DNA from: a bacterium
Lineage (GTDB): Bacteria; UBA4055
NCBI GenBank assembly: GCA_029559475.1
Contig: JAKQBN010000057.1
Location: 1-58,607 of the forward strand
Direction of reading: 5' to 3'
DNA: 58,607 nt
Part shown: in pieces, positions 1 through 58,607 of the stretch
How positions within the stretch are numbered: the stretch's first letter is position 1
How the letters are laid out: each line of letters starts with the position of its first letter
Notes under the pieces: generated by a model
The model's input: only the letters and a program-made list of their open reading frames with translations
Databases searched by the model: none
Told to the model about the DNA's origin: nothing
Position numbers and translations under genes: made by a program

Positions 1-527
1 GCATTGGATGAATTCGCCATTTTCACTCTGTCCGCCGTATTTTTTATCTGCGGTACGGACTCCTTATAATATTCGGCTATCCCGATCTCGGTATATCTTT
101 TCTCCGAGATGTTCTTTCTTAAATTTTTTAGCCTGTCAATAAAATTCCCGGTCTGAATGCTCTGCTTGTCTTTTTTACCAGAATATGAGACTATAATGTT
201 GTTCATCTTCAGCGAATCATCATATTTCAGCGTTACCGCAGCCGCGTATTTTTTTAATAAAGAATCCGTTACTGTGATCTTATCAACATAATCGAACGTT
301 AAAATGCTGTCGTTTTTAAAATTACCGAGTGTTTCTACAAGAAATGAGTCTTTTTCGGAAATTATCAACGCTTTTTCTTCGGAAATATCATCGACTCTTG
401 AAGTGATCGCCTTTGACAAAAGACCGTTAACGACTGGAAATATCACTAAAGGAAGTACGAAAACAAAAAAAATGGTCTTTTTATCTCTCAAAAGCTGTTT
501 CAACTCGTATTTCAGTATCTTTTTCAT
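1..527 (-). CDS. ABC-2 type transporter permease, N-terminal part (partial)
   Basis: An uninterrupted frame of 175 codons runs from an ATG at 527 off the left edge of the window, so the C-terminal part is missing. The product begins MKKILKYELKQLLRDKKT, which is the usual cytoplasmic amphipathic start of ABC-2 (NatB-like) permeases, followed by one hydrophobic segment at about residues 19-38 and a long polar, extracytoplasmic stretch. A Shine-Dalgarno-like GGAAGA lies at about 532-537, and a good sigma-70 promoter lies upstream at 551-579. The ATP-binding partner would normally be adjacent but is not in the window. The family is fairly clear; the substrate (drug, Na+ or other) cannot be told. 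Confidence 0.72.
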   Translation of the reverse strand, partial: MKKILKYELKQLLRDKKTIFFVFVLPLVIFPVVNGLLSKAITSRVDDISEEKALIISEKDSFLVETLGNFKNDSILTFDYVDKITVTDSLLKKYAAAVTLKYDDSLKMNNIIVSYSGKKDKQSIQTGNFIDRLKNLRKNISEKRYTEIGIAEYYKESVPQIKNTADRVKMANSSN

Positions 528-550
528 TCGTTCTTCCGTTTAAACGGTTA

Positions 551-579
551 ATTATAATTTTTTAATTTCTAAATATCAA
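551..579 (-). promoter_or_regulatory. sigma-70 promoter for the ABC permease gene
   Basis: On the minus strand, TTGATA (574-579) and TATAAT (551-556) are separated by exactly 17 bp. The element lies 24 bp upstream of the permease ATG and points away from the 2H phosphoesterase gene. Confidence 0.6.
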
Positions 580-623
580 TTCTTTTCTTAAATTACCTGA
601 CCGTAACAAACTTAAGGCGGACG

Positions 624-1163
624 ATGGAATCATCAAAACCCGGAGACGGCGGCCTGTTCATATTTCTTCCAGACGAGATCACTAAAAAGATCTATTCATG
701 GCAGAGCCGTTTTGAAGAATACGTAAAAATGCCGAAGCCTCATCTTACGATGATGTATCCTCCTTATATTTCGCGCGATATGTGGAAAATTTTTAGAAAA
801 GATACCGTCGCGGCGGCAAGAAGTTTCAAGCCGTTCAGGGTAGAATTTACCGATACCGGATATTTTAAGGACCCTTTCTTTTTGTATATTGCGCCGTCCT
901 ACTGCAAAGAGCTGTACGACATGAATTTAAAGCTGTCGGCGATCTGCCCGGACAATATTACCGGTCTGAACCTTGAACCTTTCATACCTCACGTTTCCAT
1001 AGGCACGTTCGCGACAGAAGAGCTGGTACTCAAGGCGCAGAAACAGCTGGGCGGCTTTATTAAGGATGCCGGTCTCAGCTTTACGGTCAGAGAGATCTTT
1101 TATACTGTTCTAGACGACGATTTCAGGTGGAAGATCCACGACATAATTTCACTTCAGGCATAA
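624..1163 (+). CDS. 2H phosphoesterase / 2'-5' RNA ligase family protein
   Basis: The 179-residue product carries the two diagnostic H-x-(T/S) motifs of the 2H phosphoesterase superfamily: His40-Leu-Thr42 (KPHLTMMYP) and His123-Val-Ser125 (IPHVSIG). Family members hydrolyse or form 2'-5' and cyclic phosphodiester bonds in RNA or nucleotides; the actual substrate is unknown. An AAGGCGG ribosome site precedes the ATG. The gene lies 4 bp upstream of tsaD on the same strand, so the two are probably co-transcribed, and a tRNA-related job is possible but not shown. Confidence 0.75.
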   Translation: MESSKPGDGGLFIFLPDEITKKIYSWQSRFEEYVKMPKPHLTMMYPPYISRDMWKIFRKDTVAAARSFKPFRVEFTDTGYFKDPFFLYIAPSYCKELYDMNLKLSAICPDNITGLNLEPFIPHVSIGTFATEELVLKAQKQLGGFIKDAGLSFTVREIFYTVLDDDFRWKIHDIISLQA

Positions 1164-1167
1164 ATTT

Positions 1168-2175
1168 ATGATAGTTCTCGGAATAGAATCATCCTGCGAC
1201 GACACTTCCGTTTCGGTTTTAAAAGACGGTCATATCCTGTCCGTAGCAGTTAATACTCAGCTTGAGCACATTCAGTTCGGCGGCGTAATTCCCGAGATAG
1301 CTTCGAGAGCTCATTTAAAGAATTTCCCCGAAGTGCTCGAAAAAGCGCTGTCTGATTCCGGCCTGATTTTAAACGACGTTGACGCGATCGGAGTAACATA
1401 CGGTCCCGGTCTTGTCGGCCCTCTTCTGGTGGGAGTGAATTTCGCAAAGGGGCTGGCTTATTCGCTAAAAGTTCCTGTCGTGCCCGTAAATCATATTGAA
1501 GGCCATATTTTCGCCAATTTCATAGATCATCCCGAGATAGAATACCCTTTCATCGTGCTTGTCGTATCAGGCGGTCATACGGAAATAGTTTTCGTTCCGG
1601 AATCGGAAAAATATGAGCTTTGCGGAAAAACGAGAGACGACGCGGCAGGTGAATGCATAGACAAAGTATCGAAAATGCTCGGGCTCGGATTTCCGGGCGG
1701 ACGCATCATGGATGAATACGCGAAATCGGGGAATAAAGATTTTGAGTTTTTCCCTAGAGGAATGAAGAACAGCCACGATTTCAGTTTCAGCGGTTTAAAA
1801 ACTTCATTAAAATATTACATAGATAAGCACGATAAAGAATTTATAAAATCCAACCTGAACAACATCGCCGCGTCATTTATGGATTCGGTCACGGATTCAC
1901 TGGCCGACAAACTCATACGGGCCGCAAAAAAACATAACTGCCGGACTGTTCTTCTCGCCGGCGGAGTTTCTGCAAATTCGATGCTCAGGGAAAAAATAAC
2001 GGCTCAGTCGGTTAAAAAAGGATTAAAATTCTTTTATCCTCAGCCGAAATACTGCACGGATAACGCCGCCATGATCGCGATGTCGGCTTTTAAAAAGATC
2101 CAGAAGTACGGAATTGAAAAATTTTCCTTCGATTCAGAACTCGATGCAGTACCGTTCCTCCCGCTTTCGGAGTAA
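1168..2175 (+). CDS. tsaD: tRNA N6-adenosine threonylcarbamoyltransferase TsaD
   Basis: TsaD transfers the threonylcarbamoyl group from TC-AMP to A37 of ANN-decoding tRNAs in the cytoplasm, together with TsaB and TsaE. The 335-residue product has the family start (MIVLGIESSCDDTSVSVL), the metal-binding HIEGH motif at about residues 109-113, the VSGGHT phosphate-binding loop, and the C-terminal DNAAMIA segment with its conserved Asp. The length is normal. A YciO/TsaC-type protein, which would supply a similar intermediate, is encoded separately at 21639-22271. A strong hairpin terminator follows at 2282-2310. Confidence 0.96.
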   Translation: MIVLGIESSCDDTSVSVLKDGHILSVAVNTQLEHIQFGGVIPEIASRAHLKNFPEVLEKALSDSGLILNDVDAIGVTYGPGLVGPLLVGVNFAKGLAYSLKVPVVPVNHIEGHIFANFIDHPEIEYPFIVLVVSGGHTEIVFVPESEKYELCGKTRDDAAGECIDKVSKMLGLGFPGGRIMDEYAKSGNKDFEFFPRGMKNSHDFSFSGLKTSLKYYIDKHDKEFIKSNLNNIAASFMDSVTDSLADKLIRAAKKHNCRTVLLAGGVSANSMLREKITAQSVKKGLKFFYPQPKYCTDNAAMIAMSAFKKIQKYGIEKFSFDSELDAVPFLPLSE

Positions 2176-2281
2176 AATAATCATAAAAAAAATATAAAAT
2201 ATTTTATCAACATTGCCGATTTTTTTAGTATATTGTTAACCGACAGGAAAATAATCCTCCCCCTATTATTGAACTGTCATC

Positions 2282-2310
2282 AAACACCGCACAAAATGCG
2301 GTGTTTTTTT
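2282..2310 (+). terminator. intrinsic terminator downstream of tsaD
   Basis: A perfect 10-bp stem (AAACACCGCA with TGCGGTGTTT), a 5-nt loop and a run of seven or more T residues on the plus strand make a strong rho-independent terminator. On the minus strand only three T residues follow the stem, so it is a weaker stop for the convergent hsdR transcript. It lies about 105 bp past the tsaD stop codon. Confidence 0.8.
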
Positions 2311-2342
2311 ATATTTTGTGACAGATTTGTGACAAAACGGGA

Positions 2343-5300
2343 TTATTTATCTGCAACCTGACTCCAATGAACCGTGACAGGTTTGTATCTGTAAGGCTCA
2401 TATCCGTTATATTCATTTTCATTGTTGCACATTAGTTCAACCTGTCTGATGACGGTTTCGATCGCGCCTTTGGTCTGCTCGGGCGGATATTTATATTTTT
2501 TCAACAGTCTTTTTATATTCTTGCGCATATTGGCTCTGGCACTTTCTTTTACCTGCCAGTCAACCGTGATGCTGCTCCTGATGGATTCCGTGAGTTCGTG
2601 CGCGATCTGCTTTAATATTTCATCCGACATGAAATCTTTGACGGTCATATCCTGAGTGAGTGCATCGTAGAAAGCTTTTTCGTCTTCACTCAAGCCGAGA
2701 ACCTGACCTTCTTTGTGCATAGCATCAAAATCCTTCGCCATTTTGATCAGAGCTTCGATGACTTCAAGATTGGTGATTGCTTTATTTTGATACTGGAGCA
2801 AAGCTCTTTTGAGCTTTTCTGAAAACTTTTCGGATTGTACGAGATTTTTTCTTGCCGCAAGCTTGATACGACCGTCAATGAGCCTCTTTAAAAGTTCAAC
2901 GGCAAGGTTCTTTAATTTCATGTTCCTGACTTCTTCCAAAAACTCGTCTGACATGATAGACAATTCAGGGCGTCCTAAGCCTGTTCCATCAAGAATGTCG
3001 ATCACTTCCTCAGAAACTATTGAATTCGAGACCATCTGCTTCATTCGTGCGTTTATTTCTTCGAAAGTAAGTTTTTTCTTCTTAATAAGATCATCCGTCT
3101 CGAGCTTGACTATGCTTGCTTTTACGGCTTTGAAATAGCTTACTTCAAAATCAATCTGCCTTCCTTCCTTCGTGGCTGAACATAATCCGTGAGATTTTGC
3201 GAGTTCAATAGTAAATTTCATGAAATCGAGTTTGACATTTTCGCCATGTCCGAAAATATGGTTCATTCCGCCGATTATAGCATGAATTCTGTCTCTGTCG
3301 CTCCCCTTGATCTTCGAAATGTAATCATAACCATGAAACATTCCTTTGACGATCTCATATTTTTCGAGCATTACCGCGATTGCCTGAGCAGTATCTATCC
3401 CGACTTCTTTTTTATCACTGTCTGTATATTCTTTTAACGCTTTCTTTAAAGGTTCCGCGATTCCGATGTAATCAACTACCAGTCCGGCCTCCTTGTCCTT
3501 AAAAACCCTGTTTACGCGGGCAATCGCCTGCATCAGGTTATGACCTTTCATCGGCTTGTCAATGTAGATCGCGTTCAGCGAAGGCACATCAAAGCCTGTC
3601 AGCCACATATCGCGGACTAATACAAGCTTCAGTTCGTCTTTTACATCCTTGAACCTTTTTGCCAGATCATCCCTGTCGGGTTTATTATGTACATGTTTCT
3701 GCCATTCGGCAGGATCGGACGCGCTTCCGGTCATCACTATTTTTATTTTTCCTTTGTCTTTATCTTCGCTGTGCCAGTCCGGCCTTAATTTTATTATCTC
3801 GTTATAAAGATCAATGCAGATCCTTCTGCTCATACAGACTACCATTGCCTTACCGAACATATTTTTCTGTCTTGCTTCAAAATGGTCAACTATATCTTCC
3901 GCAAGCTGCTTTACCCTCGGCATTGCTCCGACGACCGCTTCAAGTCTCCCCCACTTCGATTTGAGCTTGTTTCTCGTATATTCTTCATGCCCTTCTGTGA
4001 GTTCATCTATTTCATCGTCAAGTTCATCAAAGTTGATCGAATCGTCAAGATTGAGCTTAATTATTCTGTTCTCGTAATATATTTTGACCGTACTTTTATC
4101 TTCAACCGCTCTTGTCATATCATAGATATCAATGTAATTTCCGAATACGGCAGGAGTGGATTTGTCTTCAAATTCAATAGGCGTTCCAGTGAATCCTATA
4201 AAACTCGCATTGGGCAGAGCCTCCCGCATATATTTAGCGTAACCGTATTTTATTGCACCCGAATCTTTCGTCACACTTTTTAAACCGTACTGGCTTCTGT
4301 GAGCTTCATCGGCTATGACAATCACATTTCGTCTCGTGCACAGAACAGGCATAGTATCCTCGTCCTCGCCCGGCGTGAATTTCTGAATCGTAGTAAAAAG
4401 AACTCCGCCGCTTTCCCTGTCGAGCATTTCCCTTAAAGTCCGTCTTGAATCCGCCTGAATAGGAATTTGCCTTAAAATATCCGCCGACTTTGAAAAGGTG
4501 GAAAACAACTGCTGATCGAGATCGTTCCTGTCGGTTAAAAATATCAGAGTAGGATTATCCAGCTCTCTGATCAGCCCGCCGGCATAGAACACCATCAGCA
4601 GACTTTTACCCGACCCTTGAGTATGCCAGATCACGCCTATCTTTCTGTCCCCCGTCTCACTTATAGCTTTTTTCGTGCTTAAAATAGCTTTCTTCACCCC
4701 GAAATACTGATGATAGCCCGTCATTATCTTAATATAGCTATCCTTATCATCCGCCTGAAACAATATCGAACTTCTAAGAATATCCAAAAGCCTTTCCCTG
4801 TCAAACAAACCTCTTATCAGTGTATCGTACTGCGGAACCGTAACAGGCTCGATATTCACACCGTCAACCGTCCTCCACATCTTGAACCATTCCTGATTTG
4901 AAGTTACAGTACCAACTTTCGCATTTATCCCGTCAGAAATAATGCTGAACGCGTTGTAATTAAAAAGTGTCGGAATATCAGACTGATAAGTCTTAATCTG
5001 ATTATAAGCCTTCTCTGTCGTAGCTTCCTCAACGCTGGCTGACTTAAGCTCAATCACAGAAAAAGGGATCCCGTTCACAAAAACCACAAGATCCGGCCTC
5101 CTGTCGTGCTTCTCAATCACAGTGAACTGATTTACAACCAGAAAATTATTATTACAAATATCAGCAGTATCGAACAAATAAACTTTCTTATGCTTTTCCG
5201 CACCATAATCACGAAATGAAACATCAATACCGTCAGTCACAAATTTATGAAAAGTCTTATTGTTAATAAGCATAGACGGAGAATCAAGATGAAGAACCTT

Positions 5301-5516
5301 CTTCACAGCCTCATTTATCGCTTCATCAGGCACACCGGCATTTATCCTCTTAAGACCTGACACCAGCCTGTCCTTTAAAACAACATCAAGATAACTCTCA
5401 CGCTCTTTGAACATGCCGTCCGGCGAAATATCCGGCCCAAACTTATATTCATAGCCAAGAGATTCGAATATCTCGATACAACTCTTCTCTAAACCGTCTT
5501 CCGTAAAATAATTCAT
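2343..5516 (-). CDS. hsdR: type I restriction endonuclease subunit R (HsdR)
   Basis: The 1057-residue product is the translocase/nuclease subunit of a type I restriction-modification enzyme. Visible features in order are a PD-(D/E)xK nuclease domain at about residues 135-160 ([10 protein letters not shown]... VIELKSA), Walker A ([11 protein letters not shown], near 300), a DEAH box ([11 protein letters not shown], near 400), FTGTP, and the superfamily 2 motif VI ([10 protein letters not shown]). The C-terminal helical part that contacts the methylase core is present. Its ATG overlaps the stop codon of the PIN gene by one base (TAATG), so it is translationally coupled to the cargo. It closes the operon that begins with hsdM. 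Nothing in the sequence suggests inactivation. Confidence 0.95.
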
Positions 5517-6055
5517 TATGCAATAACGAGTTTGTTATTGGCTGTGAGGATATCAATATCTGCACTTCTAAAATCAATGTCATTGGTAAGAAGTATAAAA
5601 TTATTTTCTTTGCATATTTCAAGTATAACTTTGTCAGAAAAATCCATTTGATCAATAATCATAAGCTTGGCTAAATCATCTTTTGTAAATAACTTTCCTA
5701 CGAATTCGAAGCGTGTTAAGATAGTATTTTTAAACAAACTATAAATTTCTTCAATTGTATCTTGACCAGCCTGACTGTCTCTATATGCTTTTTTCTCTAA
5801 TTTGTAATTCTTATGCTTTTCTTTATATTTCTCATACTCAGTAGTGAACGATCTGTTAAAAACCTCAGACATTACTGTCAAATCTATCATTATATTGTTG
5901 CCATTATCCATTAGTTTTTTGAAAACGGTAGCATATATAGTTTCGTAAACTTCTTTGCCTGTTGGCCAAAAAAGATAGATAATTATATTCGCATCAAAAA
6001 ATATTTGCCTTCCTTTCAATTCAGGGATTCTATCATGACTGTATTTTACACTCAT
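5516..6055 (-). CDS. PIN-domain protein (putative RNase effector of a GHKL/STAS-like/PIN module)
   Basis: The 179-residue product has a PIN-like nuclease fold signature: Asp21 in IFFDANIII, Glu64 in [10 protein letters not shown], Asp141 in the DFSDKVI segment and Asp159/Asp161 in LLTNDIDF. These are the four acidic positions that bind metal in VapC-type RNases. I chose the ATG at 6055 because GGGGAGAAG lies just upstream and the preceding gene ends at 6057; the longer frame back to 6163 would overlap that gene by over 100 bp. The gene overlaps hsdR by one base. The family assignment is good; RNA cleavage, and control by the two upstream proteins, are inference. Confidence 0.8.
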
Positions 6056-6056
6056 T

Positions 6057-6410
6057 TTACTTCTCCCCAAGTATTTCATCAATTGACTTTCTAAGCCTCT
6101 CCTCGGGATCCTTGTAGAATACTTTTGCGGTATCAGTAACTCTTTTAATCCTTTTAGCATCATCAGGAGCTATATCCTTGACTTCCATGCTAGATCTTAT
6201 TTTGTCCTCAGGATAATCTCTATAAAGCTGACCTACCGCTGTGTTTAGAAAAGCGGTTGTGATCATTTCAATGTTTTGAAATGACAATGATATTCTTTTG
6301 TTTTCATCAAAACCTTTTTTTATCTTTTCGTAAACTTTTTGCCCATCTTCAGCTTCGATGCATAGTTGACTACCTACGATATTGTATATGAACAGTTCTA
6401 TTGTTTCCAT
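6057..6410 (-). CDS. STAS-like DUF4325 domain protein
   Basis: The 117-residue product resembles the STAS-like DUF4325 family, small proteins commonly found beside GHKL ATPases. Residues 36-75 (RISLSFQNIEMITTAFLNTAVGQLY) match the typical beta-helix pattern in which a STAS protein presents Thr/Ser residues at the start of a helix. It follows the ATPase gene by 8 bp, with an AGGAG ribosome site that overlaps the ATPase stop, and precedes the PIN gene by one base. STAS/GHKL pairs work as partner-switching modules in sigma-factor control. Whether this pair does so here is inference. The family call rests on pattern and context only. Confidence 0.65.
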   Translation of the reverse strand: METIELFIYNIVGSQLCIEAEDGQKVYEKIKKGFDENKRISLSFQNIEMITTAFLNTAVGQLYRDYPEDKIRSSMEVKDIAPDDAKRIKRVTDTAKVFYKDPEERLRKSIDEILGEK

Positions 6411-6418
6411 ATTTTCTC

Positions 6419-7291
6419 CTAGAATAAATCGTTATTGTTTATTTCACCTATTAATGAATAAGAAGCGTCATCATCCGTTCTTACGCTGATATTAATAATT
6501 GACCCCGGGAAACTAGTTGGGAAATCATAGTCTTTTTCTCCGGTTTCATCGAGTAGATAAAACCCATTGTCACTTACAATCTGTAATTTACCTTTGTTCA
6601 ATTTGATAAATTCAATAAGTATCGCTAGCCCTATTCCGCCTGAGACATCGCCTTTTGTTGAATTTTTATCCTTTATTGCCCATCTAATGGCTTGATTGGC
6701 ATTAAAATGTCTTCCAAAAGGTTCTAATGCGGAATTTACTACATTCTTAAATCCCCTACCTGTATCAACAAAAGTAAATTCAATTTTATTTTTAGCAGGA
6801 AACAATTGACCGCAAGTATATACAAATTTGGTATTACTATGAATTTGAGCATTGACATACAGCTCATAAATTGATTCAGTGATCTTCTTTTTTAAAGGCT
6901 GACTCATTTCAGGCAATTCTGGTCTATTTATTAACTCACCGAAAATATAGTTATTAAAAAACCTTCCGTCAGTAGGTTTAATTTTTAAGTATTTTATTGT
7001 TGTATGCCTGTCGTCGATTTCAATATCATGCCCATAGTATGATAAAAAACCATTCCTAAGAAGGAGATTTTTAATTTCAACATCTTTGATTACAAAATTA
7101 ATAGTATTCAAATTTTCCATCAACAAATCGGATACACTACCTAAGACGGCCGCCATGTTCCCGCCGAACCAATTCTCTATATGAACATTTATAGTCTGAA
7201 AAAAACCATCCTTGTAATAATCGTAAAAATCAATTATCTGCTTATAACTTTTATATCCGTTGTCAATATTTTCAAGCTTGTAATCTGACAT
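6419..7291 (-). CDS. GHKL (histidine kinase-like) ATP-binding protein
   Basis: The 290-residue product has a complete C-terminal GHKL ATPase domain: N-box E143-x3-N147 (ELYVNAQIHS), G1 box D176-x-G178-x-G180 (VDTGRGF) and G2 box GGIGLAI at 218-224. There is no dimerisation/phosphoacceptor His domain and no membrane segment, so it looks like a soluble anti-sigma-type or MORC-like ATPase rather than a sensor kinase. The N-terminal 130 residues are not recognised. It heads a tight three-gene set with DUF4325 and PIN genes, and a TATAATG element at 7315-7320 may give the set its own promoter inside the restriction locus. Confidence 0.8.
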   Translation of the reverse strand: MSDYKLENIDNGYKSYKQIIDFYDYYKDGFFQTINVHIENWFGGNMAAVLGSVSDLLMENLNTINFVIKDVEIKNLLLRNGFLSYYGHDIEIDDRHTTIKYLKIKPTDGRFFNNYIFGELINRPELPEMSQPLKKKITESIYELYVNAQIHSNTKFVYTCGQLFPAKNKIEFTFVDTGRGFKNVVNSALEPFGRHFNANQAIRWAIKDKNSTKGDVSGGIGLAILIEFIKLNKGKLQIVSDNGFYLLDETGEKDYDFPTSFPGSIINISVRTDDDASYSLIGEINNNDLF

Positions 7292-7314
7292 TCATTTCAT
7301 CCTTTCAAATCCGC

Positions 7315-7320
7315 ATTATA
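7315..7320 (-). promoter_or_regulatory. possible internal -10 element for the GHKL/DUF4325/PIN/hsdR genes
   Basis: A perfect TATAAT followed by G sits 24 bp upstream of the GHKL ATG on the minus strand. The -35 region is only a T-rich stretch (TTTTTG, 16 bp away), so this is a weak call. It would let the last four genes be transcribed independently of the hsdM promoter. Confidence 0.35.
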
Positions 7321-7369
7321 AATTTAACTCAAAATACAAAAAAAATAAAGTCTTAATAATGGATTCATC

Positions 7370-8572
7370 TCACTTCCCGCAGCATTTTTTATATTTCTTC
7401 CCGCTCCCGCACGGGCAGGGGTCGTTTCTTCCCATTTTAACATCGTTTTTAAACGGCAGAGGAGTCTGATTTCTATACCTCGTTTGAAGCTCGAATATAA
7501 CTGAATTCAGGTTTCTTAAAGGAGTGTTCTCGCTTATCCTTCCTTCTGCCTCTTCATAACCCTTAAAGAAATCTTCAGCAACCTGACCGTTATGGGCATA
7601 ATAATCCGCTATTTTAAACTCTATATTAAATCTTTCTTTCATATCGGCTCGATGCTGCCATAAATCACACCCTTTGCAGAAACCTGCAGCCCACGGCTGA
7701 ACAGCTTCAATATTATCTTCGCTCTCAATAAGCTGAACTTTGCTCCCGAGCAGATCCGCATTTCTTTCAACCTTATCATAAATCCCGAGCAAAGCATTAT
7801 AAACAAAAAGCGCAGCTTCGGTCGAATCGTAAATCGGATCTTCGTATCCTTCCCAGAGCTTATCCATCCAGACGGAAGGCTTGATCATAACAGGAGAACA
7901 AGCCAGAGATGACATAAAACCGTGCACGAACTCAGGCTTCATATCATATTTCAAAATATCATTCAGAGCTTTATTCAAATCGGGATATTTGTTTCCCATT
8001 TTGTGAACCGAATGCTTGTACAGATCGCTCACAAGAAACGATATAAGCACGGCTGGATTCTTCTCTTTGATCTTATCCTCGAAACCACCAATTTTATCCT
8101 TCGCATCTCCTGTCAAACTTGTAACTCTTTCGCTATTGTTAAATATATGAATAAAAGCAAGATTACTTAGCAATTCTGTATCTGATTTCAGGATGTTTGT
8201 GTCCCATAACTTTGTCCCGTATAAAAACCCGTCACTCCATTTTTTCGCATCTTCTCTTATCAATTTCGCAGGATCTTTCGAGATCATAATATGCGGCAGA
8301 TAATCACCATCCAGCAGACAGTAGGTAACATCGTCATAAGCCTGAAGAACCGCATCTTGTACATCCTGCAAATCTTCGTCATCAAGAACATTACCGCTGC
8401 CGTGTTCACTCTTAAAAAAATGTGCAGGCCAAATTTCCCAATCGAGTGGCGACGGAGCGCACGCAACAGCCGTAATATATCCGTGAATATAATCCGCATC
8501 AAAATCACCCGCGCCTTTTTCCTTCAAAAACGCTTCTACATCCTCAAAAATCGTTTTATCATCGTTTGTCAT
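7370..8572 (-). CDS. tandem UPF0149 (YecA-like) protein with C-terminal SEC-C zinc motif
   Basis: The 400-residue product contains two related halves, about residues 10-150 and 185-330. Each has the UPF0149 hallmark ([18 protein letters not shown] and [17 protein letters not shown]). The last 22 residues form a classic SEC-C motif ([16 protein letters not shown]) that binds zinc and, in SecA, SecB. The single-domain relative YecA is common in proteobacteria and poorly understood. A duplicated form of this length inside a restriction locus is uncommon as far as I know. The gene is 59 bp downstream of the TIR-STAND gene and 78 bp upstream of the GHKL gene. Function is unknown; a role in handling secreted or nascent proteins is only suggested by the SEC-C motif. 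Confidence 0.75.
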
Positions 8573-8631
8573 TTTTTGTCCTATATTAAGTAGTTACGAA
8601 CCCGTCAAGACAATTTGAGGGTTTATTTGTT

Positions 8632-11199
8632 TCATTGATCGTTGCTCTTGTTTTCAATTTGAATTAGTTTATTTGTAGGAATCCCCAACTTCTGTTCTAT
8701 TCTCTGTTTGTCCTTATATTCTATATGATGGAGCATGCAATGGTGTACAATCATATATCTCACTACTCTCCTTGCTGTTTCTGAAAAATCGTCATTTTTT
8801 AAACGATCGAAGATTTCTTCAACATTTAAATTTTTATTATACCACATTAAAATTCCATGCCTAATTAAGAAAACGACAGGAGTGTCGTTTTCAGTATTGA
8901 TTTTTTCTAATAATTCATACAACTTATCAGAACCAAGAGAATGAACTGTTTTGTCAATCAACCCACCTATAAAAGCAAAATTCATATTCCAGAAAAAATC
9001 TGTTGCCAGTTTCTTTAATTTATCTTCATTTGCATTTTTAATTCCAGGCAAAGACTTAAGTAGTTTATTTTGGAGAAAATCTACTACTTCTGATTGACTA
9101 TCATCATTTTTTATTATTTCTATAAATGATGACAAAATTCTTAATTGTAGATTCATTGATGAAAGAAATATTGATTCAATTTTTTCTTTCTTAAATGATC
9201 CTACCCTATTTTTTAATATACGCCCTAGAACTTCAACAGTTTTGAGACTTTTTCTTAAATTTATAATTATGTCATTCTCTATTTCACTAGGAATTTGAAT
9301 ATCGTCGTCATATTCTTTTCTAATAACTTCAATTTGATCTTCTGCTTTAAGTTTATCTTTTCTTGCTTTCTCGGAGTTAAGTACTTTTGGCAAACTTGCC
9401 TCTATAATAGATTCCAGTTTTTCATCGAAAAAATCAAGTTCTTCACTTGAGAGTGTAGCTGGTTTGAATGAATCATAAAGAGTAATAGAAATTCTTTCAA
9501 TCTCGTCTATTACATAAAGACTTTTGCTATGATGTGACATAAATATTGCTATATATGCGTTTTCATCTTTGTGTAAGTTATTTATTATTTCATCGACAAG
9601 AATTTTATTATCATCTAGATTTTCTGCTAGAAATTTTGCTACGAAATAATAGTAAAGATAATGATAATTGAACGAGTAATTACCAAAGCTGTCTTTGATA
9701 ATAATTTTAATTCTTTTTAAAACATTTAACAGAACATTTTTGTGAATAGTGAAAATATATTCTTCGGAATACCTTTTTATAAATTCATCAAATTCATTTT
9801 CTGAAATCTCGATTATCTTATTTGAATGGAAATGATAAGCAATTTCAGACAAAAAGTTAATGTAAGTATCTATGTCATCATTTTTAACACCTTCTTTTCT
9901 TAGATACATATAAATTAATGCCTGATAACAATAACCTTGTGAAGTAATTTCCTGATCCAACGGTCGGTCAAGAGCTTCATATGTACTTATAATTGATAGA
10001 ATGAAAAACGGATAAGATGGCATAATCCCGTTACTCATTATTTTTCCTAAAGTACTGTTTACTACTTCGTTTGAAGAATCTAGTCTTTTATAAAATTCGT
10101 TTAGATTTGTAGTCTTATTATCACTCAAGTGTATCCATTTTTCAATCAATTCGTTTCTCATTGAAGGTGTGAATTCATTCACAGTATATTTTTTATAACC
10201 AGCAGTAAGTTCCTCGTCCCTAAAATTAAGTGAGAAAATATCATCTACTATTATAACACTCGTTGCATACAGCTTGAGATCATCAACATGCTTTTCTTTT
10301 TTCTTTGCGAAATGGAAATCATCTATGATCGGTATAATATATTTTCTGTCAATGTCCTCAAATTTAATTTCATCATACTGCTCATTAAATGAATCCTTGA
10401 TTCTATTATTTATCAGACCTTCGAACTGTCCGTTTCTATCTTGCACATAAACCGGCAAAAAATTTCTTTTCTTTAATTCTGTATATATTCTTTTACAAAT
10501 TGTTGTCTTACCGGATTGGTCTTGACCGGCTATAAGTAACTTAGTTCCAATGATTATTTCATTGATGATCTCATTTAATTTTACTTTCTTCTCTTTGTCT
10601 TTTAACTCATCATATTTTGTTAAATACGGACATGTGTAAATATCATCGAGAAATACTTCGTTTTTATTTGAATGAGCTTTAGACAATAATTCAGCACTAT
10701 TTAGGAATTCAATAGTATGGTTTGAATTTTCTATAGATAGTATTCTCTGATAAGCTTTTGCAGATTTCTTTATGCCTTCATAAACATCCATCCATCCATC
10801 GACCTGGTTTAAATAATAAGAAATCGGTTTGCCGTCAGTTGGTAATGCAAGAAATATATTTAACTCTTCTACATCTAACCAACCGCATGGTGACAGAATA
10901 ATCGGAATAATTATAATTCCTTTCTTTTTGTAAAGCTCATAACCTTTTCTAATTTCTTTTATGCATGAAGATGAGTCCAGGCAATTCGCAGAGATGAAAA
11001 AGCATATTATGTCGGCATTATCGAGATTATTATCAATATTATCCTGAAATTCCTGTCCAGCGAATAATCTCCTGTCATACCATTCTTTTATTAATCCGCT
11101 TGACTTTAAAGGTGCAATGAATTTTACAAATTCCTTTATATTGTCTTCATCCAAATGAGAGTAACTAATAAACAAGTTTAAAGGTTCGGCCTTTTTCAT
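8632..11199 (-). CDS. TIR-domain STAND NTPase (NLR-like immune sensor)
   Basis: The 855-residue product begins with a TIR domain at about 7-150 (LNLFISYSHLDEDN, then WYDRRLFAGQEF). Glu82 in the SSCIKEIRKG segment is placed like the catalytic Glu of NAD-cleaving TIR domains. A P-loop NTPase follows, with Walker A GQDQSGKTT at about 225-233 and Walker B IIPIIDDFHF near 290, then a long alpha-helical C-terminal half rich in Lys, Glu, Asp and Asn. This order matches bacterial STAND/NLR-like sensors in which a helical C-terminus detects a phage product and the TIR domain depletes NAD+. It overlaps the Abi_C gene by 4 bp (ATGA). It is markedly AT-rich compared with the housekeeping genes, which suggests horizontal acquisition. 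Confidence 0.82.
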   Translation of the reverse strand: MKKAEPLNLFISYSHLDEDNIKEFVKFIAPLKSSGLIKEWYDRRLFAGQEFQDNIDNNLDNADIICFFISANCLDSSSCIKEIRKGYELYKKKGIIIIPIILSPCGWLDVEELNIFLALPTDGKPISYYLNQVDGWMDVYEGIKKSAKAYQRILSIENSNHTIEFLNSAELLSKAHSNKNEVFLDDIYTCPYLTKYDELKDKEKKVKLNEIINEIIIGTKLLIAGQDQSGKTTICKRIYTELKKRNFLPVYVQDRNGQFEGLINNRIKDSFNEQYDEIKFEDIDRKYIIPIIDDFHFAKKKEKHVDDLKLYATSVIIVDDIFSLNFRDEELTAGYKKYTVNEFTPSMRNELIEKWIHLSDNKTTNLNEFYKRLDSSNEVVNSTLGKIMSNGIMPSYPFFILSIISTYEALDRPLDQEITSQGYCYQALIYMYLRKEGVKNDDIDTYINFLSEIAYHFHSNKIIEISENEFDEFIKRYSEEYIFTIHKNVLLNVLKRIKIIIKDSFGNYSFNYHYLYYYFVAKFLAENLDDNKILVDEIINNLHKDENAYIAIFMSHHSKSLYVIDEIERISITLYDSFKPATLSSEELDFFDEKLESIIEASLPKVLNSEKARKDKLKAEDQIEVIRKEYDDDIQIPSEIENDIIINLRKSLKTVEVLGRILKNRVGSFKKEKIESIFLSSMNLQLRILSSFIEIIKNDDSQSEVVDFLQNKLLKSLPGIKNANEDKLKKLATDFFWNMNFAFIGGLIDKTVHSLGSDKLYELLEKINTENDTPVVFLIRHGILMWYNKNLNVEEIFDRLKNDDFSETARRVVRYMIVHHCMLHHIEYKDKQRIEQKLGIPTNKLIQIENKSNDQ

Positions 11200-12005
11200 A
11201 ATTTCCCCTTCTCTTTCATTTTTATTTGATGTTCATAGCTATCTAATAGAAATTCACAAATTGTATTGGCACTATTAATAGCAAGTCTCGCATGATGCCT
11301 TGAAGGTTCATATTTTCTTGCATGTGCGTCACTCAACTCATTTCTTAAATTTGAGATTCCATTTACTATACTATTTAACCCGCTTAATATTTGCTTAAAT
11401 CCTTCAATGTCGTAATTAGCAGCTTGTAAATTCATTGCTTTTGCTATTTCATTATATAGTTTTAATAAATCCCCTTTATTCTTGATTTCATGCTCATATC
11501 TACTTGCTAATTCCATGAGGACTTGTTCAACTAAGGATCTTGCGTTAGTAATTGCGCCCGAGTAGTCTTTTCCTTCAATTTTCATATTAGATTTTAGGAT
11601 TTGTTCAGAAATGAATTTATGGGATAATATATCATCATTTAACTTTTTTGATATACCTGTTTCGGCAATATTAATTCTCTTATTTAACATTTTTTCAAAG
11701 TACTTCATACATTCTTCGTACTCTTCTTTCTTCTCTTGAAACAATTCATCACTGGATATTTTCTTAAAATACCTAAGCAAGTCTATGTTTAGTTTTGATA
11801 CTACTTCTTCAGTATATTTATTCCATACATATCTTAATCGATTAGCTTTTGATTCTCCGTAAGCATCAAATCCTGCTGCATAAACATCTAATCCAATTGA
11901 CTTGATAATAAACTTTCTCATGTCATTATTTGAGAAATTAAGTACAACTCCTCTATCAATAAGTAATGCTTCAAGATTCATTTCAATAATAACATCTATG
12001 TTCAT
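11196..12005 (-). CDS. abortive-infection family protein (Abi_C-like C-terminus)
   Basis: The 269-residue product ends with a helical block at about 215-258 (LRNELSDAHARKYEPSRHHARLA, then NSANTICEFLLD is the core pattern). This resembles the Abi_C domain of abortive-infection proteins, in which Arg, Asn and His are conserved. The N-terminal 130 residues are not recognised, and there are no membrane segments. The gene overlaps the end of hsdS and the start of the TIR-STAND gene by 4 bp each (ATGA in both), so it is translationally coupled on both sides. It may be the partner or regulator of the TIR-STAND protein; this is inference from position. Confidence 0.65.
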   Translation of the reverse strand: MNIDVIIEMNLEALLIDRGVVLNFSNNDMRKFIIKSIGLDVYAAGFDAYGESKANRLRYVWNKYTEEVVSKLNIDLLRYFKKISSDELFQEKKEEYEECMKYFEKMLNKRINIAETGISKKLNDDILSHKFISEQILKSNMKIEGKDYSGAITNARSLVEQVLMELASRYEHEIKNKGDLLKLYNEIAKAMNLQAANYDIEGFKQILSGLNSIVNGISNLRNELSDAHARKYEPSRHHARLAINSANTICEFLLDSYEHQIKMKEKGKL

Positions 12006-12835
12006 AAATTCACCCTTATTTCCCCACTCATCAGCTTTGGTAGCAACGCGTCTCTTGTTTTTGTTAGTGATTGGTTTTCAAGCTGATTATTTAATATTTT
12101 ATCATATAACAGTTTTACATTTTTTGAAAATCCTGATAATGCTACTTTACTTGGAAGTAAGATTGGCATTGATTTAATTATTTTTGAATTAACTGCTATT
12201 GCTATTGAAGAAGTACTGCCCAAACTTGTATAATTGAAATTCATCAGGTATAGATAAATATATTCTTTTGTGATTTCATTTTCATGCTTCATATTAAAAT
12301 GAGCTATTGCTTCGTTAGTAACCATTTCTTCATTTACAATCCCGACTCTACCGACTGTAAGTTTAAAACTTAAAACAACAGAACCTTTAGGCACAATCTT
12401 TATATTAAATTTCTTTATCGCATCCGATGTTAAATACTCTGATGTACTCAATATAAATGCACCAGAATTTCCTAAATCTTTAATTGATAACCATTTTGTA
12501 TCCTTTGGGTCTAACGAGAACCATTCTTTCTCATTTCTCGGTGGCGTTTTTCCAATATTTATTTCAAACAAATCATCCGCTACCTTCACACTCCACCCTT
12601 CGGGGATTTCTCCGAGTTCACTTTGGATCATTTTTCCGCCGGAGCTTTTGTACGGATTTCCGTTTTCATCGGGGAATTCAAAATCAACGAACCATTGTTT
12701 GAATATAGCCTGAGCTATTTCTTCAAGATTTTTATTCATTTTGGTATTAAGCTCGATTTTATCATCAAGCGAAGAAAGGATTTCTGCGATCCGCTTTTGT
12801 TCGGGTAGTGGCGGGAGATTTATTTGATATCTCAT
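12002..12835 (-). CDS. hsdS: type I specificity subunit HsdS, C-terminal part (after an in-frame TGA)
   Basis: This 277-residue frame carries the central conserved helix of HsdS (LPPLPEQKRIAEILSSLDDK, residues 7-26), the second target-recognition domain at about 75-225, and the distal conserved helix (LTKTRDALLPKLMSGEI). It is exactly in frame with the upstream 128-codon part: only TGA and five further codons (Asp Lys Asp Ala Ile) separate the two. An ATG at 12835 could restart translation, but no convincing ribosome site precedes it. The likely ancestral gene is 12002-13237. It is either a nonsense-mutated pseudogene or a split HsdS whose parts may assemble, as truncated HsdS proteins of some type I systems can. 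Confidence 0.85.
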   Translation of the reverse strand: MRYQINLPPLPEQKRIAEILSSLDDKIELNTKMNKNLEEIAQAIFKQWFVDFEFPDENGNPYKSSGGKMIQSELGEIPEGWSVKVADDLFEINIGKTPPRNEKEWFSLDPKDTKWLSIKDLGNSGAFILSTSEYLTSDAIKKFNIKIVPKGSVVLSFKLTVGRVGIVNEEMVTNEAIAHFNMKHENEITKEYIYLYLMNFNYTSLGSTSSIAIAVNSKIIKSMPILLPSKVALSGFSKNVKLLYDKILNNQLENQSLTKTRDALLPKLMSGEIRVNL

Positions 12836-12850
12836 AATTGCGTCTTTATC

Positions 12851-13237
12851 TCATCTAGGCATTTTTGTGCCTTTAGAAGATGCGACTGTGTAATCAAAGA
12901 ATTTATCGTTTGATAATATGTAATAAAGATACTTGTTAAATGTTTTAGAATTTCTACCTCTAAAAACAAGCACATCAGCTGAACAGCCGCCGTCAAAGCT
13001 TGAATAATAAAGTTTTTTAAAGTATGTTCTAATGTTAGAGAAAAGAATGTCCCCGCTTGTGAAAGCATTAACCTTACCTGTCGAAGGTAATTTTGAAGAA
13101 GTTTCTATTCCACCTCTGTTTGGCAGCATATTCTCAGTAGAAATATAGTTAGCCTCTGTAAGCTCTTTTATATCAATTTTATTTGTAGCAAAATCAGCCA
13201 CTTCGCCTAACTTATATTCTTCCCATTCATTATTCAA
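12851..13237 (-). CDS. hsdS: type I specificity subunit HsdS, N-terminal part (TRD1), ends at in-frame TGA
   Basis: The 128-residue product is the first target-recognition domain of HsdS (EEYKLGEVADF at the start, SKGTKMPR at the end). Translation stops at TGA 12851-12853, exactly where other HsdS proteins continue from the GT(K)MPR motif into the central conserved helix. The start is a TTG at 13237, supported by GGAGG at 13247-13251 with 9-bp spacing. This ribosome site lies inside a 21-bp repeat shared with the end of the zinc-ribbon gene. Without the central helix, this fragment alone should not bind HsdM normally. Confidence 0.82.
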   Translation of the reverse strand: MNNEWEEYKLGEVADFATNKIDIKELTEANYISTENMLPNRGGIETSSKLPSTGKVNAFTSGDILFSNIRTYFKKLYYSSFDGGCSADVLVFRGRNSKTFNKYLYYILSNDKFFDYTVASSKGTKMPR

Positions 13238-13314
13238 AATCTATATCCTCCGGTTCGGGTTCTTCTTATTCCTTTGATCTCCTCTTTCAAGTAGATGTGG
13301 TTAAGCTTCATCAT
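13234..13314 (-). CDS. doubtful 26-codon ORF coupling the KilA-N gene to hsdS
   Basis: A short frame (MMKLNHIYLKEEIKGIRR and eight more residues) starts at an ATG that overlaps the KilA-N stop codon and ends with a TGA that overlaps the TTG start of hsdS. Such overlaps could pass ribosomes from one gene to the next. The frame includes the 21-bp repeat read out of its original phase, so it may be only a by-product of the insertion. I see no homology. Confidence 0.2.
   Translation of the reverse strand: MMKLNHIYLKEEIKGIRRTRTGGYRF
13245..13265. repeat. 21-bp direct repeat, copy 2 (upstream of hsdS)
   Basis: The same 21 bases occur at 14169-14189 (core CCTCCGGTTCGGGTTCTTC as read on the plus strand). 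On the minus strand both copies read as codons for Glu-Glu-Pro-Glu-Pro-Glu-Asp. Copy 1 is the real C-terminus of the zinc-ribbon protein. Here the frame would go on Ile-Asp-Phe-Glu-stop, overlapping the hsdS TTG start. The copy also supplies the hsdS ribosome site. The two copies bracket the KilA-N gene. Confidence 0.85.
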
Positions 13315-14138
13315 TTCTCTCCGGCTTCCAGATGTTTCGTAAAATCCTGAATAAGTATTTTCATCTGTGATATTGCAATCCTGTTTAGCTGCCTGAGTCT
13401 TTCCTGCTGTTCAAGTCCCTGCTCAATAAAAACAGCATTAAGATTTTCAAGGTTGGCTAGGCAAACCAGTTGAGATACATTGGCATAATCTCGTATATTT
13501 CCTTGTTTGTCAGGATTTTCTTTCCGCCACTGCAACGCTGTTTTACCGAATATCGACATATTAAGCACATCAGCTTCGTTGGCATATACAAAACTTATCT
13601 GTTGAGCAGTAAGATGCTCCGGAATCAGATTTTCTTTAATTGCATCCGTGTGAATTCGGTAGTTTATCTTTGTAAGGCTTCGTTTTATATTCCAGTCAAG
13701 CTCTTTGGACTGCTGATTTTTTAGGTATTGAAATTCCTTGATTAGATAAAATTTAAACTCAACTGAAACCCATGACGCAAATTCTAGAGCAATGTCAACA
13801 TGAGCATAAGTGCCTCCATACTTTCCTGATTTTGACTGCAACCCGATTGCATTTGTTGATTCGATCCATTTTTGCGGTGATAATACAAAATGATTATAAC
13901 CCGCTTCATTTCTAAACAGGTCGAATTCGACCTGTTTGAAATTTGGATTATGAAGCTTTTCCCAAAGACCGAGTAGCTCTATTGTATTCTTGGTTCGAAT
14001 CCAGTTTTTTATAATATCTCTCGGAGCATCGGGATTTTTGTATTTTGCAATATCAGTAATGCAAATATAATCTTCCTGTTGTGTTTTTACAAAATTTACT
14101 TCTATACCTTTCACTTCAATTTTATCACTTTTTTTCAT
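13311..14138 (-). CDS. KilA-N domain protein
   Basis: The 275-residue product has a KilA-N-type N-terminal domain at about residues 8-115 (ICITDIAKYKNPDAP, NWIRTKNTIELLGLW, YAHVDIALEFASWVS). This fold is common in phage antirepressors and DNA-binding proteins. The C-terminal half is helical and unassigned. Genes of this type are often seen between hsdM and hsdS in type I loci; their role is not settled, with modulation of the system or phage defence both suggested. The start at 14138 lies inside a copy of the hsdM-end repeat, which provides GGATTTGAG as the ribosome site. Both flanks carry repeats, pointing to insertion as a unit. Confidence 0.8.
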   Translation of the reverse strand: MKKSDKIEVKGIEVNFVKTQQEDYICITDIAKYKNPDAPRDIIKNWIRTKNTIELLGLWEKLHNPNFKQVEFDLFRNEAGYNHFVLSPQKWIESTNAIGLQSKSGKYGGTYAHVDIALEFASWVSVEFKFYLIKEFQYLKNQQSKELDWNIKRSLTKINYRIHTDAIKENLIPEHLTAQQISFVYANEADVLNMSIFGKTALQWRKENPDKQGNIRDYANVSQLVCLANLENLNAVFIEQGLEQQERLRQLNRIAISQMKILIQDFTKHLEAGEK

Positions 14139-14155
14139 ATCTCAAATCCTATGCT
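14129..14155. repeat. hsdM-tail direct repeat, copy C (start of KilA-N gene)
   Basis: These 27 bases match copy A at the real hsdM stop (18976-19002) with one mismatch. On the minus strand the core reads GGATTTGAGATATGAAAAA. It spans the KilA-N start codon and ribosome site. Copy B is at 15906-15924. Confidence 0.85.
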
Positions 14156-14165
14156 ATTTTTGTTT

Positions 14166-14489
14166 TTAATCCTCCGGTTCGGGTTCTTCGACATCTTTTC
14201 CGCAGTTTGGGCAAATGTATATTTTATCCTTTTCCGTTTCTTTGAATCTGAGCCCTGTATCATTGTGTGAATACTCTCCGATATATGTTATAAGTTTGCC
14301 ATAGACTTCGACATCTTCTTTTAATCCGCAGGCCGGGCATTCGAGAAGTTCTCTGTCATTGGTGAATAATCCCAATGCCTTAGCCTGTTCCTGAAGTTCT
14401 GCTATTCTTTTTGCCGCTTCTAGTATTTCCGGCGGTATTTTAAATTCTTTCTCCGAACTTTTCTCCGACATTTTCTGTAAACTTTTCAT
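14166..14489 (-). CDS. small two-CxxC zinc-ribbon protein
   Basis: The 107-residue product has CPAC at about 57 and CPNC near 95, a treble-clef or rubredoxin-like zinc-binding pattern, and an acidic tail (EEPEPED). Its first 14 residues (MKSLQKMSEKSSEK) repeat the Ser-Glu-Lys-Ser linker of the protein encoded just upstream, as if the two were cut from one fusion. Its ATG overlaps the upstream stop by 4 bp (ATGA). I do not recognise a specific function; co-translation suggests it works with the AlbA/GHKL protein. Confidence 0.65.
   Translation of the reverse strand: MKSLQKMSEKSSEKEFKIPPEILEAAKRIAELQEQAKALGLFTNDRELLECPACGLKEDVEVYGKLITYIGEYSHNDTGLRFKETEKDKIYICPNCGKDVEEPEPED
14169..14189. repeat. 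21-bp direct repeat, copy 1 (3' end of zinc-ribbon gene)
   Basis: It is identical to 13245-13265. It encodes the EEPEPED C-terminus of the zinc-ribbon protein; in this copy the next codon is a stop (TAA), whereas copy 2 would continue Ile-Asp-Phe-Glu. Confidence 0.85.
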
Positions 14490-15910
14490 TCTATTATTTC
14501 CCAGTGACCTCCATGTGCAGGTCCGATATGAATAACTTTTTTCGCTTCTTTAAGCTTTTTAATAATCTTTAGAGTTCCCCTTTTTGTTATACCTAAAACT
14601 GCTGCAATTTCTTCGGTTGTGATTTTATTATTTTCCTTAATTAAACCTAAAATTATTTCATCCTTTTTTGGTGAACTTTTTGGTGAACTTTTTGGTGAAC
14701 TTTTCTCCGACATTTTCTCCGAACTTTTCTCCGACTCTTGCTGTTCAGTGTAATTTTTCTTTATGAATGACACTCTGAATGCGATTCCGGGTTCTGTCCA
14801 CTGCATTTGAATTTCGGGGTAATCGCTGAGGTTCTCGGAAATGAGCTTGAGTCCGTTTCCCCACTGTTCAATTATACCAAGTTTTTTGAATACGGGTGCG
14901 AGGGCTACATTCCTGATGTCGGACTGACCTGCATCCATATTGTCAAAGTCAACGGAAGGGAGAAGTTTGCCCGGGCTTGTTATTTCGATCTTATCGTCGA
15001 ATACCGCGATCTTTATATCTTTTCCGATCAAAGAATAATCCCTGTGTATGACAGCGTTTCGGATAACCTCTCTTAAAGCTGTTACGGGGTATTCCCACCT
15101 GTCTTTTCTGTAAACTCCTTCATATTCAGAACCCTGAGAGATATGCCGCAGAACGAACTGATATGCCTGTTCCGGCTGTATGCTCAATGGTGTTTCGATT
15201 GACTTCTGATCTATAAAATCACCCGGCGTTATGCCTTTGAATCTCGCGCACTCTATTTTTGCATAAGGGAACATCTGAGACCGTAATTTATCGTCCGAAA
15301 GTAGGATCAGAGCGTGTGTCGGAAATTGCACTCCCCGTTCGGTATGGAGTAAATTTAATTTATCAAGAACTGTGGTGTTGAATTCTTCATTCGTTATTTC
15401 TTCAAACTGCTTGGTGAAAGATCCCAGGCTGATCTGTTCCAGCTCTTTTTTGAGAACAGGCATTGAGTCATAAGAAATATTCTTCCTGTTGAGTTCCAAT
15501 CCTGCAATAATACTGTCGTCCGCAAGCCTGTTTGATGATCCGACACGGATGTAAGTACCGTTTTTAATGCTTTTTGCCTTTAAGTAGTAAGGCGGATTGC
15601 TGCCTTTATGAATTTTAACTACAAGAATATGTTTATCTTCATGCCTCAGAAAAAAGATTTCAGGCATAATGGCAGGTGAACAATTGTCATGTATCGAGCT
15701 GCTTATCTGCTCTTCATATTTGATCAGTAAAGATTCATCTATTCCTGTTATTTCTCTCGGATTGTCTTTAATCCCTATAAATATTTCACCGCCGGCATCG
15801 TTGGCAAAAGCAATTACCGTTTTGGTCAGATCTGAATTCGTCGGAAGCTCTTCTTTGAATTCAATCCTTCTGCCTTCAGGCTGAGTTATAATTTCAGTTA
15901 TTTTCTTCAT
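14486..15910 (-). CDS. Schlafen AlbA_2 / GHKL-type ATP-binding protein with C-terminal winged helix
   Basis: The 474-residue product has an N-terminal Schlafen AlbA_2 domain (RRIEFKEELPTNSD, then GGEIFIGIKD, residues 14-50). A divergent HATPase_c_4 region at about 270-365 follows (ALREVIRNAVIHRDYS, and WGNGLKLI), then a low-complexity Ser-Glu/Pro-Lys linker (about 390-415) and a winged helix (ITTEEIAAVLGITKRGTLKI). This architecture is a widespread putative transcriptional regulator often next to type I restriction genes. It starts inside copy B of the hsdM-tail repeat. The linker is encoded by 12-bp tandem repeats, so its length may vary between strains. Confidence 0.82.
   Translation of the reverse strand: MKKITEIITQPEGRRIEFKEELPTNSDLTKTVIAFANDAGGEIFIGIKDNPREITGIDESLLIKYEEQISSSIHDNCSPAIMPEIFFLRHEDKHILVVKIHKGSNPPYYLKAKSIKNGTYIRVGSSNRLADDSIIAGLELNRKNISYDSMPVLKKELEQISLGSFTKQFEEITNEEFNTTVLDKLNLLHTERGVQFPTHALILLSDDKLRSQMFPYAKIECARFKGITPGDFIDQKSIETPLSIQPEQAYQFVLRHISQGSEYEGVYRKDRWEYPVTALREVIRNAVIHRDYSLIGKDIKIAVFDDKIEITSPGKLLPSVDFDNMDAGQSDIRNVALAPVFKKLGIIEQWGNGLKLISENLSDYPEIQMQWTEPGIAFRVSFIKKNYTEQQESEKSSEKMSEKSSPKSSPKSSPKKDEIILGLIKENNKITTEEIAAVLGITKRGTLKIIKKLKEAKKVIHIGPAHGGHWEIIE
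14664..14737. repeat. 12-bp in-frame tandem repeats in the linker of the AlbA/GHKL gene
   Basis: Three perfect units of GGTGAACTTTTT type (encoding Ser-Ser-Pro-Lys) are followed by units containing CTCCGA (Ser-Glu-Lys). The period is a multiple of three, so gain or loss of units would change linker length without shifting the frame. A related segment recurs at 14450-14475 at the start of the zinc-ribbon gene. Confidence 0.8.
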
Positions 15911-15924
15911 ATCTCAAATCCTAT
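15906..15924. repeat. hsdM-tail direct repeat, copy B
   Basis: On the minus strand it reads ATAGGATTTGAGATATGAA, with the last ATG being the start of the AlbA/GHKL gene. It is 19 of 19 identical to part of copy C and shares GGATTTGAGATATGAA with copy A. It overlaps the stop codon (TAG) of the secreted-protein gene. Confidence 0.85.
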
Positions 15925-18900
15925 ATGTTACTGCTTGTTTTTTGAATAATCTTTTTCTTCGGTTCAGGTTTTATACTTTTCGCGTTTTCCGAGCTGGACA
16001 CTACATTATAGAATTTCTTTATGTCTGTGCCTATGGTTATGCTCCACTGGCTTTGAGAAACAGTTGCGAGATAATCAAAAGTTCCGTAAGGATCGTTTGA
16101 GCCGTAAATAAGATAAGAGTTCGCATTATACATATCGTCCCAGTTGATGGTAAGAATTCCGGAGTTTACGCTGATCGTAATATTAGAAGGACTGTCTGGA
16201 GTTATCACAGGAATATAATATTCATAGCAGCCCATATCAATGTTAGAACCGTACAGTCTGGGGTTTCCTGCCATGTCTGTCTGCGGTATATAAAGTGAAC
16301 CCAGAGTTTGTTCAGTTAAGCCCGGGTAGCCGGTGTCTTTGCACTGTGATATGCTTTGCAGTTCGTAAGTCCCCGAAACAAAGAGGGGATTTATGTCAAT
16401 ATTTCCTGAGTTACTGCCGTTATATGTAACACCAGTATTCAGCCCGAATCCGGCAATTCCGCCCTGTATATCATTATAGTAGAATGACGGGTCAGTAAAA
16501 TCGTCGTTCAGATACACCTGATGCAGCCCGTTACCGAAGATTATGTTATTTATGAATCTGGGATCCGAGTTACCGTCAAGGAAAACACCGATGCTGTCAT
16601 TGTCGGCTATCGTATTGTTGACGATATATTGAGGTGAACAGCCGGATATCTTAATGCCATGCCTGTTTCCAGTAATAAGGTTGCTGGATATAACTGGAGA
16701 CGAGTTGTCGATTATGATTCCGAATTCACTAGCATTCCCGAAAATACTGTTTGATACTATTAATTTTGAACCTCCTGTGATTCTCAAACAGGAGTTCTCA
16801 ATGTCGGATACTTTTATAAAATAAAAATTGGCAGTAGCCTCGCCATAAGAAGAAGTTTCACCTGCCAGCACATAACTTCCATCATTTGTCTTAGCTATAG
16901 AGTAGCAAATATCACTTCCCGGACCTCCGAAAGTCTTTGACCACAGTTCATTTCCGTTTGAATCTGTTTTTATCAAAAAAGCATCGGACAAGTAAGATGA
17001 TGTTGATCCGGTCATCAAGTAACCGCCGTCCTCAGTCTGTATTACGGAATTAGCACATAATCCTTTGTAAGTTTTTTTCCAAATTGTAATCCCGTAAGAA
17101 TCTGTTTTTATCAACACCGGAGATGAGCCTCTTTCACCGCAAATAATGTAGCCTCCATCCGCTGTTTGAATTATCGATTTTCCAGAATCTCCGCCAAGGT
17201 CTCTACTCCATAAATAAACCCCATCAGAATTTATTTTTTCCAAGATCGCGTCTCCAGTAGCTGTATAACACCCATCGCTTGTTTGGATCACGGAATTATA
17301 CCAAGAGGCAGATCCTGCATCCCATAGCATTTCTCCATCTGAATCAGTTTTCAAAATGTAAGATCCGCAGATCACATAACCTCCGTCTGCTGCTTGGATT
17401 ACAGAATTTCCCCATTCGTTTATAGGGCTATATGGTGCAGGAGTTAAATTCTTAGACCACAGTTCATTCCCGTTAGAATCTGTTTTAATTAGATATATAT
17501 CGCTTTCTGAATAATCGTTAAAGGATTTTGTGTCGCCGGCAATAATATAACAACCGTCTGTTGTTTTTGAAATTGAATATCCCTTGTCATAATCAGTACC
17601 CCCGTATGTTTTGGACCACAATTCATTACCATAAGAGTCTGTCTTTAACAGGTAAACATCTCCATAAGTTGAATAATCGAAATTATACCCGCATATTAAA
17701 AAACCTCCGTCATCTGCCTGAACACACTGCTGAGCGTTTGCTCCTATCGGATCTCCATAATTCTTAATGAACGCCGTCGATTCTGACCTTGTTTTTATTT
17801 CAGCATATAGTATTCTCGAACTGTCTGCGCTCGCAGAGTTGTGAAAGTCTATAGTCGTGTCTATAAACTTAACCGAATTACCCGGAATACCTGTAGCGTT
17901 CAGCCGTCCGTTTACATTAAGACCGTAAATTCCAATGTCATTAACTTTAACACCCGGCTCGATGGTAAGCGTGTTCGCCGTTTCAACATAAACGCTGTCG
18001 GATAATATGTACGGAGAATTTGCTTCGTACCATGTGCCGCTGACGCTGCCGGCTTGCACGAGAGTGCCTTTAATTGTAAAATACGGCGACAGGCCATAAA
18101 CTGAACTGAACATATTTGATTTTATTTTTATGCTGTAATCGGAACCCATAGTAAATGAGGGTTCGTAAATATTCCATCTGAATATTCCGTTTGACTGAGA
18201 TGTAAAAGTTTTTTTAATAACACTGCCTTTCCATAACTCGATTATGACATCTTCAGGTATGTTGTCGTTCCATGTAATGAGAGTGTCTGAGAGCATTTCA
18301 AGTACCGTTCCGCCAGTTGGAAAAGTCAGAGTAATATAGCCATCATCAATTAAGAAAGGTGAGCTTTCGTCAAATACCGAAGGATATATCTTTGAGGCTA
18401 TTTTGACAGTGTAATTCTTTCCATAAATGTCAACAGGAACGGTCCACAAGAACGATCCGTCGTTTGCCGCTGAAACTGCAATTGTATCTATTGGCGTTCC
18501 GGAGTCGTTTAGAGTTATAAGAAGGTCTTCTTGAAATCCCGTAGAATTCCATGTTATCTCGAACAAACTTCCTCTGGGGAGGCTTTCTCCACCTATTGGA
18601 GATTTTAGATCAATATTGCCGATGTTAACTGAAAAATATCCGTCCGAATAATCATAAGTAGTCGGTGTTAACGCGGAAGTTATTCTTATCTTATAGTTTG
18701 TTCCGTAAAGTTCGTTCGGTATGTCTGCAGTATATGAACCGTCGCTAGGGGTTAATGATACTACTGGAAGCAAAAACGATCCGTTCTGATAAAGGTCTAT
18801 TCTTACATCTCCTGAAATGTTGTCTTCCCACGTGATTTTGAACGAACTGCCTCTGTAAAGAGTCTCACCCCCATTCGGTGAAGTAACTGTAATGTAGCCG

Positions 18901-18950
18901 AACAGCGACATTGAGCATAGTGTTATAAACGATAAGACAATTTTTCTCAT
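15921..18950 (-). CDS. large secreted protein with Kre9-like, PQQ/kelch-like, beta-helix and FN3 regions
   Basis: The 1009-residue product has a signal peptide (MRKIVLSFITLCSMSLFG). Three Kre9/Knh1-like repeats follow at about 20-105, 108-200 and 203-295, each with (T/K)(S/F)P.GG..L followed by I(T)W(E/N/D). Next come about eight repeats of the KTDS.GN.LWSKT..G type (about 395-720), a right-handed beta-helix region (about 735-880), and an FN3-like domain (about 915-985). No sorting domain is obvious at the C-terminus, which is basic. Proteins of this style are exported adhesins or envelope proteins in FCB-type bacteria. Lying between hsdM and hsdS, flanked by direct repeats of the hsdM end, it is out of place and probably inserted there. 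Confidence 0.75.
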   Translation of the reverse strand: MRKIVLSFITLCSMSLFGYITVTSPNGGETLYRGSSFKITWEDNISGDVRIDLYQNGSFLLPVVSLTPSDGSYTADIPNELYGTNYKIRITSALTPTTYDYSDGYFSVNIGNIDLKSPIGGESLPRGSLFEITWNSTGFQEDLLITLNDSGTPIDTIAVSAANDGSFLWTVPVDIYGKNYTVKIASKIYPSVFDESSPFLIDDGYITLTFPTGGTVLEMLSDTLITWNDNIPEDVIIELWKGSVIKKTFTSQSNGIFRWNIYEPSFTMGSDYSIKIKSNMFSSVYGLSPYFTIKGTLVQAGSVSGTWYEANSPYILSDSVYVETANTLTIEPGVKVNDIGIYGLNVNGRLNATGIPGNSVKFIDTTIDFHNSASADSSRILYAEIKTRSESTAFIKNYGDPIGANAQQCVQADDGGFLICGYNFDYSTYGDVYLLKTDSYGNELWSKTYGGTDYDKGYSISKTTDGCYIIAGDTKSFNDYSESDIYLIKTDSNGNELWSKNLTPAPYSPINEWGNSVIQAADGGYVICGSYILKTDSDGEMLWDAGSASWYNSVIQTSDGCYTATGDAILEKINSDGVYLWSRDLGGDSGKSIIQTADGGYIICGERGSSPVLIKTDSYGITIWKKTYKGLCANSVIQTEDGGYLMTGSTSSYLSDAFLIKTDSNGNELWSKTFGGPGSDICYSIAKTNDGSYVLAGETSSYGEATANFYFIKVSDIENSCLRITGGSKLIVSNSIFGNASEFGIIIDNSSPVISSNLITGNRHGIKISGCSPQYIVNNTIADNDSIGVFLDGNSDPRFINNIIFGNGLHQVYLNDDFTDPSFYYNDIQGGIAGFGLNTGVTYNGSNSGNIDINPLFVSGTYELQSISQCKDTGYPGLTEQTLGSLYIPQTDMAGNPRLYGSNIDMGCYEYYIPVITPDSPSNITISVNSGILTINWDDMYNANSYLIYGSNDPYGTFDYLATVSQSQWSITIGTDIKKFYNVVSSSENAKSIKPEPKKKIIQKTSSNI

Positions 18951-18975
18951 TTTACTTTTCTCTTTTCAGTTTTAT

Positions 18976-19002
18976 TTTTTTTCATATCTCAAATCCAATG
19001 CT
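18976..19002. repeat. hsdM-tail direct repeat, copy A (original, end of hsdM)
   Basis: This is the genuine 3' end of hsdM (Ser-Ile-Gly-Phe-Glu-Ile-stop), where ATATGA joins the stop to an overlapping ATG. The ATG opens only a 12-codon frame ([12 protein letters not shown]) that ends on the start of the secreted-protein gene. These 12 codons resemble the start of the AlbA/GHKL gene, as if they were a remnant of it. Confidence 0.8.
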
Positions 19003-20505
19003 TTTCAAGTTCTCTCTGATGCGTTCTTCAAGCTCTTTTGACTGCCTGAACTGAGCGGATAACTCTGTCGTCAGTACTTCCATTTTTTCTTCGAATGAAA
19101 TCCCGTCATCAATTTCATCTTCGATGCCTACATATCTGCCTGGCGTGAGTATATAATCGTGGGTTTTGATCTCATCGAGCGTGGCTGAGCTGCAGAACCC
19201 TTTTATATCTTCGTATTTGCCGTTTTTATTTCTCCAGTTATGGTAAGTGCCTGCTATTTTCTGAATGTCGTCATCGTTAAGCTCTCGTGTTTTTCGCGTG
19301 ACCATTTCACCGAGCTTGCGGGCATCTATGAAAAGAACTTCGTTCTCTCTGCTTCGGTAAGCGGGATTTTTCTTGTTTCTGTTTAATATCCATAGTGAGA
19401 CCGGAATCCCTGTAGTATAGAAAAGCTGTGAAGGCATCGCCACTATGCAGTCAACAACATGCCCGTTAAGCATATTCTTTCTGATCTCGCCTTCGCTTGA
19501 AGTATTTGATGATAAAGCTCCGTTCGCGAGTACTATGCCTGCGCTTCCGTTGGGAGCGAGATGTGTGACCATGTGAGACAGCCACGCGTAATTCGCGTTA
19601 CCCGTCGGAGGTGTACCGAAAATCCATCGGGGATCATCAAGAAGTCTGTTGCCGCCCCAGTCTGAAATATTGAACGGCGGATTAGCCAGAATATAGTCAG
19701 CCTTTAGAGTTTTGTGAAGGTCGTTATGAAAAGTGTCAGCGTGGAACTGTCCGAGATTTCCGTCAATACCTCTTATAGCGAGATTCATCTTGCAGAGGCG
19801 CCATGTGGTCGGATTGCTTTCCTGCCCGTAGATCGAAATATCACCGATAGTGCCTGAATGCTCTTCCACGAATTTCTCGCTCGAAACGAACATACCGCCA
19901 GATCCGCAGCACGGGTCGTAAATTCTGCCTTTGTACGGCTCAAGTAATTCAACTAAAGTTTTTACGATACATTTAGGCGTGTAGAACTCTCCCCCGCCCT
20001 TTCCTTCGGAACTTGCGAATCTGCCCAGGAAATATTCATAAACTCTGCCGAGTGTATCTTTATCTCTGCCTTCCTTATCCCCGACTTTGATGTTTGACAT
20101 AAGGTCAACAAGCTCTCCGAGTCTTCTTTTATCAAGATCGGGTCTGCCGTAATTCTTGTTCAGAACGCCCTTGAGTGAACCGTTTTCTTTTTCGATCTCG
20201 ATCATAGCTTCGTCAATAATAATGCCTATCTCAGGTTTCTTTGCGTTATCCTGCAGATGCTTCCATCTTGCTTTGACAGGCACCCAGAAAATATTTTCTG
20301 AAGAGTATTCATCCCTGTCCTCTTCAAAGCCTTCGCCCTCTTTGGCAAGCTGATTATATTTCTCCTCGAATGTATCTGAAATATATTTCAAAAATATCAG
20401 GCCCAGAACCACATGCTTATATTCCGCTGGATCAAGATTATTTCTCATCTTATCCGCAGCAAGCCACAATTTTTCTTCAAAACCTACACTGTCGCCGTTC
20501 GCCAT
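18982..20505 (-). CDS. hsdM: type I restriction-modification methyltransferase subunit M (HsdM)
   Basis: The 507-residue product is the N6-adenine methyltransferase subunit of the type I enzyme. The helical N-terminal domain ([20 protein letters not shown]) comes first, then the SAM-binding motif ([13 protein letters not shown], near 200) and the catalytic NPPF motif ([14 protein letters not shown], near 280). The C-terminal region is complete. It is the first gene of the locus, with a strong promoter at 20539-20567 and a GGAG ribosome site. Host DNA modification also needs HsdS, which is interrupted here. Confidence 0.96.
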
Positions 20506-20538
20506 ACCTACTCCGTTTTTTGTATATAACTGTTAAGG

Positions 20539-20567
20539 AATATATCTTTATTGCGGCTGATTATCAA
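20539..20567 (-). promoter_or_regulatory. sigma-70 promoter of the hsdM locus
   Basis: On the minus strand TTGATA (20562-20567) and TATATT (20539-20544) are 17 bp apart, 33 bp upstream of the hsdM ATG. It is back to back with the nadA promoter, and there is no gene in the 151 bp between. Confidence 0.7.
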
Positions 20568-20616
20568 GAAATTAGATTCTTAAAAAACGTGAATAATACT
20601 CGCAATACATATGTTA

Positions 20617-20645
20617 TTGACATTAATATTTAACTTAACTATATT
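20617..20645 (+). promoter_or_regulatory. consensus sigma-70 promoter of nadA
   Basis: A perfect TTGACA (20617-20622), a 17-bp spacer and TATATT (20640-20645) are present. The -10 element ends only 11 bp before the first possible nadA ATG, so the leader would be about 5 nt. Confidence 0.8.
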
Positions 20646-20656
20646 ATTGCGAAAAA

Positions 20657-21625
20657 ATGGATAAGAGTATGTCCGGCACTAAAAATACAGAAAAAGAATT
20701 ATCGAAACAGGAACTTATAGAAAAAATTCTTAAGCTTAAAAAAAAGAAGAACGCTGTCATTCTTGCGCATTCCTATCAGGATTCCGAGGTTCAGCTCGTC
20801 GCGGACTTTACGGGTGATTCTTTAGAACTTTCGAGAAAAGCAGCTTCGACAGATGCGGATATTATCGTATTCTGCGGCGTTGATTTTATGGCTCAGAGCG
20901 CTAAGATCCTTTCTCCTGATAAAAAAGTTCTGCTGCCAGAGATAACCGCTAAATGCCCCATGGCGGCAATGTGCGATGCTGAAGGCTTGAGGGAACTGAA
21001 GGCAAAACACCCTGACGCGGTAGTAATTTCATATATAAATTCATCGGCTGAAGTGAAGGCGGAAAGCGACTGTATCTGCACTTCATCTAACGCGGTTAAG
21101 ATCGTTGAGCATTACAAAGATAAAAAGATAATTTTTACGCCTGATAAGAATCTCGGTTATTATTGCAGCATGACCACAGGCGCGGACATGATCTTATGGA
21201 ACGGGCACTGCTACGTTCACGACGAATTCAGCATCGGGGATATTTACATAGCCAAGCACGAACATCCCGACTGCCTGCTTCTCGTTCATCCCGAATCACC
21301 GAAGGATGTTCTGGAAAAAGCCGATTTTATAGGTTCTACTTCTCAGATAATAAAATTTGTCGAAGAGAACATTGAGAACATGAATGAAAAAGCCGGAGTC
21401 ATCATAGGCACCGAAATAGAAATAGCGAAAACTCTACAGATGAGATTCCCTTCAAAAAGAATCTATCCTCTGGCCGATCATGCCGTATGCCTGCAGATGA
21501 AAGCGACCGACCTTTCAAAAGTCTATAATTCTCTGCTTAATGATGAGTTCGAAATATTAATTGAAGAAGAAATCCGAAAAAAAGCCCTGAAAGCTTTGAA
21601 TAAAATGCTTGAATTAAGTAAATAA
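20657..21625 (+). CDS. nadA: quinolinate synthase NadA
   Basis: NadA condenses iminoaspartate with dihydroxyacetone phosphate to quinolinate in NAD synthesis, using a [4Fe-4S] cluster. The 322-residue product shows the family pattern: AHSYQDSEVQ (near 36), FCGVDFMAQSAKIL, the AKCPMAAMC segment, NLGYYCSMTTGADMILWNGHCYVHD and the C-terminal PLADHAVCLQM with a cluster Cys. No nadB or nadC is in the window. The ATG at 20657 would be almost leaderless. An in-frame ATG at 20669 with GGATAAGAG before it is an alternative. The gene starts a plus-strand run that reaches 24456. Confidence 0.95.
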   Translation: MDKSMSGTKNTEKELSKQELIEKILKLKKKKNAVILAHSYQDSEVQLVADFTGDSLELSRKAASTDADIIVFCGVDFMAQSAKILSPDKKVLLPEITAKCPMAAMCDAEGLRELKAKHPDAVVISYINSSAEVKAESDCICTSSNAVKIVEHYKDKKIIFTPDKNLGYYCSMTTGADMILWNGHCYVHDEFSIGDIYIAKHEHPDCLLLVHPESPKDVLEKADFIGSTSQIIKFVEENIENMNEKAGVIIGTEIEIAKTLQMRFPSKRIYPLADHAVCLQMKATDLSKVYNSLLNDEFEILIEEEIRKKALKALNKMLELSK

Positions 21626-21638
21626 ACGGCCTGAAATT

Positions 21639-22271
21639 ATGCTGATAGAAATGCATGAGGAAAACCCGAAAAAACGCGACATAGATACCGTAGTAGGCAT
21701 TTTAAAGAACGGGGGAGTTATAATTTATCCGACCGATACCGGATATGCGTTCGGATGCGACCTTTTTAACAAAAAAGCGCTTGAAAAACTGATCATGGTC
21801 AAAAAAGTTGACAAGAGAAAAACCTTCTCTTTCGTCTGCGCAAATTTAAGCCAGCTGAGCGAATATGCCGACTGCCCGAAAAACTGCTTTATGATAATCA
21901 AGGATTTTTTGCCTGGTCCATACACCTTCATCATGAAAGCTCTAAATTCCGTTTCGAGAACGGTCTCAGGCGAAAAAAAGAAAGTTGGAATAAGAATACC
22001 TCTGAACAATATAGATAAAGCGTTAGTTGAAGGATTGGGTAACCCTCTTATCAGTTCGAGCTTAAATAAATATTCAGAGATCATAGAGGGAGATATAAAT
22101 CCGCTTTCCGATCCCGCGGAGATCGATAAAATATACGGGAGGCAGGTTGACGCGATAATCGACTGCGGTGTGATAGACCCGGAGTTCTCGACAGTGATAG
22201 ACCTGAGCGGAGATGAAATTGAAATTATTAGAGAAGGGAAAGGTCCGATTGACAGACTCATTGAAAAATAA
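21639..22271 (+). CDS. YrdC/Sua5-superfamily protein, YciO-like
   Basis: The 210-residue product has the YrdC fold signature (GGVIIYPTDTGYAFGCD, residues 28-44; FLPGPYTFIMKA; GIRIPLN; ISSSLNKYSE). The DKRKTFSFVCANLSQLSEYA stretch is closer to YciO than to TsaC. TsaC makes threonylcarbamoyl-AMP for tRNA modification, and YciO is a slower relative. This may be the only such enzyme of the organism and could serve TsaD (1168-2175). It starts 13 bp after nadA. Confidence 0.85.
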   Translation: MLIEMHEENPKKRDIDTVVGILKNGGVIIYPTDTGYAFGCDLFNKKALEKLIMVKKVDKRKTFSFVCANLSQLSEYADCPKNCFMIIKDFLPGPYTFIMKALNSVSRTVSGEKKKVGIRIPLNNIDKALVEGLGNPLISSSLNKYSEIIEGDINPLSDPAEIDKIYGRQVDAIIDCGVIDPEFSTVIDLSGDEIEIIREGKGPIDRLIEK

Positions 22272-23220
22272 ATTCCTGACATTCACACTGCTTTCAACTT
22301 CGGTTCTGCTTTTCGGAAGCGGAAAATACGCCGGAGAATTCATAAGCGGAGGGGTTGACGCGCGTAGCCTGTCTCTTGGAAATATCATATTGACATCTTT
22401 CGAAAATCCTTCGGCGGTATATTTTAATCCCGCATTTCTTCCTGAAACTGACTTCGACGGAGTGATTTTATCCCACTCTGAAAGATTCGAAGGGATAGTT
22501 CAGCAGGAGTTCGCTGCATATAAAACCCGTTATTCGGGAATTGACATTGGCGCTGCGCTGATATGGATAAACATTGACGGTATCACTCTCACTAAGCTTG
22601 AGAACGAACAGGAAATTCCCGGTGAGGACAACAGAATACTGCCGGACGGTTCTGTCAGCGATAACGAATTCGCTTTTTTTCTTTCGCTTGGTAAGAAATA
22701 CAACGATAAAATGAATTGGGGCGCAGGAGTAAAATTCCTCTATAAGACGTTTGAAGAAGAATCGGCCGCCGGACTCGGATTTGATGTCTCGGGGCTGTAT
22801 AAATTCAATGACAAGATCCTGGCCGGACTAAAACTTCAGGACGTTACGACCTCGGCACTTTTCTGGACTACAGGCACAAACGAATTTGTAAGCCCTTCAG
22901 TTCTTTTCAGCGCGGAATATAACGGCAGAATAAATTACTTTCTGACCGATTATAAAATCATCGGCGGGACAAAGATCAGGACAGAGAATTATAAAGAGTA
23001 TTCGCTGGCTTCGATAGGATTCGCGGATGTGGTACTCTCAGCGGGACTTGAGCTCAAATACAATTTCATTTTCCTGAGGGGCGGATATAATTCTGATGAT
23101 ACCTGGTCTGCGGGAAGCGGGCTTGCATATTCGGGATTTCTGCTCGATTACGCTTTCAAACCGGATTTCGAAGACCTCGGGAATACTCATAAATTAAGCT
23201 TATCTTACATGTGGAAGTAA
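22249..23220 (+). CDS. PorV/UPF0164-type outer-membrane beta-barrel protein
   Basis: The product of about 323 residues has a signal peptide (SLKNKFLTFTLLSTSVLLFG). It then shows the pattern of PorV/UPF0164 barrels (GGVDARSLSLGNI, PSAVYFNPAFLP) and many alternating strands that end in an aromatic residue (LSLSYMWK). I prefer the TTG at 22249, which has GGGAAAGG at a good distance; the ATG at 22213 is possible but overlaps the YciO-like gene by 59 bp and has no well-spaced ribosome site. The role is likely in outer-membrane transport or as a secretion accessory; the specific partner is unknown. Confidence 0.75.
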   Translation: MTDSLKNKFLTFTLLSTSVLLFGSGKYAGEFISGGVDARSLSLGNIILTSFENPSAVYFNPAFLPETDFDGVILSHSERFEGIVQQEFAAYKTRYSGIDIGAALIWINIDGITLTKLENEQEIPGEDNRILPDGSVSDNEFAFFLSLGKKYNDKMNWGAGVKFLYKTFEEESAAGLGFDVSGLYKFNDKILAGLKLQDVTTSALFWTTGTNEFVSPSVLFSAEYNGRINYFLTDYKIIGGTKIRTENYKEYSLASIGFADVVLSAGLELKYNFIFLRGGYNSDDTWSAGSGLAYSGFLLDYAFKPDFEDLGNTHKLSLSYMWK

Positions 23221-23224
23221 AAAA

Positions 23225-23629
23225 TTGGATAACGCGACTGTAAAAAAAGTTGAAAGCGGTTACGCTTTTATCGAAATGGAAATAACCTCCGGATGCAGGG
23301 ACTGCGAAAATAGAGCCGTCTGTATGGCGGGCGATAAACCTGCTCTAACACGTATTGAGAACAAGATCGGCCTTACTGAAGGCGACAGGATCGAACTCGA
23401 CATTCCGCCGAAGGAAAAGATCACGGCCGGATTTCTGCTTTTCATACTCCCCCTGCTTTTTCTCATAGCGGGATATTACATCGGCTATATGATAAAACCT
23501 GAAGAAACCGCAGGGATAATCGGCGGGATCATCGGACTTGCCATAGGACTCAGCGATATAATTCTGCTCCAGAAACTTCTGAAAAAAACTTCCTACTTAA
23601 AACCCCGGTCTGTCAGAAAGATCTCCTGA
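23225..23629 (+). CDS. RseC/MucC-family (SoxR-reducing system) membrane protein
   Basis: The 134-residue product has an N-terminal Cys cluster (CRDCENRAVC, near 20-30) in a small beta domain and two membrane helices (about 67-86 and 94-114). This is the layout of RseC/MucC proteins, which associate with Rnf complexes or electron transfer to SoxR. No Rnf genes are nearby. Translation starts at TTG 23225, with GGAAG from the end of the upstream gene as ribosome site. The stop overlaps the next ATG by one base (TGATG). Confidence 0.82.
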   Translation: MDNATVKKVESGYAFIEMEITSGCRDCENRAVCMAGDKPALTRIENKIGLTEGDRIELDIPPKEKITAGFLLFILPLLFLIAGYYIGYMIKPEETAGIIGGIIGLAIGLSDIILLQKLLKKTSYLKPRSVRKIS

Positions 23630-24456
23630 TGAGATACTACATTCAGATAATACGACCGCTGAATCTGCTGATCACGGCATTCGCATCTGCGGCGGCATAC
23701 TTTATCGTTGCTGAAAAGCTCGATTATTCTGTTCTCACTCTTATAATCATTTCGACCGTTCTCACTGCAGGTGCGGGGAACATCATCAACGACATCCTCG
23801 ATATTGATATCGATACGGTCAATAAACCTTTGAGACCCCTTCCTTCCAAAAATATGAAGGTAAGCGCGGCTTATATTTTATACTTTGTTCTTGCCGCAGG
23901 ATCCATAACCGCAGGATTTTTTCTCGGGTATCATTCATTCGCGGCGGTAATACTTGTAAATTTCATTCTTCTTTTATACACGGTCTTTCTGAAAAGAAAA
24001 CCGTTCTGGGGAAATTTTGTTGTCGCTTTCATAGGCGGATACCTTTTCTATTTCTGCAGCATCACAGCGGGAAATTTCTCAAAGATATTACCTTTAGCGA
24101 TCTCTGCTTTTCTTTTTCATTTCATACGGGAGATAATTAAAGACATCGCGGATATAAAAGGCGACAGTCACGCAAGAGCCGATACTATGGCTATCAGGAT
24201 CGGAGTAAAAAAAACGGTTAATCTTGTCAGAGCTCTGATGATCACTCTTGCGTTCTATCTGACTTACCTGATGCTGTCAGGAAACTATTCAGTAATATTC
24301 CCTGTAATAATTCTCGCAGCGGTTTTCCCTGTGATCGTCTTTATAATGATATCGCTTTACAGGGACGCTGAGAATATTAATTATGAAAGACTCAGCATGA
24401 TCATGAAAATAGACATGATCTTCGGCATTCTCGCTTTTTATTTCGGTATATTATAA
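23629..24456 (+). CDS. UbiA-family prenyltransferase, (di)geranylgeranylglyceryl phosphate synthase-like
   Basis: The 275-residue product has about nine membrane helices and the two Asp-rich motifs of UbiA enzymes: NDILDIDID with NKPLRPLPS (about 52-70) and DIADIKGD (near 180). The first motif and overall length resemble the geranylgeranylglycerol-phosphate geranylgeranyltransferases of archaeal ether-lipid synthesis more than UbiA/MenA. Homologues of these occur in some FCB-group bacteria. An alternative is a chlorophyll/quinone-type prenyltransferase; I cannot decide from sequence alone. It is coupled to the RseC-like gene by a 1-bp overlap. Confidence 0.75.
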   Translation: MRYYIQIIRPLNLLITAFASAAAYFIVAEKLDYSVLTLIIISTVLTAGAGNIINDILDIDIDTVNKPLRPLPSKNMKVSAAYILYFVLAAGSITAGFFLGYHSFAAVILVNFILLLYTVFLKRKPFWGNFVVAFIGGYLFYFCSITAGNFSKILPLAISAFLFHFIREIIKDIADIKGDSHARADTMAIRIGVKKTVNLVRALMITLAFYLTYLMLSGNYSVIFPVIILAAVFPVIVFIMISLYRDAENINYERLSMIMKIDMIFGILAFYFGIL

Positions 24457-24476
24457 ATTTCTTTGTGTTTAAAAAA

Positions 24477-26054
24477 TTAGTAAGTAGTGTTGACTGAAGA
24501 CCAGTTCATTTCGTCAGAAACTATTATATAGAACTGTCCGTCGCTCGGGCTCTGAACAACGAGCTGTTTGAATCCTATTGGTCTTATCCCTCTCGAATAT
24601 CTGTAGTCGCCTGTCAGAACAGCCGTGATCCCCTGAGTACCGGATCTGTAAAGCCCTTTTGAATCCATCATTACCGAGCCTACATTAATGATCCTTTTCG
24701 CTCCGAAAAACTTTCTGGCGTTAGTCTGATTATTAGCCCCGAACTGACCTTTCGGGCAGTAAAAACCTCCGCTCAGAAGAAGATGGTCGTTCTCAACTTC
24801 GGCTTTTGTATCACCTACAGAATAATCTATCGTCACATTGCCGGTATAAGCTATCAGACCGAAATTCTGCGGTACTCCCGCGATCTCCTGCCTTAAAGTC
24901 TCGATGTTGTCCCTATCTACGCCCCATGCTTTTGTTTTGTCGTCAAGACCGGTCTCGATTCCTTTATAATAAATGTCGCCCTTTATGACCGCTGTTCCTG
25001 TTTCAAGAACGAAAGTTACGTCAGATCCGATCACGCATTCGTTAAAGTTTACTGTTGTGTAATTCTTCGGAAATACTACCATGTTGCAGAAACCCGAGAG
25101 TGTATACTCCTTGGTAACAGATGAACTCAATTTAACTTTTACCTTATTATCTGTCACGGTTACTTCAGCTGTAGAATATCCGGTAGGCAGAACGACAGAG
25201 TTAGACATGCTGCTCAATGTAGAATAAGGTTCGACAACGTCATTTAGAAAATCGACTTCCGGCTGATTACCGTTATATCCGCTTGGAAACACTTCAGACA
25301 TTCTTTCAGCCATCGCAGCGTCGCCTTCCTTATAAGAATTGCCGTCGGTTTTGTCCCATAACCCATAGTAGTATCTGCCCATCTCTACACGTCTTAATAT
25401 ATCTGTCATATTAGTGCCGTTGTAATACCACTGAGTTCCCGCTTCGTTCTTTCTTACTGAAGCTGTATTGGACGCAGAATTCACCGTTCCGTCAAAAACC
25501 GGCATAACATCAATGTTGAGCACTCCGCCGAAATACTGATTTCCGATTATCATATCCTGAGAACTGGTAGCAGCTCCGGGATCGTTCGGATTTCCGCTCG
25601 CGAACTCAAGGTCCTTGTTCATGTCCGAAGCCATAGCGACAGCGTTGTTCGTCAGACCGGTAGTTCTTATTCCTGAAAGTGTGTTTTTGACTGCAACAGC
25701 TTTACCTGTGGGAGAAGCAGACCTGGAAGCAATGGCGGAAAGTGTCCATCCGTCAAGAGCACTGAAAGATGACTGAAGCGTTACATTAACTCCGTCAATC
25801 ACCATTGTACGGCCGTTTATGCCTTCATCATTACCTGCGGCGAAATTGCTGACACTCGACATACGAAGCCTTCTCAGGGCGTGGTTCAGTCCGCCTTCTG
25901 CCGCATAGAAAAGCTTTGTCCTGCTTCTCTTGATCTCCATATCATCGACAGATTTTCTAATGAGAACAAGTATGCCTGTTGAGATAATGAACATTATAAG
26001 GACGATAAAAACCGCCGTCAACAGTGCGAATCCCTTCCTTCCATACATTGCCAT
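24477..26054 (-). CDS. PilX-like pilus-assembly/pseudopilin protein
   Basis: The 525-residue product starts with a class III signal-like sequence (RKGFALLTAVFIVLIMFII) in which Gly precedes Phe, followed by the PilX-type segment KLFYAAEGGLNHALRRLR. The large C-terminal part is beta-rich, low in Cys and unassigned. It is the last gene of a minus-strand set with two type IV prepilins and probably forms the tip or minor-pilin complex of a type IV pilus or type II-like secretion system. GGAGG precedes the ATG. It converges with the UbiA gene with only 20 bp between them, and no terminator is visible. Confidence 0.75.
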   Translation of the reverse strand: MAMYGRKGFALLTAVFIVLIMFIISTGILVLIRKSVDDMEIKRSRTKLFYAAEGGLNHALRRLRMSSVSNFAAGNDEGINGRTMVIDGVNVTLQSSFSALDGWTLSAIASRSASPTGKAVAVKNTLSGIRTTGLTNNAVAMASDMNKDLEFASGNPNDPGAATSSQDMIIGNQYFGGVLNIDVMPVFDGTVNSASNTASVRKNEAGTQWYYNGTNMTDILRRVEMGRYYYGLWDKTDGNSYKEGDAAMAERMSEVFPSGYNGNQPEVDFLNDVVEPYSTLSSMSNSVVLPTGYSTAEVTVTDNKVKVKLSSSVTKEYTLSGFCNMVVFPKNYTTVNFNECVIGSDVTFVLETGTAVIKGDIYYKGIETGLDDKTKAWGVDRDNIETLRQEIAGVPQNFGLIAYTGNVTIDYSVGDTKAEVENDHLLLSGGFYCPKGQFGANNQTNARKFFGAKRIINVGSVMMDSKGLYRSGTQGITAVLTGDYRYSRGIRPIGFKQLVVQSPSDGQFYIIVSDEMNWSSVNTTY

Positions 26055-26075
26055 AAATCCTCCAAAAGGATGAAA

Positions 26076-26552
26076 TTAATTATTTCTGCAGTAAAACTGA
26101 GAGCTGAAACCGTTGCTCGAGACAAAATCGTTCGTTTTGCTTAATACGTCCATTTTAACAAGAACGGTCTTGCTCGCAGGCGTTCCGTTGGTAAATGTGA
26201 GGGCTGTAATTTTAGCATCGGTATTTGCGAACTGCAAAGTTACAAGTTTCTTGCCGTTGCGTAAAAGAGAATTACTTGCCGGTACGAATTCAAATTCCGT
26301 CACCGATCCCGTTTCTGATGTTACTCTGATCTTTTTATCGCTTACGACCGATAAGCTTTTTGCCGGTCTGATCGTGTCGAGAAATATATTAAAAACGGCA
26401 TCGGATAACATTCTTCCGCCGGTACTTGCCATTGCCCTTTCGGACTCTCTTGAGCTGATAACAAGTACTGATCCCACTCCCGCCAGAACGAAAGAAAGTA
26501 ATAAAGCAGTGATCAGGACTTCTATAAGAGTAAATGCTTTAATATTCTTCAT
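26076..26552 (-). CDS. type IV prepilin-like protein
   Basis: The 158-residue product begins MKNIKAFTLIEVLITALLLSF, an N-methylation type prepilin signal with the conserved Glu at +5. The residue before the cleavage site is Ala rather than the usual Gly, which is tolerated in some pseudopilins. After the membrane helix it is a small beta-rich domain with one Cys near the C-terminus. It lies 18 bp downstream of the other prepilin gene and 21 bp upstream of the PilX-like gene. Confidence 0.85.
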   Translation of the reverse strand: MKNIKAFTLIEVLITALLLSFVLAGVGSVLVISSRESERAMASTGGRMLSDAVFNIFLDTIRPAKSLSVVSDKKIRVTSETGSVTEFEFVPASNSLLRNGKKLVTLQFANTDAKITALTFTNGTPASKTVLVKMDVLSKTNDFVSSNGFSSQFYCRNN

Positions 26553-26570
26553 ATTTAATGTTCCCGTTTC

Positions 26571-27014
26571 TTAATATTCGTTCGTTCTTGTTGACGCGCT
26601 TATGCTTTTTTCAAAGCCGCTGTCCTGCCATGACACTACTGTCCTTATCTCATACAACCTGGGATGTGTCGTTCCGTCAACTACGCCATCGAAATCAACA
26701 ATCTTTATTTCGTAGTAAAGTTTATAGTTTACATTATTAATAGTAATACTTTCAGGACTGCTCTGATTTACCGGTGTCAAAAGACTTACAAGTGTTGCCG
26801 GGTCGTGATTCGATTTAACTTTCTCAAGCCTCTCCTGTATAACCGACAGCGCGCTGCTTTCTCTTCTGAAAGATTCGAGCATGGCGTTCTGCTTTGTGTA
26901 CATCATGAAGAAAGGTATGATAGCTATGACTAATATCACGCTCGCTACCAGAACTTCTATAAGGGTAATTCCTTTTCTGCCTGAATTTGAACTTTGAAAA
27001 AATGTTCTGATCAA
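26571..27014 (-). CDS. type IV prepilin-like protein (PilV/PulI type)
   Basis: The 147-residue product has a prepilin signal at residues 11-35 (SGRKGITLIEVLVASVILV), with cleavage predicted between Gly and Ile and Glu at +5. The start is a TTG at 27014 with GAGG 5 bp away. It heads the pilin set. The DVSWQDSGFEKS-like C-terminal pattern is common in PilV/PulI minor pilins. No assembly ATPase or secretin is in the window, so the machinery must be elsewhere. Confidence 0.8.
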   Translation of the reverse strand: MIRTFFQSSNSGRKGITLIEVLVASVILVIAIIPFFMMYTKQNAMLESFRRESSALSVIQERLEKVKSNHDPATLVSLLTPVNQSSPESITINNVNYKLYYEIKIVDFDGVVDGTTHPRLYEIRTVVSWQDSGFEKSISASTRTNEY

Positions 27015-27201
27015 TACGACCTCACAAATCCTGCAATATGAATATATTTTCCCCCCGCGGACCTCCGTACTAATCTCAGCTGACGCTAAAAAAATTACGT
27101 GGTCATGATATTCCTTGTGAACTTTCGCGGAAATATATTACTTAGGCTAAATAGATTTGTGACAATGCACACTTGGTTAGTAATTAAATGTTTTTCTATC
27201 G

Positions 27202-27230
27202 AAAAGCAAGAACTTTTTTGCTTTTTTTTT
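27202..27230 (+). terminator. terminator-like hairpin with no gene upstream on its strand
   Basis: AAAAGCAA (27202-27209) and TTGCTTTT (27218-27225) form an 8-bp stem followed by a run of nine T residues. It lies directly 5' of the promoter of the CRTAC1 lipoprotein. The 27015-27200 region, between the minus-strand pilin genes and this hairpin, has no credible ORF. Confidence 0.5.
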
Positions 27231-27231
27231 A

Positions 27232-27260
27232 TTGATTTAACAGCAGCAGTTGCTTATAAT
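27232..27260 (+). promoter_or_regulatory. sigma-70 promoter of the CRTAC1 lipoprotein gene
   Basis: TTGATT (27232-27237), a 17-bp spacer and a perfect TATAAT (27255-27260) lie 28 bp upstream of the ATG at 27289. Confidence 0.7.
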
Positions 27261-27288
27261 CTTAACCTACTAGGGGACGGGGTTTTTT

Positions 27289-29565
27289 ATGAAATATTTC
27301 CTTTTAGCGTTGAACTGCATGATATTATTGTATGCATGTTCGGCAAAGAACGTGGCAGCAGATCCTGACAGTTCGGTCATGTACGAAAGGTTTCAAAAGA
27401 TGCTCGAGTCAAAAGATTCAGCAAACGCCGAAAAATTAAAAAACGAATTAATAATGAAATATCCTGATTCAAAGGAGACTTTTGAATTCGCAGTTGAAGA
27501 TTTTTATGCAAAACTCTACCCCGCATGGACTGATGACAGCCTCAAGGTTATTATTATTAAAGACCTGATGAAAAAATATAAGACAACAACATGGCGTAGA
27601 ACTATGTACCAGTACCTTATAAATTCAATCTCTGCAATAAAAAATCTGACCGAAATGGATAAATATCTGGACAGCTTTATAGAAGAATTCCCTGAAGATT
27701 ATCTTCCGTACACTACATCTGCCCGTTATCATTACATTGACTGCGGGGATACTGTAAAGGCTCTCGACTGCGCAATGACCGGTTACAGCTACTGCAGGAA
27801 CTATCCGAAACTCGATCACTACTTTACAAAAGAATGGGAGCTTGAAAAACGAAGTGCTCCTATCTCTGCGGTAAGCTATCTCGCCGAGATACTAATAGAT
27901 AAAAAAGAGTACGAAAAAGCGGTTTCTGTTCTATATGACGTTATTGATAATATTGTTCTTGGAACTGATGATGAAACAACACTCTGCAAACCTTATTACC
28001 TGCTTGGAAAAGCTTTCTTTAAAAAAGGTGACAAAGATAAGGCTAAAACATATTTCGCAAAATGTCTTATCGAGGGTGATTCATGGAAAGTCTGGTCTTT
28101 ATGCGATTCTTTATATTCCGAGGTCTCTAAGCTTAAAACATCTCCGGAAATTCTTGAAGATATCCGTAAGAGTTCGGGTTTTTCAGAGCTGGTCTATAAT
28201 GATATTACAGAAACCGAAGGCCTTAAGAACATTACAGCTTCAAGAGTCGCCTGGGGAGATTATGACAGTGACGGTTATCAGGATATGCTTCTTGACGGCA
28301 GAAGGCTATTAAAGAACCTGAGTGGAAAGGGTTTCTACGACATTTCCTCGCTTGCTTTTCCGGACACGAACGCTGCTAACGGCGGATTATGGGCGGACCT
28401 TGACAATGACGGCGACCTTGACATATTTACAAAGGATCCGGAAACCGTAAGGCTGAATGACAGCGGTGTTTTCAAAAGATCTCACGATTATATCAGAGAC
28501 AACGGCATTTCTACTGAAGGAGCCGGGATGGCGGACTTTGACAGGGACGGATATATAGATGTCTATCTGGCTAATTATGAGAATTCCTCAGGCTTCGAAA
28601 GAGACCAGATCTTTTTCGGTAGAGAAAATCATATGTCCGACGAAACTGCTTCAAGCGGGATTTTACCGTCTGATGATAAGAACAGAGCCGGAAGAGGTGT
28701 GAGTGCTTCTGACTTCGATAGTGATGGAGACAATGACATTTATGTTTCTAATTACAGACTGACGGATAATTTCCTTTTACAAAACAGCGGCACCGGAAAT
28801 TTCAGCCATATCGCTAAAGAAAAAAATGTGCCGGGAATTGAAACTGAAGCCTGGTATGGGCATACGATCGGATCTGAATGGGGAGATATAGACAACGACG
28901 GTGATCTTGATCTTGTTACTGCGAACCTGGCGCATCCGAGATATATTGATTTCTCGAACATGACAATGCTGTATGAAAATTCGGGCGCTCCCGATTTTAA
29001 ATTCACCGACATACGCAGAAGTGCAGGCATAAGATACTATGAAACGCATTCTGAACCGGCTTTCGGAGATCTGAACAACGACGGATTTCTTGATCTATAC
29101 ATTAACTGTGTTTATGAAAACAGAAGGTCTTTCTTATATCTGAATAACGGTAATAAAACATTCAAAGACATAACTTATCTTTCAGGAACAAGACATTTCA
29201 ACGGCTGGGGGGTGGCATTCGCAGATATAGACAATGACGGCGACCTTGATATACTCGCGGCTGGAGGAAATGTACAGCTTTTTAGAAATGACACACCGAA
29301 AATCGGGAACTGGCTCGAAGTGAAAGTTACAGGAAAAGATCACTCGGATGCGATCGGAACGAGGCTAAAACTGTTTAATGAAACTGTAAGTCTGATAAGA
29401 GAAATTCAGGGCGGAAAGGGCTCTACCAATCAGCACTCGCTTGTACAGCATTTTGGATTAGGAAGAGAATTCAATCATTTTAAACTTGAAGTTACATTCC
29501 CTTCAGGTACAAAAAGAACAGTAGATGTTCCTGAAGTTAACAGGATCATTACTATCAGAGAATAA
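27289..29565 (+). CDS. CRTAC1-type lipoprotein with FG-GAP/VCBS repeats and ASPIC/UnbV C-terminus
   Basis: The 758-residue product has a lipobox (MILLYAC, Cys17). Helical TPR-like repeats come next (about 30-280; YEKAVSVLYDVIDNI, YLLGKAFFKKGDKDKAKTYF). At least six FG-GAP/VCBS calcium-binding repeats follow (DYDSDGYQD, DLDNDGDLDIF, DFDRDGYIDVY, DFDSDGDNDIY, DIDNDGDLDLV, DLNNDGFLDLY), then an ASPIC/UnbV domain (GNWLEVKVTGKDHSDAIG to the end). It is an outer-surface lipoprotein of unknown ligand. It has its own promoter and is not in an operon. Confidence 0.85.
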   Translation: MKYFLLALNCMILLYACSAKNVAADPDSSVMYERFQKMLESKDSANAEKLKNELIMKYPDSKETFEFAVEDFYAKLYPAWTDDSLKVIIIKDLMKKYKTTTWRRTMYQYLINSISAIKNLTEMDKYLDSFIEEFPEDYLPYTTSARYHYIDCGDTVKALDCAMTGYSYCRNYPKLDHYFTKEWELEKRSAPISAVSYLAEILIDKKEYEKAVSVLYDVIDNIVLGTDDETTLCKPYYLLGKAFFKKGDKDKAKTYFAKCLIEGDSWKVWSLCDSLYSEVSKLKTSPEILEDIRKSSGFSELVYNDITETEGLKNITASRVAWGDYDSDGYQDMLLDGRRLLKNLSGKGFYDISSLAFPDTNAANGGLWADLDNDGDLDIFTKDPETVRLNDSGVFKRSHDYIRDNGISTEGAGMADFDRDGYIDVYLANYENSSGFERDQIFFGRENHMSDETASSGILPSDDKNRAGRGVSASDFDSDGDNDIYVSNYRLTDNFLLQNSGTGNFSHIAKEKNVPGIETEAWYGHTIGSEWGDIDNDGDLDLVTANLAHPRYIDFSNMTMLYENSGAPDFKFTDIRRSAGIRYYETHSEPAFGDLNNDGFLDLYINCVYENRRSFLYLNNGNKTFKDITYLSGTRHFNGWGVAFADIDNDGDLDILAAGGNVQLFRNDTPKIGNWLEVKVTGKDHSDAIGTRLKLFNETVSLIREIQGGKGSTNQHSLVQHFGLGREFNHFKLEVTFPSGTKRTVDVPEVNRIITIRE

Positions 29566-29593
29566 AAAAAGCCGCGCTGATTAAACGCGGCTT
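29564..29593 (-). terminator. intrinsic terminator of the NuoEFG-like operon
   Basis: An 8-bp stem (AAGCCGCG with CGCGGCTT on the plus strand) is followed, on the minus strand, by seven T residues, just after the stop of the 1215-residue gene. On the plus strand the hairpin comes right after the CRTAC1 stop codon but lacks a T-run. Confidence 0.7.
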
Positions 29594-29614
29594 CGTAAGC
29601 TAATCTAACATTTT

Positions 29615-32600
29615 TTAATTTTTCAGCTTTGCTGTAAATTCATCATCAGCCATTTTAACAATAATATCGCCGCCGTGCTTTAATCCTGACCGATCACATT
29701 CGTCCTTAGTTATCTCGAATTCATATTTGCAGTCGTCGCAGCCGGATAATCCGCCGCCCATAATTCTGACGGCTTCTGAAAGGATATCTTCATTACCGTC
29801 ATAAGCCGTTTTTACGCCCATTTTGTTAATTATTGAAACTAGCTGATCTTTGAACAGTTCGGTTTCAGGTTTTCTTGAAGGTTCAAAAACCGCGATCTTT
29901 TTCTGCGCGTTAGTAAAAGACCCGCCCGTCTCTATCGGAAATGACGCAGGAAGTATAACATCCGCGAGTTTTGCGGTTTCTGTCATAAAATAATCCGAAA
30001 CCACTTTGAATGATATTCCCTTCAGCATGTCGGAAACTTCCTTAGCTTTATCTGAACATCCGGCCGGATCTTCTCCGAATATGAACATATTTTTTATGTT
30101 CCCGTGTGTCTTATTGCATTCTGCGGCTTCAAAACCCCATTCTTTCTTCATGGCGGCTTTAACTTCGTCTTCGAGACAGCATGTGATGCCCATATCGAAT
30201 ATGCCCTGAGCATTGTTCTTTTCCTTGAGCGCTATCACTCCGCTAGCTGTCTTTCCAAGTTTACCGGTCAATAAAGCGAGATTAAATATCTCTTTTATTG
30301 TCTGTGATGAAATATTCTTTTCGTTGAATATTATCACCGCGTTCTGTTCTTCGGTGTAGTGCCTGATTATTTTCCTAACTTTTTCTTCGGTCAGCCCGGA
30401 TCTTTTTATCAATTCGGACAGATCTGATTTAAAAAGAGATTCTTTATATTCCCCGAATCCTTCTGTGTTCCCGTCTATGAACAGCTTGTTTATCAGATTG
30501 TCTTTAACGATGATGTAATTCATTGCCCGGAGGAAGTTATAATAAGAATCTACCTTCGCGCTGCAGTTGCATTTGTGGTTCATGGATGAATCATCCATTT
30601 TATGAATATTCACAAGCTTGATATCCTTATCCTGCTTCAACGAATTGATCCTGAATCCCAAAACAGCGTTATCTTTGTCTATCTCGCAGCCGATGAAATA
30701 TATAGCTCCGGCTTTGTCAAGATCCTCGAACTGAACGTTCGCGAACCAGTTGTACCGCATTGAACACTCTCTGCCGTGATACAAAAATGAAGAGACATTG
30801 TTAGTCTTTACTGCCTGACGGGCAAGTTTTGAAGTAAGGAACAGCTCTTCGTTAGTCAGCCTTCCACCCGCCATAAATGAATTTTCTTCAGGTTTGACGG
30901 ATTTGATCTTCTGTGCTATGAGATCGTAAGCTTCGCCGTAGCTGACTTTTTTCCACTGTCCACTCGATTTTATCATCGGCTCTGTAATTCTTGAAGCATC
31001 GTTCAGATATTTATATCCGAATTTTGCGTATTTACAAATATTTCCGTCAGGATTTGCAGGTGTTTTCCTTCCTTCAGACTTGATGAAATAGCCGCCTTTG
31101 TGATGAAGCGTGAAGCCACAACCCAGTGAACAGTAGTTGCAGACGGTTTCAATCTTTTCGGTCACAAAGGGTCCCGGTTTGAAAGGTTTATTTTCGTTGA
31201 TCGCTCCCGTCGGACAGGTATCTATACACATACCGCAAGATTCACAGGTTGTATCTAGTAATGATGAACCCAGTGCAGGCGCTACATAGGTTTCCATTCC
31301 TCTGTTAACAAGCCCGAGCGCATTGGCTCCGACGATCTCTTTACATACCCGAACACATCTTGAACACAGGATACATTTATTGTTATCTATTTCGATAAAA
31401 GGATGAGAATAATCGACCCTGTATTTTTTAAATGAACCGCCGTATTTTTTCTGGTCTGCCCCGTACTGTGTCGAATACTTCTTCAGATCGCAGGTAAAAA
31501 AAGCTTCGCATCCGCATTCAAGACATCTGCTAGTCTCGTTATGAGCCTGATCGCAAGAATAACCGAGTTCGACTTCATTGAAATTCTTTCTCATTTCCGG
31601 CGGAAGTACAGGCATTTCCTCCCTGAGCTGCTGATAATATTCATTAATATAATCCGCTTTATTCTGCTCTTCAAAATTATCCCTTCTGCTGTAAAATTCG
31701 CCGCATTCACCGACTACTTCCTGACCTGTAAGGAACTGATGGCAGCTTTTTGCGGCTACCCTGCCCTGTGCGATCGCTTCGATCAGTGTGGCCGCACCTG
31801 TTACACCATCACCGGCAGCGAAGATACTTTTTACGCCAGACTGAAGCGTTTTCGGATCCGCATCGACGTTGCCCCATTTGTTGAGTTTGAACTCTCCGTC
31901 AGCGTGCGGATTTATATTCTCGAGAAAATCAACATCAGTCTTCTGGCCTATTGCGCCCAGTATGTAATCAAGCTCTATATCGAATTCGGATCCTTTTACC
32001 GGGACCGGAGTTCTTCTTCCGCTTTTATCCGGCTCGCCCAGCTCCATTTTTATGCAATGGAGCGATTTCAGCCTTCCGTTCGCATCCTTATTAACTTTCA
32101 ACGGTGCTGTCAGGAACATATATTCGACGCCTTCCAGCTTCGATTCGTGTATCTCTATCGGATTCGCAGGCATTTCCTTTTCAGTACGTCTGTAAATTAT
32201 ATAAGATTTTGACGCTCCGCACCTTAGCGCGCTTCTGCAGCAGTCCATCGCGGTGTTTCCTCCACCGATCGTAGCAACCCTTTTCCCTTTAAAATCGAAT
32301 TTCTTTCCTGTAAGCTCCATAGTTCTCAGATAATCAATGCCCGAAAGAACGCCCTCTGCGTCTTCACCCTCCACCTTCATCTCAGAGCCTTTCTGACAGC
32401 CTACGGTCGTTATCATGGCATCGTAATTAGCCTTTATATATTCGTAATTTATATCTTTTCCGAATTTTTTGCCGTAATATATTTTCGTTCCGAGTTCGGT
32501 TATCGAGTCGATCTCTTTCTGTAACAGATCGTTCGGCAGCCTGTATTCCGGGATCCCGTACCTTAACATTCCTCCGCCGTGCGGATTAGCTTCGATTATG

Positions 32601-33262
32601 TCGGCGTGATGTCCCTCGAGAGAAAGGTAATAAGCTGAGGTCAGACCCGCAGGTCCCGCTCCGATGATGCATACTTTTTTCCCGGTGGCCGGTTTGACGG
32701 CTGGAACGAATTTCTTGCCCGATTCAAAATCTTTATCTGTCGTGAATCTTTTAAGATAATCTATGCCGACACCGTTTTCGTCAACAAGATTTCTTCTGCA
32801 GGCGGCTTCGCACGGACGCACACATACCCTTCCGCAGATAGCCGGCAGCGGATTCTTCTCTTTTATAAGCCCGACTGCTTCGGAATATAATCCTTTTTCA
32901 ATCAGCGCGATATATCCCTGAACATCAACTCCGGCAGGGCATTTGAGCTTGCATGGACCCAGACAGTCCGCATAGTGATTGCTTAATAAAAGCTCCAGCG
33001 CGGTTTTTCTTGATCTTTTTATCCTTTCACTGTCGGTGATAACTTTCATATCCTTAACGGCTCTTGTAGAACAGGACGGCTGCAAAGTTCTCATGCCTTC
33101 GATCTCAACAACGCACAAAAAACATGAAGAATAAGGCTTAAGCCTTTCATCATGGCATAGTGTCGGTATTTCGATCCCGTTCATTCTGCAAACTTTAAGT
33201 ACGGTATCGCCCGGTTCTGCCATATATTCTTTACCGTTTATATAAATATTGAATTTATCCAT
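29615..33262 (-). CDS. fusion iron-sulfur flavoprotein: 2Fe-2S + GltD/NfnB-like + 4Fe-4S + NuoG/FdhA-like
   Basis: The 1215-residue product combines four parts. Residues 1-80 are a 2Fe-2S ferredoxin-type domain. About 95-560 is a GltD/NfnB-like NAD(P)H:FAD oxidoreductase with Cys-rich cluster motifs (CGRVCVRPCEAACRR) and two Rossmann loops (IIGAGPAGLTSAYYL, TIGGGNTAMDC). About 625-715 holds two 4Fe-4S motifs (CILCSRCVRVCKE; CESCGMCIDTCPTG). From about 735 there is a molybdopterin-oxidoreductase-like domain (CNYCSLGCGF). I see no clear Cys/Sec Mo-ligand signature and the domain is short, so it may be a non-catalytic NuoG-type scaffold. With NuoF- and NuoE-like partners it resembles Stn/Hyd-type electron-bifurcating enzymes. 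Confidence 0.8.
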   Translation of the reverse strand: MDKFNIYINGKEYMAEPGDTVLKVCRMNGIEIPTLCHDERLKPYSSCFLCVVEIEGMRTLQPSCSTRAVKDMKVITDSERIKRSRKTALELLLSNHYADCLGPCKLKCPAGVDVQGYIALIEKGLYSEAVGLIKEKNPLPAICGRVCVRPCEAACRRNLVDENGVGIDYLKRFTTDKDFESGKKFVPAVKPATGKKVCIIGAGPAGLTSAYYLSLEGHHADIIEANPHGGGMLRYGIPEYRLPNDLLQKEIDSITELGTKIYYGKKFGKDINYEYIKANYDAMITTVGCQKGSEMKVEGEDAEGVLSGIDYLRTMELTGKKFDFKGKRVATIGGGNTAMDCCRSALRCGASKSYIIYRRTEKEMPANPIEIHESKLEGVEYMFLTAPLKVNKDANGRLKSLHCIKMELGEPDKSGRRTPVPVKGSEFDIELDYILGAIGQKTDVDFLENINPHADGEFKLNKWGNVDADPKTLQSGVKSIFAAGDGVTGAATLIEAIAQGRVAAKSCHQFLTGQEVVGECGEFYSRRDNFEEQNKADYINEYYQQLREEMPVLPPEMRKNFNEVELGYSCDQAHNETSRCLECGCEAFFTCDLKKYSTQYGADQKKYGGSFKKYRVDYSHPFIEIDNNKCILCSRCVRVCKEIVGANALGLVNRGMETYVAPALGSSLLDTTCESCGMCIDTCPTGAINENKPFKPGPFVTEKIETVCNYCSLGCGFTLHHKGGYFIKSEGRKTPANPDGNICKYAKFGYKYLNDASRITEPMIKSSGQWKKVSYGEAYDLIAQKIKSVKPEENSFMAGGRLTNEELFLTSKLARQAVKTNNVSSFLYHGRECSMRYNWFANVQFEDLDKAGAIYFIGCEIDKDNAVLGFRINSLKQDKDIKLVNIHKMDDSSMNHKCNCSAKVDSYYNFLRAMNYIIVKDNLINKLFIDGNTEGFGEYKESLFKSDLSELIKRSGLTEEKVRKIIRHYTEEQNAVIIFNEKNISSQTIKEIFNLALLTGKLGKTASGVIALKEKNNAQGIFDMGITCCLEDEVKAAMKKEWGFEAAECNKTHGNIKNMFIFGEDPAGCSDKAKEVSDMLKGISFKVVSDYFMTETAKLADVILPASFPIETGGSFTNAQKKIAVFEPSRKPETELFKDQLVSIINKMGVKTAYDGNEDILSEAVRIMGGGLSGCDDCKYEFEITKDECDRSGLKHGGDIIVKMADDEFTAKLKN

Positions 33263-33275
33263 AATTATCCCCGGC

Positions 33276-35051
33276 TTAATTTTTATCTATTGAACTGAAT
33301 TTACACGTATCGAAACACGCACCGCATTTTATGCACTTATCCTGATCTATAACATGGATCTGCTTTTTCTCTCCGGTAATAGCTTTTGTTGGACAAACCC
33401 TTGCGCAGGCTCCGCATCCAATACATTTATTATTTATTTCATAAGTTATAAGCGCTTTGCAGGCTTTTGCCGGGCATTTTTTATCCCTGATATGAGCTTC
33501 ATACTCATGTCTGAAGTATTTCAGGGTAGTCAGAACCGGATTAGGAGCCGTCTGCCCGAGACCGCAGAGAGATGCGTCCTTTATCTGAGCGGCAAGTTCC
33601 TGAAGTTTGTCTATATCATCTTCTTCACCTCTGCCATCAGAGATACGCTCCAGAATTTCAAGCATTCTTTTTGTGCCTATCCGGCAGAATGTGCATTTAC
33701 CGCAGCTCTCCTTCTGGGTAAAATTAAGAAAGAATTTCGCTACATCTATCATGCATGTCGTTTCATCCATAACGACCATTCCTCCCGAACCCATGATGGC
33801 ACCCGTCGCGTTTACCGAATCGTAATCTATGATAGTCCCGCCAAGCTCTGCCGGGATGCACCCGCCGGAGGGTCCGCCCATCTGGACGGCCTTGAATTTT
33901 TTCCCGTCCTTTATGCCTCCGCCAAGTTTAAAAATAATGTCGTTAAGAGTAACACCCATTGGAACTTCAACAAGGCCGGAATTTCTTATCTTTCCGGCGA
34001 GAGCGAATACTTTCGTACCTTTTGATTTTTCCGTTCCGTGCTTTGCGAACTCGGCCGATCCGTGAAGGATTATCCATGGTATGTTTGCGTAAGTTTCGAC
34101 GTTATTGATATTGGTCGGCTTGCCCCACAGTCCGGCCTCGGCAGGAAACGGCGGCCTTTTGTTCGGCATTCCGCGTTTACCCTCAACAGACGCGATCAAA
34201 GCTGTCTCTTCTCCGCAGACGAAAGCCCCCGCGCCTTCCTTTACGTAAAGATCAAAATTAAATCCCTGCCTGCCGAGAATGTTATTTCCAAGATATCCTT
34301 TGGCTCTTGCCTGCTGTAATGCAAGATTAAGCCTTTTAACTGCAAGAGGATATTCGGCGCGGCAGTATATTACCCCGCCTGTAGCTCCTATAGCGAACGC
34401 TGCTATTATCATTCCCTCGATCACTGAGTGCGGATCCCCTTCGAGCACCGATCTGTCCATAAAAGCGCCGGGATCGCCTTCGTCGGCATTACATATCACG
34501 TATTTCTCGGTGCTTTTATACCCTTTCGCGAATTTCCATTTCATGCCTGTTAAAAATCCGCCCCCGCCCCGGCCTCTCAATCCGGAATCCAGTACGGTTT
34601 TTATCACATCATCTTCAGTTACACTTTCATCCAGTATTTTCCTGATGCTTTTATAACCGTCACGTTTTTCATATTCTTCTATGGACTCGGGATCCATCAT
34701 GCCGCAGTTCCTGAGTACTATCTTGATCTGATTGTCAAGAAAATCCTGTTCAGATCCTTTAATAGTATCCGAATGAACTAAATATTCAGTTACGGGCTTA
34801 TTATTCATAATATGGCTTTCGAATATCTCATCTGCTTTCTTGGCATCGACGTCGCCGTACAGATATTTTCCGCTGCCGTCAGTTATCTCGACAAGAGGCT
34901 CTCTGAAGCACATGCCTATACAGCTTGTTTTTCCAAGATCAAAAAGATCTTTATTGCTTTCGCTTATCTCAAGCAGCCGGTTATATACCTTTGCAGCTCC
35001 TGCAGCGATACCGCAGCTACCGAGACCGACCATAACCTTAATCTTATTCAT
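33276..35051 (-). CDS. NuoF-like NADH-binding flavoprotein subunit (HydB/HndC type)
   Basis: The 591-residue product has a thioredoxin-like 2Fe-2S N-terminal domain (about 1-95, with Cys at 13, 44 and 48). The NuoF core follows (GLRGRGGGGFLTGMKWKFA near 160; FVCGEETALIASVEG), then the SLBB region, the NADH_4Fe-4S motif (ESCGKCTFCRIGTKR near 455) and a C-terminal 2x4Fe-4S ferredoxin (CIGCGACARVCP, CIKCGACFDTC). In bifurcating HydABC and Stn complexes the equivalent subunit carries the bifurcating FMN. It lies 13 bp upstream of the fusion gene. Confidence 0.92.
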   Translation of the reverse strand: MNKIKVMVGLGSCGIAAGAAKVYNRLLEISESNKDLFDLGKTSCIGMCFREPLVEITDGSGKYLYGDVDAKKADEIFESHIMNNKPVTEYLVHSDTIKGSEQDFLDNQIKIVLRNCGMMDPESIEEYEKRDGYKSIRKILDESVTEDDVIKTVLDSGLRGRGGGGFLTGMKWKFAKGYKSTEKYVICNADEGDPGAFMDRSVLEGDPHSVIEGMIIAAFAIGATGGVIYCRAEYPLAVKRLNLALQQARAKGYLGNNILGRQGFNFDLYVKEGAGAFVCGEETALIASVEGKRGMPNKRPPFPAEAGLWGKPTNINNVETYANIPWIILHGSAEFAKHGTEKSKGTKVFALAGKIRNSGLVEVPMGVTLNDIIFKLGGGIKDGKKFKAVQMGGPSGGCIPAELGGTIIDYDSVNATGAIMGSGGMVVMDETTCMIDVAKFFLNFTQKESCGKCTFCRIGTKRMLEILERISDGRGEEDDIDKLQELAAQIKDASLCGLGQTAPNPVLTTLKYFRHEYEAHIRDKKCPAKACKALITYEINNKCIGCGACARVCPTKAITGEKKQIHVIDQDKCIKCGACFDTCKFSSIDKN

Positions 35052-35073
35052 AGCGTTTCCTTGTAATTTAAGA

Positions 35074-35592
35074 TTATTTTTCCCTATTCCTTATTTCGCG
35101 TATGATTTTTACCGCCTTTTCCCCGGTAAGCTTTCCGTAAGTCTCCTCCCCGATCATCATTACAGGGGCCAGGGAACAGCATCCGAGACAGGCTACCGAT
35201 TCCAGAGTAAACAGTCTGTCTGAAGTGGTTTTTCCATCTTCAACCCCAAGTTCATTCACCAGTGCTGTTGTTATCCCGTTCGCGTTCTGAACGTGGCAGG
35301 CGGTTCCGTGGCATACCTTGATAATGTGTTTTCCCACGGGATTCAGCCTGAACTGGGAATAGAACGTAACAACTCCGAAAATATCGCTTTCGCTCAGGCC
35401 GGTAGCTTCGGAGATCTTCAATATGGCTTCTTTGGGTATGAAACGGTATATTTCCTGAACTCCCTGCAGAAGAGGAATAATGCTTCCTTTTTTACCGGCG
35501 TATTTTTTTAACAGACCGTCCAGAAGTCCCGTATCTACAGGTTCGTCCGGAAGGAAACTGTGCCTTTCATTGTTTTTCCTTTTGATCCTCAT
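35074..35592 (-). CDS. NuoE-like 2Fe-2S subunit (HydC type)
   Basis: The 172-residue product is a thioredoxin-like ferredoxin with the four cluster cysteines of NuoE/HydC in HGTACHV (pair 1) and ACLGCCSLAP (pair 2), after a helical N-terminal domain. It is the first gene of the three-gene set. There is a 22-bp gap to the NuoF-like gene. I find no strong promoter in the 114-bp upstream gap; TTGCAT-17-TTAATT is the best but is weak. Confidence 0.92.
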   Translation of the reverse strand: MRIKRKNNERHSFLPDEPVDTGLLDGLLKKYAGKKGSIIPLLQGVQEIYRFIPKEAILKISEATGLSESDIFGVVTFYSQFRLNPVGKHIIKVCHGTACHVQNANGITTALVNELGVEDGKTTSDRLFTLESVACLGCCSLAPVMMIGEETYGKLTGEKAVKIIREIRNREK

Positions 35593-35706
35593 TTAAATCC
35601 CCGTTTCAGTTATTTGGTCTGTATTTGATCTTTCTAAAATCCGTATTAATTAAATCTTTTATTGTAAAAAATGCAATATTTTTCATTTTAAAATCAATTT
35701 AATTTA

Positions 35707-37446
35707 TTATGCACTTATTATACCTTCGCTTGTTATACCGTTAACTTTAATTTTTACAGGTTTATCAAGTTTTATATGCCTGAGCAGTTTGTTTTCAGTT
35801 ATACTTTTTTGTGAATTTAAGAACTTCATGTTAATATCGCCGTGATCCAGATACGGATTTATTGTAAAGTACATAACTTTCAGTAAGGTGATGTTCTGAA
35901 AAAAATGCGAACCCTGACTTGGGTCGATGTGAAAGTTCTTCAGTCCGTGTTCGATAATCACTTTAGCCTGAGAGATCTGAGCCCATTTAACCGGGATCCC
36001 GAGCCAGTGATCGGAACTTCCCCATCTTCCGAATCCTATAAGCAGATATTTTCTGTTCAATTCTGTAAGTTTTGAATTGAATTTTTCAAGCTCAGCCGCG
36101 ATCTTTTTTGTATTCTTGGCATCAAAAACATCCGGTTTAACATAAATTATATCGGTAACTGTATCCGAGCTTCCGTTTCCGAGTACGAATTCTGATGTTA
36201 TTATGTTATTACTGTCATCGAATTCGCTGTCTGATATTTCTACATTCTCGTTTGAAACGACCATGGGTCTGACCTGCAGAAATCCCAGTCTTCCTGAAGC
36301 TTCGTACCCTTCTCCTTCAGTTGTGACAGCGAACTCTATTTCGACTGGCGTATTGAATTTCGCGGCTGATAATTTCAGAAGTTCCTTAACCGCATCGTTC
36401 AGTGGCAGAAGCTCAAGTTTCAGTATAGGAGCAAAATTAACTATCCTCGGTCCGTCAGAACCTATACCGGGAGTTATCCTTCCGGATTCGCTTACTGTAG
36501 ATGCGCTGAAAGACAGCGCGGTATCCTTTTCAGCTTCTGTTATATTGCTCTGGAGCATGAACTCCGTTTCATTTATCGGATCGTACTCTTCAGGTTCACT
36601 CATTCTTATATGCCAGAACTCGTTCTGGGTATTCTTCATTATCTCATTAACCGTTCCATAGGGCGGTGATTGAGCGGGATCTTCAGGAGAGTAAGTCCAG
36701 GCCATTCCTCCGTCAACAATTGTCTTTCCGAGACCGACCGCAAGATCGACGACGCCTTCCTCAGGCTTTGACCTTCCCATAGGATAAAAATTGTACGATC
36801 TGGCTACGCCCGATATATCGGGATAGAACCTGTCGTCGTGCTTTCTTCCTATTACTTCCTGGATTATAACGGCCATTTTTTCGTCTTCGATCCTGTTCTT
36901 TGTAGCTTTCATATAATCTTTCGGAGCTTTGAAAAAAGTCGAGGCATAAACAAGCTTGACAGCCTCGTAGAGTTTTCTGCATCTCGTATCAATGTCCATT
37001 TGGTTGTTAGGGAGCATTTTCGTGTTATAAATCCCGGCGAACGGTTCGAATTTGGAATCTTCAAGAAGACTGGACGACCTTATCGCGAGCGGTTTGTTCG
37101 CTTTCGAGATCAGATCTCTTAGGTCTTTCAGCACTTCGAAAGGCAGATCCGCTTTCTGAAATTCATGAGCGATCCTGCTGTCGTCAGCATCGCTCAATGC
37201 TATTTTATATAGACCGTTCATTTGCATGAAATCGTCAAAAACGCCTGTTCTTAATACAGTAAATTCCGGAATGTCAACAGTGAGCGCCGGATATTTCCCG
37301 GCAGAATTGAGCTCAGTTACTATTTCTTCGGCAATTATCAGACTGTGCGCTTTACCACCAACTTCCCCCGTTCCTATAAACTTGGTCTGCGCCTGTTTTA
37401 TGTTTTTATTATCATCAACTGACGCAAGAAAATCAAAATCAGCCAT
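35707..37446 (-). CDS. PEP/pyruvate-binding (PPDK N-terminal-like) domain protein
   Basis: The 579-residue product has the nucleotide-binding ATP-grasp-like half of PEP synthase/PPDK (GEVGGKAHSLIIAEE; KPLAIRSSSLLEDSKFEPFAG near 115-140; YNFYPMGRSKPEEGVVDLAVGLGK near 220). It lacks the phospho-His swivelling domain and the PEP-binding barrel, so it cannot make PEP alone. I chose the ATG at 37446, two bases after the glutamate dehydrogenase stop, over the upstream one at 37473. It is probably co-transcribed with gdh. The role is unknown. Confidence 0.8.
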   Translation of the reverse strand: MADFDFLASVDDNKNIKQAQTKFIGTGEVGGKAHSLIIAEEIVTELNSAGKYPALTVDIPEFTVLRTGVFDDFMQMNGLYKIALSDADDSRIAHEFQKADLPFEVLKDLRDLISKANKPLAIRSSSLLEDSKFEPFAGIYNTKMLPNNQMDIDTRCRKLYEAVKLVYASTFFKAPKDYMKATKNRIEDEKMAVIIQEVIGRKHDDRFYPDISGVARSYNFYPMGRSKPEEGVVDLAVGLGKTIVDGGMAWTYSPEDPAQSPPYGTVNEIMKNTQNEFWHIRMSEPEEYDPINETEFMLQSNITEAEKDTALSFSASTVSESGRITPGIGSDGPRIVNFAPILKLELLPLNDAVKELLKLSAAKFNTPVEIEFAVTTEGEGYEASGRLGFLQVRPMVVSNENVEISDSEFDDSNNIITSEFVLGNGSSDTVTDIIYVKPDVFDAKNTKKIAAELEKFNSKLTELNRKYLLIGFGRWGSSDHWLGIPVKWAQISQAKVIIEHGLKNFHIDPSQGSHFFQNITLLKVMYFTINPYLDHGDINMKFLNSQKSITENKLLRHIKLDKPVKIKVNGITSEGIISA

Positions 37447-37448
37447 AA

Positions 37449-38735
37449 TTACACCCATCCCCTTTCCCTGCACGCGGTCGCGACCCTGTCGACAGAGATT
37501 ATATAGGCTGAATCTCTCATATCCAGCCTGTTTTTCTTTGAAAATTCGCTTACGGAAACATAAGCCGCAGTAATTTTCTGATCGAGCTTGCCGAAGACTT
37601 CGTTCTTATCCCAGTAATAGTTCGAATTACTCTGCACCTGTTCGAAGTATGAACATATCACACCGCCAGAATTCGCCAAAAGATCAGGAATGAGAAGGAT
37701 ATTCTTTGAACTGAGTCCGGACTCAACTTTAGGATTTGTGGGACTGTTGGCTCCCTCAGCCAGTATCCTGACTTTGTCTGAGATGAGCCCGATATTCTCT
37801 TCATTTATCTGATTCTCTACAGCACACGGAACAAGGATGTCTACTTCTTTTGATATCCATGAGCCTCCGTTTACAGCTTTATAGCCAAGTTCTACAGCTT
37901 TTAATTTATTTATTCCACCGAACGGATCGGTAATTTTTCTCAATTCGTTCAGTTCGATCCCTTCATCTTTGCAAAATGTTACCTCGGTCATCTCTTTCTG
38001 GTCCCAGCTTGATACGCAAAGAACTTTTCCTCCCATCTTCGTATACAGCTCTATAGCATTCTGGGCGACATTTCCGAAACCCTGAAAACTTGCGGTAGTA
38101 TTGGAAGGTTTAATATTCAGTTCCTTTAAAGCTTCCCTTATGCACAACATAACACCGTAGCCCGTTGCTTCTTTTCTGCCGAGAGATCCTCCCATTCCCA
38201 CAGGTTTGCCGGTTATAAATCCCGGCTGACGCTCTCCTGTTATGGTCTCATATTCATCTAGCATCCATAACATATGCTGCGCGTTGGTCATCAGTTCAGG
38301 AGCCGGGACATCGATATTCGCTCCGATATTTTTATAATTCTGTCTTACCCATCCTCTGCAGATCTGCTCCTGTTCGTTTTGAGATAGATCGTGTGGGTCG
38401 CAGATCACCCCGCCCTTACCTCCTCCGAGCGGAATATCAGCAACTGCGGTCTTCCAGCTCATCTGCATTGACAGGGCGCGTACTGTGTCGACTGTTTCAT
38501 GTGGATGAAAACGTATACCGCCTTTGGCTGGTCCTCTCGCGTCATTATGCATTATCCTGAATCCCTTAAATATTCTTCTTGAGCCGTCATCCATCCTAAC
38601 TGGTATACTGAAGTGATATTCCTTCATCGGAGTTCTCATAAGATCTCTTGCCGCGCTGTCGAGGTTTAATATTTCAGCCGCTTTGTCGAACTGCTGCTGG
38701 GCTATCGTATAAGGGTTGTAGGAATTACTGTTCAT
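37449..38735 (-). CDS. gdhA: NAD(P)-dependent glutamate dehydrogenase (Glu/Leu/Phe/Val family)
   Basis: The 428-residue product shows the family signature (GGIRFHP, MSWKTAVADIPLGGGKGGV with the substrate-binding lysines, about 75-110), a catalytic Asp in NIDVPAPELMT, and the Rossmann motif GFGNVAQNA. It interconverts glutamate and 2-oxoglutarate and, in an amino-acid fermenter, would feed NADH to the complex encoded downstream. Length is typical of the 420-residue hexameric type. Cofactor preference cannot be fixed by eye. Confidence 0.92.
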   Translation of the reverse strand: MNSNSYNPYTIAQQQFDKAAEILNLDSAARDLMRTPMKEYHFSIPVRMDDGSRRIFKGFRIMHNDARGPAKGGIRFHPHETVDTVRALSMQMSWKTAVADIPLGGGKGGVICDPHDLSQNEQEQICRGWVRQNYKNIGANIDVPAPELMTNAQHMLWMLDEYETITGERQPGFITGKPVGMGGSLGRKEATGYGVMLCIREALKELNIKPSNTTASFQGFGNVAQNAIELYTKMGGKVLCVSSWDQKEMTEVTFCKDEGIELNELRKITDPFGGINKLKAVELGYKAVNGGSWISKEVDILVPCAVENQINEENIGLISDKVRILAEGANSPTNPKVESGLSSKNILLIPDLLANSGGVICSYFEQVQSNSNYYWDKNEVFGKLDQKITAAYVSVSEFSKKNRLDMRDSAYIISVDRVATACRERGWV

Positions 38736-38772
38736 TTCTGAACTCCGTTTATTAATTTTCGTTATCGTTTAT

Positions 38773-38801
38773 AATATAACTTATCAGTTTTACAAACACA
38801 A
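38773..38801 (-). promoter_or_regulatory. promoter of gdhA
   Basis: On the minus strand TTGTGT (38796-38801), 17 bp and TATATT (38773-38778) lie 37 bp upstream of the gdhA ATG. The 240-bp gap from 38736 to 38975 holds this and the divergent promoter at 38862-38890, and nothing else that I recognise. Confidence 0.5.
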
Positions 38802-38861
38802 TGTTATTTATTTATGATAAATAATCAGTTGCATTATACTGAAATTATTCCATATTTATAC

Positions 38862-38890
38862 TTGACTAACTACAGAAAAATTCATATATT
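38862..38890 (+). promoter_or_regulatory. promoter of the small lipoprotein / LysM gene pair
   Basis: TTGACT (38862-38867), a 17-bp spacer and TATATT (38885-38890) lie upstream of the lipoprotein gene, giving a leader of about 80 nt. Confidence 0.65.
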
Positions 38891-38975
38891 TATGATTCTA
38901 AATTTAATTGGAAATATTAAATAAAGTTACGCTGTATATTTCTAATGACTTAAAACAAACCTAAATGGAGGTTAA

Positions 38976-39230
38976 ATGTCTAAAACTATCAAGATTACCG
39001 TTCTGGCTGTGTTTATGGCATCATTCCTTTTTACAGGCTGTACAAGATACGCCAACGAAGAGGAATTAAAAGTGCTTAACGATCAGAACGCTGCCGTATC
39101 AAAAGCGGAAACCAAGCTCGCTGACATAAAAAAGGAAAGAAGGGCTCTGGAAGCTAAACTGGCTGAGAAACAGAAAGAACTTAAAGCTGCAGAAGAAGAA
39201 AAAGCTGCCGTGACGAGCAGATTAAAATAA
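38976..39230 (+). CDS. small coiled-coil lipoprotein
   Basis: The 84-residue product has a lipoprotein signal peptide ending in FLFTGC (Cys22), then an almost continuous heptad-like helix rich in Ala, Glu, Lys and Leu (ADIKKERRALEAKLAEKQKE). It resembles Lpp/OmpA-linked lipoproteins in size and shape and may tether or space the outer membrane. A GGAGG-type site lies 7 bp before the ATG. It is 28 bp upstream of the LysM gene and shares its promoter. Confidence 0.75.
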   Translation: MSKTIKITVLAVFMASFLFTGCTRYANEEELKVLNDQNAAVSKAETKLADIKKERRALEAKLAEKQKELKAAEEEKAAVTSRLK

Positions 39231-39258
39231 ACCAAACCGGAAGGAGTGCAATATAATT

Positions 39259-39954
39259 ATGAGAAACATGATAACAATTCTTTCAATGTTAGTCTTTCTG
39301 AGCTTGGGTTATTCGCAGGATAAAATGAATTATGAAGAAGAATATCTGCCCAAACTCCAGAAAGCACAGGCTGAACTTGCTAAGATCGAAGCTGAGATTG
39401 CATCTGAAAAGACTCAGACGGAAACATTAAACACTCAGATCAGCGAAGCCGAAGCGAAAAAAGCTCAGATATGGGCTGAAATTTATCAGCTCGTCGGCTC
39501 GGACGAGAACGGCGTTAACGACTACAGGTCTAAACTTGACGCTCTTGATTCAAAAGTAAGAAGCTTCGGTTCTTTACCGGCTGAAGAGCTTTATAAAAGA
39601 AAAGCTGAACTTGACCAGTACGAAGCTGAACTTAACTCTTTAAGATCCGATAAAATATCAGCTCTGACCGAGTTCATCAACAAAATAGACAGAATAGACC
39701 AGAAGATAAAATCTATAAGAAGCTCAATGGTCGTTCCTTATGTAACATCATACGTGGTTAAAAGAGGCGACAGCCTGTGGAGAATATCCGGAAAAAAAGA
39801 CATCTACGACGATCCTTTCAAATGGACCGACATATACAAAGCTAACAAAGAAACGATCAGCAGCTGGCAGAGGAAATATAACGCTGTTCTAAAAGAAGGC
39901 CAGAAAGAAGCTGATCTGATATATCCTGAACAGGAATTCACTATACCCAGGTAA
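39259..39954 (+). CDS. secreted coiled-coil protein with C-terminal LysM domain
   Basis: The 231-residue product has a signal peptide (MRNMITILSMLVFLSLGYS), a long coiled coil at about 25-155, and a C-terminal LysM domain (YVVKRGDSLWRISGKKDIYDD, about 170-229) that binds peptidoglycan. Together with the preceding lipoprotein it could link the outer membrane to the cell wall; this is inference. A strong terminator follows at 39988-40020. Confidence 0.8.
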   Translation: MRNMITILSMLVFLSLGYSQDKMNYEEEYLPKLQKAQAELAKIEAEIASEKTQTETLNTQISEAEAKKAQIWAEIYQLVGSDENGVNDYRSKLDALDSKVRSFGSLPAEELYKRKAELDQYEAELNSLRSDKISALTEFINKIDRIDQKIKSIRSSMVVPYVTSYVVKRGDSLWRISGKKDIYDDPFKWTDIYKANKETISSWQRKYNAVLKEGQKEADLIYPEQEFTIPR

Positions 39955-39987
39955 AAGATCATCGATGCGGTATTCAAATACTTTTAC

Positions 39988-40020
39988 AAACAGGCGCTTA
40001 GGGATTTATGCGCCTGTTTT
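39988..40020 (+). terminator. intrinsic terminator after the LysM gene
   Basis: A perfect 10-bp stem (AAACAGGCGC with GCGCCTGTTT), a 12-nt loop and a T-run separate the lipoprotein/LysM pair from pgpH. Confidence 0.75.
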
Positions 40021-40050
40021 ATCTGTAATAAACAGGCAGGTATCTGTTAA

Positions 40051-42324
40051 ATGACCCCAAAAAGGACATCTGTTTTCATTTATGCTGGTTTATTGATCTT
40101 TGTATCAATGATCCTGAACGTTTACATGATGCCCAGAGACCGTTCGGGAAGATACAACGACCTTCGCGAAGGAACGCTGGCTAACGAAAATATTTCCGCT
40201 CCTTTCGATTTCGAGATATTGAGAACCGATGATGAACTAAATGATATCAGGGAAAAAGTATCCGCGGCCGTTCTGCCTGTATTTGATGTTAATGATACGC
40301 TCAATGTTGATCTTTATAAAAAATATTCCGATTTCTGCAGTTCACTCGATGCTATCCGTGAAATCGAAAAAAAACTTGATTCAGGTCTCGGTGATTCGGT
40401 TTATCAGGCGCTGAGTAAAGTTCTTATAAACGATAAGTCATTACTGCTGGCAAAATACGGCGTCAGTTACGACTCAATAAACGGAGGACTATTGGGTTCG
40501 GGAACCAGAACGAGGGAGATCTTAAGCGGATACCTTCGTTCAAATTTTAATTCAAGATTCCTTGATGTACGCTCATCGGATATTTTAAAAAATAGTAGAA
40601 CAAAAATCATTCTTAGAACAGGAACGGGATCAACGGAACATCCTGTTAATGATTTTCCGGATATAAATTTAAAAATACAACGCGATAAGGATTTCCTTTC
40701 TTCCTCATTTCCGGAAATGGGCAAAGACTCCATCAGGTATCTCGAGAATATATTGTCGGTTTTTTCCAAACCGTCTGTTATATATAATTCCGAGATAACT
40801 GATTCTATCATAAACAAAGCCCGTAATGAAGTTCCTCTTGCTGAAGGACTTTTTAAAAAAGGCGATCTTATAATAACAAAAAATTCGCCTGTAACGAAAA
40901 ATACTTTAAAAATCATACGCTCGCTTGAACTCAAAAGAAGAGAGCTTAATGATAGTGAGGGAACTACTGTACTTAAAAGAATAAACATTCGCACAACCGC
41001 CGGAAAACTGATCATATCTTCAGTTTTTTATTTCCTTTTGGTAATTATGCTTTTTTTCAATAGAAAAAAGTACTTTTACAACATTAAACTGCTTTCAGTT
41101 ATCTTCCTGATCATGCTCGCTCAGAACTCGGCGGTTTACTTTCTGTCCAAAAATTATGACAGCTTCACTCCTTACCTCGTAACAATGTCGGTCACTTCGG
41201 TACTTACGGCGGTTTTTTTCGACATGCGTGTCTCTTTTGTTGTCACATTGATTTCATCGGTTACTTCATCGATAATAATGGGGAGCAGTTTTCTTTATTT
41301 CTTTATACCACTTGCTTCAGGCCTTTGTACAATGTACGCTGTACATAAGATAAGGGATATATTCTCATTCATTTACAGGTCGATGATATTCACATTTTTA
41401 GGATTAATGGTCTGCGCTGCAGGCTTTTATCTTATGTTCAATCTTCCCTATGACGATCTGGTAACCGCTATAAGCCATTCTGCTGTTAATGCCGCGGTTT
41501 CACCTTTACTGGCGCTTACACTTCTTACCATTATCGAAAAACTGTTCAAAATGCCGACGGATATCACTCTGCTTCAGCTTTCGGACATGTCCAATCCGCT
41601 GTTAAGAAAACTGCAGACCGAAGCTCCGGGAACATATCACCACAGCATAACCGTCGGTAATCTTGCTGAAGCTGCAGCCGAAGCTATAAACGCGAATTCT
41701 CTTCTCGCAAGAGTGGGAGCATATTATCACGACATCGGAAAAACATTTAAATCAGAATATTTTATTGAAAATCAGAAGAATTCATATAATAAGCACGATA
41801 AGATCGCACCTAATATGAGCGCATTTATTCTTTCTGCACATGTCAAAGAGGGTATAAAACTGGCTTACGAGCATCATCTGCCGGAAGTAATTATTGATTT
41901 TATCCGGACACACCATGGCTGCTCCAGAATGGAATATTTTTATACTAAAGCGCTGAATCAGGCTAAAGTGTCTGACGATAAAGTTAACGAATCAGTATAC
42001 AGATACACTGGACCGAAACCGAACTCGAAAGAGACAGCTATCGTGATGATATCAGATATCGTAGAAGCCAAATGCAGAACCGAATCATCTGCAGGCGCGG
42101 ACAGATTCAGGCAGATCATCAGCGAAATTATTCTGGACAGGCTTCAGTCAGGCGAACTTGACGACTGCGACATAAAAATAAACGACCTGAGAAAAATCCG
42201 TGAAGCTATGATACCAGTTATTACCGGCATGTATCATCAGAGGATAAAATATCCGGCAAAAGCTAAGGATCCGGAAAATGAGAATATTGAAACCAATTTA
42301 GAGAGATCAGATGAAGAAAAATAA
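40051..42324 (+). CDS. pgpH: 7TM-HD family phosphohydrolase, PgpH-like (cyclic di-AMP phosphodiesterase)
   Basis: The 757-residue product has one N-terminal membrane helix, an extracytoplasmic 7TMR-HDED-like domain (about 30-315), about seven membrane helices (about 320-505) and a cytoplasmic HD domain. The HD domain has its first motif at TYHHS (near 530), the HD pair in YYHDIGK (near 559), then THHG. PgpH hydrolyses cyclic di-AMP in Firmicutes and relatives. It starts a tight run of housekeeping genes and overlaps ybeY by 14 bp. Confidence 0.9.
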   Translation: MTPKRTSVFIYAGLLIFVSMILNVYMMPRDRSGRYNDLREGTLANENISAPFDFEILRTDDELNDIREKVSAAVLPVFDVNDTLNVDLYKKYSDFCSSLDAIREIEKKLDSGLGDSVYQALSKVLINDKSLLLAKYGVSYDSINGGLLGSGTRTREILSGYLRSNFNSRFLDVRSSDILKNSRTKIILRTGTGSTEHPVNDFPDINLKIQRDKDFLSSSFPEMGKDSIRYLENILSVFSKPSVIYNSEITDSIINKARNEVPLAEGLFKKGDLIITKNSPVTKNTLKIIRSLELKRRELNDSEGTTVLKRINIRTTAGKLIISSVFYFLLVIMLFFNRKKYFYNIKLLSVIFLIMLAQNSAVYFLSKNYDSFTPYLVTMSVTSVLTAVFFDMRVSFVVTLISSVTSSIIMGSSFLYFFIPLASGLCTMYAVHKIRDIFSFIYRSMIFTFLGLMVCAAGFYLMFNLPYDDLVTAISHSAVNAAVSPLLALTLLTIIEKLFKMPTDITLLQLSDMSNPLLRKLQTEAPGTYHHSITVGNLAEAAAEAINANSLLARVGAYYHDIGKTFKSEYFIENQKNSYNKHDKIAPNMSAFILSAHVKEGIKLAYEHHLPEVIIDFIRTHHGCSRMEYFYTKALNQAKVSDDKVNESVYRYTGPKPNSKETAIVMISDIVEAKCRTESSAGADRFRQIISEIILDRLQSGELDDCDIKINDLRKIREAMIPVITGMYHQRIKYPAKAKDPENENIETNLERSDEEK

Positions 42325-42760
42325 TATTACAGCCGTTAATTATACGGTATCCAAGATTATCCTGCGCGACATTTTCAGAAGTGTCGAGTTCTATGAGAAG
42401 ATCTCAAAAAGAAAATTCGAATCAATGAATATTTCTTTTGTCGGCGACGAAGAAATGGAAGACCTGAACATGAAACACCTTTCCCATAAAGGAAGTACTG
42501 ATATAATAACATTCGACTATAGCACAGATCCTGACTCGGCAATAGACGGCGAGCTTATCATCTGTGTCGACGAAGCGAAAAGACATTCGAAAGAATACGG
42601 CGTTACTCTTAAAGACGAACTTTTCAGGCTTGTATTCCACGGACTCTTACATCTTACCGGATATGATGATACCGATGCCCGAAAAAGAAAAGCTATGAAA
42701 ACCCGCGAAGACGAAGTATTGGCTTTGTGGAAACAATATAATTTAAAAAATTCTAAATAA
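42311..42760 (+). CDS. ybeY: endoribonuclease YbeY
   Basis: YbeY is a zinc-dependent single-strand RNase for 16S rRNA maturation and ribosome quality control. The 149-residue product has the family motif HGLLHLTGYDD at about residues 110-120. The third metal ligand, usually His (H-x3-H-x5-H), is Asp here, as in Bacteroidota homologues. The start overlaps the end of pgpH. Neighbours pgpH and a CNNM/CorC-type gene are the common arrangement. Confidence 0.92.
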   Translation: MKKNNITAVNYTVSKIILRDIFRSVEFYEKISKRKFESMNISFVGDEEMEDLNMKHLSHKGSTDIITFDYSTDPDSAIDGELIICVDEAKRHSKEYGVTLKDELFRLVFHGLLHLTGYDDTDARKRKAMKTREDEVLALWKQYNLKNSK

Positions 42761-42774
42761 TTACGGAGTAAAAA

Positions 42775-44109
42775 ATGGACAGCTCTCTTTCAATGGAGCC
42801 CCCAAGTAGTTACCTGATATTTTTTCAGCTAATAGGATTTATAGCTCTGTTATGCTGCAGCTTCTTTTTTTCAGCAACGGAAACAGCGTTCGTAAGCCTT
42901 AACAACAGCGATCTGAACGACATCAGAAATTCAAAAGAAGGTAATTTCGCAAAGATAACAGGTCTTATTGCGGGAAGATCAGAATTTCTGCTTCTGACGC
43001 TGCTTATCGGGAACAACCTCGCCAACGTCAGCATAGCGACGATAGCGGCTTTGATAACGAGAGACCTTTTTATGAATACCGGCTATGAAACTTTGAGCAT
43101 GTTCTTCGAAGTAATAATAATTGGTCTTTTGATACTTTTAACCGGCGAAATAATCCCGAAAACATATGCGATCAGGAATAAGGTCAAATTTATTAAACGC
43201 GTTTCTCCTTTCGTGATCTTCATATATTATCTGCTGTTCCCGATCACATATATAATCGAAAAGATAGTTAATATCTTCATTGGTAAAATAAAGAAGATAG
43301 ATACAGTTTCTGAATATACACGCCAGGACATCGAGAATCTTATGGAAGCCGGCGGAGAGGATGGAGCTCTTGAAGAGGATGAGAAGAACATGATAAATTC
43401 CATCTTCGAATTCAGCGAGAAAACAGCGAAAGAGATAATGGTTCCCCGCGTTGACATCATGGCGATACCAGCAGATATTACATCAAAGGATCTGTTTTCA
43501 TTCATAAACGAAAATAATTTTTCAAGAATTCCTGTTTACAAGAATAACATTGATAACATAATTGGTATTTTATACATAAAAGATCTGCTTCATCATATAA
43601 ATTCTCTTGACGAGAATTTGAACATAGCAAGAATCCTACGCGAAGTTACTTTTATACCCGAATCGAAAGATATCGCAGACCTTTTAAAAATGTTCCAGAA
43701 GGAAAAGACCCATATCGCGATAGTAGTTGACGAATACGGCGGGACTTCCGGGATGATAACTTTAGAAGACATTATCGAGGAGATCGTGGGTGAGATACAG
43801 GATGAATTCGATGAGGAGGAAAGGCTTTACCGCAGAATTAACGATACAAGTTATGAATTCGACGCAAAAATACCAATAAATGACCTTAATGAGATCCTAG
43901 AATTAAACCTTCCGGAAAATGAGGATTACGAAAGCCTTGGCGGATATCTTTACGACTTGTTCGGAGAAGTTCCTGATGTAGGCGATAAAAAATCTTACAA
44001 CGGCTGCACTTTCACCATCTTGTCCGTTCATAAGCAGAGAATAGGCTGGGTCGGTATCGAGAAAAATGTAAATAATAATGAAAAGCAAAATACAGAGGAG
44101 ACTAAATGA
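42775..44109 (+). CDS. CNNM/CBS-domain protein (hemolysin C/CorC family)
   Basis: The 444-residue product has a CNNM-type membrane domain with about four helices (residues 14-180; FFFSATETAFVSL), a pair of CBS domains (about 205-330; MVPRVDIMAIP, GGTSGMITLEDIIEEIVGEIQDE) and a C-terminal CorC_HlyC transporter-associated domain (about 345-430). The family is linked to magnesium/cobalt export; GldE, its Bacteroidota relative, is linked to gliding. It overlaps the trigger factor gene by 4 bp. Confidence 0.9.
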   Translation: MDSSLSMEPPSSYLIFFQLIGFIALLCCSFFFSATETAFVSLNNSDLNDIRNSKEGNFAKITGLIAGRSEFLLLTLLIGNNLANVSIATIAALITRDLFMNTGYETLSMFFEVIIIGLLILLTGEIIPKTYAIRNKVKFIKRVSPFVIFIYYLLFPITYIIEKIVNIFIGKIKKIDTVSEYTRQDIENLMEAGGEDGALEEDEKNMINSIFEFSEKTAKEIMVPRVDIMAIPADITSKDLFSFINENNFSRIPVYKNNIDNIIGILYIKDLLHHINSLDENLNIARILREVTFIPESKDIADLLKMFQKEKTHIAIVVDEYGGTSGMITLEDIIEEIVGEIQDEFDEEERLYRRINDTSYEFDAKIPINDLNEILELNLPENEDYESLGGYLYDLFGEVPDVGDKKSYNGCTFTILSVHKQRIGWVGIEKNVNNNEKQNTEETK

Positions 44110-45356
44110 AAACAGAATCCAGAACCGAAAAGGGCTACAAGAAGATCATCGAGTTCCATATTGAAGGCTCAGAGCTTGAGCAATATAGAAAGGCTTCATT
44201 TGATAAATTCAGAAATTCAGCGAAAATAGACGGGTTCAGGGCGGGAAAAGCTCCGGAGAGCATGGTCAGGGCAAAATACGGCGCGGGGATCGAAGTCGAG
44301 GCAATGAACGATGCTATAAATCATTCGTATAAAACATACCTGATCGAGAACAGGATCTATCCTCTTTCCGAGCCTGCAGTAGATAATGTAGATAAAAAGG
44401 ATGACGGCCTGAAATTTACTGCTACTGTAGAGACCTATCCGGAATTCGAGCTTAAACCTTACACGGGACATTCTATCGAGATCGAAAAAGCCGTAGTAAC
44501 CGATGAAGAGATAAACGCGGCCGTTAATGACATTCTCGATAAGCATTCTTCTTCAAAAGATACCGATGAACCCGTAGCTGACGGTCATATAGTTGAAGTC
44601 GCAGTCAGACCCGCAGGCCTGCAGGATGTAAAATGGGAATATCAGACGGTCGAGATCGGAAAAAATCCCAACGATCTTATCGATAAAGAGTTAATAGGCC
44701 TGAAGAAAGGCGAATCTAGGACTGTAAGCATCAACCCTTCCGGCAAAAAGGAAGAGTCTTTAGCCTTAGAAATAAAAATAGAAAAAGTCGGGAAAAAGAT
44801 ACTGCCTGAACTGAATGATGAATTCGCAAAGACCTACGACTCAAAATATGCTACTGTAGCGGACTTAAGATCAAGCCTCGCGAGAGACATCGAAAGCAGA
44901 AAGCTGAATTCTCAGGAGATAGAAATATTCGAAAAATTCGCGAAAAAGATCATAGACGATCACGATAATTTCGAAGTGCCTCCTTCAATACTCAACAGAT
45001 ATCTTGATGACATGGTAACGAATGCTCAGAAACAGTACGGAAAGAGCATTGACAAAACAATGATGCGCAACATTTATCAGCAGAACGCCGAAGTGTCTTT
45101 AAAATGGGAATATATCAGACATAAGATAATCGAGGCAGAAAAACTAGCGGTAACCGATGAAGAGGTCGATAATAAAATAGCAACCCTCTCTCTTGAGCGC
45201 GAGATCGATCTGGAGAAGATAAAGAAATACTATTCGTCAAAAGAGAAAAAGCAGATGCTTAAGGAAGACCTTATGGATAAAAAGCTGAGAGATTTCTTAA
45301 AAGAAAAGAACAGCGTGAATTTCGTCGAACCGTCCGCAGAAGAGAAAACTGAATAA
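44106..45356 (+). CDS. tig: trigger factor (ribosome-associated chaperone)
   Basis: The 416-residue product has the ribosome-binding N-terminal domain with the signature [16 protein letters not shown] (near 40-55), a PPIase-like middle domain (about 150-235; short and without the full set of FKBP residues), and the helical C-terminal chaperone domain. Order tig-clpP-clpX is conserved in most bacteria. Confidence 0.93.
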
Positions 45357-45369
45357 CAACGGAGAATTT

Positions 45370-45954
45370 ATGACTTTAATACCTATGGTAATTGAACAGT
45401 CAGGAAGGGGCGAAAGGGCTTATGACATTTATTCGCTTCTTCTTAAGCAGAGAATTATTTTTATCAATTCCGAGATCGACGACAATCTTGCGAGCCTCGT
45501 CGTTGCCCAGCTTCTTTTCCTTGAGGCTGAAGATACCGACAAAGATATTTCATTATATATTAATAGCCCCGGCGGAGTAGTTACCGCAGGATTGGCTATC
45601 TTTGATACGATGAACTATATTAAACCCGATGTTTCTACCATCTGTATCGGGCAGGCGGCGAGCATGGGTGCTGTGCTTCTTGCTGCAGGAAAAAAAGGCA
45701 AGAGAATAGCTCTGCCAAATTCAAGGATAATGATCCATCAGCCCTGGGGCGGAGCTCAGGGGCAGGCTTCCGATATTATGATAGCAGCCGAAGAGATCAA
45801 AAAAACCAAACAGACTTTGAATCAGATCCTCGCTGATACTACGGGAAATCCGCTCAAGAAGATCGAAAAGGATACGGACAGGAACTATTTCCTCTCCGCG
45901 AAAGAAGCTCTGGATTACGGTCTGATAGATAAGATTTATACTTCGAATAAATAG
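45370..45954 (+). CDS. clpP: ATP-dependent Clp protease proteolytic subunit ClpP
   Basis: The 194-residue product has the catalytic Ser (about 98, in [13 protein letters not shown]), His (about 123, in [11 protein letters not shown]) and a downstream Asp, and the start [20 protein letters not shown]. It forms the two-ring tetradecamer used by ClpX, which is encoded 9 bp downstream. Confidence 0.97.
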
Positions 45955-45963
45955 GGAAACACG

Positions 45964-47184
45964 ATGTCAAAATCACAGTACAGAATCGAAAGATGCAGTT
46001 TTTGCGGCAGGGCAGAAAAGGAGACGAAAGCCCTTCTTGCCGGAGACGGAGCGTTTATCTGCGACGAATGCGTCATTCATGCAAAAGATTTTATAGACTC
46101 GACTATAAAAAAGAAAGCGTCAGACAGCCTGCCGGAAACATTCCCCTCCCCGAAAGAGATCAAGAATGAACTCGATAAATATGTTATCGGGCAGGATGAG
46201 ACGAAAGTAGCGGTCTCTGTGGCCGTTTACAATCATTATAAAAGGATCAGGCATTTTTCGACAAAAAATGACGTGGAAATAGATAAATCGAATATACTCA
46301 TGGTAGGGCCGACGGGCACGGGTAAAACCCTCATAGCGAGGACATTAGCCAGAATACTTAAAGTGCCTTTCGCCATCGCAGATGCAACAGTGCTCACCGA
46401 GGCGGGTTATGTCGGCGAGGATGTAGAGAATATCATCGTCAGACTGCTTCAGGTCGCGGATTACGATGTGCCAAAGACAGAAATGGGCATTATCTACATT
46501 GATGAGATAGATAAGATAGCAAGAAAAAGTTCAAATCCGTCCATAACAAGGGATGTATCGGGAGAAGGCGTTCAGCAGGCTCTATTAAAGATCCTCGAAG
46601 GTACAAAAGCTCAGGTGCCGCCAAAAGGCGGGAGAAAGCATCCCGAACAGAAGCTTACCGAAGTCGACACGACGAACATACTATTCATCTGCGGCGGAGC
46701 GTTCGACGGCATAGAGGATGTAATCCGCTCCAGACTCGGAAAAATGACCATCGGATTCGGATCCGACAAGGTCAACATCAAAGCCATGCACACTGATGAA
46801 GTGCTGTCGAACATTGCTTATGACGACCTGTTTAAATTCGGGCTTATACCTGAAATAATCGGCAGGCTTCCCGTAATAAAAGCGCTTCACAGCCTCGATG
46901 AATCCGCGCTCGAACATATTTTAACAGAACCGAAGAACGCGATAGTCAGACAGTATCAGAAATTATTCGAACTCGAAGGCTGCGAACTTGTCTTTACAGA
47001 TAAAGCCATAAAAGCAATAGCTCAGCTCGCAATAAAAAGAAAGACAGGCGCAAGGTCATTAAAAAGCATAATAGAGCACACTATGAACGATATTATGTTC
47101 GATCTGCCCGATCACAAGGATACGAAAAAAGTCGTCATCGATGACGACATCGTCCTCGGAAAAAAGAAATTCAACTTTAAATAA
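45964..47184 (+). CDS. clpX: ATP-dependent Clp protease ATP-binding subunit ClpX
   Basis: The 406-residue product has the N-terminal C4 zinc-binding domain ([10 protein letters not shown]... CDEC), Walker A (GPTGTGKT), Walker B (IYIDEIDK), the pore loop GYVGED and the sensor II/C-terminal IGF-like region. Length is normal. A weak hairpin lies just after the stop. Confidence 0.97.
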
Positions 47185-47216
47185 GACTTATTCGTTGCAA
47201 AAAGTCGGATTTTTTT
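47185..47216 (+). terminator. weak terminator candidate after clpX
   Basis: GACTT and AAGTC pair around a 12-nt loop and are followed by GG and a T-run at 47210-47216. The stem is only 5 bp. The rest of the 213-bp gap to thiN is AT-rich and holds a promoter candidate. Confidence 0.35.
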
Positions 47217-47357
47217 AAAGTTTCGGATATAATACGGATATATTTACAGTATCTTTTAAGCGAAAACCTCATTAGCCGCACCGGAAAAGGAAGAGGAACA
47301 GTTTATTCTATTATTTGAATTCTAAAGAAATTCTTGGAATATTAATGCTTTAACTTC

Positions 47358-47385
47358 TTGTTTTGTGTATATTTAAACTTATATT
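47358..47385 (+). promoter_or_regulatory. promoter candidate for thiN and downstream genes
   Basis: TTGTTT (47358-47363) and TATATT (47380-47385) are 16 bp apart and lie 13 bp before the ATG of thiN. Confidence 0.4.
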
Positions 47386-47397
47386 AAACGGACTGCT

Positions 47398-48051
47398 ATG
47401 ATAACTAAAACAGCTATTATCGTTCTTAACGGAAAAAACTTTTACAGCAAAGGCTTTTTGTCCGCGCTGGAGAAAAAGCCGGTGTTCATTATAGCCGCGG
47501 ACGGAGGCCTGAAATATCTTGAAGAACTGGCTGTCCCGCCTGTAATTCATATCGGCGATATGGATTCTTCAGCTCCGGAGGTAAATGTTCCGGTTATGGA
47601 TACGCTTATTTATCCAGTTGATAAGGACCGTTCTGATTTTTTTCTCGCTCTTGAATTCGCATACAAGAAGAAGGTGCGTGAAGTTTTCGTTTTTGCGGCC
47701 TGCGGAGGGAGGACGGATCATTTTATTTCCAACTACGATACTGCTGTCGATTTTGCTTCGAAAGGAATGAAAATAATTTTTTCAGGTTCGAAAGAGGATA
47801 TTTTCTTTCTTCCGTGCATTGCGCCTAAAAATTATGAATTCAACTTCAGAAAAAGCTCTACGGTCTCGTTATTTTCCGGCTCTGATAACTTGGATGGTCT
47901 AACGATCTTGGGTTTTAAATATCCGGCTGTAAATCTTAACCTGAAGAGATCTGATCCTGTCGGTCTTAGCAATGTCTGCTCGGACAGCACGCAGAAGATA
48001 AGTTTTGAAAACGGCGTTCTTGTGCTGATATATAATAAATTAAAAGTATAG
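47398..48051 (+). CDS. thiN: thiamine pyrophosphokinase
   Basis: The 217-residue product has the TPK motifs IIAADGGLKYL, HIGDMDSS (near 52), DKDRSDFFLAL and CGGRTDHFISN (near 100-112), which bind ATP and thiamine. It makes thiamine pyrophosphate, the cofactor needed by transketolase (54410-56404). The 10-bp gap to udp suggests a shared transcript. Confidence 0.9.
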   Translation: MITKTAIIVLNGKNFYSKGFLSALEKKPVFIIAADGGLKYLEELAVPPVIHIGDMDSSAPEVNVPVMDTLIYPVDKDRSDFFLALEFAYKKKVREVFVFAACGGRTDHFISNYDTAVDFASKGMKIIFSGSKEDIFFLPCIAPKNYEFNFRKSSTVSLFSGSDNLDGLTILGFKYPAVNLNLKRSDPVGLSNVCSDSTQKISFENGVLVLIYNKLKV

Positions 48052-48061
48052 CGGGGTTCTT

Positions 48062-48823
48062 ATGAAATACCATGTCAGACTTAATGAAGATATGCTCAAA
48101 GGCGCGGTTACGGCTATTCTGCCCGGCGATCCGGGAAGGGTCGAAAAGACGGCGAAACATATTAATACGAACGCTGTTTTTCTGGCTTCGAACCGTGAAT
48201 ATACTTCGTATCTGACTCAAGCTGACGGGATAAATATCCTTGTCTGTTCGACAGGCATCGGCGGCCCTTCGCTTTCTATAGCAGTGGAGGAACTCGCCTC
48301 GCTCGGTATCAAGAATTTTATCAGGATTGGTACGACAGGCGCGATACAGCCTTACATTAAGATACCTTCGCTTATCGTTACCACAGGAGCAGTCAGGTTA
48401 GACGGCGCATCGAAACATTACGCACCGATCGAATATCCAGCTGTAGCAGATTTCGATATTACTGCCGCACTAATCGAAGGTGCGATAAAATCAGAGATAC
48501 CTTATTATAAAGGAATAACCGCTTCGTCCGACACTTTTTATCCCGGACAGGAAAGATATGATACTTTCTCCAAGTATGTGATACGGGATTTTCAGGGCTC
48601 TCTGGCTGAATGGCAGAAACTGAACGTTCTCAATTTCGAGATGGAATCAGCGACTCTTTTCACCATCGCCAATGCTTTCGGACTGAAAGCAGGATGCATA
48701 GCATCGGTAATAGTCAATAGAACTACCGGCGAAACACCCGATGATAAAGTGCTCGCCGAAGCCGAAGCAAATCTCGCCTCAGCGGTAAAATACGCGCTTT
48801 CCACCTTGACAATTAAAGAGTAA
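48062..48823 (+). CDS. udp: uridine phosphorylase (nucleoside phosphorylase family 1)
   Basis: The 253-residue product shows the family pattern of Udp: ILPGDPGRVEK (near 20), CSTGIGGPSLSIAVEEL, the FIRIGTTGAIQ phosphate site, and NFEMESATLF (near 190) that binds ribose. It cleaves uridine with phosphate to uracil and ribose-1-phosphate; other pyrimidine nucleosides are possible. Confidence 0.88.
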   Translation: MKYHVRLNEDMLKGAVTAILPGDPGRVEKTAKHINTNAVFLASNREYTSYLTQADGINILVCSTGIGGPSLSIAVEELASLGIKNFIRIGTTGAIQPYIKIPSLIVTTGAVRLDGASKHYAPIEYPAVADFDITAALIEGAIKSEIPYYKGITASSDTFYPGQERYDTFSKYVIRDFQGSLAEWQKLNVLNFEMESATLFTIANAFGLKAGCIASVIVNRTTGETPDDKVLAEAEANLASAVKYALSTLTIKE

Positions 48824-48863
48824 GAGATTATATTTATCCCTCTGAAATTGAACGGCAGCACAA

Positions 48864-49388
48864 ATGAACATTAAAATAGATACATTAAAGGAAGGGGACA
48901 ATTCCGCTTTTTTTACTTCAGATGAAGTCATGGCTCTCAGATCGGAAGATATTGATCTGATCAAAGCCGGCGATCTAAAGCTGAACATCCAGAAGAATGG
49001 GAATTATCTTCACATCACAGGTTCCGATACGGTAGAATACCGCGCCGTCTGCGACAGATGCGCAGAGGAATTCACCTCCGGACTGATCGTTAACATAGAT
49101 TATTTTTTCCATATCGGAGAAATGAACTCCGCCGGTGAAGGCGATATCGAGATAGTTTATCCCGATGACAATAACGGAATGCTTGAATTCGACGGATACT
49201 TCATAGAATCTTTTTTTCTTGCGCAGCCCTTAAGATTTTTATGCAAAGAAGACTGCAGAGGTTTATGCCAGAAATGCGGTGCAGACCTGAATAAAACACA
49301 GTGCGGCTGTAAGGATGAAGAAAAGGTCGATCCGAGATGGGAAAAACTTACTGAATTAATCAAAAAGAATCAACATGGAGAATCTTAA
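48864..49388 (+). CDS. YceD/DUF177 family protein
   Basis: The 174-residue product has the DUF177 layout: a conserved CDRCAEEF pair near residue 62 and a C-terminal Cys-rich segment CKEDCRGLCQKCGADLNKTQ. In many bacteria it is encoded just before rpmF, as here, and in chloroplasts and E. coli homologues it is linked to 23S rRNA processing. The stop overlaps the rpmF start by one base (TAATG). Confidence 0.9.
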   Translation: MNIKIDTLKEGDNSAFFTSDEVMALRSEDIDLIKAGDLKLNIQKNGNYLHITGSDTVEYRAVCDRCAEEFTSGLIVNIDYFFHIGEMNSAGEGDIEIVYPDDNNGMLEFDGYFIESFFLAQPLRFLCKEDCRGLCQKCGADLNKTQCGCKDEEKVDPRWEKLTELIKKNQHGES

Positions 49389-49567
49389 TGCCGGTACCAA
49401 AGAGGAAAACCTCGAAAGTAAGAGCTAAATCGAGGAAAAACCACTGGAAATTGGAAGCTAAAAGCACTTCCAAATGTCCGAACTGTTCAGCTCCGAAGCT
49501 GTCGCACCGCGTATGTCCAGTTTGCGGATATTACAAAGGAAAGGCAGTGATAGCTGCGAAAGCCTGA
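49388..49567 (+). CDS. rpmF: 50S ribosomal protein L32
   Basis: The 59-residue product MPVPKRKTSKVRAKSRKNHW... contains the two zinc-binding pairs CPNC and CPVC and ends YYKGKAVIAAKA, the L32 pattern. It is encoded between the DUF177 gene (1-bp overlap) and plsX, as in many genomes. It is the zinc-binding form of L32. Confidence 0.95.
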   Translation: MPVPKRKTSKVRAKSRKNHWKLEAKSTSKCPNCSAPKLSHRVCPVCGYYKGKAVIAAKA

Positions 49568-49577
49568 TCAAAAGCTG

Positions 49578-49626
49578 AGCCGCAGAAGATCCCTAAAAGA
49601 TCAGCAAGGGAAGCTGCGGCTTTTTT
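49578..49626 (+). terminator. hairpin terminator/attenuator between rpmF and plsX
   Basis: AGCCGCAG (49578-49585) and CTGCGGCT (49614-49621) make an 8-bp stem with a 28-nt loop, followed by TTTTTT. plsX starts 25 bp later, so it may only partly terminate and set the ratio between ribosomal protein and lipid genes. Confidence 0.55.
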
Positions 49627-49650
49627 ATTAGTAAAAATTTAGAATAGATT

Positions 49651-50568
49651 ATGAAGATTGCGGTAGATCTTAACGGCGGCGACAAAGCTCCCGGTGAAAT
49701 TCTGAAAGGATGTTTTGAATTTTCTGAACTTCACCCCGAGCACAGACTGATCTTATGTTCTGATAAAGAAACCGAACTCCCGGCTCTCCCGGACAATATC
49801 ACAGCGGAATATTTTTCTTATTCGATAGGCATGAAAGAATCGCCTGTCCAGTCCTTAAAGGATAAACCCGATAATACGATAGCCGGCACACTTAAATTAG
49901 TGCTTACAGACAAAGCGGACTGCACTTTTTCGTGCGGGAATTCCGGAGCTGTCATACTGAACGCGATAGATGTATTCGGACTCAAAGACCCTAAAATAAA
50001 CCCTTCTCTGATATCATTCATACCGATGTACAATAGAAAACCCCTGGCGTTTTTCGATGTGGGTGCTTTGGGTAATTTCCACTTCAACGCGGATCTGTAT
50101 CTTGAAATACTTAAGGATGTCAAAGCTCTTTACACAATTGTGTGCGGCGTTGAAGATCCTTCGGTCGGACTTTTGAACATCGGAAGCGAACCGTGGAAAG
50201 GAACATCAGAGCACAGAAAGCTGTATCAGACATTGAGCAGCGGAAATTTCAATTTCAAGGGAAATATCGAAGGGGACAGCTTATTGAAGACTGAATGCGG
50301 TATAGTCATAACAGGCGGCTTTACCGGAAACGTTGTGCTTAAGCTTCTTGAATCGTTCGGTGATATTCTGAACGAATTTCAAAAATATAAATGTTGTAAT
50401 TCTGAAAATAATTATATAAATTTTTTGATGGAGAACTTCAATTATGAAACGATAGGTGGTGCGCCTCTTATCGGAGTGAACGGAAAGGTAGTGATCGGGC
50501 ACGGGAAATCAACTGCAAAAGCTGTGGTTTCCGGTTTGGATCTATGCGTAAAATACGCGGAATTGTAA
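49651..50568 (+). CDS. plsX: phosphate acyltransferase PlsX
   Basis: The 305-residue product begins with MKIAVDLNGGDKAPGEIL, the PlsX start, and has the conserved VGLLNIGSEPWKGT and GFTGNVVLKLLES segments. It converts acyl-ACP to acyl-phosphate for phospholipid synthesis at the membrane. It is followed by fabH, fabD and fabG. Confidence 0.95.
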   Translation: MKIAVDLNGGDKAPGEILKGCFEFSELHPEHRLILCSDKETELPALPDNITAEYFSYSIGMKESPVQSLKDKPDNTIAGTLKLVLTDKADCTFSCGNSGAVILNAIDVFGLKDPKINPSLISFIPMYNRKPLAFFDVGALGNFHFNADLYLEILKDVKALYTIVCGVEDPSVGLLNIGSEPWKGTSEHRKLYQTLSSGNFNFKGNIEGDSLLKTECGIVITGGFTGNVVLKLLESFGDILNEFQKYKCCNSENNYINFLMENFNYETIGGAPLIGVNGKVVIGHGKSTAKAVVSGLDLCVKYAEL

Positions 50569-50588
50569 TACTTGAGAAAGGCGGTTAT

Positions 50589-51605
50589 ATGACGAAGAAA
50601 ACAATTATGAAAATAGCGGGTACCGGACACTATCTGCCCGAAAAAATAATGACGAATCAGGATTTTGAGAAAATAATGGATACGACAGACGAGTGGATAC
50701 AGCAGAGGGTCGGAATCAAAGAGAGAAGGGTCGTCGGAGACGCGGATCAGTCAACTTCTGATCTGGCTACATTCGCAGCAAAAGCCGCCATTGAAGATGC
50801 AGGGATAAACCCGGAAGACATTGACGCGATAATTATCGCTACCGTAACTCCCGACATGGCTTTTCCTTCTACAGCGATATTCGTTCAGAAAAATATCGGT
50901 GCTGTTAATGCGGCGGTATTCGACATTTCAGCAGCCTGCACAGGTTGGATCTACGGCATGACGATAGCTGAAGGTTTTATCGCGACAGGAAAATTCAAAA
51001 ATATACTTGTTATAGGCGCTGAATTCCTAACATCTCTGGCTGATATGACAGACAGAAGTACAGCCGTTCTTTTCGGGGATGGGGCGGGAGCGGTTGTTGT
51101 TCAGCCTGCGGACGGTGAAAGCGGCATTATGGGCTCATATATAAAAAGTAACGGAGAACTTGCAGAACTGTTGTGGTCCTACGGCGGCGGTTCCAGAGTT
51201 AATAAAAGAGTGACTGATCAGGAAAAAATGGTCGATGCGAACGGCAACGATAAGAGATCAAAGATCAGAATGGAAGGCAATAAAGTTTATAAATACGCAG
51301 TAAGAGCCATGATCGAATCCGCTGAAAAAGCAATGGATGACGCAGGGATAAACGAGCATCAGATAGATGTACTTATACCTCACCAGGCTAATATGAGAAT
51401 AATTGACGCTATAGCTGAAAGACTGGAAATGCCGGATGACAGGGTTATCAGGAACCTGCAGTATCTCGGCAATTCATCTGCGGCAACTATTCCAATCGCG
51501 ATTGATCAGTCCAGAAAGTCCGGAAAGATCAAAAAAGGAGACATAGTCCTTGTAGCAGCTTTCGGCGGAGGATTCACATGGGGCGGACTAGTAATTAAAT
51601 TCTAA
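50589..51605 (+). CDS. fabH: 3-oxoacyl-ACP synthase III FabH
   Basis: FabH starts fatty acid elongation by condensing acetyl-CoA with malonyl-ACP. The 338-residue product has the catalytic Cys117 (DISAACTGWIYG), His in PHQANMR, and Asn in NLQYLGNSSAATIPIA. I chose the ATG at 50589, which has AAAGGCGG 4 bp before it; the ATG at 50544 would overlap plsX and add 15 residues without homology. Confidence 0.95.
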   Translation: MTKKTIMKIAGTGHYLPEKIMTNQDFEKIMDTTDEWIQQRVGIKERRVVGDADQSTSDLATFAAKAAIEDAGINPEDIDAIIIATVTPDMAFPSTAIFVQKNIGAVNAAVFDISAACTGWIYGMTIAEGFIATGKFKNILVIGAEFLTSLADMTDRSTAVLFGDGAGAVVVQPADGESGIMGSYIKSNGELAELLWSYGGGSRVNKRVTDQEKMVDANGNDKRSKIRMEGNKVYKYAVRAMIESAEKAMDDAGINEHQIDVLIPHQANMRIIDAIAERLEMPDDRVIRNLQYLGNSSAATIPIAIDQSRKSGKIKKGDIVLVAAFGGGFTWGGLVIKF

Positions 51606-51617
51606 TAAGGAGTATCT

Positions 51618-52544
51618 ATGGCTAAAATTGCTTTTATTTTCCCGGGACAGGCATCACAGTTCGTCGGAATGGGCAAAGACCTTTACGATAATTCAGATAT
51701 AGCTAAACAGTATTATGATAAAGCCAACGATATACTTGGGTTTGATATAAAAAAGGTATCTTTTGAAGGCCCGCTTGAAGATCTTAAACAAACGAAGATC
51801 ACTCAGCCTGCGATCTTCGTTCTCTCGGTTATCATAAATAAACTTCTTCAGGAAAAAGGAATTAACCCTGTGATTACTGCAGGTCACAGCCTCGGAGAAT
51901 ATTCAGCTCTGGTATGTGCAGGCGTGATGTCATTCGAGGACGCGCTTGAAGTCGTTAAGCTCAGAGGGGCTGAAATGCAGAAAGCCGGAGAAGTAAATCC
52001 CGGCACAATGGCAGCTATAGTAGGACTTCCTGACGATAATCTGATATTTGAAGCCTGTAATGAAGCTTCAGCAGCAGGCATAGTTCAGCCCGCGAACTTC
52101 AATTCGCCGGGTCAGATCGTGATCTCCGGATCTATTGACGGAGTGAAAAAAGGTATGGAAACATCAAAGGCCAAAGGCGCAAAGATCGTAAAAGAGCTTG
52201 TTGTAAGCGGAGCTTTCCATTCACCTCTGATGCAGTCTGCCGTTCAGCCTTTATCAGACAAACTTCAGACTAAAATTTTTAATGATCCCGTAATTCCGGT
52301 CGTACCTAATGTAACAGCTAAAATCTGCACGGATAAAAATGAAATGAAAATACTTCTTGTCGAGCAGGTCATGGCACCTGTTCTCTGGACAAAGACGATC
52401 GAGACCATGCTAGCGGAAGGTGTTGACACATTTATCGAAGTCGGTCCGGGCAATGTTCTTCAGGGGCTCGGAAAAAGAATTTCAAAAGAATCGAGATTCG
52501 TCGGCGTTCAGACGCTCGAGGAACTCAATAACTTAGCTTTATAG
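51618..52544 (+). CDS. fabD: malonyl-CoA:ACP transacylase FabD
   Basis: The 308-residue product has the GQASQFVGMGKD oxyanion region, the catalytic Ser in GHSLGEYSALV (near 91), the substrate Arg in LRGAEMQKA and the His in SGAFHSPLM (near 200). It loads malonyl groups onto ACP. Confidence 0.96.
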   Translation: MAKIAFIFPGQASQFVGMGKDLYDNSDIAKQYYDKANDILGFDIKKVSFEGPLEDLKQTKITQPAIFVLSVIINKLLQEKGINPVITAGHSLGEYSALVCAGVMSFEDALEVVKLRGAEMQKAGEVNPGTMAAIVGLPDDNLIFEACNEASAAGIVQPANFNSPGQIVISGSIDGVKKGMETSKAKGAKIVKELVVSGAFHSPLMQSAVQPLSDKLQTKIFNDPVIPVVPNVTAKICTDKNEMKILLVEQVMAPVLWTKTIETMLAEGVDTFIEVGPGNVLQGLGKRISKESRFVGVQTLEELNNLAL

Positions 52545-52553
52545 GAGAATATC

Positions 52554-53300
52554 ATGCTTAAAGATAAAGTAGCCATTATTACAGGATCGGCAAGAGGGAT
52601 CGGCAGAGCCATCGCTGAGGAATACGCTGCTAACGGAGCTAAAGTAATAATTTCAGATATCATGCAGGACAAAGCCGAAGAAACCGCAAACGAACTTAAA
52701 GCTAAATACAATATTGATACTCTTGCGATCAAAGCTGATGTCTCAAAATATGAAGATGTCGAGACTTTAGTTAATCAGACTATCGAAAAATTCGGAAAAA
52801 TCGATATAATCGTAAATAATGCCGGCATCACGAGAGATAATCTTATCATGAGAATGTCCGAGCAGGAATGGAACCTCGTGATCGATATCAACCTCAAAGG
52901 CGTTTTCAACTGCACAAAAGCGGTTTCAAGACCAATGATGAAACAGAGATACGGTAAGATCATCAACATCACTTCCGTAGTCGGCGAGATGGGCAACCCC
53001 GGGCAGATCAATTATTCAGCCTCAAAAGCAGGTGTAATAGGCATGACAAAGACCACGGCAAAAGAGCTCGGATCAAGAGGCATCAGGGTCAACGCCATCG
53101 CTCCCGGCTTTATAGTATCGGAAATGACCGATAAAATGACCGATCAGGCTAAAGAAAGCCTAATCAAATTAATCCCCTTAAACGAACTCGGCAAACCTGC
53201 CGATGTCGCAAAAGCCGCAGTCTTTTTGGCTTCAGATATGGCTGATTATATTACCGGGCAGGTGATCAATGTATGCGGCGGTATGGTCATGCAGGGATAG
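52554..53300 (+). CDS. fabG: 3-oxoacyl-ACP reductase FabG
   Basis: The 248-residue SDR enzyme has TGSARGIGRAI (NADPH binding), NNAG, and the catalytic Ser-Tyr-Lys triad (ITSVVGEMG, INYSASKAG). In most genomes acpP and fabF follow; here the next gene is a minus-strand GNAT gene starting 17 bp away. Confidence 0.96.
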   Translation: MLKDKVAIITGSARGIGRAIAEEYAANGAKVIISDIMQDKAEETANELKAKYNIDTLAIKADVSKYEDVETLVNQTIEKFGKIDIIVNNAGITRDNLIMRMSEQEWNLVIDINLKGVFNCTKAVSRPMMKQRYGKIINITSVVGEMGNPGQINYSASKAGVIGMTKTTAKELGSRGIRVNAIAPGFIVSEMTDKMTDQAKESLIKLIPLNELGKPADVAKAAVFLASDMADYITGQVINVCGGMVMQG

Positions 53301-53317
53301 GAAATAGAGTTCCATAT

Positions 53318-54220
53318 TTAGTCGTATTTCTTCGTTACGATATAAAATTCTTCTTCAATTTTAAATCCCATTTTGAGATATAAATTCACAGCTTTTACAT
53401 TTTTCTTTGTCACAGAAAGTATTACTTTCGTAAATCCTTTACTATAACAATTTCCTAAAATCTCTCGTACCAACATTTTACCAATTCCTTTACTATGGTG
53501 GGATTTTAAAACGGAAATGCTTTCAATTTCAGCTGTATTTGTATTTATTTTATTTATCAAAGCTGCGGCTATAAGTTCATTATTATATATTATTACAGGA
53601 CAAAGTGTTTCATCAATGTCTTCACTATTCTTCCTGCAACCAATTTCGATTTCAGGAAACAGCTTTGCATCAATACTACCTGCATAGCTATTTTTCTCAA
53701 CATCACAATATTTACTAAAGTATTTTATTATATTATAGTTGTTTTTATACTCTTTAGGCAATTCTTCAATTTGAAATGTGTTAGAAAACTCATATTCCAT
53801 TGAGTAACGCAACTCGACTTCAAAACAATTCATCTTTAATTTATCATAAATGGAATCAATTAACTTTAATTCTGGAAACATTCTGAAGTATTTACAATTA
53901 TCATTCATTTCCTTATAAATATGTTCAATTAACATATAAACATACTCTTCAGCTTTGTTAAATTCATAATCAATTACACAATCACTGATCATTACCCCAG
54001 CTTTACTATTGAAATAATTTCCAGTTATATACCCAAAAGGTATCGTTTTATTATAAATTGCATAGCAGTGCATTTTATTAGTTTCTAATAATCGATTTAC
54101 CTTATTAATAATCTTTTCTTTTTCAATAATACTTTTCACTTTTTCTGCTTTGGTCAAATGGTAAATTTCTTCTGAATTGAAGATTTTCTTTATTTTAATA
54201 TTCTTGATTTTATTTGTCAT
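53318..54220 (-). CDS. AT-rich GNAT-family N-acetyltransferase
   Basis: The 300-residue product has a C-terminal GNAT domain: NELIAAALINKINTNTAEIESISV, the acetyl-CoA loop HHSKGIGKMLVREIL (near 245) and VTKKNVKAVNLYLKMGF. The N-terminal 130 residues contain a divergent repeat of the same fold. The start is the ATG at 54220, with GGGA upstream; a TTG at 54229 would add three residues. It is strikingly AT- and Asn/Lys/Ile-rich compared with its neighbours, which points to recent acquisition. It separates fabG from the tRNA gene. The substrate is unknown. Confidence 0.8.
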   Translation of the reverse strand: MTNKIKNIKIKKIFNSEEIYHLTKAEKVKSIIEKEKIINKVNRLLETNKMHCYAIYNKTIPFGYITGNYFNSKAGVMISDCVIDYEFNKAEEYVYMLIEHIYKEMNDNCKYFRMFPELKLIDSIYDKLKMNCFEVELRYSMEYEFSNTFQIEELPKEYKNNYNIIKYFSKYCDVEKNSYAGSIDAKLFPEIEIGCRKNSEDIDETLCPVIIYNNELIAAALINKINTNTAEIESISVLKSHHSKGIGKMLVREILGNCYSKGFTKVILSVTKKNVKAVNLYLKMGFKIEEEFYIVTKKYD

Positions 54221-54315
54221 GTATATCAATTCCCATCAACTCTGTACGTATTTTCCACACTTTTGATTACTAGGATTCAGTAAAACAAAAATAATACTTT
54301 GTCGATTGTGATTTG

Positions 54316-54389
54316 TGCACCCGGCCAGGTTCGAACCGGCAACCGCAAGATCCGGAGTCTTGTATTCTATCCAATTGAACTACGGGTGC
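54316..54389 (-). tRNA. tRNA-Arg(CCG)
   Basis: The minus strand folds into a cloverleaf of 74 nt: acceptor GCACCCG/CGGGTGC (7 bp) with discriminator A, D arm GTTC..GAAT, anticodon stem CAAGA/TCTTG around the loop CTCCGGA (anticodon CCG, Arg), and T arm GCCGG-TTCGAAC-CTGGC. The CCA end is not encoded (CAA follows). It is 20 bp downstream of the transketolase gene on the same strand and upstream of the GNAT gene. Confidence 0.92.
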
Positions 54390-54409
54390 AATTTCTTTAT
54401 ATCATAAAC

Positions 54410-56404
54410 CTATTTCTTCAAATATTCCAGCACTTTTTTGCATATCTGATCTGCGCTGAAACCGTATTTATCCAGTACGACATTTCCCGGAGCTGATGAA
54501 CCGAAAGTATCGATACCGATATTGAGACCGCATTTGCCGGTATATTTCTGCCACCCGAAAGTAGATCCCGCTTCGATAGATACTTTTTTCACTCCATCCG
54601 GAAGAATTTTTTCTTTATATTTTTGCGTCTGAGCTTCGAAAATTTCAAAACTGGGCATGCTGACCACATTAGAGCTAATACCTTTATTCTTGAGTAATTC
54701 CTGAACATGAAGTGAAAGATTTACTTCTGATCCTGTCGCTATCAAAATTAGTTCAGGCTTTTTCATTTCCGAAAGTATGTATGCGCCTTTTGATAACCCT
54801 TCCGCGCCGGAATATTTTTTTCTGTCCAGCGTTTCGATGTCCTGCCTTGAAAGGACAAGAACGAAAGGTGAATTTTTATCGGCAAGCATATATTTCCATG
54901 CTTCGGTAACTTCATTCGCATCCGCCGGTCTGATGACCTTCAGTTTCGGGATGATCCTGACAGACATTAATTGCTCTACCGGCTGATGAGTGGGTCCGTC
55001 CTCTCCGACAGCTACCGAATCGTGCGTGAATATAAATATCGGATTTATTCCCATGAGAGCCGCCAGCCTGATCGACGGTCTCATATAATCAACGAATGAG
55101 AAGAATGTGCTCGTCGTCGGTCTTAATCCGCCGTGACATGAAATCCCGTTGGCTATAGCAGCCATCGCATGCTCTCTTACTCCGATCCTGATATTTCTCC
55201 CGTTTTGAACTGTCGCGTCAAAATATCCTGCGCCTTTGAAAAATGCTTTTGTAGAGCAGCTCAGATCAGCATCGAGACTGACGAGCCATTCGAGCTTGCT
55301 TCCCGCTGATGACATCGCGGTATGATTCGATACTCTTGTCGCAAGTTTTTCTCCCGGATTGAAATTCGGGATAATCTCATTAAGATTTTTCGGCAGATCA
55401 TAATTTATAAATCCTTCAAGCTGAGAATATTTTTCCGGATATTTTTTCTGATAAGCTTTTTTCTTCTTTTCCCATTCTGTGTAATTTACAACTTTCTTCT
55501 GAATGAGTTTCGAGAAATGAGCTTCGACGGATTTATCTACAAAGAATTTTTTCTTCGGATCAAGACCAAGAAATTCTTTTGTGAGTTCAGTTTCTTTTTC
55601 GCCTAAAGGTGCGCCGTGAGCTTTTTCCGATCCGCATTTGTTCGGCGATCCGTACCCGATAGTTGTTTTAACGATAATGAGTGAAGGTTTGTCTGAAACT
55701 GATTTGGCTTTAGCAATAGCTTTATTGATGCCTGATATATCGGTGTCGCCCTCCTTCACGGTCTGAACATGCCAGCCATAGCTCTCATATCTTTTTTTCG
55801 TGTCTTCTGGAAATGTCAAAGAAGTCGGGCCGTCCAGAGAAATATCATTCGAGTCGTACAGCATGATCAGCTTTCCAAGCTTCAGATAGCCTGCAATGGA
55901 AGCCGCTTCCGCGCTTATCCCTTCCATAAGACATCCGTCTCCTACAAAGCAGTAAGTATAATGATCAATAAGATCTATTTCTTCATTATTGAATTTATTC
56001 GCGAGAATTCTTTCGGCTACAGCCATGCCGACAGCATTTGCAGCGCCCTGACCTAAAGGTCCGGTCGTTGTTTCCACTCCGGCCGTATGCCTGAATTCAG
56101 GATGACCGGGTGTTTTACTATGCCACTGCCTGAAATTTTTGATATCACTTATCGGTAGATCATAACCGAACAAGTGTAAAAGGCTGTATAAAAGACTGCT
56201 TCCGTGACCGGCTGACATCACGAATCTGTCTCTGTTGAGCCAGTCCGGATGTTTAGGATTAAAATTCAAATGATCCGCCCAGAGCGCATAACTCATAGGC
56301 GCGGCTCCCAGAGGAAGTCCGGGATGCCCCGAATTCGCCTGTTCGATCGCGTCAATGCTTAATCCTCTGATCGTATTTATCGCTTTAAGTTCGACCTGTT
56401 TCAT
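54410..56404 (-). CDS. tkt: transketolase
   Basis: The 664-residue product has the TPP/Mg motif [15 protein letters not shown] (near 156-170), [22 protein letters not shown], and the Tkt middle-domain pattern ([16 protein letters not shown], near 455-470). It moves two-carbon units in the pentose phosphate pathway and needs thiamine pyrophosphate, made by ThiN (47398-48051). It has its own promoter. Confidence 0.96.
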
Positions 56405-56437
56405 AATTAAATCCTTCTGATTGTTTTAGAAGTTCTA

Positions 56438-56466
56438 AATATATGAAATATCTAAAGCTTTGTTAA
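56438..56466 (-). promoter_or_regulatory. promoter of tkt
   Basis: On the minus strand TTAACA (56461-56466), 17 bp and TATATT (56438-56443) lie 33 bp before the transketolase ATG. Confidence 0.55.
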
Positions 56467-56481
56467 GAACTATTTTATCTT

Positions 56482-57408
56482 TTAAAACCTTTTAATTTTC
56501 CCGTGGCAGTATGGCGTTGTGCCTTTGTGCTCGTAATAATCCTGGTGATAATCCTCTGCTTTCCAGAATTCAGATACTTTTAATACCTGCGTAACCGTTT
56601 CGTATCCTTTAGATTCGAGCATCCCGATCAGCTTTTCTGTGATGTTTTTTTCGGTTTCGTTATTATAAAAGACTACCGATTCGTACTGCTGCCCGATATC
56701 GGGTCCCTGTCCATCCGCCTGAGTCGGATCATGGATCTCGAAAAATTCCCTTGCTATTGTTTCAAAATCGATCTTTCTGTCATCATAAAGAACTTCGACT
56801 GCTTCAAAATGGCCTGTTGTACCTGTGCACACCTGTTTATAGGTAGGATTTTTGATATGCCCGCCCATGTAGCCTGAGTAAACCTCCAGAACTCCGTTCA
56901 GTTTTTCCATATAATATTCGACTCCCCAGAAGCATCCGCCGGCGAAATATGCCCTTTTTATATTTTCTGCAGGTATAAAGTCCATCGATATTGAATTTAC
57001 GCAGTGACGAATGTTCTTTTTTGTAAGGTTCTCGCCTTCGAAAACGTGACCGAGGTGCCCTCCGCAGTTCGCGCATGTGATCTCGGTTCGTCTGCCGTCC
57101 GGGTCCGTTGACCTTTGAACAGCACCATTTATTTCATCGTCAAAAGCAGGCCATCCGCAGCCTGAATCGAATTTATCTTCGGATCTGTAAAGCATGTTTC
57201 CGCACTGCCTGCAGATATAAACACCGTTTTCTTTGAAATTCTCGTACTTTCCTGTGAAAGGAGCTTCAGTTCCTTTATTTATTATTACTCTTTGTTCTTC
57301 AGGTGTTAACTGATTGTATTGATCTGTCATTTTAATATTCTCCTTTTTTCCGCTGTATAATATGAGCAATAATGCGATCGAAATCAATATGGGTATAATG
57401 TATTTCAT
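56482..57408 (-). CDS. bifunctional peptide methionine sulfoxide reductase MsrB-MsrA, N-terminally anchored
   Basis: The 308-residue product has an N-terminal membrane/signal segment (MKYIIPILISIALLLILY), so the enzyme works outside the cytoplasm or bound to the membrane. An MsrB domain follows, with its zinc pairs CRQC and CANC and catalytic Cys in RHCVNSIS (about 40-150). The MsrA domain (about 154-305) has GGCFWGVE as active site. B-before-A order occurs in several bacteria. It repairs oxidised methionine in envelope proteins. Confidence 0.9.
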   Translation of the reverse strand: MKYIIPILISIALLLILYSGKKENIKMTDQYNQLTPEEQRVIINKGTEAPFTGKYENFKENGVYICRQCGNMLYRSEDKFDSGCGWPAFDDEINGAVQRSTDPDGRRTEITCANCGGHLGHVFEGENLTKKNIRHCVNSISMDFIPAENIKRAYFAGGCFWGVEYYMEKLNGVLEVYSGYMGGHIKNPTYKQVCTGTTGHFEAVEVLYDDRKIDFETIAREFFEIHDPTQADGQGPDIGQQYESVVFYNNETEKNITEKLIGMLESKGYETVTQVLKVSEFWKAEDYHQDYYEHKGTTPYCHGKIKRF

Positions 57409-57856
57409 ATCTACCCCTGTTTTTGAAGTAATATAGATCTACTTCTATTTAATAAATATGATTTATGTTAGTAAGATACCTGGTATAACTTCATACCGGA
57501 TCTAATCCTGCAACCGGCTAAAAGCCGGCATTAATATCACTCGCATATCATCCTCCGAAAAAATATCGGCATTAATAATATAATAAATTGGAAGTTAACC
57601 GTACCGGTATGATCTTTGATATTTTTTCTCCGGATATATGGCTCGTTCAAACTACAAGACAAGAATGCACTCCCGTTTCTCAAAATATATGACTCGACCG
57701 ATAACCTCTACCGGTCATCGAGCGAGACATAATTCAGATAAAAACGGATCCCGTTACCCATCTTCACCCGCAGGTACGAAATCAGCTTTAAAATAGCGAA
57801 CGGCCTGATGAGGCAGGGTCCGTTTATATCTGAAGTTATGTCGAGCATTATAAATT
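57409..57856. other. non-coding stretch with short palindromes
   Basis: No credible ORF is present between the MsrBA start and the EF-P terminator. GGTAT/ATACC (57482-57497) and CCGGCT/AGCCGG (57514-57528) form short hairpins without T-runs. CGGCATTAATA occurs twice (57526 and about 57570). ACCGG-containing motifs recur up to about 57720. I see no tRNA or known RNA. Confidence 0.4.
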
Positions 57857-57888
57857 AAAAAAATAAAAAAGCCGGACAAAGCCGGCTT
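57857..57888 (-). terminator. intrinsic terminator of efp
   Basis: On the minus strand AAGCCGG and CCGGCTT form a 7-bp stem with a 6-nt loop followed by a run of T residues, 20 bp after the EF-P stop. Confidence 0.75.
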
Positions 57889-57907
57889 AATTATAAAGAT
57901 CGGGGAA

Positions 57908-58462
57908 TTATCTTCCCACGTACTCGCCTGTCTTAGTATCGATCTTAACAACGTCACCGTCATGGCAGAATAAAGGAACCTGGGTCATAAGACCGGTCTC
58001 CATCCTTGCGTCCTTAAGAACCTTGCCGCCGGTATTACCCTGAACTGCAGGCTCGGTATACTCGATAACAAGATCCACCTGAGGCGGAAGCTCGACGCTG
58101 ATCGGTTTTTCGTTGTACAGAAGAACGTCAATAACATTCTCCTCTTTAAGATAATACACGTTGTCGCCCAGATACTCTTCGGACAGTTCAAGCGTCTCGT
58201 AAGTAGCCTGATCCATAAAAACGAACATGTCGCCGTTCTTGTAGGAGAACTGCATTTTCCTTCTGTCCAGCCTGACTTCGTCAAGCTTGTCAGTAGCGCG
58301 GTAAACGGTTTCCGCGATTGAACCCACTTCAAGATTCTTCGTTTTCAGCTTCATTGTTGACGCTGAACGGGCTCCCTTATTATATTCAGCCTTAAGCACA
58401 AGCAGAAGATCATTGCCGCTTTTGATAATATTACCGGCTCTGAATTCGGATGCTTCCTTCAT
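57908..58462 (-). CDS. efp: translation elongation factor P
   Basis: The 184-residue product has the three EF-P domains and the family start KEASEFRAGNIIKSGNDL. It stimulates peptide-bond formation at polyproline stretches. The beta3-beta4 tip loop is YNKGARSAS instead of the common KPGKGGA, so the modified residue is either Lys29 or Arg32. No lysylation or rhamnosylation gene is in the window. An AGGAG ribosome site precedes the ATG. The 145 bp to the right edge hold no gene I can support. Confidence 0.95.
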   Translation of the reverse strand: MKEASEFRAGNIIKSGNDLLLVLKAEYNKGARSASTMKLKTKNLEVGSIAETVYRATDKLDEVRLDRRKMQFSYKNGDMFVFMDQATYETLELSEEYLGDNVYYLKEENVIDVLLYNEKPISVELPPQVDLVIEYTEPAVQGNTGGKVLKDARMETGLMTQVPLFCHDGDVVKIDTKTGEYVGR

Positions 58463-58607
58463 AATAACTCCTACTTATTTTTTGTTTAAATTTCGTTAAG
58501 TTTTTAATTAAATTTGTAATAGCAAGACAGCCTCATGTTTTCTAGGTCCCTGTTTACGAACAAACCTCTAAAGGAGTCAGCTGCTTGCTGTTAATCCCGA
58601 TAAGTTG

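Follow-up and report, generated by a model that had tools for sequence, protein, structure and literature searches.

A VapKSC kinase-antitoxin-RNase trio nested in a type I restriction operon, and the recurrence of its relatives in type I and type III restriction operons

What are three small genes doing directly in front of the hsdR gene of a bacterial type I restriction operon, and do they form a known defence system? The genes occupy the minus strand of the window, by which we mean the whole 58,607-nt stretch analysed (contig JAKQBN010000057.1, one of the 83 contigs of a draft genome that totals 2.28 Mb), and lie head to tail between positions 7291 and 5516: a STAS-GHKL kinase gene, vapK (6419-7291, 290 aa), a STAS antitoxin gene, vapS (6057-6410, 117 aa), and a PIN RNase toxin gene, vapC (5516-6055, 179 aa). 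The first two are 8 nt apart and the last two 1 nt apart, and the vapC stop codon has one base in common with the start codon of hsdR (2343-5516) in the sequence TAATG, so that the tight spacing and the coupling to hsdR reported in the initial annotation hold at the nucleotide level. On the same strand are a UPF0149/SEC-C gene 5′ of vapK (7370-8572), the specificity gene hsdS (12002-13237) and the methyltransferase gene hsdM (18982-20505). No Rfam family matched between window positions 2000 and 21000, and a promoter/terminator scan, which found 90 signals versus 63.7 expected, is uninformative in this AT-rich stretch. No model in PADLOC (2023) or NCBIfam recognised the trio; a PADLOC DrmA match on VapK (E = 3e-4) was read as general GHKL similarity.

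In the initial annotation the combination was taken to be an undescribed one. This is wrong as of June 2026, because VapKSC, in which a STAS-GHKL kinase is combined with a STAS antitoxin and a PIN toxin resembling VapC, has been published as an anti-phage system (Chambers et al., EMBO J, June 2026, PMC13373217), the only source for it that our literature search returned. According to the main-text passages of that paper, there are 289 vapKSC instances, and for 36% of these another defence gene lies no more than 10 kb away; Escherichia VapC is toxic and is countered by VapS, with which it forms the VapS2VapC2 complex seen in a crystal structure (PDB 9z7o); the rescue is abolished by an S48E mimic or by loss of the VapS C-terminus; and the three-gene operon gives about 2-log protection against phage Bas42, which is abolished by VapC D28A, VapS S48A or VapK F54A. 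The window trio matches this system in sequence, fold and synteny, and we therefore accept it as a member of VapKSC. It has the gene order K-S-C, the N-box Asn in the kinase, the S/T residue in VapS and the PIN acids in VapC, and its VapK is modelled as VapKSC requires, with the GHKL kinase domain placed after a STAS domain and no HTH. Like the instances in the published passages, which often lie near defence genes, it has the same genes and a putative S/T phosphoacceptor, this being a threonine instead of the Escherichia serine, an alternative for which PMC13373217 allows. It differs in being nested in a type I hsd operon and in its one-base overlap with hsdR.

The assignment of VapK rests on tblastn and HMM homology, synteny and an AF2 model. 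Its match to Pfam HATPase_c (GHKL) is weak (E = 0.018), but the model, built from 74 relatives with a mean pLDDT of 93.1, upholds the initial reading as a GHKL ATPase: over residues 95-274 its best solved match is SpoIIAB, the Bacillus anti-sigma factor serine kinase of partner switching (1til, Z 12.3, rmsd 2.8 over 133 residues; 1l0o, Z 12.2). Within the kinase domain (residues 96-277; 6461-7006), the N-box Asn N147 (6851-6853) and the ATP-site residues G219 and G221 do not vary among 83 homologues. What the initial annotation had not noticed is that the ATPase has a STAS domain of its own at the N-terminus (residues 1-95; 7007-7291), which, when modelled alone, had STAS proteins as its best matches, TM1442 with a Z score of 10.2 and SpoIIAA with 8.8, across residues 1-88. 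The STAS and SpoIIAB-like fold matches together therefore make VapK a STAS-GHKL kinase. At W41 (7169-7171) the 83 homologues have Trp in 63, Phe in 17 and Tyr in 2 cases, and by its position this residue is a candidate equivalent of Escherichia VapK F54 and CapK W68. No HTH family matched VapK or VapS, and VapK begins with the first STAS strand. A role as a histidine kinase was rejected on account of the SpoIIAB-like fold and the S/T residue in the STAS partner, as was an anti-sigma system, there being no adjoining sigma factor gene and the PIN gene being retained. The SpoIIAB/SpoIIAA and RsbW/RsbV pairs, which share with VapK the kinase fold, closest to SpoIIAB, and the STAS fold, control a sigma factor and not an RNase, and their STAS and kinase parts are separate proteins.

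The second protein had been called STAS-like, in agreement with its match to Pfam DUF4325 (‘STAS-like’, E = 1.1e-18) and with the match of its family profile to Escherichia VapS (PDB 9z7o) over nearly the full length (E = 5.9e-25). Its T52 (codon 6255-6257) aligns to Escherichia S48 and is the putative phosphoacceptor. The column holds Ser in 50 and Thr in 48 of 102 sequences, i.e. S or T in 98 of 102, which in the alignment comes close to the ‘absolutely conserved serine or threonine’ of the PMC13373217 passages. Beyond its STAS domain VapS has just a short C-terminal region, and the winged HTH seen in CapS is missing. VapC matches Pfam PIN (E = 5.6e-5) and, as a family profile, Escherichia VapC in PDB 9z7o (E = 1.5e-10), to which its identity is low; the four acids by which it was initially recognised as a PIN protein (D21, E64, D141 and D159) are invariant in 88 homologues. 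In VapBC the toxin is likewise a PIN RNase, but in VapKSC the antitoxin is a STAS protein instead of VapB, and a kinase is added.

Is the trio a recurring unit? A VapK single-protein scan of genome contigs gave no match and the conserved VapS motif did match, alignments that include the most divergent rows being too varied for a pattern scan. The VapS motif pattern yielded 223 relatives, of which the best 80 loci were examined. The three genes occur together in the order K-S-C in 72 of these 80 loci, with at least two of the other eight ending at a contig edge, and in 13 of 15 viral contigs fetched with VapS the whole trio is present head to tail. In both sets, the PIN gene is nearly always retained beside vapK and vapS. 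Recurrence of the same gene order rules out chance clustering, and the condition that in the initial annotation would have counted against a module, that the three families never occur together elsewhere, clearly does not hold, since the trio is widespread. VapS is a single-copy gene in fifteen genomes checked, save for one extra copy with stops.

We then asked how often vapKSC lies within restriction-modification (R-M) operons. HsdR, HsdM and HsdS profiles seeded from the window were run over the loci, together with Mod (seeds L084, L087 and L090) and Res (seeds L084, L087, L099 and L106) profiles, the seeds of the latter two having been confirmed beforehand by Pfam N6_N4_Mtase and ResIII. 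Apart from the window, 18 of the best 80 of 223 loci have vapKSC inside a type I or type III R-M operon. In five (L029, L034, L045, L052 and L067) it is flanked on the same strand by hsdS and hsdR; it stands immediately 5′ of hsdR in L057, and immediately 3′ of hsdS in L030 and L032, whose contigs stop too early for hsdR to be seen. In eight loci it lies between mod and res, intact or as fragments (L065, L070, L084, L087, L090, L094, L099 and L106), and in L073 and L089 it follows a mod remnant. R-M genes are near without nesting the trio in L079, where it comes after hsdR, and in L038, where hsd genes are on the opposite strand; L063, with a weak Mod match on the opposite strand, was not counted as nested. 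Separate scans of the nearest large neighbours agree with the profiles, with five HsdS and six type III methyltransferases upstream and 11 ResIII proteins downstream, five of them HsdR. Since the 80 loci were selected by their closeness to VapS of the window, the nested share is not a family-wide estimate. Many of the loci are MAG contigs, R-M subfamilies unlike the seeds would be missed, and the counts are not independent events, the loci being related by descent. A branch with support 99 separates type I from type III rows in a VapK tree that was built by a quick method and contains long branches. Among the type I rows, nested loci are interspersed with free ones (six changes), so the R-M association has been made or lost repeatedly.

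The junctions are often tight. The vapK start overlaps an upstream frame in 12 of 89 loci, 10 of which are R-M-nested; nine of those 10 overlaps are 4-nt ones (ATGA or GTGA) with hsdS or mod, and one is of 8 nt. Three more nested trios (L065, L090 and L094) overlap the upstream gene if an alternative start codon is used. At the 3′ end of the trio, a single base (TAATG) is common to vapC and hsdR in L034 and L057, as it is in the window. The recurrent position of the relatives suggests that two defences have been wired together, and lends the initially proposed link between the trio and its neighbouring restriction system somewhat greater plausibility. Nesting of vapKSC in R-M operons is not mentioned in the main-text passages of PMC13373217, relative to which it is the new part, although others may have seen it.

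In the window itself, the hsdS side of the trio is opened up by AbiJ, TIR-STAND and UPF0149/SEC-C genes. The interval between hsdM and vapK (7370-18950, minus strand) is a defence island grown inside one hsd operon, comprising genes for a 1009-aa secreted-looking beta-helix protein, a Schlafen/AlbA_2-HATPase protein, a zinc-ribbon protein, a KilA-N protein (PADLOC candidate PDC-S22, E = 1.5e-130), HsdS, an AbiJ-like protein, a TIR-STAND protein whose C-terminal part resembles NCBIfam DS8_antiphage/PDC-S60, and the UPF0149/SEC-C protein. The hsdS frame is broken by a single in-frame TGA (12851-12853) after the first specificity domain, with a restart ATG at 12835. This may mean an impaired type I enzyme, one that uses half subunits, or an error in the draft assembly. 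In a related Delongbacterium, from another genus of the same family (G003; locus L112, contig 138), which has an HsdR 88% identical to that of the window, the slot before hsdR (4407-5513) holds, in place of vapKSC, a gene that we read as rhuM-type because its sequence resembles the RhuM genes in L030 and L045 (Pfam RhuM matches). Past this gene, similarity to the window returns where the UPF0149/SEC-C gene ends (window 7367-7420, 94% over 54 nt). The vapK-vapC stretch is therefore an exchangeable cassette before hsdR, bordered by the UPF0149/SEC-C gene. In L030 and L045 themselves, the RhuM-like genes are located 3′ of vapC.

How would such a cassette work? By analogy with Escherichia VapKSC, in the resting cell VapS would bind VapC, its C-terminal helix blocking the RNase active site. 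Upon infection, single-stranded DNA (ssDNA) or other DNA damage may be bound by VapK between its STAS and GHKL domains, and VapK would then phosphorylate VapS, here on the putative acceptor T52; phosphorylated VapS would release VapC, which would cut cellular RNA and stop growth before phage is made. The initial annotation had supposed that a GHKL/STAS pair holds or releases the PIN RNase, and this partner-switching part of its interpretation, as distinct from the claim of novelty, stands, being matched by the Escherichia data in the PMC13373217 passages. In those passages, too, ssDNA is a proposed trigger of VapK. Since vapKSC is built into the restriction operon, we propose that RNase and restriction enzyme are produced jointly and that the former may serve as a second line of defence, much as PrrC does. 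The two could be linked without direct contact if restriction of phage DNA followed by end processing generated ssDNA, and a similar argument is made for CapK in the PMC13373217 passages. We regard it as highly probable that the trio is a VapKSC system, here nested in a restriction operon, where it may act as a second defence line. The wider proposal, that there is an R-M-wired class of VapKSC in bacteria and archaea, a built-in second line of type I and type III operons that is coupled in translation to the modification and restriction genes, senses ssDNA arising when restriction works or fails, and shuts the cell down by its RNase after restriction, is held tentatively, at somewhat below even odds.

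About as much weight as to wiring must be given to the view, which leaves the VapKSC part of our explanation intact and competes only with the R-M part, that the trio is a working but ordinary defence cargo or addiction module, to which the operon slot offers joint expression and transfer and nothing that ties its function to restriction. We put its probability just short of one half. The replacement of vapKSC by rhuM beside an 88% identical HsdR fits it, as does the TIR-STAND, AbiJ, KilA-N and Schlafen cargo of the window operon. Against it stand the overlapping start and stop codons shared with hsdS, mod and hsdR, which recur in distant phyla and indicate that coupled translation has been selected for, though this may serve expression alone.

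It is improbable that vapKSC is a guard of the PrrC kind, silenced by a type I or type III enzyme with which it is in physical association and freed by phage anti-restriction, with ssDNA not the main trigger. The hsdS/hsdR or mod/res position, with 4-nt overlaps on the M/S side and a 1-nt overlap on the R side, would suit such a guard, but most vapKSC loci among the best 80 of 223 lie outside R-M operons and so would have no such partner, and the same VapK family serves both type I and type III enzymes. To our knowledge, these enzymes share no subunit surface. PrrC in the EcoprrI operon does work in this manner, acting when the EcoprrI enzyme is disabled (PMC3874165, PMC2610378, PMC12707154), but Escherichia vapKSC protected as a three-gene operon, as the PMC13373217 passages report. 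As in the window, prrC encodes a translation-disabling RNase embedded in a type I R-M operon, and RloC is an RNase like VapC, its gene being rarely R-M-linked; both are ABC-ATPase-fused anticodon nucleases with another active site and without a kinase/STAS switch, and neither their ABC ATPase nor their Arg-Glu-His triad is present in the STAS-GHKL, STAS and PIN proteins of the window trio.

Control of the restriction genes by transcription in the manner of CapK and CapS, with the PIN protein an accessory, is very unlikely: CapKS is found directly 3′ of R-M systems in 88 of 443 cases and the window trio stands before hsdR, but the 117-aa VapS lacks a winged HTH, its profile matches VapS at E = 5.9e-25 and a MarR-like regulator chain at 0.41 only, and the PIN gene is nearly always retained. 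CapK and CapS are also a STAS-GHKL kinase and its STAS substrate, often beside R-M systems, but CapK begins with an additional HTH and CapS ends in a winged HTH, both absent from the window pair, and they repress a neighbouring operon, whereas VapKSC controls a toxin.

VapKSC has only just been described, and this locus and its relatives suggest that it frequently has its place inside restriction operons; if so, a direct link from restriction to a kinase-released RNase becomes testable. What the present loci add to VapKSC is the exchangeable cargo slot directly before hsdR and an archaeal copy, found in a Methanosarcinales MAG (L030) in the order hsdM, Schlafen/AlbA_2, hsdS, vapKSC, rhuM, although a binning error is possible; its Schlafen gene is 55% identical to that of the window. 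The nearest relative of the window trio (L028, genome G009, VapK 67% identical) belongs to a Candidatus Delongbacteria MAG and has a DUF4268 gene and an ASCH-like gene for neighbours (2-778 and 2719-3162), with no adjoining R-M gene. Other trios were found on a plasmid of Deinococcus gobiensis, on a faecal phage contig that carries no annotation and, beside an integrase, in Streptococcus prophage Javan172 (L009), where the PIN frame (5143-5637) is unannotated; prophage-borne copies similar to the latter are present in L020-L023. Within the family to which the window genome belongs, vapKSC is decaying in two relatives: in one (G005; L006/L027) vapS is intact (80% identical), with both vapK and vapC truncated, and in the other (G008; L110) only 26 residues of vapS are left.

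Follow-up and report, generated by a model that had tools for sequence, protein, structure and literature searches.

Why does the 3′ end of hsdM recur at the starts of two other genes of the same restriction locus? The locus lies in a stretch of 58,607 nucleotides that was analyzed as a whole (the window), and its features are listed in Table 1. As in a type I restriction-modification locus, hsdR, hsdM, and hsdS are clustered. HsdM and the Methylase_S domains were identified with Pfam, and the putative hsdR gene is a 1057-aa open reading frame (ORF) at 2343-5516 that is HsdR-like by sequence and matches the HsdR-region stretches of related loci. A preliminary description of the window, made from its sequence, had named the genes correctly as encoding HsdM, an AlbA_2 plus HATPase_c_4 protein, KilA-N, and a secreted repeat protein between repeat copies A and B. 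hsdS is split by an in-frame TGA, and since both halves match Methylase_S, the system may be inactive or may use half-size specificity subunits. The interval between hsdS and hsdR (5516-12005) contains further defence-like genes. The first two encode Abi_C and TIR-nSTAND proteins, and those after them a UPF0149/SEC-C protein, a STAS-like protein with DUF4325, and a protein with weak likeness to PIN.

The hsdM end is indeed present three times. A sequence search with GGATTTGAGATATGA gave three exact copies on the minus strand, at 18982-18996, 15907-15921, and 14135-14149, that is, at the hsdM stop, at the start of the AlbA/GHKL gene, and at the start of KilA-N, as had been claimed. With one mismatch allowed, these were still the only sites in the whole genome of 2,284,255 bases. 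A genome-wide repeat family was thereby excluded, all three copies being at one locus. Of the 13 genomes of the phylum that were searched, the remaining 12 had no exact match to the 16-mer. Read directly from the sequence, copies A (AGCATTGGATTTGAGATATGAAAAAAA) and C are identical at 26 of 27 bp, which agrees with the single mismatch reported before, and copy B has 18 to 19 bp in common. An independent repeat search also grouped the three copies, as family D3.

Table 1. Features of the restriction locus in the window
Feature	Position	Strand	Evidence
hsdM, type I methyltransferase, 507 aa	18982..20505	-	PF02384 7.6e-112, PF12161 1.9e-25
Copy A, true hsdM 3′ end with overlapping ATG (ATATGA)	18976..19002	-	Sequence, repeat search
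12-codon minicistron in the gap between hsdM and the secreted-protein gene; start within the hsdM stop, stop overlapping the next ATG	18947..18985	-	Sequence
Secreted repeat protein (Kre9/KNH-type, beta-helix), inserted gene; TAG stop inside copy B	15921..18950	-	Sequence, Pfam
Copy B, hsdM-tail relic in the AlbA/GHKL start region	15906..15924	-	Sequence, repeat search
AlbA_2/GHKL gene, formerly hsdM neighbor	14486..15910	-	PF04326 7.8e-27, PF13749 1e-21; 3′ half also in L004
Zinc-ribbon-like ORF, 3′ end displaced by the KilA-N insert	14166..14489	-	Weak Pfam matches, all below cutoff
D6 left copy, 3′ end of the zinc-ribbon ORF	14169..14189	-	Repeat search
Inserted segment, 903 bp: copy C, KilA-N, and about 16 codons (MMKLNHIYLKEEIKGI) of a truncated following gene	13266..14168	-	Boundaries from D6
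Copy C, hsdM-tail relic in the KilA-N start region, 26/27 bp to copy A	14129..14155	-	Sequence, repeat search
KilA-N gene	13311..14138	-	PF04383 1.1e-20
D6 right copy, zinc-ribbon gene tail retained just before hsdS	13245..13265	-	Repeat search
hsdS, split by an in-frame TGA into 12851-13237 and 12002-12835	12002..13237	-	PF01420 in both halves

The 12 codons after copy A had been taken for a vestige of the AlbA start. This stretch is real but resembles the AlbA start no more than background does: with 435 gene starts as the background, P was 0.08 for the A-B comparison and 0.03 for A-C, and among A-rich MKK-type starts the figures were 6/31 and 3/31, respectively.

A second scar, missed in the preliminary description, was found by the repeat search in front of hsdS. 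Repeat D6 consists of 21 identical bp (GAAGAACCCGAACCGGAGGAT), one copy on each side of the segment that carries KilA-N. Without this segment, the zinc-ribbon frame would continue to a stop that overlaps the hsdS start, as read from the sequence. The repeat and the restored frame together argue that the incoming KilA-N fragment already bore an hsdM tail and that this fragment split an overlapping zinc-ribbon/hsdS pair. Since copy C is inside the insert, it came with the insert and not from the target. The SEKSSEK linker of the AlbA protein (14697-14729) is repeated at the start of the zinc-ribbon ORF (14455-14487; 91% over 33 nt), and this ORF may be an orphaned alternative C-terminal domain of an AlbA protein.

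What such a relic of the hsdM tail could be is apparent from intact loci. In 43 of 48 intact adjacent pairs, the hsdS start precedes the hsdM stop; in TATGGCGGGTGAATGG, for example, hsdM reads Y-G-G-stop and hsdS reads M-A-G-E-W. In most relics the start codon of the next gene likewise lies inside the old hsdM frame, according to the alignments from which the extents of the relics were read. Since hsdS starts inside hsdM in intact pairs, the best reading of a relic is that it represents the start region of the downstream gene and stayed with that gene when an insertion displaced it; we infer that selection for translation preserved it.

To see how often relics recur, we searched the 9 kb downstream of hsdM for matches to its final 49 nt in 133 nonredundant hsdM loci. 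A tail score of at least 15 was reached in 6.0%, compared to 0.9% with interior hsdM stretches and 0.6% across loci. The locus's own HsdM C-terminal peptide was found downstream, at 0.5 or more of the self score, in 11 of the 133 loci but for only 2 of 3177 interior control peptides. A tail profile gave scores of at least 12 in 14/133 loci, several of these matches being HsdR N-termini or other ORFs, versus 0/133 on the opposite strand and 0.10 when the columns were permuted. The HsdR N-terminal LEEA.LEIL.ELGYE resembles the HsdM C-terminal LE..I..NL..LGYE closely enough to trigger this profile in many loci (e.g., L005, L006, L019, and L046). An automatic scan of gene starts (profile score > 5) picked up relics at 8 of the 65 hsdS genes that lie behind cargo. 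Among 583 other starts it flagged three, in L082, L026, and L251 (the first of its two), and all three are true relics.

The sequence extended 1.5 kb or more past hsdM in 125 type I loci, 66 of them with cargo between hsdM and hsdS and 48 with an adjacent pair. Relics at the start of the next gene were present in about 17 of the 66 cargo loci (26%) but in only 1 of the 48 adjacent pairs (Fisher p = 3e-4); this comparison was reached with several methods plus inspection and involved judgement, whereas the counts given above were automatic. The relics accepted are those of L023, L026, L034, L075, L076, L082, L232, L243, L245, L251 (two), L254, L258, L261, L262, L263, L275, L284, and the window (two). 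The adjacent-pair locus is L082, with the order hsdM-hsdS-tail-hsdS; L251 has three tails in one locus. The cargo after hsdM belongs to many families, and hsdM is thus a conserved anchor followed by variable genes. In L187 (10620-12080), HsdS carries an in-frame fusion to an MNT-type nucleotidyltransferase domain, and the gene immediately before it is a HEPN-like substrate-binding gene (Pfam, for L187 only); similar ORFs are present in L258 and L057; the fusion may be a toxin-antitoxin-like pair joined to the specificity subunit.

Whose tail is retained? The relic of L284 matches the intact hsdM-hsdS junction of another genome at 49 of 54 positions but its own hsdM tail at only 21 of 54. The same tendency was seen in L254 (46 versus 33 matches), L258 (43 versus 37), L261 (41 versus 31), and L243 (40 versus 32), whereas the relics of L232 and L262, to which their own hsdM is about as close as any other, are counterevidence. 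Since relics are mostly nearer to intact junctions of other genomes, the present hsdM end was probably imported together with the cargo.

A near before/after pair is provided by L034 and L032, whose HsdM proteins are 96% identical. In L032, RhuM directly overlaps hsdM. In L034, the order is hsdM, a DUF1016 gene truncated within its nuclease domain, a 49-nt hsdM tail, and RhuM. A second locus in the genome of L032 has an hsdM with a large internal deletion and DUF1016 directly after it. The tail of this second hsdM has two diagnostic bases in common with the own tail of L034, and the L034 relic carries the alternatives of L032 at both. The tail sharing fits displacement between a before and an after state but is suggestive only, as the tracking comprises two diagnostic bases, with close identities (45 and 44 versus 43 of 48), and the differences along hsdM in this single pair gave no clear breakpoint. 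Strains with one segment missing and a single repeat left had been proposed as a check; L032 (hsdM-RhuM) and L034 (hsdM-DUF1016-relic-RhuM) provide this by analogy, though not within the locus of the window. In L229 (G062:C30:83796-84015), hsdM has a large internal deletion that joins the first ~42 and the last ~36 residues, and a DUF1016 gene follows directly.

The relatives of the window's HsdM point to "Candidatus Delongbacteria," and the HsdM of L004 is 96% identical to it, the two hsdM genes having 211 differences over ~1500 nt. In L004, hsdM is followed by a DUF1016/YhcG nuclease gene and then by the 3′ half of the window's AlbA gene; the DUF1016 join is inside AlbA, which is truncated. 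The L004 hsdM ends in AGCATAGGATTTGAGAT; it shares ATAGG with copies B and C, in place of the ATTGG of the window's own hsdM. The search of related genomes suggested earlier thus did find different cargo at the same place, and this, together with the recurrence in other phyla, bears out the claim that the repeats mark insertion boundaries. A before/after pair was not found within the phylum of the window, where the hsdM is shared by L004/G003 only, with the contig ending inside AlbA; the contigs of G007 and G009 end inside hsdM.

The closest homologues of KilA-N found (L098, 63%; L069, 61%) are both in hsdM loci of other phyla, and the KilA-N gene of L098 directly overlaps an hsdM. Homologues within the phylum are mostly stand-alone genes with their own upstream sequence, and the KilA-N tree did not place the window's copy. 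The stand-alone genes L173, L175, L176, L177, L182, and L184 share a sequence similar to GGTCACTATTTGATACTTTGC..TTGC-TAAAAA in their upstream regions, which may serve as a promoter or operator.

We consider it probable that relics arise by displacement, in which the old neighbor keeps the hsdM tail when cargo is wedged in. The copies would then stand at two gene starts because both genes once adjoined hsdM and kept its end, which held their start signal. In type I operons, the ribosome-binding site of the gene after hsdM, and often its start codon, normally sits in the last hsdM codons. If foreign DNA with a different hsdM end and a new gene recombined in, the old downstream gene would stay functional only if the join landed in the old hsdM tail, upstream of its start region. 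The product would be a new hsdM, a new cargo gene, and a relic of 15 to 75 bp of the older tail fused to the displaced gene; a join further downstream would truncate that gene, as seen for AlbA in L004. The window would have started as an hsdM-AlbA-zinc ribbon-hsdS operon, into which the secreted-protein gene was presumably inserted between hsdM and AlbA, before or after the KilA-N insertion. KilA-N would have been the immediate neighbor of hsdM in its source locus and have brought its own hsdM tail; its insertion between the zinc-ribbon gene and hsdS would have left hsdS with a 21-bp zinc-ribbon tail as the start region. The likely route is recombination that is anchored by homology in hsdM at one end and completed by illegitimate joining at the other, in successive steps.

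Could the repeats instead be duplicated targets? A break at the junction of hsdM and the next gene, repaired with foreign DNA, would leave the local tail copied on both sides with no donor hsdM involved. The perfect 21-bp repeat around the KilA-N segment looks like such a duplication, and copies A and B are compatible with one. Moreover, copies A, B, and C are so alike that the window alone cannot separate a duplicated target from an imported tail, which counts against displacement. But copy C was brought by the insert in which it lies, and relics at other loci mostly diverge strongly from the local hsdM tail while matching junctions of other genomes. We therefore regard target duplication as unlikely.

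The preliminary description had seen the repeats as portable expression cassette ends. They do contain the next gene's ribosome site and its overlapping start, but portability in a mechanistic sense is not supported, and they are better read as scars, i.e., start regions that would have been retained under selection. In a cassette system, the hsdM 3′ end would be an attachment site, and cargo would be mobilized, as circles or cassettes, through site-specific or short-repeat recombination. Separate genes are in fact bordered by repeated hsdM ends, up to the three tails of L251, and gene 3′ ends serve as integrase targets. However, Pfam revealed no recombinase in the hsdM-hsdS interval, nor was one present among the proteins scanned in the hsdM-hsdR stretch. 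Furthermore, the relics vary in length and sequence between loci and usually match the intact junctions of other genomes better than their own hsdM. Inserts also end inside genes (the truncated DUF1016 of L034, AlbA in L004, and the ORF after KilA-N), and units are not bordered by the same site on both sides: the KilA-N insert is flanked by an hsdM tail on the left and, on the right, by the tail of an unrelated gene, the zinc-ribbon gene. A cassette system is, accordingly, improbable. It is just as doubtful that type I operons in many phyla take up defence genes serially at an hsdM 3′ end that acts as a favored site of integration, by a dedicated or at least strongly biased mechanism.

The relatives of the window and most loci and relic cases are from metagenome assemblies, and relics could be artefacts of binning and assembly. 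This is hardly credible: relics are found inside contigs of up to 3.46 Mb (L261, the strongest exception to the metagenome fragments), repeats of 15 to 50 bp are below the usual assembly word length, and the copies have private differences. Seventeen annotated closed-plasmid loci served as an assembly-proof set and gave no new relic case, a result that weighs against displacement. No relic was detected in the eight that were scanned (Acetobacter, Rhizobium, cyanobacteria, and Cetobacterium), most of which have cargo, and in the nine inspected by eye, hsdM and hsdS are mostly adjacent. Chance or convergence of strong start regions that are merely alike, to which the purine-rich, ribosome-site-like stretches in all copies might point, is already refuted by an exact 15-mer that occurs three times in 2.28 Mb, always at this locus, and by interior, cross-locus, opposite-strand, and permuted controls nearly without matches.

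Defence genes often sit inside restriction operons, and their entry and order are usually unreadable. If displacement is correct, hsdM-tail relics are seams that tell which genes once adjoined hsdM and which arrived later, and they would reveal that hsdM ends were swapped together with cargo. They suggest a simple rule for operons of overlapping genes, namely, that the downstream gene survives an insertion only if the overlap is duplicated. Relics might be of further use in locating gene boundaries and start sites in loci of this kind.

A search of the open-access literature yielded no description of hsdM-tail relics, but related arrangements are known. In the hsd loci of Campylobacter, M-linked and R-linked ORFs (mlo and rlo; Miller et al. 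2005, cited in PMC5183652) are unrelated genes inserted between hsd genes, as here; in contrast to our locus, the part of that account given in PMC5183652 does not mention relics of the hsdM 3′ end. Unrelated genes inside hsd loci occur outside Campylobacter as well (PMC12255303). The hsdM and hsdS genes of EcoKI overlap by 1 nt and are translationally coupled (PMC3510504). There, too, the start of the downstream gene is located in or at the end of hsdM, but EcoKI is an intact pair, whereas here the junction persists as a relic after displacement. Stepwise displacement of modules is known from T6SS effector-immunity, Rhs, and CDI loci, for which homology-facilitated illegitimate recombination was proposed (PMC5361080). 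Like these, the loci described here have a conserved upstream anchor, and incoming modules would push older downstream parts into an array in which the displaced parts keep a piece of the older anchor, the hsdM-tail relic. In contrast to these, hsdM serves as the anchor here, the displaced elements are whole cargo genes and hsdS instead of toxin ends or immunity genes, and the overlapping start region stays attached to the displaced gene.
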